The position numbers and the translations under genes are program-made. Under the pieces are notes generated by a model. The model ran no database searches, had not been told where the DNA came from, and saw nothing but the letters and a program-made list of their open reading frames with translations. DNA of 42,540 nt from Verrucomicrobiota bacterium (GTDB taxonomy: Bacteria > Verrucomicrobiota > Verrucomicrobiia > Opitutales > UBA2995), in NCBI GenBank assembly GCA_027622555.1, contig JAQBYJ010000042.1, positions 1 through 42,540 of the forward strand, in the 5' to 3' direction. Below are positions 1-42,540 of this stretch, one piece after another. Position 1 is the stretch's first letter; the number at the start of each line of letters is the position of its first letter.

Positions 1-153
1 CGCTCCCGCGCTTGCTTGCAAACTGCGCCTTGTTCTTCATCACATCTAGATTTTTTGAAACTATGAGGTCTACTACCGATTATTTTAGTAAAGTATCCCA
101 TCCACGGGCTCTGACTTCCAGTCCCTGTGATTTGCTCTCCAAGGTCCGGACGC

Positions 154-1305
154 ATGTTTAGGCTTCTTCGAGAGGAGCCGTTTCGAATATTTTTTCCGGC
201 GGGAATTCTTGCTAGCATCGTTGCGGTGGCACTTTGGCCTTTGGTTTACGGGGGATGGTTGGACTATTACCCGGGTGAAGCCCATGCGCGAATGATGATA
301 CAAGGATTTGTGGGTGGATTTGCGTTGGGGTTTTTAGGAACGGCGTTTCCTAAAATGATCGAGAGCCCGTCACTGACCTCCGCAGAACTTGGTGTGCTTC
401 TACTTGCGTATCTGGGATGTGTCTTTGCGCATGCCTTCGACCAGATTGCATTGGGAGATATTTTCTTTCTGCTTTGTTGGTTTACGATGATGACTGCTTT
501 GGTGGTGAGGTTTGTGTTTTTCAGAAAAGATCTCCCGCCACCTGGTTTTACTCTTGCCGGACTTGGTCTTTTGGCTGGTGTGGCAGGTACTTTAATTCTT
601 CTTCTGGGACGGTTTTATGTGCTGTCTGAATTCCAATTTAAGCTCGGAGCTCTGTTTCTGAATGAAGCGTTTATTCTTGGACCCATTGTTGGAATTGGTG
701 GGTTTCTCTTTCCGCGCTTCTTTTCCGACGAGGCAGTTAAAGAGTCCGCGTTGAGTTGGAACGCACGAGCTTGTTTCGGTTTCATTATTGGGCTGCTTTT
801 ATTTGGTACCTATATCACCCAAGCAGCAGGGGTTTCTACACTTGCGCCTATGATTCGCTCCTTGATTGTGACGTTATATCTACATTCTCAGGTTTCTGTG
901 TTTCAGCGGGGATCTAGCACAGGCTCGTTATCTCTTATGCTAAGAATGGCTGTTGCCTTCCTTCTTCTGGGGATATTTGTCTCGGGTGTAACAGATGTAT
1001 TCCAAGTAGCGATGAAACATGTAATTTTTATAAGCGGCTACGGTATGCTCATTCTGGCCATAGCTACACGGGTAACCTGGGGTCACAGTGGAAACTTGCA
1101 CTTGACTCTAGGTAAACGAACCTCGCTCCGAATCATTCTTGGAATAGTTCTATTAGCCATGACGACTCGAATCGTTGCTGATTTGATCCCAGCCATCCGA
1201 GTTTCGCATCACGTGTACGCTGCGATCAGCTGGTTGATTGCGACCGTCGTTTGGTCATGGGCGGTATTACGATATGTCAGGCAGATGGATGCAGAAGAGG
1301 AGTAA
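154..1305 (+). CDS. NnrS family polytopic membrane protein
   Basis: This 383-residue protein is almost wholly hydrophobic, with about ten to twelve predicted membrane spans. It starts with the pattern typical of NnrS proteins (REEPFRIFFPAG), followed by a GFVGGFALGFLGTAFPKM segment. NnrS proteins are haem/copper-associated inner-membrane proteins linked to nitric-oxide stress and denitrification; that role is family knowledge, and no nitrogen-oxide genes are visible here. I chose the ATG at 154 over an in-frame GTG at 127 because the family motif begins directly after it and an AAGG lies at 141-144. It stands alone, 121 bp before the next gene on the same strand. The family call is fairly secure; the role is not. 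Confidence 0.8.
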   Translation: MFRLLREEPFRIFFPAGILASIVAVALWPLVYGGWLDYYPGEAHARMMIQGFVGGFALGFLGTAFPKMIESPSLTSAELGVLLLAYLGCVFAHAFDQIALGDIFFLLCWFTMMTALVVRFVFFRKDLPPPGFTLAGLGLLAGVAGTLILLLGRFYVLSEFQFKLGALFLNEAFILGPIVGIGGFLFPRFFSDEAVKESALSWNARACFGFIIGLLLFGTYITQAAGVSTLAPMIRSLIVTLYLHSQVSVFQRGSSTGSLSLMLRMAVAFLLLGIFVSGVTDVFQVAMKHVIFISGYGMLILAIATRVTWGHSGNLHLTLGKRTSLRIILGIVLLAMTTRIVADLIPAIRVSHHVYAAISWLIATVVWSWAVLRYVRQMDAEEE

Positions 1306-1426
1306 TTAAAACAATTCCTCTTTAGTGTAGGGGCGCTTGATTAAGTTTGAGTTATAGATGAATATGGATTTATTCCTACTTTTCACCAAATTTCACCTGG
1401 GTATTCTTTGAGAGCGCCCTAATCGA

Positions 1427-4400
1427 ATGAGTTACCTTTTGAATAATTTTCGAACATTTCTTCTATATACCCTGATATCCTCTGTTGTTTCGCCAGTTGT
1501 ATTTGCTGAAGTCGATTTTAATCAGGACATTTTGCCCGTTTTATCCGACAATTGTTTTAAATGTCATGGTCCTGATGAAAATACTCGGGAAGCAGACCTG
1601 CGTTTGGATATAAAGGAAGGCGCATTTGGGGATCTCGGAGGAGGTTTTTATCCGATTGTTCCGGGGAAACCCGACGAGAGTGAAATGATTTGGCATATCA
1701 ATGCAGAGGATGAAGACGATCTTATGCCACCTCCTGATTCCGGATTATCATTAACCGAAAGGGAAAAGCAACTGATCGAGCAATGGATTGAGGAAGGAGC
1801 TGAGTGGAAAAAGCATTGGTCTTTCGAAGCGGTTAAACGTCCAGATCTTCCCAAGGTAAACTATTCAAAATGGCCGCAAAACGAAATAGACTATTTCATA
1901 TTGGCCAAGTTGGAGGAAGGCGGTTTGTCACCCTCACCTGAAACCGATAAGACTACCTTAATTCGTCGTCTTACGTTGGACATTACAGGTCTTCCGCCAA
2001 CGCCTGGTGAGGTGGATGCTTTTTTGACAGATACCAAGCATGACGCCTACGAGCGTTTGGTAGATCGTTTACTGGATTCTCCGCGGTATGGAGAGGCGAT
2101 GGCTCTGCCTTGGCTGGATGCGGCCCGTTATGCTGATACGGATGGTTATCAAAATGATGGTCCTCGGGAAATGTGGCGGTGGCGCGATTGGGTGATCGAT
2201 GCCTACAATCAAAACATGCCTTTCAATCAGTTTACCATCGAACAATTGGCTGGCGACTTGTTGCCCGATCCCACAGAGGATCAGTTGATTGCCACCGGGT
2301 TTAATCGCAATCATCGGTATAATTCCGAATCCGGTCTGGTTCTGGAGGAATTTCGTTTGGAAAACGCGGTAGATCGCGTGGACACCACTTCAACCGTATG
2401 GATGGGCCTAACCCTGGGCTGTGCCCGTTGTCATGATCACAAATACGATCCATTTTCCACCAAAGAGTATTATCAACTCATTTCTTATTTTAATAGTATA
2501 ACTGAATCGGGAAGGGCGGTTAAGTTTAGCAACTCCGAGCCGTGGATTACAGCACCAACGAAAGAGCAGTCCAAAGCGTTATCTAAAAAGGATAAGCGTA
2601 TTGTCGACGCGAGAACCGCACTAGAATCCAGTTTTCCGGAAATTGAGTTGGCCCAAAGCGCGTGGGAATCTTCTGGTGTCGAGCAGGCATCTGAGAGAAA
2701 ATTTTTGAATAAAGGATTAATCCGCTATTATTCCTTTAATGGCAACGACCCAGGTGTGAGTGTGCTTGATGGACAGCCTTGGTTGAGTAGTGGAGTTTTC
2801 GGTACGGCGGCAAGTTTTGATGGCGGTAGTCTTTTTGTCGTGGAAAGTGATCCCATGTTTGTGACTGAGAATCGTTGGAGTATTTCGTTTTGGATAAAGC
2901 CCGATTCGGTGAGTGATTCGGTTATTATTTCCCGTCAGGAAACGAACACTACGAGGCCTGGGATTACAGTTGAATTAAAGGACGGGCATTTACAGTTTTA
3001 TTGTATGACCAGGTGGGTCGCCGGGGTGGGGGCGGTTGAGACGCTTGAGGAACTTATTCCGGGGGAATGGAGGCATGTCACAGTCACCAATGATGGCTCT
3101 TACCGTGCCGGTAAAGGTATGAAAATATTCCTGGATGGAGTTTCAGTTTCGACTCGGGAATTACACAACACAAACAGTAACAAACAAGTGTTTGCGAAGA
3201 ATGCGAAATTCCGTGTGGGAGGTGGTGTTGTTGGGAATAACTACATGGGCCTCGTGGACGAAATCCGTATTTACGACCGAACACTATGGGAAGATGAGGT
3301 GGCGATCTTGGCTGTTCCGCAATCGGTAAAGGAGCTAGCAGGCATCAAACCGAAACATCGTTCGAATGAAGCGACGGCAAAGCTTCAGAGCTACTACCTT
3401 GATAACGATGCAACCGAAGTTCACCAGGCTTTGGTGGATTCTCTGTTCGATGCGCGTTTGGATCGATTGAAGTTTTATGACAGCTTACCAACAACCATGG
3501 TCATGGAGGAGCTCGAATCTCCCATGGAAACGCATGTGCGAAGACGGGGTGTTTATCATGATCTTGGAGAGAAAGTGGAACGTAAGCTGCCGACGGTTCT
3601 TGTAACTTCCGACGAAATCTTCGAGGAAAACCGTTTGGGTTTGGCGCAGTGGTTGGTGAACGGAGAGCATCCATTGACTGGTAGAGTCACTGTGAATCGA
3701 TACTGGCTTAAGTATTTCGGCCGCGGTCTGGTAAAATCCGCCGAAGACTTTGGAATTCAAGGGGACCGACCCAGCCATCCCGAGTTGTTGGATTGGTTAG
3801 CCGATGAATTTGTTCGTCTGAACTGGGATGTGAAAGCGATGCAAAAGTTAATCGTGACAAGCGCTACCTACAGACAGTCTTCACGGGTTAATCGTCAACT
3901 GTTGGAAAAGGATCCGGAGAACGTTTTACTTGCCCGTGGGACTCGCCAGCGTTTGTCTGCTCATGCATCTCGAGACCAGGCCTTGGCTGTAAGTGGCTTA
4001 CTTGTGGAAAAACTCGGAGGACCATCTGTAAGCCCCTACCAACCAGATAAGTTTTGGGAAGAATTGAGTAATATGACGTACGAGCAATCGAAGGGGGAGG
4101 ATCTCTTCCGGCGTAGCTTATACACCATCTGGAAACGAACCCTTCCTCCTCCATCTATGGCGGTGATGAATGCGGCTGATCGTGAATCCTGTATGGTGTC
4201 TCTCGATCGAACCAATACACCGCTACAAGCTTTAACCCTATTGAATGAAAAAGCGTATGTCGAATCGGCGCGCAATTTTGGACAACGCATTTTACTGGAA
4301 GGGGGAAGATCCATTCGAGATAGAGTTGAGTTTGCCTTTAGGAGCGTGGCTGGCCGCTATCCCCAGGAACAGGAGCAATCTCTATTGGAATCTGCCTATC

Positions 4401-4564
4401 GCGATTATCGTGTGCTCTATGCAGATGATCCTGAGGCTGCCAAGAAATTGATTTCTGTGGGAGAGTCCAAACATGCTGAAAATTTAAATTCTACTGAGCT
4501 TGCCGCAGCGACAACTTTTGCTAACATGTTGCTGAATTTGGATGAAGTCGTAACGAAGGAGTAA
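1427..4564 (+). CDS. Secreted PSCyt1-DUF1549-LamG-DUF1553 protein
   Basis: The 1045-residue protein begins with a cleavable signal peptide (hydrophobic residues about 9-27, cleavage likely after VFA). A planctomycete-type cytochrome c domain follows, with a CFKCH haem site at 43-47. Next come DUF1549 (about 145-350), a LamG/concanavalin-like beta-sandwich (about 430-615, from YYSFNG to DEIRIYDR) and DUF1553 (about 710-1030). It is envelope-located and should bind covalent haem; its substrate is unknown. The LamG domain between DUF1549 and DUF1553 suggests contact with a glycan or other polymer. It forms a two-gene operon with the DUF1501 gene 3 bp downstream, the standard pairing in Planctomycetota and Verrucomicrobiota. 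The ATG at 1427 has no clear ribosome-binding site. Confidence 0.92.
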   Translation: MSYLLNNFRTFLLYTLISSVVSPVVFAEVDFNQDILPVLSDNCFKCHGPDENTREADLRLDIKEGAFGDLGGGFYPIVPGKPDESEMIWHINAEDEDDLMPPPDSGLSLTEREKQLIEQWIEEGAEWKKHWSFEAVKRPDLPKVNYSKWPQNEIDYFILAKLEEGGLSPSPETDKTTLIRRLTLDITGLPPTPGEVDAFLTDTKHDAYERLVDRLLDSPRYGEAMALPWLDAARYADTDGYQNDGPREMWRWRDWVIDAYNQNMPFNQFTIEQLAGDLLPDPTEDQLIATGFNRNHRYNSESGLVLEEFRLENAVDRVDTTSTVWMGLTLGCARCHDHKYDPFSTKEYYQLISYFNSITESGRAVKFSNSEPWITAPTKEQSKALSKKDKRIVDARTALESSFPEIELAQSAWESSGVEQASERKFLNKGLIRYYSFNGNDPGVSVLDGQPWLSSGVFGTAASFDGGSLFVVESDPMFVTENRWSISFWIKPDSVSDSVIISRQETNTTRPGITVELKDGHLQFYCMTRWVAGVGAVETLEELIPGEWRHVTVTNDGSYRAGKGMKIFLDGVSVSTRELHNTNSNKQVFAKNAKFRVGGGVVGNNYMGLVDEIRIYDRTLWEDEVAILAVPQSVKELAGIKPKHRSNEATAKLQSYYLDNDATEVHQALVDSLFDARLDRLKFYDSLPTTMVMEELESPMETHVRRRGVYHDLGEKVERKLPTVLVTSDEIFEENRLGLAQWLVNGEHPLTGRVTVNRYWLKYFGRGLVKSAEDFGIQGDRPSHPELLDWLADEFVRLNWDVKAMQKLIVTSATYRQSSRVNRQLLEKDPENVLLARGTRQRLSAHASRDQALAVSGLLVEKLGGPSVSPYQPDKFWEELSNMTYEQSKGEDLFRRSLYTIWKRTLPPPSMAVMNAADRESCMVSLDRTNTPLQALTLLNEKAYVESARNFGQRILLEGGRSIRDRVEFAFRSVAGRYPQEQEQSLLESAYRDYRVLYADDPEAAKKLISVGESKHAENLNSTELAAATTFANMLLNLDEVVTKE

Positions 4565-4567
4565 ATC

Positions 4568-6079
4568 ATGGATAACCTAAACCATACCAATGAAACTCGA
4601 ATCTCCTGCGGGGAGGAGTGTCATAGCTATTCACAGCTTTCCTGTAATCCCTTAACGATGACCCGTCGCTTTTTCCTTGGAACAGCGGCCAAGGGGTTGG
4701 GTGGTATGGCTCTGGCCTCTTTGTTGAACGATAAGTTACTGGCAGCACCTGCGGATGGCAATGGTCTTCCCGGGATTCCACATTTTGCTCCCAAGGCCAA
4801 ACGCGTCATTTATCTCTTTCAATCAGGAGGACCTTCACAGCTCGAGTTGTTTGATTACAAACCCAACTTGAATAAGCTTCATGGACAGGAAGTTCCTGCT
4901 TCGGTTTTTAATGGGCAAAGACTAACAGGTATGACTGCGGGGCAATCTTCGTTTCCTGTCGCGAGGTCCGTCTATGATTTTGAGCGTGTCGGAAAGAATG
5001 GAACTTGGATGAATACGGAACTGATGCCTCACCTCTCGAAAGTGGTGGATGATCTATGTATTATTAAATCCATGCATACCGAGGCGATCAACCACGATCC
5101 GGCTATTACTTTTTTCCAAACAGGTTTTCAAATCGCAGGTCGACCCAGTATCGGTGCTTGGTTATCTTACGGTTTGGGTAGTGCAAACGAAAATCTTCCA
5201 GCCTTTGTTGCGATGACGTCCAATGGAACCGCGGGTGGGGGGCAACCGCTTTACGATCGTTTGTGGGGTGCAGGCTTCCTGCCATCCAAACATCAAGGAG
5301 TAAAATTTGCGGGAGGAAAAGATCCGGTTTTGTATTTAAATAATCCTGACGGTATGAGCAGTGAGATTAGGCGAAAAACGCTCGATCATATCGCTGCCAT
5401 GAACCAGATGAAGTTCGATGATTATGGGGATCCCGAGATTGAGACCCGTATTTCTCAATACGAAATGGCCTTCCGTATGCAGACGTCTGTTCCGGAATTA
5501 ACTGATGTTACAAGTGAGCCTGACAGCACGTTCAAACTCTATGGCGAGGATGCCAAAAAACCTGGAACTTATGCAAATAATTGTCTGTTAGCACGCCGCT
5601 TGGCGGAACGTGGAGTGCGATTTGTTCAATTATTTCACCGGGCATGGGATGCTCACGGAAATCTACCCAGGGTTGAATCAAGGCAGTGCCAAGACACCGA
5701 TCAGGCAACGGCCGGACTTATTTCGGATTTAAAACAAAGGGGCATGTTGGACGATACGCTGATCGTTTGGGGCGGAGAATTTGGGCGTACCGTTTATTGC
5801 CAGGGTGAGCTTTCACCCAAGGAATATGGTCGTGATCACCACCCACGTTGTTTCAGTATGTTTTTGGCCGGAGGGGGAGTGAAGCCAGGTATCAGTTACG
5901 GTGAGACCGATGATTTTAGTTACAACATCACTTCCGATCCAGTCAGTGTGCACGACCTTCATGCCACGATTTTACATCAGCTGGGAGTTGATCACAAAAA
6001 GCTGACCTACAAATTCCAGGGCCGCCATTATCGCCTGACCGATGTCCATGGTAATGTCGTCAAGCCGATCTTGGCTTGA
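4568..6079 (+). CDS. DUF1501 family protein
   Basis: The 503-residue DUF1501 protein has a twin-arginine-like stretch ([12 protein letters not shown]) starting near residue 37, followed by a small-residue hydrophobic segment, so export by Tat is likely. DUF1501 proteins share the alkaline-phosphatase/sulfatase-like fold but have no established activity. Visible pieces are the [16 protein letters not shown] block near residue 90, GGEFGRT and the GRDHHP block at about residue 420. The gene starts 3 bp after the DUF1549/DUF1553 stop, with AAGGAG at 4556-4561 inside the end of that gene, so the two are probably translationally coupled. The N-terminal 30 residues before TRRFF are unusual for a Tat leader; an internal ATG at 4658 just before TRRFF is an alternative start. 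Confidence 0.92.
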
Positions 6080-6095
6080 TGTATTTACCTCGGAT

Positions 6096-7400
6096 CTAAC
6101 TCAACTGTGCGATTGTACCTGTGCTGGCGTTATTGAAGTTGTCGTTTTCAACGCCGTACTTTTGGAGAAGTGTCAGGTGCAGGTTTGCCAGTGGAGTATG
6201 TTCAACGCAGACCACGTGACCTCCCGGTTTCAATGAACCACCTGCTCGACCGGCCAAAATGATAGGTACGTTCTCTTTTTTGTGACCGTTGCCATCTTTC
6301 ATGCTGGAGCCATAAAGTACGGTTGAGTTGTCCAGCAAACTTCCATTGCCTTCGTCGATATTACTCATTCGTTCCAGCATATAGGCAAGCTGTTCAATAT
6401 ACCAGCGGCTTACCCGTGTGTATTCACTTACTGCTTGTTCCTGAAATTTGTGATGAGACATGCCGTGGTGATCGGATGTTACGCCATCCAGGAAACTGAA
6501 ATTTTGACGACTGAAACCGTGCGCGGTCATTAAAGCCCCTACGCGCGTCGTGTCTGTCCAAAAGGAGAGCACCATGAGATCCATCATCAGTTTTAAATGC
6601 GTGCTGCGGTCTTGAGGAATGCCTGCCTCGGGACGAATCATCTCCGGTTGGGTGAGTGGCTGCCAGGAACGCTCCTGAGGATTCAAGGTATTTTCAATTC
6701 GGACTTCCACAGAGCGAACGCTATCAAGGTATTCACCGATTTTGTGTTGATCATGGTAACTCGCCTTGCGCTGTAAGCTTTTGGCATCGTCCAGAACCAG
6801 ATCGACAACGCTCTTCCTTCGGGCTGCCTTGAGTTTAGCCTCAGGTCCGTTGTTGCTTCTGAACAGGCGGTCGAACGCTACACGGGGATTAATCTCGGGG
6901 GAAACACGTGTTGTCTCCGAGCTCCATGAAACGGTGTTGGCAAATGAAATGGGATTCCGACCGGCGTTTCCCTGGCGTGGAGGTTCTGTTCCTAAAGTAA
7001 TAGACGGGAAAAGCGTATCCCTTCCTATGGCTTGGGCGACCATTTGGTCGAGGGAAACCGCATTCTTGTCACCCTCGATCTTGGTGCCAGTTAGAAAGGC
7101 TCCAGTCAATTGGACATGACCCTTACCTATATTGTCGAGGTTGGATAAAATGGTTAGCTCTCGTTTAAGTCCCTGGAGGGGTTTAAGAATTGGAGACAAT
7201 TCAAATTGCCTACCTATACCAGTGACATCCCATGCTTCCGGAAAAACTCCATTTGGTTGAAAAATACAAGCCAATCGGGTTGGGGGAACTGCAGCCGAAG
7301 CCTTGGCCGAACTTCCCATAATGTCCAGATAAGGTAAGGCGAGACTGGCGCCTACGCCTTTAAGAAATGTTCTTCGTGAGATGTGCCAGTTGTTATTCAT
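6096..7400 (-). CDS. DUF1552 family Tat-exported protein
   Basis: This 434-residue protein begins with a clear Tat leader (HISRRTFLKGVGASLALPYLD) and then the DUF1552 body, including IFQPNGVFPEAW, TGAFLTGTK and the C-terminal GSSMKDGNGHKKENVPIILAG. DUF1552 proteins are the usual partners of DUF1592-type cytochrome proteins in PVC bacteria, just as DUF1501 pairs with DUF1549/DUF1553; no reaction is established. The start codon overlaps the stop of the upstream DUF1592 gene by 8 bp, so the two form one translationally linked operon. Its 3' end lies 16 bp from the stop of the convergent DUF1501 gene, which leaves little room for separate terminators. Confidence 0.92.
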   Translation of the reverse strand: MNNNWHISRRTFLKGVGASLALPYLDIMGSSAKASAAVPPTRLACIFQPNGVFPEAWDVTGIGRQFELSPILKPLQGLKRELTILSNLDNIGKGHVQLTGAFLTGTKIEGDKNAVSLDQMVAQAIGRDTLFPSITLGTEPPRQGNAGRNPISFANTVSWSSETTRVSPEINPRVAFDRLFRSNNGPEAKLKAARRKSVVDLVLDDAKSLQRKASYHDQHKIGEYLDSVRSVEVRIENTLNPQERSWQPLTQPEMIRPEAGIPQDRSTHLKLMMDLMVLSFWTDTTRVGALMTAHGFSRQNFSFLDGVTSDHHGMSHHKFQEQAVSEYTRVSRWYIEQLAYMLERMSNIDEGNGSLLDNSTVLYGSSMKDGNGHKKENVPIILAGRAGGSLKPGGHVVCVEHTPLANLHLTLLQKYGVENDNFNNASTGTIAQLS

Positions 7401-10194
7401 GATCGGGATTGGGGTGTTGAAACTGAAAGGGATAACTCAATATCACTTCTGATATTAATGACTTCGCATTGTAGTGGTTATTCTCCAAAGCATCAATGAT
7501 TTTTATGATAGCCGCTTCGTCGTAGTGTTTCAACTCTCTGCCTAGCGCAAACGCTAACATTCTCTCAGTTATATTGCGGATAAACTCGTCCTGCTTATTT
7601 GCAAGAAGGTAGTCTTTGAGCTCAATGGGACCGTTAAAACTGACTCCGTCCGGCATGATGCCGCTGCTATCAATTGGTTGGCCGTTTTCCTTTGTTCGGT
7701 AGCGTCCAATAGCGTCGAAATTCTCTAGACCGAAGCCAATGGGATCAATTTTCTCGTGGCAATCCACACAGCTGGGATCGCGGCGATGCATTTCAAATTC
7801 CTCCCGCAAGGTTTGTCCTTTAACCTGCCCGGCATTTTCTGGAAGAATGCCAGCGTCGGCAGGAGGCTCAGGAATACGATTCCCGAGCAAGGTTTCCAGC
7901 ACCCATTTGCCGCGACTTACGGGATTGGTCCGCACCGGATTGGAAGTGGCAGTTAGAATGCTGCCCATGCCAAGCAGGCCTCCGCGATTGCGGTCCGTGA
8001 GTTTCACAGGCCGCATTTGGCTGCCTTCCACGCCTTTTATTCCGTAGTGCATTGCCAACACATCGTTGAGATAGGTTTCGTCAGAATCCAACAACTCCAA
8101 CAGACTTTCTCCTTCTTTTATTAGAGTATCAAATACCAGCAAGGTTTCTGCCTTCATTGACTCTTGAAGAGGGATATCGAAATTTTTAAAGGTTCCCGGG
8201 TCTGGAATTATGGATACACCGAGTGATTCGAAACCCAGCCATTGGCCAAGGAATGTTCCCATAGTCGCAGTTGCTCTTGGGTCCTGCATCATTCTGTCAA
8301 TTTGCTGCTGAAGCGTCTTTGGATTATGCAAGCGATTTGATTTGGCCAAAAGAAAGAGCTCTTCATCGGGCATAGACATCCAAAGGAAATAGGAAAGTCT
8401 TGAGGCCAATTGGTAGTCATCGATGCGATATTCCTTGATTGTTTCTGATGGTGCCAACTCGGGACGATAAAGAAAGTGGGGCGATACAAGAACAGCTGTC
8501 AGAGCCAACTTCACCGACTCGTCAAACGATTGGCCTTCATTGGATGCTTTTTCGTAGAGTGAAGTGTAGCGTGCGACTTCCTTTTTTGAGACCTTTCGCC
8601 GGAAGGCACGCTGAGTAAACTGTTGCAGGATTGTATTGGCTGCTTTGACAGCGGACATCTTTTCTCCCGGCGTGGCTATAAAAACCAGTGACTCCGGAGG
8701 TGCAGTCTTGGGGCGGATGGGACCGCGAATTTTTACCCAGTCAATCGCCACACTTTGAGCCTTGTGTATCACTGCTTGTTTATCCGGTTTGACGTCGGCT
8801 ATGGCAGCAAGAATCTGTTCGTTAGCATGAAGCTTTTCAGCATTCATGGAACGGAATCGATCTTCAAATTCCTCTTGAGACAGGTTCAGCTTTCTTGCGA
8901 GTTCTGCGGTAGCATCTTTGACAACCTCACTACGTTGAATGACGTAGTCCTTATATTTGAGAATTTCTTCAGGATCTCCTTTGGTTCCAAGTAAGCGCAG
9001 TTGTTCGTATTGCTCCTGCATTAGACTTATCGCTTCATTGAAACGTGCGATGGATGAGATAAGTGCTTCTGAATCACCCGGGCTTGAAGGGTACTTAGGC
9101 GCATTTTCAACTACGCCTTGTTGAACCAGCTTACCTGCGTCGACCGGAAGATCCTTGTAAGTTGGCTGCTTGGGTTGAGGTCTTGGTTTATAAAGGACAG
9201 CAGGTATTTGGATATTCCAGGCGACCTGATGACTGCCTTTTGCAACAAAGGTAGTGATTTCGTAGATTCCAGGATCCTCGCTGTAAATTTTGATATCTCC
9301 CTTGGTTTCATCGTTTATACGTAGACGCGTGCCCGTCGGACCCTCTGTACTCAGTGCTCGAACCGTAAATTCGTAAAACCCATCATGCGGAAAGTCGATC
9401 GACTCATAGAGAGTCATTTGACCGCGGTTAATGACGTAACCTAAGAAGTCGTTTCCAAACTGCTTTGGGGTTTCCCGGGTCTCCGTCATGAACATGTCTT
9501 CCGATTCATAATGGTACTCAATCGGCTCTTTCTTGAAGGACAGAAGTGCGTCGATGGAACGTTCTGCAGCATCAAAATATTTCTCCATCAAAACAGGGGT
9601 TATAAATAAGTTGTCGCGATCATTCGTAAAACCGCTTTGCCCTTCGCCGTCCTCGGAGAAAAAGTTTCCGGGCTTAATGTCAATGCCCAATAGGTCGCGC
9701 ATAGTGTTGTTGTATTCCGTTTTCGTCAAACGGGGCATGGTTATGTGGCCTGGGTTTTTAACTTTGGACCAGTCAATTTCATTCAAAGTCTGTTCCAGCC
9801 AATTAACCAGAAGGGAGCGCTCCTCCGTAGTCGGTAGAGGCTCCTCATCCGGCATTTCTTCCGTTTTCACCAAATGGATTACCTCCTGCCAGAGCTTGTG
9901 CTCTTTGAGGAGCATTAGCTTATTATGGAAACTCGAAAGTTGGACATCTCCCTTTTGTTTTTCTTCTCCATGACAGCGAAAACAATATTCCTCCAGCAAC
10001 GGTTGGATATCATTTTCAAATGTTATCGGGCCTTCTTCAGTTGCGGCTATCGCCACGCTGCCCAGTTCCAAAATTAACCAAAAAACCAGCACTGACAACA
10101 TCGTCACTAGTGAGATCTTTGGGTGTTTCGGATTCAACTTTGAAGATAGCCAGTCGAAAGCCGTTGTATTTTTAGGAGAATGATTATTTCCCAT
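7393..10194 (-). CDS. PSCyt1-DUF1587-DUF1595-DUF1592-DUF1588-DUF1585 protein
   Basis: The 933-residue protein has a membrane anchor or signal segment at about 28-50, then a cytochrome-type haem site CFRCH at 71-75. DUF1587 follows (about 150-215, MPRLTKTEYNNTMRDLLG). A beta-rich middle part (about 230-320) looks like a PA14/CBM-type module. DUF1595 (about 540-605), DUF1592 (about 615-745), DUF1588 (about 755-855) and DUF1585 at the C-terminus complete it. A second CVDCH site lies within the DUF1588 stretch (CVDCHEKIDPIGFGLENFD), so the protein may carry two haems. It is the first gene of an operon with DUF1552. The family is highly expanded in PVC bacteria and its substrate is not known. A coiled-coil-like charged region sits at about 380-470. 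Confidence 0.92.
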   Translation of the reverse strand: MGNNHSPKNTTAFDWLSSKLNPKHPKISLVTMLSVLVFWLILELGSVAIAATEEGPITFENDIQPLLEEYCFRCHGEEKQKGDVQLSSFHNKLMLLKEHKLWQEVIHLVKTEEMPDEEPLPTTEERSLLVNWLEQTLNEIDWSKVKNPGHITMPRLTKTEYNNTMRDLLGIDIKPGNFFSEDGEGQSGFTNDRDNLFITPVLMEKYFDAAERSIDALLSFKKEPIEYHYESEDMFMTETRETPKQFGNDFLGYVINRGQMTLYESIDFPHDGFYEFTVRALSTEGPTGTRLRINDETKGDIKIYSEDPGIYEITTFVAKGSHQVAWNIQIPAVLYKPRPQPKQPTYKDLPVDAGKLVQQGVVENAPKYPSSPGDSEALISSIARFNEAISLMQEQYEQLRLLGTKGDPEEILKYKDYVIQRSEVVKDATAELARKLNLSQEEFEDRFRSMNAEKLHANEQILAAIADVKPDKQAVIHKAQSVAIDWVKIRGPIRPKTAPPESLVFIATPGEKMSAVKAANTILQQFTQRAFRRKVSKKEVARYTSLYEKASNEGQSFDESVKLALTAVLVSPHFLYRPELAPSETIKEYRIDDYQLASRLSYFLWMSMPDEELFLLAKSNRLHNPKTLQQQIDRMMQDPRATATMGTFLGQWLGFESLGVSIIPDPGTFKNFDIPLQESMKAETLLVFDTLIKEGESLLELLDSDETYLNDVLAMHYGIKGVEGSQMRPVKLTDRNRGGLLGMGSILTATSNPVRTNPVSRGKWVLETLLGNRIPEPPADAGILPENAGQVKGQTLREEFEMHRRDPSCVDCHEKIDPIGFGLENFDAIGRYRTKENGQPIDSSGIMPDGVSFNGPIELKDYLLANKQDEFIRNITERMLAFALGRELKHYDEAAIIKIIDALENNHYNAKSLISEVILSYPFQFQHPNPDHE

Positions 10195-10342
10195 TGGGAA
10201 AAAGGGTAGAAGATTACGATTTCAGGAACGTGCATTTCTAGAGGATTACTGCCCAGACTCAAGTACGATTGTTACTGTGAGATTTATCGGTTTTCCGCAC
10301 TTGCGCGCAGATAAACAATTATGTCAGATAACAGCAATTTCG

Positions 10343-11005
10343 ATGGAGAAGTTTAATAAGCCAGTCACTGAGGATTCAAACCAGGTAGCGGAAATATCAA
10401 GAGGTGAAATGCTTTTGCAGAAATTGAGATCCCGCATGTGGATTATTTCACCAACGGTTTTAGTCATAGTTGCTTTAATTCACCCTATCGCAGTACATCA
10501 TTTCAAAATGAACCCATGGAAAGGGGGGGCGTTTGGAATGTTTTCATCAGTTGACCATTATAGTAATCGATTTCTTCGACTGACGGTGCCGACTGAACAG
10601 GGTGAATATCCCGCTTTATTGACAAAATGGAAAGCCAGTAGAATCCATATTATCTGTATTCCGAATATCGGCCTACTGAATGAAGAGGCGGCATGGCAAG
10701 ATAACAAGAAATGGGTCCTTTTAAACACGAAGGATTTAGATATTTCGAAAGCTCTAAAAAGCACATCATCGCGGCAGGAGCAAGCGCTTGTAAATGCCTA
10801 TGGGAGCAGCCCAGAACCAAGTAACAGGTCGATGAACTTTTACGATGAATTTCTTGTTCAATCTAACCTGGTAAAAGAATTTGAAGCCCATTCCGGAGTT
10901 GTCGGAAAATCGCGGCTTGAAGCCTTTCGATTGGTCTATGAAGGATCAGGTCAATTCAGTTCCAGAAAGTTGGCCTCTTCTGAAAACGACCAGGCTGGTA
11001 GATAG
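10343..11005 (+). CDS. Single-span membrane protein of unknown function, HTTM-partner
   Basis: I do not recognise a named domain. From the ATG at 10343 the protein has 220 residues: a short cytoplasmic start, one membrane span (ISPTVLVIVALIHPIAV) and a soluble region of about 160 residues. Just after the span is a conserved-looking block, NPWKGGAFGMFSSVDHYSNR, which resembles segments I associate with genes next to HTTM/vitamin-K-carboxylase-like proteins. The HTTM-like gene follows 24 bp downstream on the same strand, so they probably form a functional pair. The start is uncertain: a GTG at 10277 and an ATG at 10409 (preceded by GAGGTGA at short spacing) are also in frame. Confidence 0.6.
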   Translation: MEKFNKPVTEDSNQVAEISRGEMLLQKLRSRMWIISPTVLVIVALIHPIAVHHFKMNPWKGGAFGMFSSVDHYSNRFLRLTVPTEQGEYPALLTKWKASRIHIICIPNIGLLNEEAAWQDNKKWVLLNTKDLDISKALKSTSSRQEQALVNAYGSSPEPSNRSMNFYDEFLVQSNLVKEFEAHSGVVGKSRLEAFRLVYEGSGQFSSRKLASSENDQAGR

Positions 11006-11029
11006 AGGGAAATCAATAGACCATTTTCT

Positions 11030-11932
11030 ATGAATTTAAACGCGAGTTACCTTTGTAAGTTTTTAGATAGACTCAACGATTGGGTGAGACCCTATGTTCA
11101 GGGTGGTCCTTTTGATGCGGCGATCTGTATCACATTGGTATTCTTTTTGATCGAACGTTCCAGTGAACCACAGTTGCTAATCCTTAGCGGATTGGCAATC
11201 ATCGTAAGACCCTTGTCCCGATCACCTGTTTATTGGATATTGTTGACCGGTTGGTATGTTGGATCCCAATGGCCTTATTGGTCGCATATGGACAATCATC
11301 TATACCTTTTTGCTTATTGGTGTCTGGCGATTATTCTGAGTCTTTTTAGTCAATTCCCAGAAGATGTATTGGCCAAATCAGCACGATGGTTACTTGGGTT
11401 GGTCTTCTTTTTTGCAGTGCTTTGGAAATTGCTGTCGATTGAATACTTGAATGGCTACTTTTTCGAATACGCTTTATTGGCCGACATACGACTATCACCT
11501 GTAAGCCTTGTCTTAGGACTTTCCGGGGAAACATTGTCAGAGAATCGTGATCTTTTGAGTATGTATATTTTCGGAGCTGATCCAACAAGCCAGCTAACCC
11601 TTACAACCTCCCCCTGGGTTCCATTTGTGGCCAAGGTATTAACCTGGTGGATATTGTTATCGGAGACAGCGGTAGCCATTGTTTTTTTGGCCCCGACGCG
11701 TTGGTTTAGTGATTTTTGGCGACATGGATCCATGCTTGTTTTTCTTTATACGACATACCCCATGGCCCAAGTAAGTGGCTTTGGTTGGATTCTGACTGCG
11801 ATGGGAATTAGCCAGCTTAAGCGGTCGTCCAAGCCCATTTATCTTGCCCTGTATTTGGGAGCATTTCTCGTAGTATTTTTCTCAAAACATCCTGGGATTC
11901 GAGGGATTCTCCAACATATGAATTTTCTCTGA
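11030..11932 (+). CDS. HTTM / gamma-carboxylase-like integral membrane protein
   Basis: A 300-residue polytopic protein with roughly eight hydrophobic spans. The layout and the FFFAVLWKL segment (about residue 126-134) resemble the horizontally transferred transmembrane (HTTM) family, related to vitamin-K-dependent gamma-carboxylase. A TSPWVPFVAKVLTWWILLSETAVA helix near residue 190 also fits the family. Bacterial HTTM proteins have no settled function. It follows the single-span protein gene by 24 bp. The convergent NRPS-like gene ends only 8 bp beyond its stop. The family assignment rests on overall pattern rather than a decisive motif. Confidence 0.6.
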   Translation: MNLNASYLCKFLDRLNDWVRPYVQGGPFDAAICITLVFFLIERSSEPQLLILSGLAIIVRPLSRSPVYWILLTGWYVGSQWPYWSHMDNHLYLFAYWCLAIILSLFSQFPEDVLAKSARWLLGLVFFFAVLWKLLSIEYLNGYFFEYALLADIRLSPVSLVLGLSGETLSENRDLLSMYIFGADPTSQLTLTTSPWVPFVAKVLTWWILLSETAVAIVFLAPTRWFSDFWRHGSMLVFLYTTYPMAQVSGFGWILTAMGISQLKRSSKPIYLALYLGAFLVVFFSKHPGIRGILQHMNFL

Positions 11933-11940
11933 AATACTTT

Positions 11941-14613
11941 TTATTTTAACAAAGTGTGGATGCGGTTTATTGGAATTTGAGTAAGAAGTTTCCGGTCTAC
12001 TTTACCGGTAGGGTTTGTTGGCAAAGCCGCTACTTCGTAGAGGTAATTTGGAATCATTGCGGTAGGGAGGTGCTTGAGTAATCCTTCCCGAATCTCCTCT
12101 TTACTGGTCAGATCATGTCCTTCTTGTAGTTTATAAAATGCATAGAGCCTCAAGGCATTATTAACCGTTTCATCCTCGCGGACAATCACCGCAATTTCAG
12201 AAATTTGGTCCAGCTTCATAAACGAACTTTCCACATCGGGAATTTCCATTCGGTAACCATTTACTTTTACCTGATTGTCTTTTCTCCCCAGATTTACCAA
12301 GCGGCCATCTTCCATTAAGTAGCCGTAGTCGCCGCTTCTGAAAAATTGCGTATTGTCTGTTAAACGTTTCAAGACTTCTTCGGTTTTATCTTTATCGCCC
12401 CAATAGCCTGAAAAAATGTTGGAAGTGTTCAGGCAAATTTCTCCCTCTACATTGTATGGGCAAGGATTACCCTCAGGATCTTGAATCGTTAAGTTAAGCT
12501 CTTTGAATGGGATGCCTACGGGAATTTGCTGTGGTACCACCGTCTCGTGAACAATGGGATCAAATGAGATAGATCCTGTTTCAGACGACCCAAGGTTAGA
12601 GTAGTAAATGGTCCCTTTTTTGAAGTGTTTTTTGAATTGTTCTATGTCACTGTGACGGGAAGGTTCTCCTCCTGGAGTTACGGAGCGAATGGAAGTAATT
12701 ACTGTTTCTTCATCCAGAGAATTTATGAAACTTCGATACACCGAGGTTACTGAGTGAAAGATAGTTATTTTGTTGGCAATGAGCCATGATGCAAGAGCAT
12801 CAATGCCACGCTGTTTTAATTGATAAAAGCAGAAGCAACTTCCAAACTGCATCGAAGCATAAAACCCATTTAAAAACCCCATAAAGGCTCCCGAGTAAAC
12901 ACTCAGGTAGCGATCGCTGCTTTTTAGATCTATTCCTTTTCCTCGCCGCCAACCGATATACGAAATACTACGATGATTGTGGAGAACTCCTTTCGGTTTG
13001 CCGGTAGTTCCAGAGGTAAACAATATTACGGCAGCCGAATATGGTTCAATGTGCGTTGGTAAAAGCACTTTGTCGATCTGAGCGGTTAGTTGGTCAATCG
13101 AAATGGTTTGAGCTTTTGATTTCTTAAAAACCTGTTCGGCTTTTTTCAGCAGACGATCGTCGGTTATCGCAAGGTCGGCACCTGACGCGAGAATTATGGC
13201 GTTTGTCCTTTCAGTGGGATGGTCGGGATCAAGTGGAATATAAAAATTTCCGGATTTCAACACAGCCAGGAAAGTTGCACACATGGAGTAGCCGTTACTC
13301 AGGTACACGGCGATTCCGTGACCCGCACCATCCAGGGTTTGAGTTATATGGGTGCCAATAAAATCAGAATATTCATCAAGTTCTTTGTAACTATAAAACC
13401 TGCCATTGCTCATGATGGCTTGTTCGTTTTTGAATGTTTTGACCACTTCCTTGAAGCGATTTACTGGCGAGCAAATTTGAGATTCAGGAAACGGGAGTTC
13501 TATTGATGATGAGGAATGGGTTGTTTTATTTGTATTCTTATTGCAGATTTCCTCGATGATTTGATTTGTGTGTTCAACCACGTTTTTGGCATCTTCACCA
13601 TACATAAGCGTGAGATGATCTCCGGGTACTTCTATGATTCGAAGACCAAGGCTGGCTCTCTTGGTCCAGCCAAGTTCGTAATCAAGCTCTCTTCTTAGAA
13701 GAAGTTGTTTTTTTGCTCTCAATAAAATCAGCTCACCTTCAAAAGTTCCATAATCATAAACCCTCCGTAGGTTATTTTGCGCTGCATCTTCGATTCCCAT
13801 CGCAGCCAACTGGTCGTCCCGAACTGTCCTGGAAGAACGAGAATTCAGTTTTTTCAAAAGATAAATCATCTTCACTCCGATCAACGAGCTTACGTTTGTG
13901 AGATTTAATCGAGCGTTATTCCGGCGATAGGTACTTCGTCCAAACCGGAATCTTATGACCAGTCGCTTTAATCTATTAAACAGGCTTCCCGTGAATCGTG
14001 GTTGGTAATATTCTTTGCCTCTTGCAATGGTGTCATATACTATAAGTAGTTCGATTTCGTCTCCGGTTGCCTTTAGCTGTTTGGCAACTTCCCAGGCAAA
14101 GGTTCCTCCGAAAGAGTACCCGCAAAGTCTGTACGGACCTTCTGCCTGAATATCCTTGATGGCCTTTATTTTATATTCAGCAATCTCTTCAACGGACTTG
14201 TAATTATGTTGGCCGCTTGATGATACCCTTGGTTCGAGGCAATAGCAGGGTTGATCTGGTTTCAGATGCTTACTGAATTCGCGGTAATGAAATATTCCAC
14301 CTATGGCCGGGGCTAAAACGAATAGAGGCGTCTGATTTCCTTTGATTTGAAGCGGAGTTACGATAGCTCGCTTTTCTTCCTTCTCGAATGTGGCAATGAG
14401 TTTTGCAAAATCTGCAAGTACCGGTGCTTTGTAAACGGTTCCTGCAGGAATAAGGAAACCTGTTTTGTGTTCAACGGCCAAAGACATGTTAATTGCAGCC
14501 AAAGAATCTCCTCCCAGTTCGAAAAAGTGGCTGGATGCAGTCACCTCCTTCGAAGGAAGGAATTCTAACCAGAGCGAAACTAGGATTTCTTCGATTTCTG
14601 AAAGCTGCTTCAT
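11941..14613 (-). CDS. NRPS-like carrier-thioesterase-adenylation (T-TE-A) protein
   Basis: The 890-residue protein carries three recognisable domains in an unusual order. First is a phosphopantetheine carrier domain (about 5-75) with FFELGGDSL and modifiable Ser37. Next is a type I thioesterase (about 90-355) with GYSFGG (Ser167), Asp194 exactly 27 residues later as in surfactin thioesterase, and His333 in GDHL. Last is an adenylation domain (about 385-885) with TSGTTGKPKG at 533-542, GDYG, GRKDNQVKVNGYR and the A10 lysine at about 871. There is no condensation domain. NRPS release modules normally run A-T-TE. The position equivalent to Asp235 of gramicidin synthetase appears to be Met578, which argues against an ordinary alpha-amino-acid substrate. 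Activation, loading and release by one free-standing protein is inferred. Confidence 0.88.
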   Translation of the reverse strand: MKQLSEIEEILVSLWLEFLPSKEVTASSHFFELGGDSLAAINMSLAVEHKTGFLIPAGTVYKAPVLADFAKLIATFEKEEKRAIVTPLQIKGNQTPLFVLAPAIGGIFHYREFSKHLKPDQPCYCLEPRVSSSGQHNYKSVEEIAEYKIKAIKDIQAEGPYRLCGYSFGGTFAWEVAKQLKATGDEIELLIVYDTIARGKEYYQPRFTGSLFNRLKRLVIRFRFGRSTYRRNNARLNLTNVSSLIGVKMIYLLKKLNSRSSRTVRDDQLAAMGIEDAAQNNLRRVYDYGTFEGELILLRAKKQLLLRRELDYELGWTKRASLGLRIIEVPGDHLTLMYGEDAKNVVEHTNQIIEEICNKNTNKTTHSSSSIELPFPESQICSPVNRFKEVVKTFKNEQAIMSNGRFYSYKELDEYSDFIGTHITQTLDGAGHGIAVYLSNGYSMCATFLAVLKSGNFYIPLDPDHPTERTNAIILASGADLAITDDRLLKKAEQVFKKSKAQTISIDQLTAQIDKVLLPTHIEPYSAAVILFTSGTTGKPKGVLHNHRSISYIGWRRGKGIDLKSSDRYLSVYSGAFMGFLNGFYASMQFGSCFCFYQLKQRGIDALASWLIANKITIFHSVTSVYRSFINSLDEETVITSIRSVTPGGEPSRHSDIEQFKKHFKKGTIYYSNLGSSETGSISFDPIVHETVVPQQIPVGIPFKELNLTIQDPEGNPCPYNVEGEICLNTSNIFSGYWGDKDKTEEVLKRLTDNTQFFRSGDYGYLMEDGRLVNLGRKDNQVKVNGYRMEIPDVESSFMKLDQISEIAVIVREDETVNNALRLYAFYKLQEGHDLTSKEEIREGLLKHLPTAMIPNYLYEVAALPTNPTGKVDRKLLTQIPINRIHTLLK

Positions 14614-14731
14614 CTAAGAAGTTTTGGAATTAAATCGTTTTCCAAGAATTACAAAATACCTTTAATTATTCTCCAACAGACAAGGCTTATTTTGGGTTTA
14701 GGAAAATATCTGACGGAGAAGTCAAGCTTAC

Positions 14732-15994
14732 CTAACGTTTTTTTAAATCCACAATCGCCTGGTAGACCAACGAATGCATTTTTCGGCGAAGGTTGTAGGG
14801 CGAGTTTCTTACCTGGATCATTGTTATTACCGTTAGGTCTTCAATCGGGTCTATCCAAAAAAGGGTTCCGGCAATTCCGCCCCAGTAGTATTCGCCCACA
14901 GATCCTGGCGCTCCCGTAGTGGTGACATCTTTTACGATTCGAAACCCTAGTCCGAAACCGTGATCAGCATTGGAGTCATAGGTTTCCAGTGTAGCCGGAA
15001 AATGATCAGTTCTCATCAGCTCCACGGTTTTCCGACCGAGTAGGCGAACACCATTAAGCTCTCCTCCATTGAGCATCATTTGGCAAAAACGCCAGTAATC
15101 TGCCGCGGTCGATACGAGGCCTCCTCCGCCTGAGAAGAATGTGACTTTGTTGACAAATTTGCTGGATTGAGGCGCATCGCTCAACTCTAACGAACGCGTG
15201 TCCTTGTTGAAAGAGTAGCAAGCGGCGAAACGACCTTCCTTTTCATCGGGTACTTCAAAAAAAGTATCTTTCATCCCTAAGGGAATAAAGACTCTTTCTT
15301 GTAGAAATTTATCGAGTGGCATTCCGGAGAGGATTTCCACCAGGCAACCCTGTACATCGACAGAAACACTATAAACATACTTATCTCCTGGATGGTTTTT
15401 AAGAGGGATACTCCCCAGGGTTTCCAAAAATTCTTTTGAGGATTTTTTTCTTAGCACTTCATGTTGGTTATATAGTTTGTCTACTTCGCTATTTCCAAAG
15501 ATGCCATAGGTTAGTCCGGAGGTGTGGTTGAAAAGATGTTGAATCGTCATCTGCCTTTTAGGCTCAACCAACTCGCCGTCTACCATTACTTTTTGGTCCT
15601 TAAACTGTGGAATATATTTTGAAACGGGTTCGTTGAGTTGGAACTTACCTTCCTCGTGAAGCATCATGAGAGCCGAGCTCACTACGGGTTTGGTCATTGA
15701 ATAAATCCGTACAAGCGTGTCCTTTTCCATCGGGTTTCCAGATTCCAGGTCACGAAGACCATAGTTCTCGTAATGCACGATTTTTCCGTGTCTCGCTACG
15801 AGTGAGACCGCTCCGGGCAACTCTCCTGAATCGACTAGCTTATTTAAGTTCTCATCAATCCTTTCCAGGCGTTCAGTGGACATTCCAACCGATTCCGGTT
15901 TGGCGAATGGGAGGTTAACTACTTTTGAATCAAGGTTTGCCAGGCTGGCAGACAGCAGAAGTAGTCCAGTAACAAGTTGTTTGCGATAAATCAT
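14732..15994 (-). CDS. Beta-lactamase-family (class C-like) serine hydrolase
   Basis: A 420-residue secreted serine hydrolase of the beta-lactamase/EstB/penicillin-binding fold. A signal peptide covers about residues 1-19. The catalytic SxxK is SMTK at 99-102, and the tyrosine of the YxN-like element is Tyr208 (YSVS). FNHTSGLTYG at about 155-164 and the late DHGFGLGF are typical of this family, whose members are esterases, peptidases or amidases rather than true antibiotic resistance enzymes. It lies 26 bp after the cyclase-family gene and is probably the last gene of that minus-strand unit. The substrate cannot be told from sequence; an esterase acting on acetylated or acylated glycans would fit the neighbourhood but is speculation. 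Confidence 0.88.
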   Translation of the reverse strand: MIYRKQLVTGLLLLSASLANLDSKVVNLPFAKPESVGMSTERLERIDENLNKLVDSGELPGAVSLVARHGKIVHYENYGLRDLESGNPMEKDTLVRIYSMTKPVVSSALMMLHEEGKFQLNEPVSKYIPQFKDQKVMVDGELVEPKRQMTIQHLFNHTSGLTYGIFGNSEVDKLYNQHEVLRKKSSKEFLETLGSIPLKNHPGDKYVYSVSVDVQGCLVEILSGMPLDKFLQERVFIPLGMKDTFFEVPDEKEGRFAACYSFNKDTRSLELSDAPQSSKFVNKVTFFSGGGGLVSTAADYWRFCQMMLNGGELNGVRLLGRKTVELMRTDHFPATLETYDSNADHGFGLGFRIVKDVTTTGAPGSVGEYYWGGIAGTLFWIDPIEDLTVITMIQVRNSPYNLRRKMHSLVYQAIVDLKKR

Positions 15995-16020
15995 GGGGTG
16001 GGGATTTTGAGCATTGAGGA

Positions 16021-16983
16021 TTAAAAAGTGGCTATTGGATTCAACGGCGAACCTGTGCCACCTTCAACCGGTATAGGAGCTACTGTCAGAAGGAATTCAT
16101 AGCGACCCAGTTCGTCGCATTTTTGAGCCAAGCGCTCGAGTTCGAGATTGTCGAGTATCGGCACTCCCATCACGTTCAACATCATCAAATGAATGGGCGA
16201 GGAGTAGCCTTCAATGCCCGATGGGGAAACATCGCTGCCTCCATCGCTTCCCATCACAGCAATGTCTCTTTCCTTGAGCCACCGAGCGCACGAGGCATAT
16301 AGACCGGCAGAGCCGGATTCCCACGGGCCAAGCTCATCGCGCCTTGCCCAACGGCCTGTGTGAAGCAAGACGGCATCTCCCTTGCGAATCTTCACGCCCA
16401 CCATTTTCTCCCATGCGTCCAGATCTTCCGGATACAGTGCGGTTCCAGGTTCGAGGTATTTGACTCCTTTGAGTTTTGCAGCGTCAATTAAAACTCCGCG
16501 GGTAAAAATTCCTTGCTTGGCATTTCGGATATCCAGTTTTCCCGCTCCCATCTCTGTAACAACGTTAGCTGAAAATCCGTTATACAATTTTCCGTCGTCT
16601 ATGTAGTGGCATAAAGCGTCCATGTGGGAATGAGCGAAGCCGTGGTATGATACCGAGTAATTATCCGAATTCCACTGTTCTCCAAATCCCACCATCGTGT
16701 GCATGAACGGTCTGGGGTTGTCGGGGGCGATTGTTTTTATTACATCCCGTGCCGTTGAAACTGAAATGCCTTCCGTTACCAAGGCAGCGGCATCTTTTCG
16801 CGTTTGCGGCGTGATAAGGTTGAGTGCACCTTTCTGGTCATCCGCACCCCAGCGTCCCCAATTGGACAACTCTTTTTTCATAGACTCGATATCTTTCGCC
16901 GTAAGTGACTTGTGCTGGTTGGCTCCCAATGCAAGAGGTGCGAACATGGTAAGGGTAATTAGGATGCTGCGTATTTTGTTCAT
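16021..16983 (-). CDS. Secreted cyclase-family (kynurenine-formamidase-like) hydrolase
   Basis: From the ATG at 16983 the protein has 320 residues with a signal peptide (about 1-20). I prefer this start because a longer in-frame reading to 17079 adds an implausible N-terminus running through a palindrome. The cyclase fold (PF04199) is shown by NWGRWGADDQKGALNLITP (about 41-59), the metal-binding HSHMDALCH at 118-126 and a C-terminal GTGSPLNP. Family members are metal-dependent amidohydrolases such as arylformamidases; the exact substrate is open. Export of this family is less common than cytosolic location. It is followed 26 bp downstream by the serine hydrolase and preceded by the KDG kinase gene about 250 bp upstream. 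Confidence 0.87.
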   Translation of the reverse strand: MNKIRSILITLTMFAPLALGANQHKSLTAKDIESMKKELSNWGRWGADDQKGALNLITPQTRKDAAALVTEGISVSTARDVIKTIAPDNPRPFMHTMVGFGEQWNSDNYSVSYHGFAHSHMDALCHYIDDGKLYNGFSANVVTEMGAGKLDIRNAKQGIFTRGVLIDAAKLKGVKYLEPGTALYPEDLDAWEKMVGVKIRKGDAVLLHTGRWARRDELGPWESGSAGLYASCARWLKERDIAVMGSDGGSDVSPSGIEGYSSPIHLMMLNVMGVPILDNLELERLAQKCDELGRYEFLLTVAPIPVEGGTGSPLNPIATF

Positions 16984-17067
16984 GATTAACTCGAATTGGT
17001 TTTGACTCTTAGTTGCTGTAATCCGTTTGTGCAAAGAAAATGAGTGGCGCAGAGATTGGGAATGTAG

Positions 17068-17086
17068 CCCAGTCATCATGACTGGG
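17068..17086. promoter_or_regulatory. 19-bp perfect palindrome, candidate operator
   Basis: CCCAGTCAT and its exact inverse ATGACTGGG flank one central C, giving a 9-1-9 palindrome. It lies 85 bp upstream of the cyclase ATG at 16983 and after the KDG kinase stop. No T-run follows on either strand, so a terminator is unlikely. Odd-centred dyads of this size are typical of dimeric repressor sites. The regulator is not in the window. Confidence 0.4.
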
Positions 17087-17229
17087 TATTGAAAACAGCA
17101 CTAATATTTTTCAAGCGAGATTGCTTCTACGATCCCGACCCTACTACTCAAATGATTTCAGAGTCACCTGGGGCTTCCGGCTTTCTCGGGAGCAATAAAT
17201 ACCTAAGATGTCTATTCGACTCAAACCAG

Positions 17230-18321
17230 TTACCTGACGACTCTTCCCGAACCACCCGATTTGATCAAAGCTTCTACTTCTTCTCTGGTTGAGAAGTTGT
17301 AGTCTCCGTAAATGGAGTGGGCTAGGCAGGAAGCGGCTACTGCGAAATCAATGGCAGTCCCCGATTCTGAAAGCTCTGGCGTATTCAATGCGAAAATGAG
17401 ACCCGCACCAAACGAATCTCCACCACCTACTCGATCCACAATGTTCCTGATTTCGAAGGGTTGGTATTCGCCTTCGTTTTCTGGTGAAAAGACGGATTTT
17501 TTGGTTGAAGCATCGTATAACATAGCTCCCCAATTGTTGTGAGAAGCTGAAATGCTTTCCCGAAGGGTAATTGCAACTTTGCTCACGTTGGGAAATTGGC
17601 TGACAATTTCTTTCGCTACCTGGGTGTATTTGGCAGCATCGATTTTGCCTGAATGAACATCGGTATTCTCAGGGTGGATTCCTAGAACGTCTGAAGCATC
17701 TTCTTCATTGGCGATCACCAGGTCGACGTAAGGCAAAATCTTTCGAATGGTTTTTTGGGCGAGCTCGTTGGCTGAGGTCCCTGGCTCCCAGTTCCACAGT
17801 TTTTTGCGGAAATTCAAATCACAGGAAACCGTAAGCCTTGCTTCCTTTGCGTTTTTTACCGCAGCCAATGTGGCCTCAGCTGATTGTGCTGAAAGGGCAG
17901 GCGTAATGCCAGTCGTGTGCATCCATCCCGCGTCACCATAAATAACATTCCAATCATACGCTTCGGGAGGAGTCATACTTACCGACGAGTAGTCGCGATC
18001 GTATATAACTCGGCTGGGTCGTTGGTTGGCTCCCGCTTCTACCCAATAGAGTCCAAGGCGTCCGGCATCCGTTAACACAATACTTTCTGTGTCGACCCCC
18101 AGTCCTTTGAGGTTCGCCAGGCAAGCTGCCGTTATGTCATTTTTAGGTAGGGCAGTTACAAAACGCGTTTTGCCACCAAGCATACTAAGGGAGGCCGCCA
18201 CGTTCGCTTCCGCACCCGCGAAGGTCAGGTTGATATCGCCAGGGAGGGATTGACGAAAGCGTTTGAATCCGAAAGGGCAAAGGCGCCCCATGATTTCACC
18301 AAAAGTTACAATTGTTTTCAT
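17230..18321 (-). CDS. kdgK: 2-dehydro-3-deoxygluconokinase (PfkB family)
   Basis: A 363-residue PfkB/ribokinase-family sugar kinase. The N-terminal GAEANVAASLSMLGG and the C-terminal anion-hole motif GGGDSFGAG (299-307, catalytic Asp302) are clear. The immediate neighbour is KDPG aldolase, 2 bp upstream on the same strand, which makes KDG kinase the natural reading: ATP-dependent phosphorylation of 2-keto-3-deoxygluconate to KDPG in the cytosol. This is the committed step that brings uronate-derived KDG (from alginate, pectin or ulvan) into central metabolism. PfkB members are hard to separate by sequence, so another acidic or keto sugar is possible, but the eda linkage makes KDG most likely. 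Confidence 0.85.
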   Translation of the reverse strand: MKTIVTFGEIMGRLCPFGFKRFRQSLPGDINLTFAGAEANVAASLSMLGGKTRFVTALPKNDITAACLANLKGLGVDTESIVLTDAGRLGLYWVEAGANQRPSRVIYDRDYSSVSMTPPEAYDWNVIYGDAGWMHTTGITPALSAQSAEATLAAVKNAKEARLTVSCDLNFRKKLWNWEPGTSANELAQKTIRKILPYVDLVIANEEDASDVLGIHPENTDVHSGKIDAAKYTQVAKEIVSQFPNVSKVAITLRESISASHNNWGAMLYDASTKKSVFSPENEGEYQPFEIRNIVDRVGGGDSFGAGLIFALNTPELSESGTAIDFAVAASCLAHSIYGDYNFSTREEVEALIKSGGSGRVVR

Positions 18322-18323
18322 GA

Positions 18324-18968
18324 TTAAATAGAGTCGGCTATGGTTCGAGCTTCACGGGCATTGGCTTCAATGGTGTCCCAATCTTCGGCGTTGATCACAT
18401 CCTTTTTGGCAAGCCAGGATCCGCCAATGGCGCAGATGAGAGGTGACTTCAGGTAGTCGACCATGTTCTGGGCATTGAGTCCGCCCAAAGGAATAAAGTC
18501 GAGGCCAAGGTGTTGGTAGGGTGCTACCATTCCCTCGAGGTGTTTTAACCCGCCGGATGTTTCGGCTGGGAAATATTTTATGGTGCGGCATCCCAGTTCA
18601 ATTGCGGCTTCGATGTCGCTTGGAGTCATGATGCCAGGGCCAAAAGGTAAGCCTCGCTCCTGCGCGTATTTAACTATCCTGGCGTTCATGCCCGGTGCCA
18701 CACCGAATGCGGCGCCCGCTTCTACTACCTGATCTACTTGCTCTGTAGTAAGTATGGTTCCGATTCCTGCCAGCATTTCCGGAACTTCAGCTGTAATTGC
18801 CTTGAGCGCAGGTAATGCGGCCGGTGTTCGTAAAGTTAGTTCCATCGCTCCGATGCCGCCGCGAAGAAGAGCGCGGGCCACGGGAACGGCGTGAGCAGCA
18901 TTGTCGATAACGAGGACAGCAACCACTTTGGATTGTTTTATTTTTTCGTGAAGATCTTTAGGAAACAT
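18324..18968 (-). CDS. eda: KDPG/KHG aldolase
   Basis: A 214-residue class I aldolase of the KDPG/KHG family. The Schiff-base lysine is Lys131 in IKYFPAE, the catalytic glutamate is Glu43 in MELTLRTP, and GIGTI (68-72) and the PGIMTPSDIE phosphate-site region (111-120) are intact. It cleaves 2-keto-3-deoxy-6-phosphogluconate to pyruvate and glyceraldehyde-3-phosphate in the cytosol. It is the first gene of an operon with KDG kinase (2 bp gap), and together these two genes form the terminal steps of uronate breakdown or an Entner-Doudoroff branch. No ribosome-binding site is visible before the ATG. Confidence 0.93.
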   Translation of the reverse strand: MFPKDLHEKIKQSKVVAVLVIDNAAHAVPVARALLRGGIGAMELTLRTPAALPALKAITAEVPEMLAGIGTILTTEQVDQVVEAGAAFGVAPGMNARIVKYAQERGLPFGPGIMTPSDIEAAIELGCRTIKYFPAETSGGLKHLEGMVAPYQHLGLDFIPLGGLNAQNMVDYLKSPLICAIGGSWLAKKDVINAEDWDTIEANAREARTIADSI

Positions 18969-19065
18969 AGTTTTTCTAAATAATAAACTGCCAGAAATTG
19001 TTTTGGCGTCGATTTATGCGTATGGAAAACAAGATGACCAGAAGGTTTTTAGTCAAAGGTTGAGT

Positions 19066-20076
19066 TTAAGGACCAAGCGCCCGTTTACCTTCCGTAGGGT
19101 TGATAGTAATGCTGTATTGATAGGTGCGGGATTTTCCCGCGGGTAGTTTTATTAGGTAGTCCTTTTCCTCAATGGCTTCCTCAGTATCTTGTAAGTCGTG
19201 GTGAGCAACCATAGGTTCTATCGCTGCATAGGGCATCCCAGGCGGCGACCATAAGTTGGTGTTTGGAAAGTCTTCCAATTCAACAGTCACATAAGGCTTC
19301 CGTCCTTTAAGTGCTATCCCGATGGATCGGGATTGGTTATCCAACAAAAACATTCCACCATTGGGGATACGATCGTCACTTAAACTGAGTCGGTCTTCAT
19401 TGTTCAAGTAGTCTACTTTGTTTTCCTGAATCAGACTATCGATAATCTCGTTACGTTTTACATGCATCTTTTCGGAAAAGACGTATTGGTAATCCGAACG
19501 ATCCCTGCGGTTAGCGAGCGGTGCGTTGAACCCCGGGTGGCCTCCAAGTGCAAAATAAAGAGTTTCATCCCCGGTATTGGTGACTTTGTATTTCTGCAAA
19601 AGGGTTAGCCCTTTTACCTGAGAGGTGATTTTAAGCTGAAATGGGAAGGGATAATGCTGCAAAGTTTCTTCAGACGAATTGAGCACCTGAACCACTTTAC
19701 TTTCGGAAAAGTCTTTTTTTAGATTTTTCGGAGTCCGATCCTTTTTCTTTTCTTCGGTATGTTCTGCAGTTTCGAAAGTCGCAACGACTGCGAGTCCCAT
19801 TCGCGGCATTTCAAACTCCTTACCTTTGTAGGTGAATCGGTTATCTTTGAAGCGGACATTGACTGGAAACATGTTGGGTGACCGCGCGGCCCAGAATTCA
19901 GGGTCACCTTGCCATAGGTATTCGATTTCCGTCGGTATATGTTTGATGCTTTGCAGTTCAGCTCCCTTCGTCGCCAGGGTGACTGACAGTTCCTTGTTTT
20001 GTATGGAGACAGTATGGTGGTTTCCCTGAAGCGAGTTGGTTGCCATTATGCTAAGAAAAAAGATGAATATCTTCAT
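19066..20076 (-). CDS. Aldose-1-epimerase-like protein, exported
   Basis: A 336-residue protein with a signal peptide (about 1-18) and the galactose-mutarotase-like fold. Supporting segments are NKELSVTLATKGAELQSI, YLWQGDPEFWAARSPNMFPV (about 53-72) and FALGGHPGFNAPL (about 176-188), where the histidine is the probable general acid. It is closest in pattern to the LacX/Slr1438-type epimerase-like group rather than classical GalM. Family members interconvert alpha and beta anomers of sugars; a periplasmic copy would act on sugars released outside the cytoplasm. It is divergent from the sulfatase gene starting at 20172, with 95 bp between the starts. Confidence 0.83.
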   Translation of the reverse strand: MKIFIFFLSIMATNSLQGNHHTVSIQNKELSVTLATKGAELQSIKHIPTEIEYLWQGDPEFWAARSPNMFPVNVRFKDNRFTYKGKEFEMPRMGLAVVATFETAEHTEEKKKDRTPKNLKKDFSESKVVQVLNSSEETLQHYPFPFQLKITSQVKGLTLLQKYKVTNTGDETLYFALGGHPGFNAPLANRRDRSDYQYVFSEKMHVKRNEIIDSLIQENKVDYLNNEDRLSLSDDRIPNGGMFLLDNQSRSIGIALKGRKPYVTVELEDFPNTNLWSPPGMPYAAIEPMVAHHDLQDTEEAIEEKDYLIKLPAGKSRTYQYSITINPTEGKRALGP

Positions 20077-20171
20077 AGGTTTTATAATCCGGAAAAAATG
20101 GGATAGGGTCTTTGGGTTTACTATTCGGTATTGCCGAGAAGGACATCAACCAATTTTATAACTTCTTCCCT

Positions 20172-21608
20172 ATGAAAACGCTTTTTCTCTTCTTTTGTTC
20201 CGTCATTTTATACAGCTCCCTTTCATTGAATGCAGCAACAGACCGTCCGAACGTGTTACTGATATTGACGGATGACCAGGGCTATGGGGATCTTTCATTG
20301 CATGGTAATCCCTACCTAAGCACGACTTCGATGGATCGAATCGGGAAAGAGGGGGTTCGGTTGGACCGGTTTTATGTAAGCCCGGTGTGTGCGCCGACGC
20401 GTGCCAGTCTAATGACCGGGCGTTACCACTTAAGGACTGGGGCATTTGGTGTAACCAGGCGTGAGGAGGTAGTGAATCCAAGCGAAACTACGATAGCCGA
20501 GTTGATGCGCGATAATGGTTATGCGACCGGTTGTTTTGGAAAGTGGCATAACGGCTCCATCTATCCGGAAACTCCCAACGGTCAGGGATTCCAGGAATTC
20601 CTTGGTTTCCTTGGCGGGTTGACCCAGCGTTATTTTGGACCCGAGTTAAATCACAATGGTGTAGAGGACGATTACGAAGGCTATGTTACGGAAGTGCTTG
20701 CCGATGCCGCGATCGATTGGATGAACGGGCAGGTTGAAGCAGATAAACCGTTTTTTTGTTATGTTCCCTTTAATGCGCCCCACACACCAGGGTTGGTGGA
20801 TGAATCATACTGGAAACCATTTTATAACAAACAGGCAGGTCGTTGGGAGTCGGTCATTTTCGGTATGATTCAGGCCATCGACGATCAAGTTGGAAAGATC
20901 CTCAAATTCCTGGAAGAGAAAAGACTGGAAGAGAATACCATCGTTATTTTCATGTCCGATAACGGACCGGCCACGTGGAGGTATAACGCTGGATTGAAAG
21001 GGAAAAAGGGACAACTTTATGAAGGTGGCATTCGCGTGCCTTGTTTCATTCGATGGCCAGGAGTCTTGAAGCCTCATGCGGTTGGGAGGCCTTTGTCCCA
21101 CCTCGATATTCTTCCGACGTTGGTCGAATGGTGTGAGCTGAAAGGAGCCGAGGGATTAGCGTTGGACGGACGAAGTTTTGCTTCGCTAGCCGAAGATCCA
21201 TCAACGAAGTGGCCTGATCGAAATTTTGTATCCTTTTCCCAGGGACAGGAATCCAAGATCGAGCGGAACGGTACGGTTCATAGCGATCAATGGACGGCTG
21301 TTCAACAGGAGGGAAATTGGGAGTTGTACGATATTCAGGCAGATGTTCGTCAACGGCAGAATGTTGCTGATAAACATCCCGAGGTAGTAAAAGCGTTAAG
21401 TTCCTATTTTAAAGCCACCTTGGCGACTATGCCTCCGTTAGGAAAAGCGGCGCCTGTTCCGGTCGGGATTGAGGGGAATGTGATTGTTCTTTTGGAGGGA
21501 CAAGATGCGATACTTCCCAAGTTCAAGGGGAAGGGTATTGATTATAACTATCCCGCCGGGTTTTCCCACCATTGGATCAGTCGATGGACAGAAAAATGCC
21601 TATCCTGA
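20172..21608 (+). CDS. Secreted sulfatase, catalytic part of a frameshifted gene
   Basis: A formylglycine-type sulfatase with signal peptide (about 1-21), DDQGYGD metal-binding start (Asp34, Asp35) and the modification motif CAPTR at 73-77, followed by GKWH and SDNGP. I chose the ATG at 20172 because the signal peptide begins there. The reading frame ends at 21608 after an apparently scrambled tail (RWTEKCLS). The next frame continues from about 21597 with a coherent beta-rich sequence beginning NAYPEWDLDIV. The break sits at a five-A run (21592-21596); removing one A would give a single protein of about 588 residues. Sequencing error or a recent mutation are both possible. The catalytic domain itself is complete, so the shortened enzyme could still be active. 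Confidence 0.88.
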   Translation: MKTLFLFFCSVILYSSLSLNAATDRPNVLLILTDDQGYGDLSLHGNPYLSTTSMDRIGKEGVRLDRFYVSPVCAPTRASLMTGRYHLRTGAFGVTRREEVVNPSETTIAELMRDNGYATGCFGKWHNGSIYPETPNGQGFQEFLGFLGGLTQRYFGPELNHNGVEDDYEGYVTEVLADAAIDWMNGQVEADKPFFCYVPFNAPHTPGLVDESYWKPFYNKQAGRWESVIFGMIQAIDDQVGKILKFLEEKRLEENTIVIFMSDNGPATWRYNAGLKGKKGQLYEGGIRVPCFIRWPGVLKPHAVGRPLSHLDILPTLVEWCELKGAEGLALDGRSFASLAEDPSTKWPDRNFVSFSQGQESKIERNGTVHSDQWTAVQQEGNWELYDIQADVRQRQNVADKHPEVVKALSSYFKATLATMPPLGKAAPVPVGIEGNVIVLLEGQDAILPKFKGKGIDYNYPAGFSHHWISRWTEKCLS

Positions 21609-21939
21609 GTGGGATTTGGATATCGTAGACGGCGGCACCTATAGCATGGCCATGTACTACTGCATTGCAGAATCTGACCTTGGAGTGAAGGCCCATTTGG
21701 AGATCCAGGGAAAGCAACTCGCGATAAAAATAACCGAGGCGTTCGATCCACTGCCCAACCCACAACCGTTCTTGTTGGATGGCGAAGCAGCCAAATATCA
21801 GAATAAGGACTGGAAACGATTAGAGCTTGGTCAAGTTCGCTTGAAAGAGGGAGCTACAAAGCTTCGGATTCGCTTAACCGATATTCCGGGGAATGCAGGA
21901 ATGGAAGTGAAAGAAATAGAACTTAGAAAAGTTAACTGA
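21597..21939 (+). pseudogene. Out-of-frame C-terminal domain of the upstream sulfatase
   Basis: About 113 residues in the frame following that of the sulfatase. They read as a coherent C-terminal accessory domain (AYPEWDLDIVDGGTYSMAMY, then RLELGQVRLKEGATKLRIRL and MEVKEIELRKVN). The alternating hydrophobic pattern suggests a beta-sandwich of the kind found at the end of some sulfatases. It has no good start codon of its own at the junction, so it is very likely the displaced 3' end of the gene beginning at 20172. It is not a pseudogene if the frameshift is a sequencing error. Confidence 0.75.
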
Positions 21940-21963
21940 ACTTATCGCTGCTTCTGTTTTCTT

Positions 21964-22002
21964 TGTGCGTAACTCTGCTGCCAAACGCACATAGTACCTA
22001 TG
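21964..22002. other. Two small inverted repeats between convergent sulfatase genes
   Basis: TGTGCGT (21964-21970) pairs with ACGCACA (21985-21991), and CATAG-TAC-CTATG follows at 21990-22002. The stretch lies between two convergent sulfatase genes and may help stop transcription, but there is no T-run, so a classical terminator cannot be claimed. Confidence 0.25.
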
Positions 22003-22088
22003 AGAGCTGGCGAAGGTTTGTCCGGAATGGCGATGAGTTTCTTGCCTTGTAACACAACAGCGGAGCAGAACTCTATTTGAATGAAACG

Positions 22089-23594
22089 TTACTCATATTG
22101 CCATTTCATAATCCAGGGATCATTCATGATTTTCTGGTATTCTTTCAGCTTGGCTTTGAGCTCGTCGAGGACTTTTGCGAATTTTGGGTTATCCGCGAGG
22201 TTCTCATTTTCATACTCCAATTTGCTTAAATCATAGAGCTGCCAGGTTGGTCGATTCACATACTCATCTACAGTCATCATCCCATACTCGGTATCAGGAC
22301 CTTTGGCTAACTGGGCTTGCCAGGTCGAACTTGCCCAGAGGTCGGATGCAAAGGGGTAGGGCAGTCCGGAGGCGATATTCCAAATAAGTTTGTATTTACC
22401 GTTATTCACCGAGCGCATCGGGTAATACATTTGAATTTCATGAAACGTGTGGGAGCCAAACACCACTTCCCAGTGAGTGGCTTTGGGTTTGCCCAAGATG
22501 TTGATCCAGGTCTTTCCATGGTAAGTATTATAATCGTTACCTCCCATGTTTTCCATGAAGACATACTCCTTGTCCTTATAAAACTCTTTGGCTGAAACCA
22601 ACTTCTTGGGAGCGTTCTTTTTTTTGTCCAGCCCGCCAGCGAAATCGAGAAGAGAAGGAGTGATGTCGATATGACTGATCATAGCATCGCTGACCACTCC
22701 CCGGTTCTTCTCATAGGGATTTCGAACAACAAAGGGCACACGCAGGCCGCCTTCAAAAATGGTTGTTTTAGCGCCCGCAAATGCCATGCCGTGATCGGCA
22801 GTAAACACCAGCAGGGTTTTGTCGTAGAGGTCATTGGCTTTAAGAATTTCAATCAAACGTGCGACCCCTTGATCAACGCGCGCTGTGCTTTGGTAATATT
22901 GCGCTAGTTCACTTCTTGATTCTGCCGTGTCAGGTAGGAAGGGTGGAATTAGGACATCGTCCAGATCGTAGAATTTTTCATCCACGCCTGGGTGGGCACC
23001 GTCGTTGGGTTTGTTGCCGAACAAGTCAGGTTTTAAATCGCCAACGAAGTTTTCATCTTTACCTCCACCACGGTGTGGATCGCTGGTTGCGAAGTAGAGG
23101 AAGAAAGGACGTGCGTCGTTCGAAGTGATAAAGTCCTCTGAAGCATTTGCCATTTGCACTGCATTTCTTCCGTCACCGTTTAAATAGGTTTCATAATGAA
23201 ACACATCTTCCGGAGCCACGTGGTATTTTCCGATTTGCGCAGTACGGTAACCTTCGTTTGCCAGTACTCTTGGAAGTGCCAGGCTAACCACATTCCGGTA
23301 GGACTCGAACTTGTGGTACGCATGAGTGTGACCGTATTGACCATTGTGATGGTTATGCAGCCCCGACATGACGACCGATCGACTGGCGGAGCAGCTGGCG
23401 GTGGTTGCGTAGGCCCGGCTAAACATCGTACCATCCGCCGCCAGGCTGTCGACTGCTGGCGAGTATGCCACTGTGTCTCCATAGCAACCCAGGGTTGGGC
23501 TTTGGTCATCGGTGATGATAAAGATGATGTTTCGTTCTGCGGCAAACACAGACATTGAGAAAAGCAAGGTTAGGAGTATTAGGAGGAATCTCAT
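22089..23594 (-). CDS. Secreted sulfatase, N-sulfoglucosamine sulfohydrolase-like
   Basis: A 501-residue sulfatase with a signal peptide (about 1-18) and the metal-binding ITDDQSP (Asp29, Asp30). Its formylglycine motif is CSASR at 68-72, with alanine in place of the commoner proline. The following MSGLHNHHNGQYGH and the later IGKYHVAPE and FFLYFATSDPHRGG closely follow the pattern of human heparan N-sulfatase (SGSH), so an N-sulfated or O-sulfated glucosamine-type or related uronate-containing glycan is a reasonable guess. The protein is periplasmic or secreted. It converges on the frameshifted sulfatase and is divergent from the VOC gene. The substrate remains unproven because sulfatase subfamilies in marine bacteria are broad. 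Confidence 0.9.
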   Translation of the reverse strand: MRFLLILLTLLFSMSVFAAERNIIFIITDDQSPTLGCYGDTVAYSPAVDSLAADGTMFSRAYATTASCSASRSVVMSGLHNHHNGQYGHTHAYHKFESYRNVVSLALPRVLANEGYRTAQIGKYHVAPEDVFHYETYLNGDGRNAVQMANASEDFITSNDARPFFLYFATSDPHRGGGKDENFVGDLKPDLFGNKPNDGAHPGVDEKFYDLDDVLIPPFLPDTAESRSELAQYYQSTARVDQGVARLIEILKANDLYDKTLLVFTADHGMAFAGAKTTIFEGGLRVPFVVRNPYEKNRGVVSDAMISHIDITPSLLDFAGGLDKKKNAPKKLVSAKEFYKDKEYVFMENMGGNDYNTYHGKTWINILGKPKATHWEVVFGSHTFHEIQMYYPMRSVNNGKYKLIWNIASGLPYPFASDLWASSTWQAQLAKGPDTEYGMMTVDEYVNRPTWQLYDLSKLEYENENLADNPKFAKVLDELKAKLKEYQKIMNDPWIMKWQYE

Positions 23595-23691
23595 ACATCC
23601 ATCTAGAATTCCTGGAGTCCGAGGTTCAATCTCTTAATTATTTTTAAATGCCTGATTGAATCTGCGGATCGATTGGTTCAATTTCCTCACA

Positions 23692-24075
23692 ATGAAGTTC
23701 GAGCATTACGCAATAAATGTTGAAGATTCGGTGGCAGTGGCCGATTGGTATATCGAGAATTGTGGGCTTTCCGCCAGGGTTGCGATGACAGATCCTCCTT
23801 TTACGCGGTTTCTGGCCGATGATACTGGAAGAGTGTTTATTGAGATCTATTCGAATCCAGTCGCCCCGATGCCAGATTACTCAACCATTAGCCACCTGCT
23901 TTACCATTTGGCCTTTGCGGTCTCGGATGCAGGTGCCGAGAAAGAGCGATTGATGACTGCAGGATGCACTTTTGTTGAGGAATTAAACCCGCAGGCCAAC
24001 TCTCGACTTATCATGCTGCGTGATCCTTTTGGTATTCCGCTGCAATTGTGCCAGCGGGCCAATCCGATGAGTTAG
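23692..24075 (+). CDS. VOC (glyoxalase/dioxygenase-fold) family protein
   Basis: A 127-residue single-module VOC protein, starting MKFEHYAINVEDSVAVADWY with the usual histidine at residue 5. It contains a central IEIYSN strand and ends with LRDPFGIPLQLCQR, the classic C-terminal VOC strand pattern. I start it at the ATG at 23692, not the upstream in-frame alternative at 23656, because the fold begins here. Such proteins bind divalent metal and act as lyases, isomerases or dioxygenases, or bind small molecules; no specific reaction can be assigned. It sits between two sulfatase genes on the opposite strand. Confidence 0.82.
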   Translation: MKFEHYAINVEDSVAVADWYIENCGLSARVAMTDPPFTRFLADDTGRVFIEIYSNPVAPMPDYSTISHLLYHLAFAVSDAGAEKERLMTAGCTFVEELNPQANSRLIMLRDPFGIPLQLCQRANPMS

Positions 24076-24121
24076 TCAGTGTTGAAGGGCTCAATCCCAT
24101 TCGTCACTATATCAGGTAAAT

Positions 24122-25627
24122 TTATCTGCTATTGTTTCTGACCTGCTTCGCTGCTTTTGGTTCTTTAGCTAACAATGCCTTCATGAAGTCCAGAGCTTTG
24201 GGGTTGGAGGAAGCCACATTCTGTTTTTCCAGCGGATCTGCCTGGTAGTCATAAAGTTCATACACGATCTCGGATGTACTGGTATTCAGCCATTCTACGA
24301 TTCGATAACGTTCGTTGCGGATGGCTCTTCCTATGATACTGGCCTTCGGATAGGAATGATAGGCGTAGTCGCGAATGCGTGTTTGCCCGTTTTTCAACAC
24401 AGGCGTCATGTCCAAACCATCGATGGGTTGCGATGTGTTTGGTGCGGGAAGACCCGCTAAGGATGCGATGGTTGGGTAGAGATCCACTGTCTCAGTCAGT
24501 TGATGAGTAACGGATCCTGGCTTAGTGACTCCCGGTGCAGAAATGATTATTGGAATCCGGTTGGCTTGCTCATAATTACTATGCTTTGTCCAAGAGCCAT
24601 GGTCACCCAAATGCCATCCATGATCCCCCCAAAGGACGACAATGGTATTTTCGGCAAACCCCTGTTCTATTAATCCATCCAGCAATTTTCCCACCTGAGC
24701 GTCCATGTAGGTTACGCTGGCGTAGTAACCGTGAATCAACTGACGAGTGAGGTCATCGTGGAACGGTTCTGAAGTGGGAATGGGTTTGAAGGCCATGATT
24801 TCTCCCCGTCGTTTCACTGCAAAATCTGGAGCGTCTTTTGGGGCATCAACAAATTCGGGCATCGGAAGTTTGTTTCTATCATACATGTCCCAATATAGTT
24901 TAGGTGCAGAGAAAGGTAAATGCGGACGAACAAATCCGACTGCCATAAAGAACGGTTTCTCTTCGTTTTCTTTCAACCAGCGCAAGCGATCAATCGCTGT
25001 CGCCGCGACCCGGCCGTCTGCATAGGCTTCGTCCAGGACATCGGCGGCTTCCCATGCAGCACCACGGGGACGTGCCTCTCCCGACGCGTTTCTTCCTGCG
25101 TTGGTGAAAAGACCTTCTTCCCTTGTTAACTCACGGTGGTTGCTTTCAGGTAACACATAGTCGATCACTTTATCGGGGTGATGAGGCACGCTCCAGGAAG
25201 CATCGTCGTTAGTGTTGCCATGGCCGATGTGAAACACTTTGCCCATCGAATGTGCCACATAGCCATTGTTTATAAAATGCTGTGGCAGGGTAACCGCGTC
25301 AGGATACACATCGCGAAACTGCGTTCCAAAACTGTAAAAGCCGGTGGAGGAGGATCTGCTTCCCAGCATCAGGTTGTAGCGGGAAGCCATGCAAACGGAC
25401 TGGTTACAGTAGGCCATTTCAAAACGCATCCCCTGGGCCGCCAGTCTATCGATATTGGGACTGATTGCTACGGGGTCACCGTATGAACCCAAAGCAGGTT
25501 TCAGATCATCGACCAGAATCAATAACACATTGGGTTTATCGGTTTGCGCACCATTTGTTACGGAAGAGCCGAACACTAGAAAGGGAACTAGTGCTAGCAA
25601 AATTTTGCATTTTATGGATGTAAGCAT
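24122..25627 (-). CDS. Secreted sulfatase, iduronate-2-sulfatase-like
   Basis: A 501-residue sulfatase, starting from the ATG at 25627 just before the signal peptide (about 7-27); an upstream in-frame TTG at 25654 is less likely. The metal-binding VDDLKPALG (Asp40, Asp41) and the formylglycine motif CMASR at 79-83 are seen, again with alanine rather than proline. The segment LPQHFINNGYVAHSMGKVFH and WGDHGWHLGDHGSW follow human iduronate-2-sulfatase closely. That suggests a 2-O-sulfated uronic acid or fucose-type target, but marine members of this group act on several sulfated sugars. The protein is exported. It converges on the VOC gene. Confidence 0.9.
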   Translation of the reverse strand: MLTSIKCKILLALVPFLVFGSSVTNGAQTDKPNVLLILVDDLKPALGSYGDPVAISPNIDRLAAQGMRFEMAYCNQSVCMASRYNLMLGSRSSSTGFYSFGTQFRDVYPDAVTLPQHFINNGYVAHSMGKVFHIGHGNTNDDASWSVPHHPDKVIDYVLPESNHRELTREEGLFTNAGRNASGEARPRGAAWEAADVLDEAYADGRVAATAIDRLRWLKENEEKPFFMAVGFVRPHLPFSAPKLYWDMYDRNKLPMPEFVDAPKDAPDFAVKRRGEIMAFKPIPTSEPFHDDLTRQLIHGYYASVTYMDAQVGKLLDGLIEQGFAENTIVVLWGDHGWHLGDHGSWTKHSNYEQANRIPIIISAPGVTKPGSVTHQLTETVDLYPTIASLAGLPAPNTSQPIDGLDMTPVLKNGQTRIRDYAYHSYPKASIIGRAIRNERYRIVEWLNTSTSEIVYELYDYQADPLEKQNVASSNPKALDFMKALLAKEPKAAKQVRNNSR

Positions 25628-25996
25628 TATTGAAAATTGGGAATTAAAGATCAATCACAGCCTTCGTTTTCATTCAAACTTAATCCTGTTTTGCGGTTTG
25701 GGGATTTCCAAAATAGAACAAAGGCGCTATACTCTGCCGCAAAGCTGAGAATACCTCGTTTTCCATAGGAAATTCATTCCAAGGTAAAATGAGTTAGACA
25801 AATCAGATTCCACGCCAGGATTTTTCCAAAATGCTTTCCTGCTTGATAAAGCTTCGAAAGGAAACAAAACCATTCACGATTATTCGTGGAAAGCGGCGAC
25901 GCGTGTGGCTTCACAAATTCCATTTCCTGTGAATAAACCAAACACTGAATCATTTTTAATAAATTATATACTTAGCAAAACACTCGCTTAGCGTCC
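25628..25996. other. 369-bp divergent intergenic region
   Basis: No coding sequence is supported here between the divergent sulfatase and nitroreductase genes. It is AT-rich towards the right. A short stem CACGA-ttat-TCGTG lies at 25875-25888. A 7-bp inverted pair, TTTGCGG (25690-25696) and CCGCAAA (25737-25743), is 40 bp apart. It should contain promoters for both genes. I see no RNA gene in it. Confidence 0.5.
25945..25972 (+). promoter_or_regulatory. Candidate promoter of the nitroreductase gene
   Basis: TATACT at 25967-25972 is a good -10 hexamer. The matching -35 (CTGAAT at 25945-25950, 16-bp spacer) is weak. Transcription would start about 18 bp before the ATG at 25997. This is pattern matching only. 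Confidence 0.3.
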
Positions 25997-26647
25997 ATGC
26001 CCACACTCACCACTGAAGAACTTCTAACCCAACTTAACTGGCGGTACGCTACCAAAGCTTTTGATCCTGATCTCAAGATTGATGAGGTCACCATGCTTGC
26101 ACTTGAAGAGTCCCTTGTGCTGACTCCATCTTCTTTCGGCTTACAGCCTTGGAAATTCGTAATTGTGGAGAATCAGGAAACCAAGGACCAACTGCTGCCT
26201 CTCTCCTGGAATCAACCCCAAACGCGGGACTGTTCACACTTTGTGGTATTTTGCTACAATGATTCGTTTACCTTGGATGAAATTGACCGGTATCTGAATG
26301 CCACTGTCGAAGCCCGGGGCGGCAATGTATCTGACCACGCGGTTTTGAAAGGGATGATGGTTGATTTTATTCAACGATCGATTGACGGGGCTACCATTGA
26401 CGATTGGTGCAAAAATCAGATTTATATTGCCTTGGGGCAATTGATGACAAGTGCTGCAGTTCTGGGAATAGATGCCTGCCCAATGGAGGGAATTAGCCCT
26501 CCCGATTTTGATAAGGTTCTTGGCCTTGAAGACAGTGGTTTCAAGACGATGGTCGCGTGTGCCTTGGGGTATCGGCAGGCTTCCGATAAATACGCTAAGC
26601 TACCCAAAGTTCGCTATTCCAAGGCAGAAATTATTCAAAGAGTCTAA
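25997..26647 (+). CDS. Nitroreductase-family NAD(P)H-dependent flavoprotein
   Basis: A 216-residue nitroreductase-family protein. LNWRYATKAFDPD (about 13-25) is the conserved N-terminal FMN-phosphate region. LTPSSFGLQPWKFVIVEN (about 47-64) is the second FMN-binding block, and ACPMEGISPPDFDKVLGL (about 160-177) is the usual C-terminal element. The protein resembles NfsB/YfkO-type enzymes that use FMN to reduce nitro compounds, quinones or enals in the cytosol. The true physiological substrate is usually unknown. It is monocistronic, with an AT-rich leader and no visible ribosome-binding site. Confidence 0.9.
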   Translation: MPTLTTEELLTQLNWRYATKAFDPDLKIDEVTMLALEESLVLTPSSFGLQPWKFVIVENQETKDQLLPLSWNQPQTRDCSHFVVFCYNDSFTLDEIDRYLNATVEARGGNVSDHAVLKGMMVDFIQRSIDGATIDDWCKNQIYIALGQLMTSAAVLGIDACPMEGISPPDFDKVLGLEDSGFKTMVACALGYRQASDKYAKLPKVRYSKAEIIQRV

Positions 26648-26767
26648 TTATCTTTTGCCAAAGTAAATTGAGTGACGAATCACATCTAATTTTATTTTTT
26701 TTGGAACATCTGCTTGCGAAATCTCACAAAACCATAAACTGCCTTGTTTGTAGTAACATACTCTACC

Positions 26768-27229
26768 ATGAAAACTATTATGAAATTGAAAATTCTTACA
26801 CTGGTTGCTTTTCTATTTGGAACAGCAGGAATCGCACTTGCTGCTAAAGGAAATACCATTGAGCTCACGGGTAATGATACGATGCAATTCAGCAGCAAAG
26901 CGTTTGAGGTCGCTGTCGGAGAGGAAATTACACTTGTATTCAAAAACTTGGGGACACTTCCAAAAGTAGCTATGGGGCACAACGTGGTTGTCTTGAAGCC
27001 AGGAACGCAACCTGCCGCATTTGGAATGGCAGCAATTGCAGCAGCAGCAACTGAATACATCCCTCAGGATGACGCGAATAAAGCATTGGTAATCGCTCAC
27101 ACCAAAATGTTGGGTCCCGGAGAGACGGATACCATAACCTTTACACTGACGGAAGCCGGAGCTTATCCATACGTCTGTTCATTTCCAGGGCATTTCGGAT
27201 TGATGAATGGAATCATAACCGCTAAGTAA
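26768..27229 (+). CDS. Azurin-like periplasmic copper protein
   Basis: A 153-residue cupredoxin with a signal peptide (about 1-25, cleavage after ALA). The type 1 copper ligands are all present: His71 in MGHN, Cys137, His142 in the YVCSFPGHF block and Met146. The Gly70 before His71 matches the azurin-type site. This protein would shuttle single electrons in the periplasm. No dedicated oxidase or reductase gene adjoins it, but the periplasmic-type molybdenum hydroxylase at 28.4-31.1 kb and the cytochrome-bearing proteins at 1.4-10.2 kb are possible partners (inference). I start at the ATG at 26768; a second ATG at 26780 would also leave a signal peptide. A strong terminator follows. Confidence 0.93.
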   Translation: MKTIMKLKILTLVAFLFGTAGIALAAKGNTIELTGNDTMQFSSKAFEVAVGEEITLVFKNLGTLPKVAMGHNVVVLKPGTQPAAFGMAAIAAAATEYIPQDDANKALVIAHTKMLGPGETDTITFTLTEAGAYPYVCSFPGHFGLMNGIITAK

Positions 27230-27269
27230 TTTTCCAGTATTTAGAGTCTTTTGACTCGCTCCTCATTTT

Positions 27270-27303
27270 AGGCCGCATGCGATTTCGTGTGCGGCCTTTT
27301 TTT
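27270..27303 (+). terminator. Rho-independent terminator after the azurin gene
   Basis: AGGCCGCA (27270-27277) pairs with TGCGGCCT (27290-27297); the stem extends to 12 bp with two G-U pairs around an ATTT loop. Six or more T residues follow directly. It lies 40 bp after the azurin stop and should end that transcript. Confidence 0.9.
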
Positions 27304-27365
27304 GCTGAAAAGAAGTCGTTTACCCGTTGTCAGAGAAGTTATTCGTCCTCATTAATCGTGCGTTT

Positions 27366-28085
27366 ATGATTCCAGCCTTTCAGATACTCGATGCTCAAAA
27401 CACCAAACTTGGAGCACTTGTGCTACGTCGTAGGACCATTGCCGCATTGGATGAGGTGGAAGTCTATGAAGTAAAGCTCGGTGAGGAATTCCTCATGTCC
27501 AGTCTCTTTCCGGAGGCGGAAAAAGAACTGGCCCATCTGGGTTTAGGAAAGTTATCTGACGGATTGTGGGACGTCGTTGTAGGCGGTTTAGGATTGGGCT
27601 ATACGGCTGTTGCCGCTTTGGAAAACAGGTGTGTCAATTCTCTCGTTGTTGTAGAACTCTTCCCTCAAGTAATCGATTGGCATAGGCGAGGTTTGCTTCC
27701 TGTCGGATCCATTTTATGGAATGATCCACGTTGTCGACTTATCGAACAGGACTTCTTTGCGGCCGCACAAGATGGCTCTATTGGCCTTGATCCACATAGC
27801 CCGGGAAAGAAATTTCATGCAATCCTTCTCGATATTGATCACACTCCCAGTCATCAGCTCGACCAGGCGAATGCCGGATTTTACTCAATTGCGGGATTAA
27901 CCGCCATGACTGAACAATTACACGGCGGCGGTGTATTTGGTTTGTGGTCAGATGCGGCACCCGATGCCAGTTTCACTGAAATGCTTCGTTCTGTTTTCAC
28001 AGCTGCGGAAGCCATCGTCGTACCCTTTTACAATCCGATTTTGGATAAAGATTCGTCGAACACGGTTTATTTGGCAGTGAAGTGA
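27366..28085 (+). CDS. Spermidine-synthase-like methyltransferase-fold protein
   Basis: A 239-residue Rossmann-fold protein of the spermidine synthase/SAM-methyltransferase-like group. It shows the nucleotide-binding glycine loop VVVGGLGLGYTA (about 74-85), the acidic VVELFPQVIDW block (about 97-107) and LLDIDHTP (about 156-163). The N-terminus resembles short spermidine-synthase-like proteins that lack a full aminopropyltransferase N-domain. True polyamine synthesis is doubtful because no decarboxylase lies nearby. I place the start at the ATG at 27366 rather than an in-frame TTG at 27327. It is followed by direct repeats and a polypurine tract. Confidence 0.75.
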   Translation: MIPAFQILDAQNTKLGALVLRRRTIAALDEVEVYEVKLGEEFLMSSLFPEAEKELAHLGLGKLSDGLWDVVVGGLGLGYTAVAALENRCVNSLVVVELFPQVIDWHRRGLLPVGSILWNDPRCRLIEQDFFAAAQDGSIGLDPHSPGKKFHAILLDIDHTPSHQLDQANAGFYSIAGLTAMTEQLHGGGVFGLWSDAAPDASFTEMLRSVFTAAEAIVVPFYNPILDKDSSNTVYLAVK

Positions 28086-28109
28086 CACTGACACCTGAAC
28101 ACTGACACC
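28085..28109. repeat. 11-bp perfect direct repeat
   Basis: ACACTGACACC occurs at 28085-28095 and again at 28099-28109, separated by TGA. The first copy overlaps the stop codon of the spermidine-synthase-like gene. Confidence 0.85.
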
Positions 28110-28190
28110 AAAAAAAGGAAAGAGTAGGAGGAAGATCGAGAGTAAGAGTAAGAGTAAGAGTGGGAGGAAGAGGACGGGTAGGAGGACAAA
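28110..28190. repeat. Polypurine tract with AGAGTA hexamer repeats
   Basis: About 80 bp in which the plus strand is almost only A and G, with scattered T and very little C. Its core is 3.8 copies of AGAGTA at 28139-28162. It lies between two convergent genes. It could form triplex or slipped structures, or simply be expanded low-complexity DNA; no function is shown. Confidence 0.85.
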
Positions 28191-28196
28191 ACTCCT

Positions 28197-28373
28197 TTAC
28201 GACTCTGCTCTCACGTCCAACCACGGTGGTTCATTCTCGTCCTCCCAAGTAGCTGAAATAGCGATTGGACGGCAACAAACTTCACAATCCAGAACGAGCT
28301 CAACCGATTCTTCCGAGTAGGGAATCTCCTCGATATCAATTTGTTCCCAGCAGTAGGGACACGTAATATCCAT
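28197..28373 (-). CDS. CPXCG-motif cysteine-rich small protein
   Basis: A 58-residue protein that reads cleanly from the ATG at 28373. It starts with MDITCPYCWEQIDIE and has a second cysteine group in DCEVCCRPIAI, so the pattern is CxxC at residues 5-8 and CxxCC from residue 30. This matches the Cys_rich_CPXG family (PF14255), small zinc-ribbon-like proteins of unknown function that are usually 55-65 residues long. Here the glycine of CPYCG is tryptophan (CPYCW). The C-terminal half is acidic with EPPWLD. It lies 7 bp before the end of the molybdenum hydroxylase large-subunit gene on the same strand, so it may be the last gene of that operon. Confidence 0.85.
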   Translation of the reverse strand: MDITCPYCWEQIDIEEIPYSEESVELVLDCEVCCRPIAISATWEDENEPPWLDVRAES

Positions 28374-28380
28374 AATTCCC

Positions 28381-30672
28381 CTAGGCTAATTGATCTTTGA
28401 TGGGTAGTTGTCTGATTCTTTTTCCAGTTGCTGCGAAAATTGCATTACACAGAGCAGGAGCAACCGGTGGAACACCCGGTTCACCTACCCCTCCCAGCTC
28501 CTTAATATCACCAGGATCTACCAGATGAACGGAGATCGATTTCGGGGCTAAGGAGATTCTTGGAACTTGGTAATCATGAAAGTTGCTTTGTTCAGCGCTT
28601 CCATTTTTGAAGCTTACTTCCCCGATGGCGGCCAGACCGATTCCCATCACGCAGGATCCCTCCATTTGGGAGCGAATACGATCGGGGTTGATTTGCGGGC
28701 CACAATCGATCGCCATGGTCGCGTTGTGTATGATCAACTGTCCTCCGCTTTTGACTTCAACATCCAGAACGCAGGCGACGTAGGAAACAAAACTGTAGTG
28801 AACTGCGAAACCCATACCACGGCCCTTCGGGTGCTTTTTACCCCAACCGGCTTCCTTGGCTGCGGTTTGAACGACCTTCCGCAAACGACCGGTGTCGACT
28901 GGATACAGTTTCGGGTTTTCTCCGTGATTCCAATCGTCGGCCATTGCGATAGGTTCGATTTTGCGATCCTTGCCCAGAAGATTCAGATAGAACTTCAGGT
29001 GATCCTTGCCCGCTTCGTGAGCCAGTTCACTTATGAAACTTTGCACGGCAAAACCGTGAGGAATATTGGATACGGAGCGAAACCATCCGATGCGTGTGTG
29101 TGCATCAATGCCCGGATTTTCGATGCGGATATTTGCCACATCGAAAGGAATATTTGCATGACCCATGCCGCTCTCGACGTTGAATTGGTGCCTTTGATCC
29201 GGTGCGAAAATGGACATGATGGTTGGAGCGACGGAGCGGTGCAGCCAGCCTGTGGTATTTCCCTTCTTATCCAAGCTTGCTTCCAGGTGCTCTCCGGAAA
29301 CGGTATGAAAATAGTCGTGTTTTACATCATCTTCACGGGTCCACTGAACTCGTACAGGACGGCCTTTAAATGATTTGGCGATCTCGACTGCTTCATTAAT
29401 GAAGTCAGCTTTCGATTTTCTACCAAAACCACCACCGAGTAAGGTAACGTTGACGCGTGTCTTTTCTAACGGAAGGCCAGTGCGTTCTGCAATATTTGTG
29501 CGTGCAGCTTGAGGTGCCTGCGTCGGAGCCCATACTTCGAGAAAGTCATCCGTCAGCAAAGCGGTTGCCACAGGTGGTTCCATGGGAGCGTGACCAATGT
29601 GTGGCAGGTAGTAACTTGCGGAATGTTTTTTGTGTGCCTTGGAAAAAGCGTTTTCCACATCACCATCGTCCCGAATTACTTTCCCCGGGTTTTCTGAAGC
29701 ACTGATCAGGCTCTGATGATATGTTTTTGAGTCATAACTGTCGTTTGGACTACTGCTCCACTTTACCTTGAGTGCATTGCGACCTTGAATGGCTGCCCAG
29801 GTATTTTCTGCAACCACGGCGATTCCACCTAGAGGAAGAAAGTTTGAAGGTGCGGTGGCACCATCGATTTCCAATACTTTCAAGACACCTTTAACTTTTA
29901 AGGTATCTGAAGCGTCATAGGATTCGGCTTTACTGCCAAAGACAGGTGGGCGGGCGATCACAGCGTAAACCATATCGTCCAGACGAATATCTGCCCCGAA
30001 GTTTGCCTTCCCTGAAACGATATCCATGCCGTCGAAACTCAACCTCTGATTCTTGCCGATAAATCGGAAATCTTTTTCACTCTTGAGTGTGACTGAGTTG
30101 TTGTCGGGCACCGTTTGACTGCCCATGGACGATGCCAGTTCCCCATAGCCGATTTCGCGACGGCTCTTCTTGTGCACAACCTTATGATTGGACGCTTTTA
30201 CCTGGGATACCGGGACCTTCCACTTGGAGGCCGCTGCTTGTTCCAGCATAGTTCTGGCCGTTGCGCCACAGCGACGCATGGGCATAAACCAATGGCGCAT
30301 ACTGCGTGAGCCGTCGGTGTCCTGATTGCCAAATGTATCCTGATCACCAATCGCTTGAACGATTCGACACTGTTCCCAGTCAGCTTCTAGTTCATCAGCC
30401 AGGACCAGGGCGAGGCTGGTGCGAATACCTTGACCCATTTCGGAACGGGTACAGGTGATATCTATCGTTCCATCTGCGTGGATTTGCACAAAGAGCTTCG
30501 GGTCCTCCGCTGTTCCTCCGGGCATGCCATCGGCACCGAATTTCGGTTCGTCCTGAGACCAACTCCAGTTAGCCGTGAGAAGCATGGCACCTGTGGCACT
30601 TACACCTTTTATAAAATTGCGGCGGTCAAGACTGCGGTTGGCGAATGAGAAATGGTTGAAAGAGGGCTTCAT
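28381..30672 (-). CDS. Molybdopterin-binding large subunit, xanthine dehydrogenase family (IorB-like)
   Basis: A 763-residue molybdenum-cofactor subunit of the aldehyde oxidoreductase/isoquinoline 1-oxidoreductase beta type. A Tat leader RRNFIKGVSATGAMLL starts near residue 17, so it is exported folded with cofactor. Family features are the GGGFGRKSKADFI block (about 414-426) and the near-C-terminal GVGEPGVPPVAPALCNAIF, where the glutamate is the likely catalytic base. It hydroxylates a heterocycle or oxidises an aldehyde using water; the substrate is unknown. Its ATG overlaps the iron-sulfur subunit stop by 4 bp, and AAGGAG lies 8 bp upstream, which indicates coupling. There is no FAD subunit gene, as expected for the periplasmic IorAB-type that passes electrons to cytochromes or cupredoxins. 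Confidence 0.93.
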   Translation of the reverse strand: MKPSFNHFSFANRSLDRRNFIKGVSATGAMLLTANWSWSQDEPKFGADGMPGGTAEDPKLFVQIHADGTIDITCTRSEMGQGIRTSLALVLADELEADWEQCRIVQAIGDQDTFGNQDTDGSRSMRHWFMPMRRCGATARTMLEQAAASKWKVPVSQVKASNHKVVHKKSRREIGYGELASSMGSQTVPDNNSVTLKSEKDFRFIGKNQRLSFDGMDIVSGKANFGADIRLDDMVYAVIARPPVFGSKAESYDASDTLKVKGVLKVLEIDGATAPSNFLPLGGIAVVAENTWAAIQGRNALKVKWSSSPNDSYDSKTYHQSLISASENPGKVIRDDGDVENAFSKAHKKHSASYYLPHIGHAPMEPPVATALLTDDFLEVWAPTQAPQAARTNIAERTGLPLEKTRVNVTLLGGGFGRKSKADFINEAVEIAKSFKGRPVRVQWTREDDVKHDYFHTVSGEHLEASLDKKGNTTGWLHRSVAPTIMSIFAPDQRHQFNVESGMGHANIPFDVANIRIENPGIDAHTRIGWFRSVSNIPHGFAVQSFISELAHEAGKDHLKFYLNLLGKDRKIEPIAMADDWNHGENPKLYPVDTGRLRKVVQTAAKEAGWGKKHPKGRGMGFAVHYSFVSYVACVLDVEVKSGGQLIIHNATMAIDCGPQINPDRIRSQMEGSCVMGIGLAAIGEVSFKNGSAEQSNFHDYQVPRISLAPKSISVHLVDPGDIKELGGVGEPGVPPVAPALCNAIFAATGKRIRQLPIKDQLA

Positions 30673-31139
30673 GCTGAAACTCCTTTCATCTTGGCAGATG
30701 CGGTGTGAATGGCGGTCTTAATGCGATTGTAGGTTCCACAGCGGCAGATGTTACCGACCATAGCGGATTCAATCTCGTCATCATTCGGAGTCGCGTTACT
30801 TTGCAAGAGTGCTGTGGCCGACATAACTTGGCCGCATTGGCAGTAGCCGCATTGGGGAACACCTTCTTCGACCCAAGCTTCCTGTACCTGTTTGCCAATC
30901 GGATCATCTGCTATGCCTTCGATGGTTGTGATTTTTTGGTCCTTGGCTGATGCGATTGTCGTGATGCATGCCCTGATTGGAGCACCATCCAGATGCATGG
31001 TGCACGCGCCACATTGGCCGATGCCACAACCAAATTTTGTTCCTGTGAACCCGAGAACGTCGCGGATAGCCCAGAGTAAGGGCATATCGTTCGGAACATC
31101 CAGTTTATGGGTTTTACCATTTAGGGAAATTATATGCAT
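30669..31139 (-). CDS. [2Fe-2S] subunit of molybdenum hydroxylase (IorA-like)
   Basis: A 156-residue iron-sulfur subunit. The plant-type [2Fe-2S] cluster is bound by CGIGQCGACTMH and the later cysteine in APIRAC (about 38-60). The second cluster is in the helical domain, by CGYCQCGQ (about 98-105) and CRCGTYNRI (about 133-141). It moves electrons from the molybdenum centre of the partner subunit to an external acceptor. It has no leader of its own, so it is probably carried out with the Tat-bearing large subunit. It is the first gene of the pair. Confidence 0.94.
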   Translation of the reverse strand: MHIISLNGKTHKLDVPNDMPLLWAIRDVLGFTGTKFGCGIGQCGACTMHLDGAPIRACITTIASAKDQKITTIEGIADDPIGKQVQEAWVEEGVPQCGYCQCGQVMSATALLQSNATPNDDEIESAMVGNICRCGTYNRIKTAIHTASAKMKGVSA

Positions 31140-31263
31140 GAGAAGAACTGATGGGTTAAATATGAGTGGTTTACAGGGTCGGATTGAAGACAGATTGCAT
31201 GGTGGTGAGAATTGTTCGAACAGGCAAACTCAATCTGGAAAGAATCGACAACGATCTTAAATG

Positions 31264-31396
31264 GTAGGGCCACAGCATCCTTGCTGTGCCGCGTGTTCCT
31301 TGTTGTCCTTCGGCAGGGCGAGGACGCTCTTGCCCTGCCGAATGATGGCCTCCGGTTGTGAGATCCGCCTCTGCTAGGCAACGGCGAGTCAGGCGG
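31264..31396. repeat. Cluster of three hairpin-forming intergenic sequences
   Basis: Three inverted repeats lie in 130 bp between the sulfatase at 31411 and the iron-sulfur subunit gene. The first is CACAGCA-tcct-TGCTGTG (31271-31288), preceded by TAGGGC. The second is TTCGGCAGGGC with GCCCTGCCGAA (31309-31319 and 31332-31342). The third is CCGCCT with AGGCGG (31365-31370 and 31391-31396). None has a T-run. They look like palindromic intergenic repeats and may also slow transcription of the sulfatase gene. Confidence 0.55.
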
Positions 31397-31410
31397 GTAT
31401 GTTTGAAAAA

Positions 31411-32937
31411 CTATTCAGTCTTTCGCTTCGCTGCCGGATTTTTCCACCAGCCCGTTGCCTTGGTAGTGCTCGTCACAAACCATTCGTGAAGTACCTGGCG
31501 AAGACCTGCTTTCACTTCTGCATAATCCGGTGAGCTCCAAACGTCTTTGATTTCGTCTGGATCATTTTCCAGATCAAATAATTGGCCGGCATCTTTTCCT
31601 ATATACTCAACCAGTTTATAGCGTTTGTTCCGCACCATCAATGAGTGATCAAGATCTTGAAGCATGAGGTCCTGGGCATGTTCAGAAAAGACATACTCAC
31701 GTTCTTCGGCCTTAGGGTCATCTTCAAGAAAAGGCATTAAGGATTTGGCTTCCATTTTTACTGGTGGCTCAAGACCCGCCAGTTCGAGGATAGTCGGGCC
31801 TATGTCGAACCACTGTGTCAGTGCTTCGACCTTTCGCCCGCCTTTATAGCGGTCGGGACTCCAAACCACTAGAGGTACGCGAACCGAAGAATCGTACATG
31901 GTCCATTTTTCAACCAACCCGTGATCTCCCAGGCAATCGCCATGATCGGAAGAAAAGATAACCACGGAATTTTCAAGAACGCCGGTTTCTTCGAGTCGTT
32001 TAAGGATCTTACCGATGCTCTCATCGATCATGGTAACATTGGCCAGGTAGTAAGCCCGCTGTAGTTTTCGTGCTTCGTCCGACGCGTGTGGATCAAAGTC
32101 TATAGAGTCAGCGAAACGCTGGGTGAGGCGTTTGCGAAAGGAATCAAGCGTCTCGGGTTGTGCATCCATTTCCTCCTGGGTCACTGGAAGAATAGGAAGG
32201 TCTTTTTCCATATACTCCTTCGTATAGCGCTCAACAGGATCAAAGGGTGGGTGGGGTCCCGGAAAACCGATTTGTAGAAACAGTGGCTCGTCATCAACGG
32301 CTGGCTGTTTCTCCTTGTCGATCCATTGCATAAGTTTGGAATTGTCTGCCCCGTAAGGTGATTTGTTAATCCAGCGAAGCGCCATGTCGCCGACAAACGT
32401 ATCGGGATGGAGGTCCTCGGGGAGTTTCCACTCATAAGCTCCCTGGCGTTCTTTGGTGTCGGGCCAATCCCGATAAAAGGGTTTCTCAGGTCTGTCGAAA
32501 CCTCGTAGATCCAGGGCCTTGTCCCACTCATCTTCAAAAATGTGCTGGGAGCCTTTCCACATAAGTTCTGACTCGCGGCGTTGTTTATTCTCAACGACAA
32601 AGCGCTCGTGAAATCCGTGAAGCTCGTTGTAAGGATCGCAATGCATCTTACCAATGTTCACACAATAATAGCCGTTGTCTTTCAGGTCTTGCACCCAGGT
32701 TCGAGGCCAGGGGTCGTTGTTTTTAAGCGCACCTGAGTTGTGTGGAAAGTAGCCTGTAAATAGGCTGGCCCTTGACGGCCCACAGGACGGTGCCGTCACA
32801 TGGCACTGGGAGAACGCGACGCCTTCATTCACCAGTTTGTCCAGATGGGGCGTGTTAACGTGTGGAAATCCGAGAGCCGCGATTGTTTCGTAGCGTTGCT
32901 GGTCGGTGATTATAAGAATGATATTGGGGCGTTTCAT
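31411..32937 (-). CDS. Sulfatase without signal peptide
   Basis: A 508-residue formylglycine-type sulfatase. It starts directly with the metal-binding strand (MKRPNIILIITDQQRYE), so no export signal is seen and the enzyme is likely cytoplasmic, or the true start is elsewhere. The formylglycine motif is CGPSR at 52-56, followed by the GKMHCDP and SSDHGDCLGDHGL active-site segments. The sequence pattern resembles choline-sulfatase/arylsulfatase-type members. A cytosolic sulfatase would act on small imported sulfated sugars or sulfate esters. It is single in its transcript as far as I can see. Confidence 0.9.
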   Translation of the reverse strand: MKRPNIILIITDQQRYETIAALGFPHVNTPHLDKLVNEGVAFSQCHVTAPSCGPSRASLFTGYFPHNSGALKNNDPWPRTWVQDLKDNGYYCVNIGKMHCDPYNELHGFHERFVVENKQRRESELMWKGSQHIFEDEWDKALDLRGFDRPEKPFYRDWPDTKERQGAYEWKLPEDLHPDTFVGDMALRWINKSPYGADNSKLMQWIDKEKQPAVDDEPLFLQIGFPGPHPPFDPVERYTKEYMEKDLPILPVTQEEMDAQPETLDSFRKRLTQRFADSIDFDPHASDEARKLQRAYYLANVTMIDESIGKILKRLEETGVLENSVVIFSSDHGDCLGDHGLVEKWTMYDSSVRVPLVVWSPDRYKGGRKVEALTQWFDIGPTILELAGLEPPVKMEAKSLMPFLEDDPKAEEREYVFSEHAQDLMLQDLDHSLMVRNKRYKLVEYIGKDAGQLFDLENDPDEIKDVWSSPDYAEVKAGLRQVLHEWFVTSTTKATGWWKNPAAKRKTE

Positions 32938-33070
32938 GAGAAAAATTTATTATTGGGGTTAAATAGTCTCGAACAAGGTTCCAGCTAGACCTTGTTTATT
33001 GGAAAATGTAGGAGCAATTTTAATCGCGAGTCGATTTCAAAATAATGCTGAATAAACTCCTGATGGTGTG

Positions 33071-34264
33071 TTAGTTTTGCAGACCATCGAGGATGACCTG
33101 CCACAATGGATTATTATGGCGATTGACCATTTCGTAGTGCGACTTGCCCGCGTCTATTCCCTCCCAATATTTCCACCCAAGTTTCTCAGTGCCCAACTCG
33201 TAATCCATGCCATCCCAGGATCCGGACCGGAAGCTGTAAAAGGCCCAGTGCCAATCGTTCTCATTCATCAACTGTATTACATCTGTGAGGTATTGCTGTG
33301 CTCCATCTACTTGCCGGTTGCAGCCAATTTCAGCTGAGACGATTTGTTTATTTGGAATTTGATGTCGCTTGGCCCAATTGTGAACGGGCTCAAACTGTTT
33401 TGCCAGATCTTCACGCGTCCATGGAACTGTCTTGTCTCCGTCGCCTGTTGGCATTTTGTCTGGGTAGGAAAAACGACCGTTATTTATGCGAAAGGTAGAA
33501 AAAGTCCAGGGATCGTAAAAATGAAACGCGTACAAAATTCCATTTCCCTTCACGGGCTGGAAGAAATCGAATCCCTGAGCATTGGCATGAAATCGGGCAT
33601 CGAACATGACGGGCGTTTTCGAATCTACCTGACGGACGGCATCGACCATTGTTTGATAAAAAAGGTGGAGGTCGGCTGCGGTTCCCTTGTTTATTTTTAG
33701 CCAGGTTTCAAATTCCTCGGCCCGGCCGCTCTGAAAACCATCTTTTCTCTCGGGATGCGGTTCGTTTATTATGTTGTAGCCAACCACAGCTGGGTGATCT
33801 TTCAGCTCAGTTGCAAGGTCGGTCCAAAATTGAGCACACTGATCGTGATAGTCGAAGTCTTCCCATAGCCGAAAATCAAACTCGCCGTTGTTGTGCTGCC
33901 GCCAACGTGCCCCCGGTATTCCGAAAAAAGTGATAACCACTTTGACGTTGGTTTGTGCTGCTCGATCAAGAACGGCTTTGAACAGGGCAAGGTCATTGGG
34001 TGGAATTCCTGAATACTGGTCAATGTCACCAATGAGGAAGTCCTTGCTGTCTGACTTCATATCCGCAGGAGACAATCGGATGTATTCGATTCCGAAACTC
34101 TCCGCTGCTTGAAACCATTCCAGGGTCCCTTCGTTGGCATCTCCATTTGCACCCTTTCTTTGGTTATCCCAGAATGAGAGTTTTGCGTTATCTGCCTTCT
34201 GACCGCAGCCGACGATGAACGCTACAAGTACTATTGAGAATAGCGATTTCAGGTTGAGTTGCAT
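33071..34264 (-). CDS. GH5-like cellulase-family lipoprotein
   Basis: A 397-residue protein with a lipoprotein signal ending in a lipobox (IVGC, Cys20). The GH5 TIM barrel shows the acid/base NEP (Glu168 in NIINEPHPE), HFYDPW (about 248-253) and the nucleophile SAEIG (Glu312). GH5 enzymes cleave beta-1,4 glucans, mannans and related polymers with retention; which polymer is not visible here. The lipid anchor would place it on the outer or inner membrane facing the periplasm or the medium. A lipoprotein gene with two Dabb domains lies upstream on the same strand. The REP-like pair lies between them. Confidence 0.88.
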   Translation of the reverse strand: MQLNLKSLFSIVLVAFIVGCGQKADNAKLSFWDNQRKGANGDANEGTLEWFQAAESFGIEYIRLSPADMKSDSKDFLIGDIDQYSGIPPNDLALFKAVLDRAAQTNVKVVITFFGIPGARWRQHNNGEFDFRLWEDFDYHDQCAQFWTDLATELKDHPAVVGYNIINEPHPERKDGFQSGRAEEFETWLKINKGTAADLHLFYQTMVDAVRQVDSKTPVMFDARFHANAQGFDFFQPVKGNGILYAFHFYDPWTFSTFRINNGRFSYPDKMPTGDGDKTVPWTREDLAKQFEPVHNWAKRHQIPNKQIVSAEIGCNRQVDGAQQYLTDVIQLMNENDWHWAFYSFRSGSWDGMDYELGTEKLGWKYWEGIDAGKSHYEMVNRHNNPLWQVILDGLQN

Positions 34265-34313
34265 AGTGGGTGTCTGCGTGAAATTCCGTCGAGTCGATGT
34301 CAGACTTTTTGTG

Positions 34314-34391
34314 TTCGAATCGCCACCAAGGTGGCTCCTACACTTCGACTATCGATCCATAAACTGTAGGAGTTAGCTTGCTGACGATTTT
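34314..34391. repeat. Inverted pair of REP-like elements
   Basis: Two related short elements face each other. Reading the left one on the minus strand gives TGTAGGAG, the palindrome GCCACC-tt-GGTGGC, then GATT. The right one on the plus strand gives TGTAGGAG, the palindrome GTTAGC-tt-GCTGAC (one T-G pair), then GATT. The left covers 34314-34342 and the right 34365-34391. A short head followed by a palindrome, in inverted pairs, is the form of REP/REPIN sequences moved by RAYT transposases in other bacteria. Confidence 0.65.
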
Positions 34392-34396
34392 GTATT

Positions 34397-35122
34397 TTAT
34401 TTTCCGTTGAAAAAGTCGAACACCAACACCTTCTCAACATTCGGTCTAACGATGCCTCCAAACTCCTTATGGGACGGATGGGGTATGTAGGCGGCACGAC
34501 CTGCCTCGTTTTCAAAGGTGACGAGAAAGCAATGTGAGTAACCGTCATCCAATCCTTCAGGGCTGTTGTTGGTGCCCCATTCATAGGCTGCGATTTCAGG
34601 GATGTCCCCGGGTAAGGAAGTGAACTTGGTTTGAATCGCCGATAACGACTCGTCGGTCGTACCTTCTTTTAGATCAAACAGTACCACGTGACGAAGTTTT
34701 CCGTCCGTGTCGGATACTCCTTGTGAATCGGTCGCCCAGAAGTCCACCACGGTTCCTTTGTCCAGCGACGGCAAGAGTAATTCAACAAACTCCTTATGCG
34801 CCGGGTGGGGGAGGTACTCTGCCCGTCCTGCGTCATCCGCAAAGCTAACCAAAAAACAATGGGTAAACCCATTCGCTTTCCCTTCAATGCTGGCATCGGT
34901 TCCCCATTGATAATCTACGATCGAGGAAATCTTTTTCGGTAGATCTGAGAATGCCTCTACAATGGTATTAACTTGGGCCGGTGTGGCCGCGTCTTTGAAT
35001 TTAAACAGCACTACATGGCGGAGTAATGGAGCAGTTGTAGATGAGGATTCAGTATCAGAGGATGGTGTGCAACCAAAGGTCATAATGAGTATTGAAATAA
35101 GTGTGAGTCGCTGAGTGAGCAT
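34397..35122 (-). CDS. Lipoprotein with two Dabb (A/B barrel) domains
   Basis: A 241-residue protein with a lipobox-like end of the signal (MTFGC, Cys18). Two tandem Dabb (stress-responsive A/B barrel, PF07876) domains follow, about 34-130 and 142-238. Each contains the same ordered landmarks: LRHVVLFKFKD or LRHVVLFDLKE, then YQWGTDAS or YEWGTNNS, FTHCFLVSF or YSHCFLVTF, and HPAHKEF or HPSHKEF. The copies clearly arose by internal duplication. Dabb domains form dimeric ferredoxin-like barrels; a double copy would make an intramolecular barrel. The function is not established. Confidence 0.88.
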   Translation of the reverse strand: MLTQRLTLISILIMTFGCTPSSDTESSSTTAPLLRHVVLFKFKDAATPAQVNTIVEAFSDLPKKISSIVDYQWGTDASIEGKANGFTHCFLVSFADDAGRAEYLPHPAHKEFVELLLPSLDKGTVVDFWATDSQGVSDTDGKLRHVVLFDLKEGTTDESLSAIQTKFTSLPGDIPEIAAYEWGTNNSPEGLDDGYSHCFLVTFENEAGRAAYIPHPSHKEFGGIVRPNVEKVLVFDFFNGK

Positions 35123-35233
35123 GGTAATAGGGATTATTGATTTTTTTGAAGTAGAGTGAACCTGAGTAAACAGTGCTTGAGGGACAAGTTATAAGTGGAA
35201 AAATTCTCCATCGAGTGCTGATATCAAAAACTT

Positions 35234-35536
35234 TTAGGAACCTAATTCTTTTGTAGCGAGACGTTTAGATTTAATCGAAAAGTAGAATGGGAAAACGACC
35301 AAACCTAGTGTTATTATTACTGTTATTGAGAGAAGGAATTTAACATCGCCTATGAGTCTTATCTTGGATGTGTTTTCGAAAAAGGCTTCACCTACCATTA
35401 GAGCAAATCCCGGCCAAACACCAAAGATTATTGAACCAACCAGAATTGGGAAGATCACCAGAGCGGCGGTAGGATCATTGTTCTTCTTTGTCAGTCCAGG
35501 ACGAAAAAACTCGTACAAAAAAATCACTAAAACCAT
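35234..35536 (-). CDS. Small membrane protein of unknown function
   Basis: A 100-residue protein that I do not recognise. It has about three hydrophobic segments: an N-terminal one (MVLVIFLYEFF), one at about 25-47 (ALVIFPILVGSIIFGVWPGF) and one at about 66-87 (VKFLLSITVIITLGLVVFPF). The tail is lysine/arginine-rich (IKSKRLATKELGS), consistent with a cytoplasmic C-terminus. A stop codon lies a few codons before the ATG, so the start is well bounded. It stands between a sulfatase and the double-Dabb lipoprotein gene. It is hypothetical but its composition looks like a real membrane protein. Confidence 0.5.
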   Translation of the reverse strand: MVLVIFLYEFFRPGLTKKNNDPTAALVIFPILVGSIIFGVWPGFALMVGEAFFENTSKIRLIGDVKFLLSITVIITLGLVVFPFYFSIKSKRLATKELGS

Positions 35537-35579
35537 GAGCCAGATGGTAGAATCTTTCGGCTAATCTTCTCAATTAGAG

Positions 35580-36965
35580 TCATAACAGGTAAACTTCCCC
35601 ATGTTTGTCATGTGAGAGGGTTACCCAGCTTTTCAGGTAATTACGGTGGCGTTTTAATTCTCCTTCGAACCGTTTGTCCATCGACAGGTTTACAAGCTCT
35701 CCTGGATCGTTTTCTAGATCAACGAGTGACTCCCTGAGGTCACCTTCACTGTAAGCGCAATATTTGTAGCGCTCACTACGGATCATGCGAGACCAATGAT
35801 TTTCAGAGGCAACGTAAGGGCGGGTGGTATCCATGTTTAGGAGACTCTTTCCAAGAAAATGATTTGGAAGCTTTATGCCTGCGTAGTCACAGAAAGTGGG
35901 GAGGATATCCAACCCAATGTTTGCGAGTGATCGGTTTACGGTACCCGCTTGGATCGTTTTTGGATGGCGCATGATGAGAGGTACATGGACCGACTCCTCA
36001 TACATAACACCCTTCGATGCAAGGCCGTGGCTGGCATCCATGTCACCATGATCACTTATAAAAAGAACCAGGGTGTCGTCTTTATGACCGGCTGTTTCGA
36101 GGCCATCTAGTATTTGCCCTATGTGTCCGTCCACCTCCTCGGTTAGTCTACAATAGATCCAGCGATACATGCGCCACTCACGTTCGTCGTACACTTGACG
36201 CATGATGCCGCTCGGAGTCACGGCCGTTTCTTTTATGTTTCCTGCGAGTGCGTCCGGCTCGTTGGCAGGGATTTGAAAATTGTCAGGCAGAGGAGGGAGT
36301 TTGCTGGTTGGAATCTTCGATGCCTGTTCATATAGTTCATTGACTCCTGGCATCATTTTTTCCCGCTTTTTATAGGCATTGTATGCGAAACAAATGTCGT
36401 GCGGATTGATGAATGAGGCCACGGCAAAGAATGGATTCTCTCGTTTCTTACTTATGAAATCCACACAGGCTTTCGGCAGTTTTTCACGTTCGTCTCTGAA
36501 ATACTGATCGTATCCCGCATCTGCATTTGGATTTAGCTCCCGAGCCATGTGAACCTTACCGCCGTAGAAGGTATCATACCCAGCCTGTTTCATGAGTTTG
36601 CCCATGGAGTTTTGACTGGCTTCAGGTGGAAGCTTTTCAATTTTGGTTCCCTCGTTATTCAGCGCACCCAGACGACCAGGCATCATACCGGTTGCCATTC
36701 CCATTCTGCTGGGAACACAAACGGGGTTTGCGGCATAGGCATTTTCGAAACGCACTCCTTCAGCGGCGAGTGAGTCCAATGCAGGTGTTTTCAGCCAGGG
36801 GTTTCCCGTGCAGCTCATCATGCCGGAATGTTGCTGATCCGTCATAATAAACAGGATGTTAGGCTGCTTGTCTTTACTGTTGGATGGTTGGGCAGTTAAG
36901 GATCCTGCAAGAGCGCTTCCTGCAACGGCTGTCGTGGTAGTTTTGATAAAGTTTCTTCGATTCAT
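35580..36965 (-). CDS. Exported sulfatase with Tat-like leader
   Basis: A 461-residue formylglycine-type sulfatase. It begins MNRRNFIKTTTTAVAGSALAG, a Tat-type leader, which is less usual than the Sec leaders on the other exported sulfatases here. The metal-binding IMTDQQHSG (Asp43), the formylglycine motif CVPSR at 83-87 and FISDHGDMDASHGL are intact. The sequence resembles arylsulfatase/choline-sulfatase-type members from PVC bacteria; substrate unknown. It is shorter than the other sulfatases and has no extra C-terminal domain. Confidence 0.9.
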   Translation of the reverse strand: MNRRNFIKTTTTAVAGSALAGSLTAQPSNSKDKQPNILFIMTDQQHSGMMSCTGNPWLKTPALDSLAAEGVRFENAYAANPVCVPSRMGMATGMMPGRLGALNNEGTKIEKLPPEASQNSMGKLMKQAGYDTFYGGKVHMARELNPNADAGYDQYFRDEREKLPKACVDFISKKRENPFFAVASFINPHDICFAYNAYKKREKMMPGVNELYEQASKIPTSKLPPLPDNFQIPANEPDALAGNIKETAVTPSGIMRQVYDEREWRMYRWIYCRLTEEVDGHIGQILDGLETAGHKDDTLVLFISDHGDMDASHGLASKGVMYEESVHVPLIMRHPKTIQAGTVNRSLANIGLDILPTFCDYAGIKLPNHFLGKSLLNMDTTRPYVASENHWSRMIRSERYKYCAYSEGDLRESLVDLENDPGELVNLSMDKRFEGELKRHRNYLKSWVTLSHDKHGEVYLL

Positions 36966-37079
36966 CTCATTCTAAATTAGGGGTAATGCGAAGTTTAGAT
37001 TGGTTCCTTGATCTCGAATTAAACACTTCGACGATAGGGATAAGCAAGCGTGAATAGCCGGAATAACAGACCTGCTTTT

Positions 37080-37175
37080 TTAAAACTCTGCGGTGCCCTG
37101 TTCGGCGAGACCTTCAACGAGAGCGTAGTCGGTAATTCTGCAAAAGTGCATGTACCTTCGCGTTTCCAGGATCAC
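37080..37175 (-). CDS. Possible 31-residue peptide or gene remnant
   Basis: A short frame whose GTG overlaps the TGA of the upstream hypothetical gene (GTGA). It reads with protein-like composition (RRYMHFCRITDYALVEGLAEQGTAEF) to a TAA stop at 37080. It may be a small coupled gene, a remnant of a longer protein, or the displaced tail of the upstream gene after a frameshift. I cannot name a family. Confidence 0.25.
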   Translation of the reverse strand: MILETRRYMHFCRITDYALVEGLAEQGTAEF

Positions 37176-37699
37176 GAATCGAAAATGGGCTTATCGTTTT
37201 CGTCAAAATAGTTATGGTAGATTCGATCTTGCAGCTCAGTATTCGACAAGTCTTTCTCCGGGAACTTATAGTAACTAATGGTATCCGTCATATGTGTGAT
37301 CGCTGATTTGCTCACTTCTCCGTTTTCGATCATTCCAATCGGTATTTCAATGCCCGAAGAAGTCGTCTGAAAGAGATTCCATGTGAACTCATGGTTCTTA
37401 CTTAAAATAGACAATACCTCCAAGGTTTTCGGATAATCAACAAGTGCCATTAGCAGGTCGTCTCTGAATTCCACACTTCGGGTAAAGCCGGTTTCCAGGT
37501 TTTCCAAATGGTGTCTGAGAAGATTGCTCTCTCCGGTCAGATAAAGGGGGTATTCGATTTTATCGTAGATATTTACATAGTCGTTCCACCACCTGTGAAC
37601 TTGAACAAGCTGAAAGCTTTCTTCCTGCATTTCATTGATGTATTCCTGTTCAAACCGATCAGTTGATCTATATTCCACTCTGCCAAACGCCGCATTCAT
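37172..37699 (-). CDS. Hypothetical protein
   Basis: A 175-residue soluble protein, starting at the ATG at 37699; an in-frame TTG at 37711 is the alternative. I do not recognise a domain. It is rich in aromatic and acidic residues (for example HRWWNDYVNIYDKIEYPLYL near residue 35) and looks mostly helical, without a signal peptide or membrane span. It ends DENDKPIFDS. It follows the VOC gene by 25 bp on the same strand and may be co-transcribed with it. Confidence 0.55.
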   Translation of the reverse strand: MNAAFGRVEYRSTDRFEQEYINEMQEESFQLVQVHRWWNDYVNIYDKIEYPLYLTGESNLLRHHLENLETGFTRSVEFRDDLLMALVDYPKTLEVLSILSKNHEFTWNLFQTTSSGIEIPIGMIENGEVSKSAITHMTDTISYYKFPEKDLSNTELQDRIYHNYFDENDKPIFDS

Positions 37700-37724
37700 A
37701 TGAAGGTTCAATAACTTGCCTGAC

Positions 37725-38099
37725 TCAAATGTCTACCCGCCAAGGTGGGTGCTTGCGATTTTCTCCTGCAAAGTAGAGTTTGATTTTGTTTCCCGATGGA
37801 TCGTGCAAAATGGCCTCTCTCCAAAGGTAACTCATTTCAGTAGGCAATTGATCGAATACGAACCCCTTGGATGCCAATTCTATTACCCAGGCGTCTAGCT
37901 CTTCATGTTCGAAATAAATAGTGGCGCCATTCTTGAAAGATTTTTCGTCAAGCATGAGTGAAAAGGTCGAGTGGCCTTCCGGACATTCGAAGCGTGCATA
38001 GTGCGGCGAATCGACGATCTGTCTGAACCCCATATTTCTATAAAAAATGCATGCTTCGGGAACGTTTTTAACGGGTAGGGTGACCTGATTGAGATTCAT
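37725..38099 (-). CDS. VOC family protein
   Basis: A 124-residue single-module VOC (glyoxalase/bleomycin-resistance fold) protein. It begins with MNLNQVTLPVKNVPEACIFYRNMGFRQ, the usual first strand and helix, and ends with ILHDPSGNKIKLYFAGE, the metal-ligand-bearing C-terminal strand. A central FEHEELDAWV matches the middle strand. It has no assigned reaction; members bind small molecules or metals, including resistance proteins that bind antibiotics. It is unlike the VOC protein at 23692 in sequence. It lies about 117 bp after the SLC13 gene and is followed by the hypothetical gene on the same strand. Confidence 0.85.
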   Translation of the reverse strand: MNLNQVTLPVKNVPEACIFYRNMGFRQIVDSPHYARFECPEGHSTFSLMLDEKSFKNGATIYFEHEELDAWVIELASKGFVFDQLPTEMSYLWREAILHDPSGNKIKLYFAGENRKHPPWRVDI

Positions 38100-38216
38100 T
38101 GTTACAACCTATAGCTGCCGTTCGGTTTTTTGCAAAATAATCTGTTTCGGCTTTTCAGATTCTGCTCTTCGCATTCGGGTTACATCCAATTGTGAGAAAA
38201 CCAAGGCACTCTCTTT

Positions 38217-40043
38217 CTAGAAAGGATAGAGCAGAGGAACGATCAGTAGCATCACCAGCCAGACCATGCCCATCAATGGCAAGCCAACTTTTACAAAGTC
38301 CATAAATCGATAACGACCTGGTTCCACCACCAGCGTGACTACTGGGCTTGAAATGGGTGTGGCAAATGCGGAAGAGGCTCCAATTAGCACCGCTAAACAG
38401 AGGGGATAGGGCGATATTTCCAGCATTTTTGCCAGAGTCAGAGCAATGGGTGCTACTAATACGGCTGAGGCTGTGTTGGATAGGATTAGGCTAATGGATG
38501 CCGTTACTAGAAACAACGCCGACAAAATTGTCTTGGGCCCGGCGTCGCCCAACACATTTAAAAGTGTGCTTGCAATCAGTTCTATGCCCCCGGTCTTTTC
38601 GAGTGCGGCGGCTAAGGGCAACATGCCGGCGATTAAAACCAAACTCTTCCAGTGGATCGCCCGATAAGCGTCCTCCATTGTGAGGCATCTAGTAAAAAGG
38701 GCGGCGAGTCCCGCTATTATGGAAGCGGCCGCTAAAGGGATGATATTTAACACGCTTGCTGCAATAAGGCCGGACAGAATCAATAGTGCTATCGGCAATT
38801 TTCGGAAAGCCGGTATGATTTCCTGTTTCTCCCTGGCTTCTTCCAAAACGATAAATTCGCGGGACCTGATATTGAGGTTGTTAATTCGCTCCCATTTTCC
38901 TCCAACGAATAGACTATCGGAATTACGCAACTTCGTGTTTTCGAAGTCTTCGATTGGCACTTTATTTCTCCGCAAGCCCAGGACCTGCAGACCAAAGCGG
39001 TCCTTAAACTTTAGCTCTTTGATACTCTTGCCGATTAATGAAGATTCAGGGTGAATAAGGACAACCGCTCCACCCATTTCCCAGAGCCATTGTTCGCTTT
39101 GTTTACTTGTGAATTTGGCTTTCGAAATACCAGGTTCGAGGAGGAATTTCTCATGATTCTCCGGTAAACCCAGGGTTACGATGTGGTCATTGGGTTTGAT
39201 TTCCCTTCTTGCATTCAGGTCGATGAAAATGTTCTCGCCCATCTTTCCTCGTCGATGAATGCCGAGAGCCCATAAATTAAATTCTGACTTTATTCCACTG
39301 TCTCCAATCCTTTGATTGGCTAACTTTGCTGTTGGTCCTATTTGGTATACTTCATAAATCTGTTTGGAACGAAAGCCTTCAAATAATTCGTTGATCGATC
39401 TATCTGCCCCGGACACTTCCTCCTGTTTTTCTCCTTTCGATAACAATTTTCTTCCGATTGTAAGCATATAAATAATCGCAAATAGAAGTACCATGAGGCC
39501 GATAGGAGCAAAACCGAAGAAGCTGAAACCTGGATACCCTGCTTCCCTTAAGGCCTCGTGAACTACCAGATTTGGTGGAGTGGCTATTAAAGTAAGCATG
39601 CCGCTGATCATAGCAGCCAAAGCCATCGGCATTAAAAATCTGGATCTGTTTAGACCGGTATTGGATGAGATCCTCAGGACGATGGGTATGAAAACGGCTA
39701 CCACCGCGGTCGAGCTCATCAGACTGCTTAATACGGCCGCCATCAGCATGATGAGAATGAGGAGTTTACCTTCGCTTTGGCCGCCCTTTAATAAAATCAA
39801 GTTTCCTACTGCTCGGGCAACTCCCGTTCGATCCAGCATTTCGCCTATCACCAGAAGCGCTGCTATCAGGACGACTACCGGATTACCGAATCCGGAGAGT
39901 GACTCGTCGATGGTCATAATGCCACTGAGCATCAGGGTGACAATCACCATCAATGCGACTACATCAAAGCCGATTCGATTACTTGCCAAAAGTCCTGCAG
40001 CGACAACTACAAGAGCAAAAATAAAAACCATCTCTCCGGTCAT
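38217..40043 (-). CDS. SLC13-family permease with two RCK_C domains
   Basis: A 608-residue anion permease of the SLC13/DASS group. It has two membrane halves (about 1-200 and 395-608) separated by a soluble region with two TrkA-C/RCK_C modules (about 225-305 and 315-385). The family hallmark asparagine/threonine-rich re-entrant segments appear as SSTAVVAVFIPIVL near residue 110 and SNTASAVLVAPIALT near residue 530. Members of this layout move sulfate, dicarboxylates or other anions with sodium. In a region with five sulfatases, sulfate is a reasonable guess but unproven. It lies 50 bp after the SanA-like gene. Confidence 0.9.
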   Translation of the reverse strand: MTGEMVFIFALVVVAAGLLASNRIGFDVVALMVIVTLMLSGIMTIDESLSGFGNPVVVLIAALLVIGEMLDRTGVARAVGNLILLKGGQSEGKLLILIMLMAAVLSSLMSSTAVVAVFIPIVLRISSNTGLNRSRFLMPMALAAMISGMLTLIATPPNLVVHEALREAGYPGFSFFGFAPIGLMVLLFAIIYMLTIGRKLLSKGEKQEEVSGADRSINELFEGFRSKQIYEVYQIGPTAKLANQRIGDSGIKSEFNLWALGIHRRGKMGENIFIDLNARREIKPNDHIVTLGLPENHEKFLLEPGISKAKFTSKQSEQWLWEMGGAVVLIHPESSLIGKSIKELKFKDRFGLQVLGLRRNKVPIEDFENTKLRNSDSLFVGGKWERINNLNIRSREFIVLEEAREKQEIIPAFRKLPIALLILSGLIAASVLNIIPLAAASIIAGLAALFTRCLTMEDAYRAIHWKSLVLIAGMLPLAAALEKTGGIELIASTLLNVLGDAGPKTILSALFLVTASISLILSNTASAVLVAPIALTLAKMLEISPYPLCLAVLIGASSAFATPISSPVVTLVVEPGRYRFMDFVKVGLPLMGMVWLVMLLIVPLLYPF

Positions 40044-40093
40044 CGTGAGGCAAGTTAGTGCGCGAATGAATTATGACAAGGCGGTAAGTTTTT

Positions 40094-40759
40094 TTATTGG
40101 TTAGAGGAAATATAGACAGGATCACCCAGAAATTTGGGTTGTCGATTGAGCACCCAGATATCCAACACCGTTTTAACGCGGGCGAGTTCCTCGCGGAGTT
40201 TGGTTTTAAAGGAATTAAGTGTGTTAACTTCCCGGGCATTGTAACCCTCCAGTGCCATTCCCCTTTGTTTCCCAATAAATATTGCCCGGCGATTGTGAAA
40301 CTCCTGGGAGATGACAATGAGCATATCTTGTCCAAATATTTCCTTTGCTCTGACGACCGAGTCGAGTGTACTGAATCCAGCGAAGTCGCATACGATCCTG
40401 GCCTCCGGGATGCCTCGTTCCATCAATGCGTCTTTCATATCCTGAGGTTCGTTGTAGTGCTCGACGTGGTTATCTCCGTTTACGAGAATGGTGTGAGCTT
40501 TACCGGCATTGAAAACATCAACTGCCGCTTCGGTACGATTGTGGAAGAACAGGTTTTTCCTGCCATCAGAAAGATACCTTCGGCAACCGAGCACAAGAGC
40601 CACCTCAGCTTGTGGTAACCTGGAGATATCGGAAAACGTATTTGTTTCCGAAGCGGACTCGATGACCTTCCGCGCCAGAATGATTGAACCAAAGAATCCA
40701 AGTATTCCTGCAAGGAACGTTATAAGAAACAGTGATTTTATGTTGAGGAAAATTTCCAT
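40094..40759 (-). CDS. SanA-like DUF218 envelope protein
   Basis: A 221-residue protein starting at the ATG at 40759; a longer reading to a TTG at 40786 is less likely. One N-terminal membrane span is followed by the DUF218/YdcF fold. The ordered landmarks VALVLGCRRYL, ILVNGDNHVEHYNEP, DFAGFSTLDSVVRAKEIF and ISQEFHNRRAIFIG follow the E. coli SanA pattern. SanA is tied to envelope barrier function at high temperature and vancomycin exclusion, but its reaction is unknown. It is transcribed with the alpha/beta hydrolase upstream (37 bp gap) and the SLC13 gene downstream. Confidence 0.88.
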   Translation of the reverse strand: MEIFLNIKSLFLITFLAGILGFFGSIILARKVIESASETNTFSDISRLPQAEVALVLGCRRYLSDGRKNLFFHNRTEAAVDVFNAGKAHTILVNGDNHVEHYNEPQDMKDALMERGIPEARIVCDFAGFSTLDSVVRAKEIFGQDMLIVISQEFHNRRAIFIGKQRGMALEGYNAREVNTLNSFKTKLREELARVKTVLDIWVLNRQPKFLGDPVYISSNQ

Positions 40760-40796
40760 GACTTGATGCAAAAAATTACGGTACAAAATCTTGAAA

Positions 40797-41390
40797 TCAG
40801 GTCAGCATTTTTCTGAGAAAGTTCACACATTCTTCAGGGTGAGTCATGACAATGAGATGTCCTCCTGTAATTTTCAAATCCACCTCTTCCGGAGAGGGGA
40901 TTACAAGATCGTGGGTGCCGTGGATGCGAACAGGTTTGATGTTTGATACGAGTCCTTCCCAACTGAAAATTGCGCGGCACATGGTTCGAATAAAGTGAGG
41001 GTCGCTGTCAGCAAACATCTGGATGCAGTCGGAGCCCATTTTTCCGGCCAGTTTTTGAACAAACGCTAGTGGCGCGATTGTAACCAGCAGAGATAAGAAC
41101 TGCAGAAAGGAATTTACTTCATTCTTGTGAACGGCGCTGCCTACAAGGATCAAATGATTGAGTTGAATCACGTTGGCTATCTCGCAAGCGACCATGCCTC
41201 CGAGGGATGTTCCGATTACGGAGTCTCCATTTTGTATGGCATAGGTCTCAATGATTTCAGCCGCCAGGTCGGGAATGCTTTCAGCTGTGGAATTTCTTGG
41301 CCAGTTGACGAAAACAGCATCTTTCAATTCCCGCCATGGACCGGAATACATGTCGGTCGAGGCGCCCATTCCTGGAAGGACGAATATCAT
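40797..41390 (-). CDS. Alpha/beta hydrolase
   Basis: A 197-residue compact alpha/beta hydrolase. It shows the oxyanion-region MIFVLPGMGAS, the nucleophile elbow GTSLGG (Ser62), the late acid in HGTHDLVIP and the catalytic histidine in GGHL. It lacks a cap domain of any size, so it is near the minimum for the fold and its substrate cannot be guessed. Its ATG overlaps the MFS gene stop by 4 bp (ATGA), a sign of coupled translation. No signal peptide is present. Confidence 0.85.
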   Translation of the reverse strand: MIFVLPGMGASTDMYSGPWRELKDAVFVNWPRNSTAESIPDLAAEIIETYAIQNGDSVIGTSLGGMVACEIANVIQLNHLILVGSAVHKNEVNSFLQFLSLLVTIAPLAFVQKLAGKMGSDCIQMFADSDPHFIRTMCRAIFSWEGLVSNIKPVRIHGTHDLVIPSPEEVDLKITGGHLIVMTHPEECVNFLRKMLT

Positions 41391-42540
41391 TTCTGGTTTC
41401 GTCTGGGCAGAACAGGCAAGGTCGCAATAAATCGGAAGGGCCGCATGATCCCGTAAGAATCGGTGAGCGGTTTAACGCTGGGATCTGGCTCGGTGAGCTT
41501 TCTGAGGTATGGAATCGATGCCAATTGGATTAGGATGATGAACACAAAGTAGCTGAGAAAGGCAGGGAGGTTCATAGTTGGCGTAGCACCAGTTTTTTTG
41601 AAAAGAAGTCCCCATCCTATGGATGCTACGCCAGTGGCAAAGCCAACGACTGCTGTTAGCATGGCTACCTTTAGTGCCCGTTCACTTCGATCCGATACAA
41701 ATGCCAAATACTTCATATGAGCGGTGAAGTAGGTTGAGCCCGCCGCTCCCAAAATAAAATAATTGAGGGGAAGTATTAAAACCAGAGCCCCTGAAAGCTG
41801 GGGGTAGGTCATACTGTTAGAAATGATAATGACCCAACTCAGGTAGACTAAAAGATTGAGGATGATAACCACTAAAAAAGATCTGCGAATTCCGAATCGA
41901 TCTATTCGGTTTTTCATAATAAGAGCTCCCGCGATACCACCTACACTTTGGATAGCGGTAAACAAAACAATGCTGGTCTGGCTCATTCCTGCTTCTGCCT
42001 TGAGAAAGTAGATGCTGAATGGAACCACCGCGCTGCCACTGACAACCCAGATAAGAGAAATCACCATGTATTGTCGGAAACTTCCGGGGCTTAGCAATAA
42101 CTTGGGTCCTTCTTTGATGATTCTAATCGGTCCGAAACTTTGTGGCTTTGCTACATCGGGCAGTTTTGCCAAGCCCACAAGGCATATCAATCCTCCTGCC
42201 ATGGCCAAGGCATATTGTGACGAAAATGCATGATAGCTGCTAAGTCCTTTGAAGGTCAAACTGCAGAAGACGAGAGTAATGACCCCTGCTACATTTACGA
42301 CCGCCATGTCGGTGCTAAAATAGCGGGCTTGAAGTTTTTCCGGCAGCAAATCGAACAACCAGGGTTGCATGGCCGAAGTGCCGATGGAGCGAAAAAAACA
42401 AAATCCAAACATGGATATGAGCAACCAGTTTACGTGGGTCGGATTGTGTTCCGTTGGGCCTGACATCACAATGTAGATAGACCCTGTTCGAAAAGCCTTC
42501 CGGAAGGAAGGTTTTCTTTTTTTTGGTTCGTAGTTCAGGC
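41387..42540 (-). CDS. MFS transporter, cut by the right edge of the window
   Basis: The reading frame stays open to the end of the window, so the 5' part of the gene is missing. At least 383 residues are visible. The first candidate starts inside the window (GTG at 42469, ATG at 42466) are not the true start, because in-frame sequence upstream (KPSFRKAFRTGSIYIVM) reads as a normal loop and the beginning of a membrane span. About nine to ten membrane segments are visible, with a basic loop (KNRIDRFGIRRSF) typical of major facilitator proteins. The substrate is not recognisable. It is the first visible gene of the SanA/SLC13 run. Confidence 0.8.
   Translation of the reverse strand, partial: LNYEPKKRKPSFRKAFRTGSIYIVMSGPTEHNPTHVNWLLISMFGFCFFRSIGTSAMQPWLFDLLPEKLQARYFSTDMAVVNVAGVITLVFCSLTFKGLSSYHAFSSQYALAMAGGLICLVGLAKLPDVAKPQSFGPIRIIKEGPKLLLSPGSFRQYMVISLIWVVSGSAVVPFSIYFLKAEAGMSQTSIVLFTAIQSVGGIAGALIMKNRIDRFGIRRSFLVVIILNLLVYLSWVIIISNSMTYPQLSGALVLILPLNYFILGAAGSTYFTAHMKYLAFVSDRSERALKVAMLTAVVGFATGVASIGWGLLFKKTGATPTMNLPAFLSYFVFIILIQLASIPYLRKLTEPDPSVKPLTDSYGIMRPFRFIATLPVLPRRNQK

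Follow-up and report, generated by a model that had tools for sequence, protein, structure and literature searches.

Indigoidine synthetase is a one-module enzyme that has no condensation domain. Domain order is a main rule by which the products of NRPSs are predicted, and a stand-alone protein in the order carrier (T), thioesterase (TE), adenylation (A), which is kept over a large evolutionary distance, breaks that rule. Enzymes with the same parts in the order A-T-TE couple two aromatic keto acids, according to the parts of PMC10316625 and PMC9047271 that deal with them. The window (the whole stretch of 42,540 nucleotides that was analysed, contig JAQBYJ010000042.1 of a Verrucomicrobiota bacterium) carries a T-TE-A gene on its minus strand, which is a self-contained, rare and conserved variant layout of this known enzyme type. 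No report of a stand-alone T-TE-A protein was found in the open-access literature, which is weak evidence of absence.

Domain architecture and structure models

The gene, its domains and its catalytic codons are placed as follows.

11941..14613, minus strand: T-TE-A gene, 890 aa, a single open frame with an ATG start
14395..14583, minus strand: carrier (T), PP-binding, aa 11-73 (Pfam PF00550, 38.6 bits, cut-off 20.8), with a GGDS motif
14503-14505, minus strand: codon of the phosphopantetheine Ser37; the Ser is invariant in 11 aligned rows
13561..14328, minus strand: type I thioesterase (TE), aa 96-351 (Pfam PF00975, 88.3 bits, cut-off 26.4)
14113-14115, 14032-14034 and 13615-13617, minus strand: codons of the TE triad Ser167, Asp194 and His333, respectively
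12400..13455, minus strand: adenylation (A) core, AMP-binding, aa 387-738 (Pfam PF00501, 184 bits, cut-off 29.9)
12880-12882, minus strand: codon of Met578, at the position of GrsA Asp235 in the code alignment
12001..12234, minus strand: A C-terminal subdomain, AMP-binding_C, aa 794-871 (Pfam PF13193, 29.2 bits, cut-off 24.5)
12001-12003, minus strand: codon of Lys871, at the catalytic Lys position (GrsA 517)

The initial annotation had described one uninterrupted 890-residue frame with a carrier serine at position 37, a triad of Ser167, Asp194 and His333, a complete A domain behind the TE and no condensation domain, and our analysis bears out each of these points: the frame is open from its ATG, the four residues lie at those positions, both parts of the A domain score over their cut-offs with Lys871 present, and the condensation family is absent among the four Pfam matches of the protein, which run T (aa 11-73), TE (aa 96-351) and A (aa 387-871). 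Score and Ser-Asp-His triad together place the TE among the type I thioesterases (PF00975), and 184 bits with Lys871 place the A domain among the adenylate-forming enzymes (PF00501). One A, one T, one TE and no condensation domain make up the parts list of an A-T-TE enzyme, in another order.

An AlphaFold model of the full protein (18 rows; mean pLDDT 82.0, pTM 0.61) matches adenylation domains over residues ~376-860, with PDB 4d4i as the best match (VIA-align Z 48.4, rmsd 2.4, 468 aligned), and a separate T-TE model (pLDDT 75.6, pTM 0.76) is matched best by the T-TE of AB3403 (PDB 4zxh; VIA-align Z 25.4, rmsd 3.5, 227 aligned). The TE region at about 200-280 is poorly predicted in both models alike. 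The alignment with the AB3403 TE spans all three triad positions of the window protein, AB3403 having Cys at the nucleophile position, and that with EntF reaches Ser167 and Asp194 only. Neither the sequence nor the fold of the TE can separate hydrolysis from coupling or dimerisation.

Stand-alone relatives

Two further proteins share the Pfam order of the window protein. One, from the one-contig genome G273, which belongs to the window's class and a different taxonomic order, is 53% identical over aa 8-885; the other, of 898 aa, from G698 in the window's order and another family, is 32% identical over window aa 11-880. The catalytic residues are kept in all three of these distant proteins, and each stops shortly past its A domain, no remnant of a later T being seen. 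A fourth relative, in G004 from the window's genus, has T then A and no TE; its A domain is 36% identical to that of the window and the linker before it looks alike by eye. The T and A of G004 lie in two overlapping frames (L010 2999-3376 and 1486-3132) at an 11-C homopolymer in an assembly of 900 contigs, and the frame break may be a sequencing error, a real frame change or a switchable homopolymer.

An assembly error that joined two genes, one of the possibilities by which the initial annotation could have been overturned, is excluded, as is a chance fusion. The order is real and no artefact because the G273 and G698 proteins repeat it and because the A parts and the T-TE parts each form one clade (see below).

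No further stand-alone T-TE-A protein was found at E <=1e-20 in 53 relatives, at E <=1e-55 in 384 genomes of the class and 387 of the phylum, at 1e-55 in 322 genomes of the order (A domain query only), or at 1e-60 in sets of 239, 17 (G698 protein query) and 274 genomes; these sets overlap one another, and most of the searches scored two to four candidates per genome, a depth at which distant members may be missed. Outside the phylum, plasmids were covered together with one collection scanned by short peptides, and the latter gave a single match, in the A domain, at 23% identity. Five frames of 788-959 aa (G002 C394, C348 and C135; G004 C732; G009 C47) and two others (G1226 C155, 949 aa; G931 C1, 1314 aa) were set aside after domain mapping, these seven being A-T-TE, (C-)A-T, A-T-C, or T-TE without A.

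T-TE-A runs inside large NRPSs and on plasmids

Of 274 genomes of a related order, 12 gave a match in the search and 8 have the same run of domains within long NRPS frames (1846-3989 aa); all eight carriers of the internal run were mapped (G378, G1156, G1138, G213, G386, G1128, G1112 and G1175). An A domain, complete or cut off, precedes the T-TE in every one. In seven the second A has a T behind it, and in the eighth (G1175) the contig ends there. In the three runs where the second A was typed it has Asp235 (3/3), and the A after the internal TE in G378, G213 and G386 falls in another, larger clade than the A domain of the window. Internal TEs are frequent in NRPSs of this related order, for example C-A-T-TE-A-T-TE in G378 and C-A-T-TE-A-T-C in G1128 (L040, L041, L042, L094, L098, L111, L112, L115).

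The initial annotation had called the domain order inverted relative to known release modules. Since the same run exists inside larger NRPSs, T-TE-A as such is not new; the rarity lies in a stand-alone protein that ends in A. These internal runs also bear on whether the window protein could be a nonfunctional remnant of a larger NRPS, in which the T-TE end of one module has been left joined to the A domain of the next, exactly the run seen in the longer chains of the eight genomes. We consider this very improbable: the three such A domains in our tree belong to the other clade and have Asp235, the catalytic residues persist in three distant proteins, none of these three has a trace of T after the A, and the frame is still open at 53% identity.

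Among plasmids, 17 of 2106 matching records had one place covering at least 80% of the query, a coverage in which pieces are joined regardless of order. The 12 listed records of at least 80% coverage that were mapped (H1-H6, H8, H10, H13, H16, H21 and H23) show the order A, T, TE without exception where they match, and none has T-TE-A in one frame, which rules out, for these domain-mapped records, that the order is common in plasmid NRPSs.

Phylogeny and descent

An A-domain tree of 31 rows, built without G046, unites the four T-first A domains in a single clade (100/100) nested in a 13-row group (100/99); in each of the proteins behind the other nine rows, A precedes T. These are the A-T-TE proteins of G931, G072 and G416 (the last with a C domain ahead), the A-T proteins of Nostoc, G002 and Emticicia (with a tail), the A-T-C protein of G959 and the G316 protein, which contributes both of its tandem A domains. 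The T-first clade was recovered at 100/100 in a tree of 29 rows (without G046 and five more rows), in which the wider group is weakly held (73/96) and takes in the stand-alone A-T-TE of G1246, and at 85/91, drawn open, in the first tree of 30 rows, which included the long, acyl-CoA-ligase-like G046. The tandem A domains of G316 (L044 5808-13172) lie in a 2454-aa NRPS read by eye as A-A-T-C-A-T-TE, are alike and lack Asp235; AulA is another enzyme with two consecutive A domains, as stated in the part of PMC5238615 that concerns it.

The T-TE parts of the three T-TE-A proteins also form one clade (99/99), in a tree with long branches and unsettled bootstrap. They do not join the TEs of A-T-TE proteins, those of G931 and Emticicia being distant. 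The AU test (p 0.47) gives no preference for placing the T-A protein of G004 inside or outside the T-TE-A group. With the T-first A domains in one clade and the T-TE parts in another, we conclude that the T, TE and A parts evolved together.

In formal terms T-TE-A is a circular permutation of A-T-TE, as T-A is of A-T, and we hypothesize that it may have originated by permutation of one A-T-TE gene. A bolder and rather doubtful proposal is that T-TE-A and its T-A sister make up a small, naturally circularly permuted one-module family with a single origin among A-first, mostly Asp235-less enzymes and with a new dimeric or esterified non-amino-acid product; if this were true, a carrier would be loadable by an A domain at the opposite end of its chain.

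Substrate code of the adenylation domain

The ten-residue codes were read from a MAFFT alignment with GrsA as the reference, checked against 1amu, and are MGNHTGNSIK in the window protein, MGNHVGNSIK in G273, MGMHIGCTIK in G698 and MGNHTGNSLK in G004. All four T-first A domains thus have Met in place of Asp235, and in the wider 13-row clade the Asp is lost from 12 rows, all but G416. The A5 motif of the window A domain is LGSSE, without Pro; across the 31-row panel this Pro is found in none of 13 rows without Asp235 vs 14 of 18 with it, a comparison in which the 13 rows are partly close kin, counting among them two near duplicates and all four T-first rows, hence not independent. In the sections of PMC11253843 that treat these positions, an aliphatic residue replaces the Asp in alpha-keto and hydroxy acid domains, a non-proline residue at the A5 position is tied to alpha-keto acid binding in StsA, and this keto-acid enzyme becomes inactive once Pro is placed there.

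Asp235 is the residue that binds the alpha-amino group of a substrate, and an alpha-amino acid substrate is unlikely, because Met occupies this position in all four T-first A domains. The alternative would be that an alpha-amino acid is activated through another pocket arrangement and leaves the TE as its ester or amide or as a diketopiperazine-like product. The best NCBIfam match of the protein is indeed the amino acid adenylation model TIGR01733 (257.7 bits, below its cut-off of 317.4), and the Asp is not strictly needed even for an amino acid, McyG activating Phe with Val in its place (in the relevant part of PMC11253843), but the loss of Asp235 across the whole T-first clade and nearly all of the wider one leads us to judge this alternative unlikely too. 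The window enzyme probably acts on a small acid other than a normal amino acid.

Within that class the code points weakly to an alpha-keto acid. The window, G273 and G698 codes agree with that of CesA-A1 at 5 of 10 positions, a weak match which G052 (with Asp235) and G046 (acyl-CoA-ligase-like) also reach against the best of five codes, and G004 agrees with its best of the five at 4 of 10. The window code begins with Met, whereas the keto-acid rule, as given in portions of PMC10316625 and PMC5238615, has Val first; Table 1 of PMC5238615 lists five keto codes, four Val-first and one Gly-first, with no Met-first code among them. The substrate class and product of this enzyme would add new entries to code-based prediction.

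Gene neighbourhood

Two genes lie upstream of the T-TE-A gene on the same strand.

14732..15994, minus strand: serine beta-lactamase/esterase family gene (Pfam PF00144), 118 bases upstream of the T-TE-A gene
16021..17079, minus strand: putative cyclase gene (PF04199), the next upstream neighbour

The best homologue of the PF00144 gene in nine genomes (G002, 68%) has no T-TE-A match within about 800 bases beyond it, and a comparison of eight loci gave no homologue of the PF04199 gene; both are neighbours by position only and are not assigned to the T-TE-A system. On the other side, two plus-strand genes (10277-11932) run towards the T-TE-A gene and are therefore not in its operon. Neither has a Pfam or NCBIfam family over cut-off, and the second looks membrane-bound by eye.

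The neighbourhood comparison in relatives, proposed as a check in the initial annotation, found no conservation at the G273 and G698 loci: of ten window genes, only the T-TE-A gene itself and sulfatase-like matches (27-35%, near G273) recur. No conserved gene beside it points to the substrate. The earlier claim that an HTTM pair was the only biosynthetic company of the gene stands insofar as no conserved biosynthetic neighbourhood was seen in the loci compared; the HTTM label itself has no Pfam or NCBIfam support.

Elsewhere in the window, 1427-10194 holds two planctomycete-cytochrome-type sets, one of PSCyt1/PSCyt2/PSD1 with DUF1501 and one of a DUF1592-type protein with DUF1552. Within it, 1427-4564 gives a clostridial receptor-binding fold match below cut-off (23.6 vs 23.8 bits) that overlaps a stronger Laminin_G_3 match and is most likely an ordinary lectin-like fold. 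Three sulfatase genes lie at 17230-25654 with PfkB kinase, KDPG/KHG aldolase and aldose epimerase genes.

At the G698 locus (L067 7035-11554) the T-TE-A gene stands with genes for a sugar-transfer associated ATP-grasp protein and a family 2 glycosyltransferase. In G1246 (L103 4935-11916) a run on one strand comprises Iso_dh (isocitrate/isopropylmalate dehydrogenase), an isochorismatase-aldehyde dehydrogenase frame, a LigXa-like Rieske oxygenase and then the A-T-TE gene, whose TE has Cys at the nucleophile position by eye; this run is a candidate small biosynthetic operon. The two contexts hint at small-acid chemistry, though they disagree with one another.

The G698 pair follows the T-TE-A gene on the same strand (the ATP-grasp being PF14397), as would suit a surface-polymer modification in which the TE works as an acyltransferase and passes the acyl group to a glycan or glycolipid. 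The pair is known in G698 only, however, and is not among the annotated or listed neighbours of the window and G273 genes, and we regard such a role as quite unlikely.

The protein could also be part of an assembly line working in trans, its A domain charging the carrier of another protein and its T-TE receiving and releasing a chain built by another enzyme, such as the one condensation-bearing NRPS (A-T-C-A-T-TE) of the window genome. The A domain that follows an internal TE has a T behind it in seven of the eight large NRPSs, and that of the window has none, which would fit a carrier supplied by a partner. The condensation-bearing NRPS, however, owns a T and a TE and sits on another contig, the same fusion is kept in G273 and G698 where nine other window genes that were tested do not recur (apart from the sulfatase-like matches near G273), and in the G004 relative, too, T precedes A, albeit split over two frames. 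We consider the in-trans arrangement rather unlikely.

Proposed catalytic cycle

The initial annotation proposed that the protein could activate, load and release one acid, and this remains the best reading of the sequence. We give somewhat better than even credence to a self-contained, one-module, condensation-free NRPS-like synthetase that takes a non-alpha-amino carboxylic acid, loads its own carrier and releases the product through its TE. The domains, the kept catalytic residues, the common history of its T-TE and A parts and the loss of Asp235 are established, and the substrate class, the own-carrier loading and the release reaction are inferred. A phosphopantetheinyl transferase from elsewhere in the genome, which has two matches to such enzymes (one of them Sfp-like, about 220 aa), would prime Ser37. 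The C-terminal A domain would then adenylate a carboxylic acid that lacks an alpha-amino group, for which an alpha-keto or 2-hydroxy acid is a first guess, and the acyl group would pass to the N-terminal carrier of the same protein, either intramolecularly or between the two chains of a dimer. From there it would move onto Ser167 of the TE and be released, either by coupling to a second acyl unit or other acceptor, modelled on the A-T-TE quinone and furanone synthetases, or by hydrolysis. The protein offers a small natural system for asking whether an A domain can charge a carrier lying ahead of it and to what extent modules can be permuted, which is relevant to engineering.

Comparison with known systems

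The termination modules of EntF and AB3403 have the T-TE fold and the triad positions in common with the window protein, but in both the A domain precedes the T, whereas in the window protein it comes after the TE. The large NRPSs that hold a TE internally (G378 and seven other genomes) share the T-TE-A run; they are multi-module, with A domains of another clade and Asp235 in the three codes read, whereas the window protein stands alone and has Met. The G004 relative resembles it in having T before A and in its code, MGNHTGNSLK, and differs in its lack of a TE and its two overlapping frames.

Nearer in their parts are the stand-alone A-T-TE proteins of G931 (838 aa) and G1246 (about 843 aa), whose A domains lie in the wider, mostly Asp235-less group (for G1246 a weakly held one), and the Emticicia protein of 839 aa, which is A-T plus a tail in which Pfam finds no TE. 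All three have the A domain first, at 25-30% identity to that of the window, and the TEs of G931 and Emticicia are distant. The condensation-free A-T-TE synthetases (the fungal quinone and furanone enzymes and bacterial RalA and EchA, the latter two likened by description) have the same parts in a single protein with Asp235 replaced; the window protein departs from the quinone and furanone synthetases in its T-TE-A order and in a code that begins with Met, theirs beginning with Val in the portions of PMC10316625 and PMC5238615 that give it. These A-T-TE quinone and furanone synthetases offer the closest working analogy for how the window protein may release its product.
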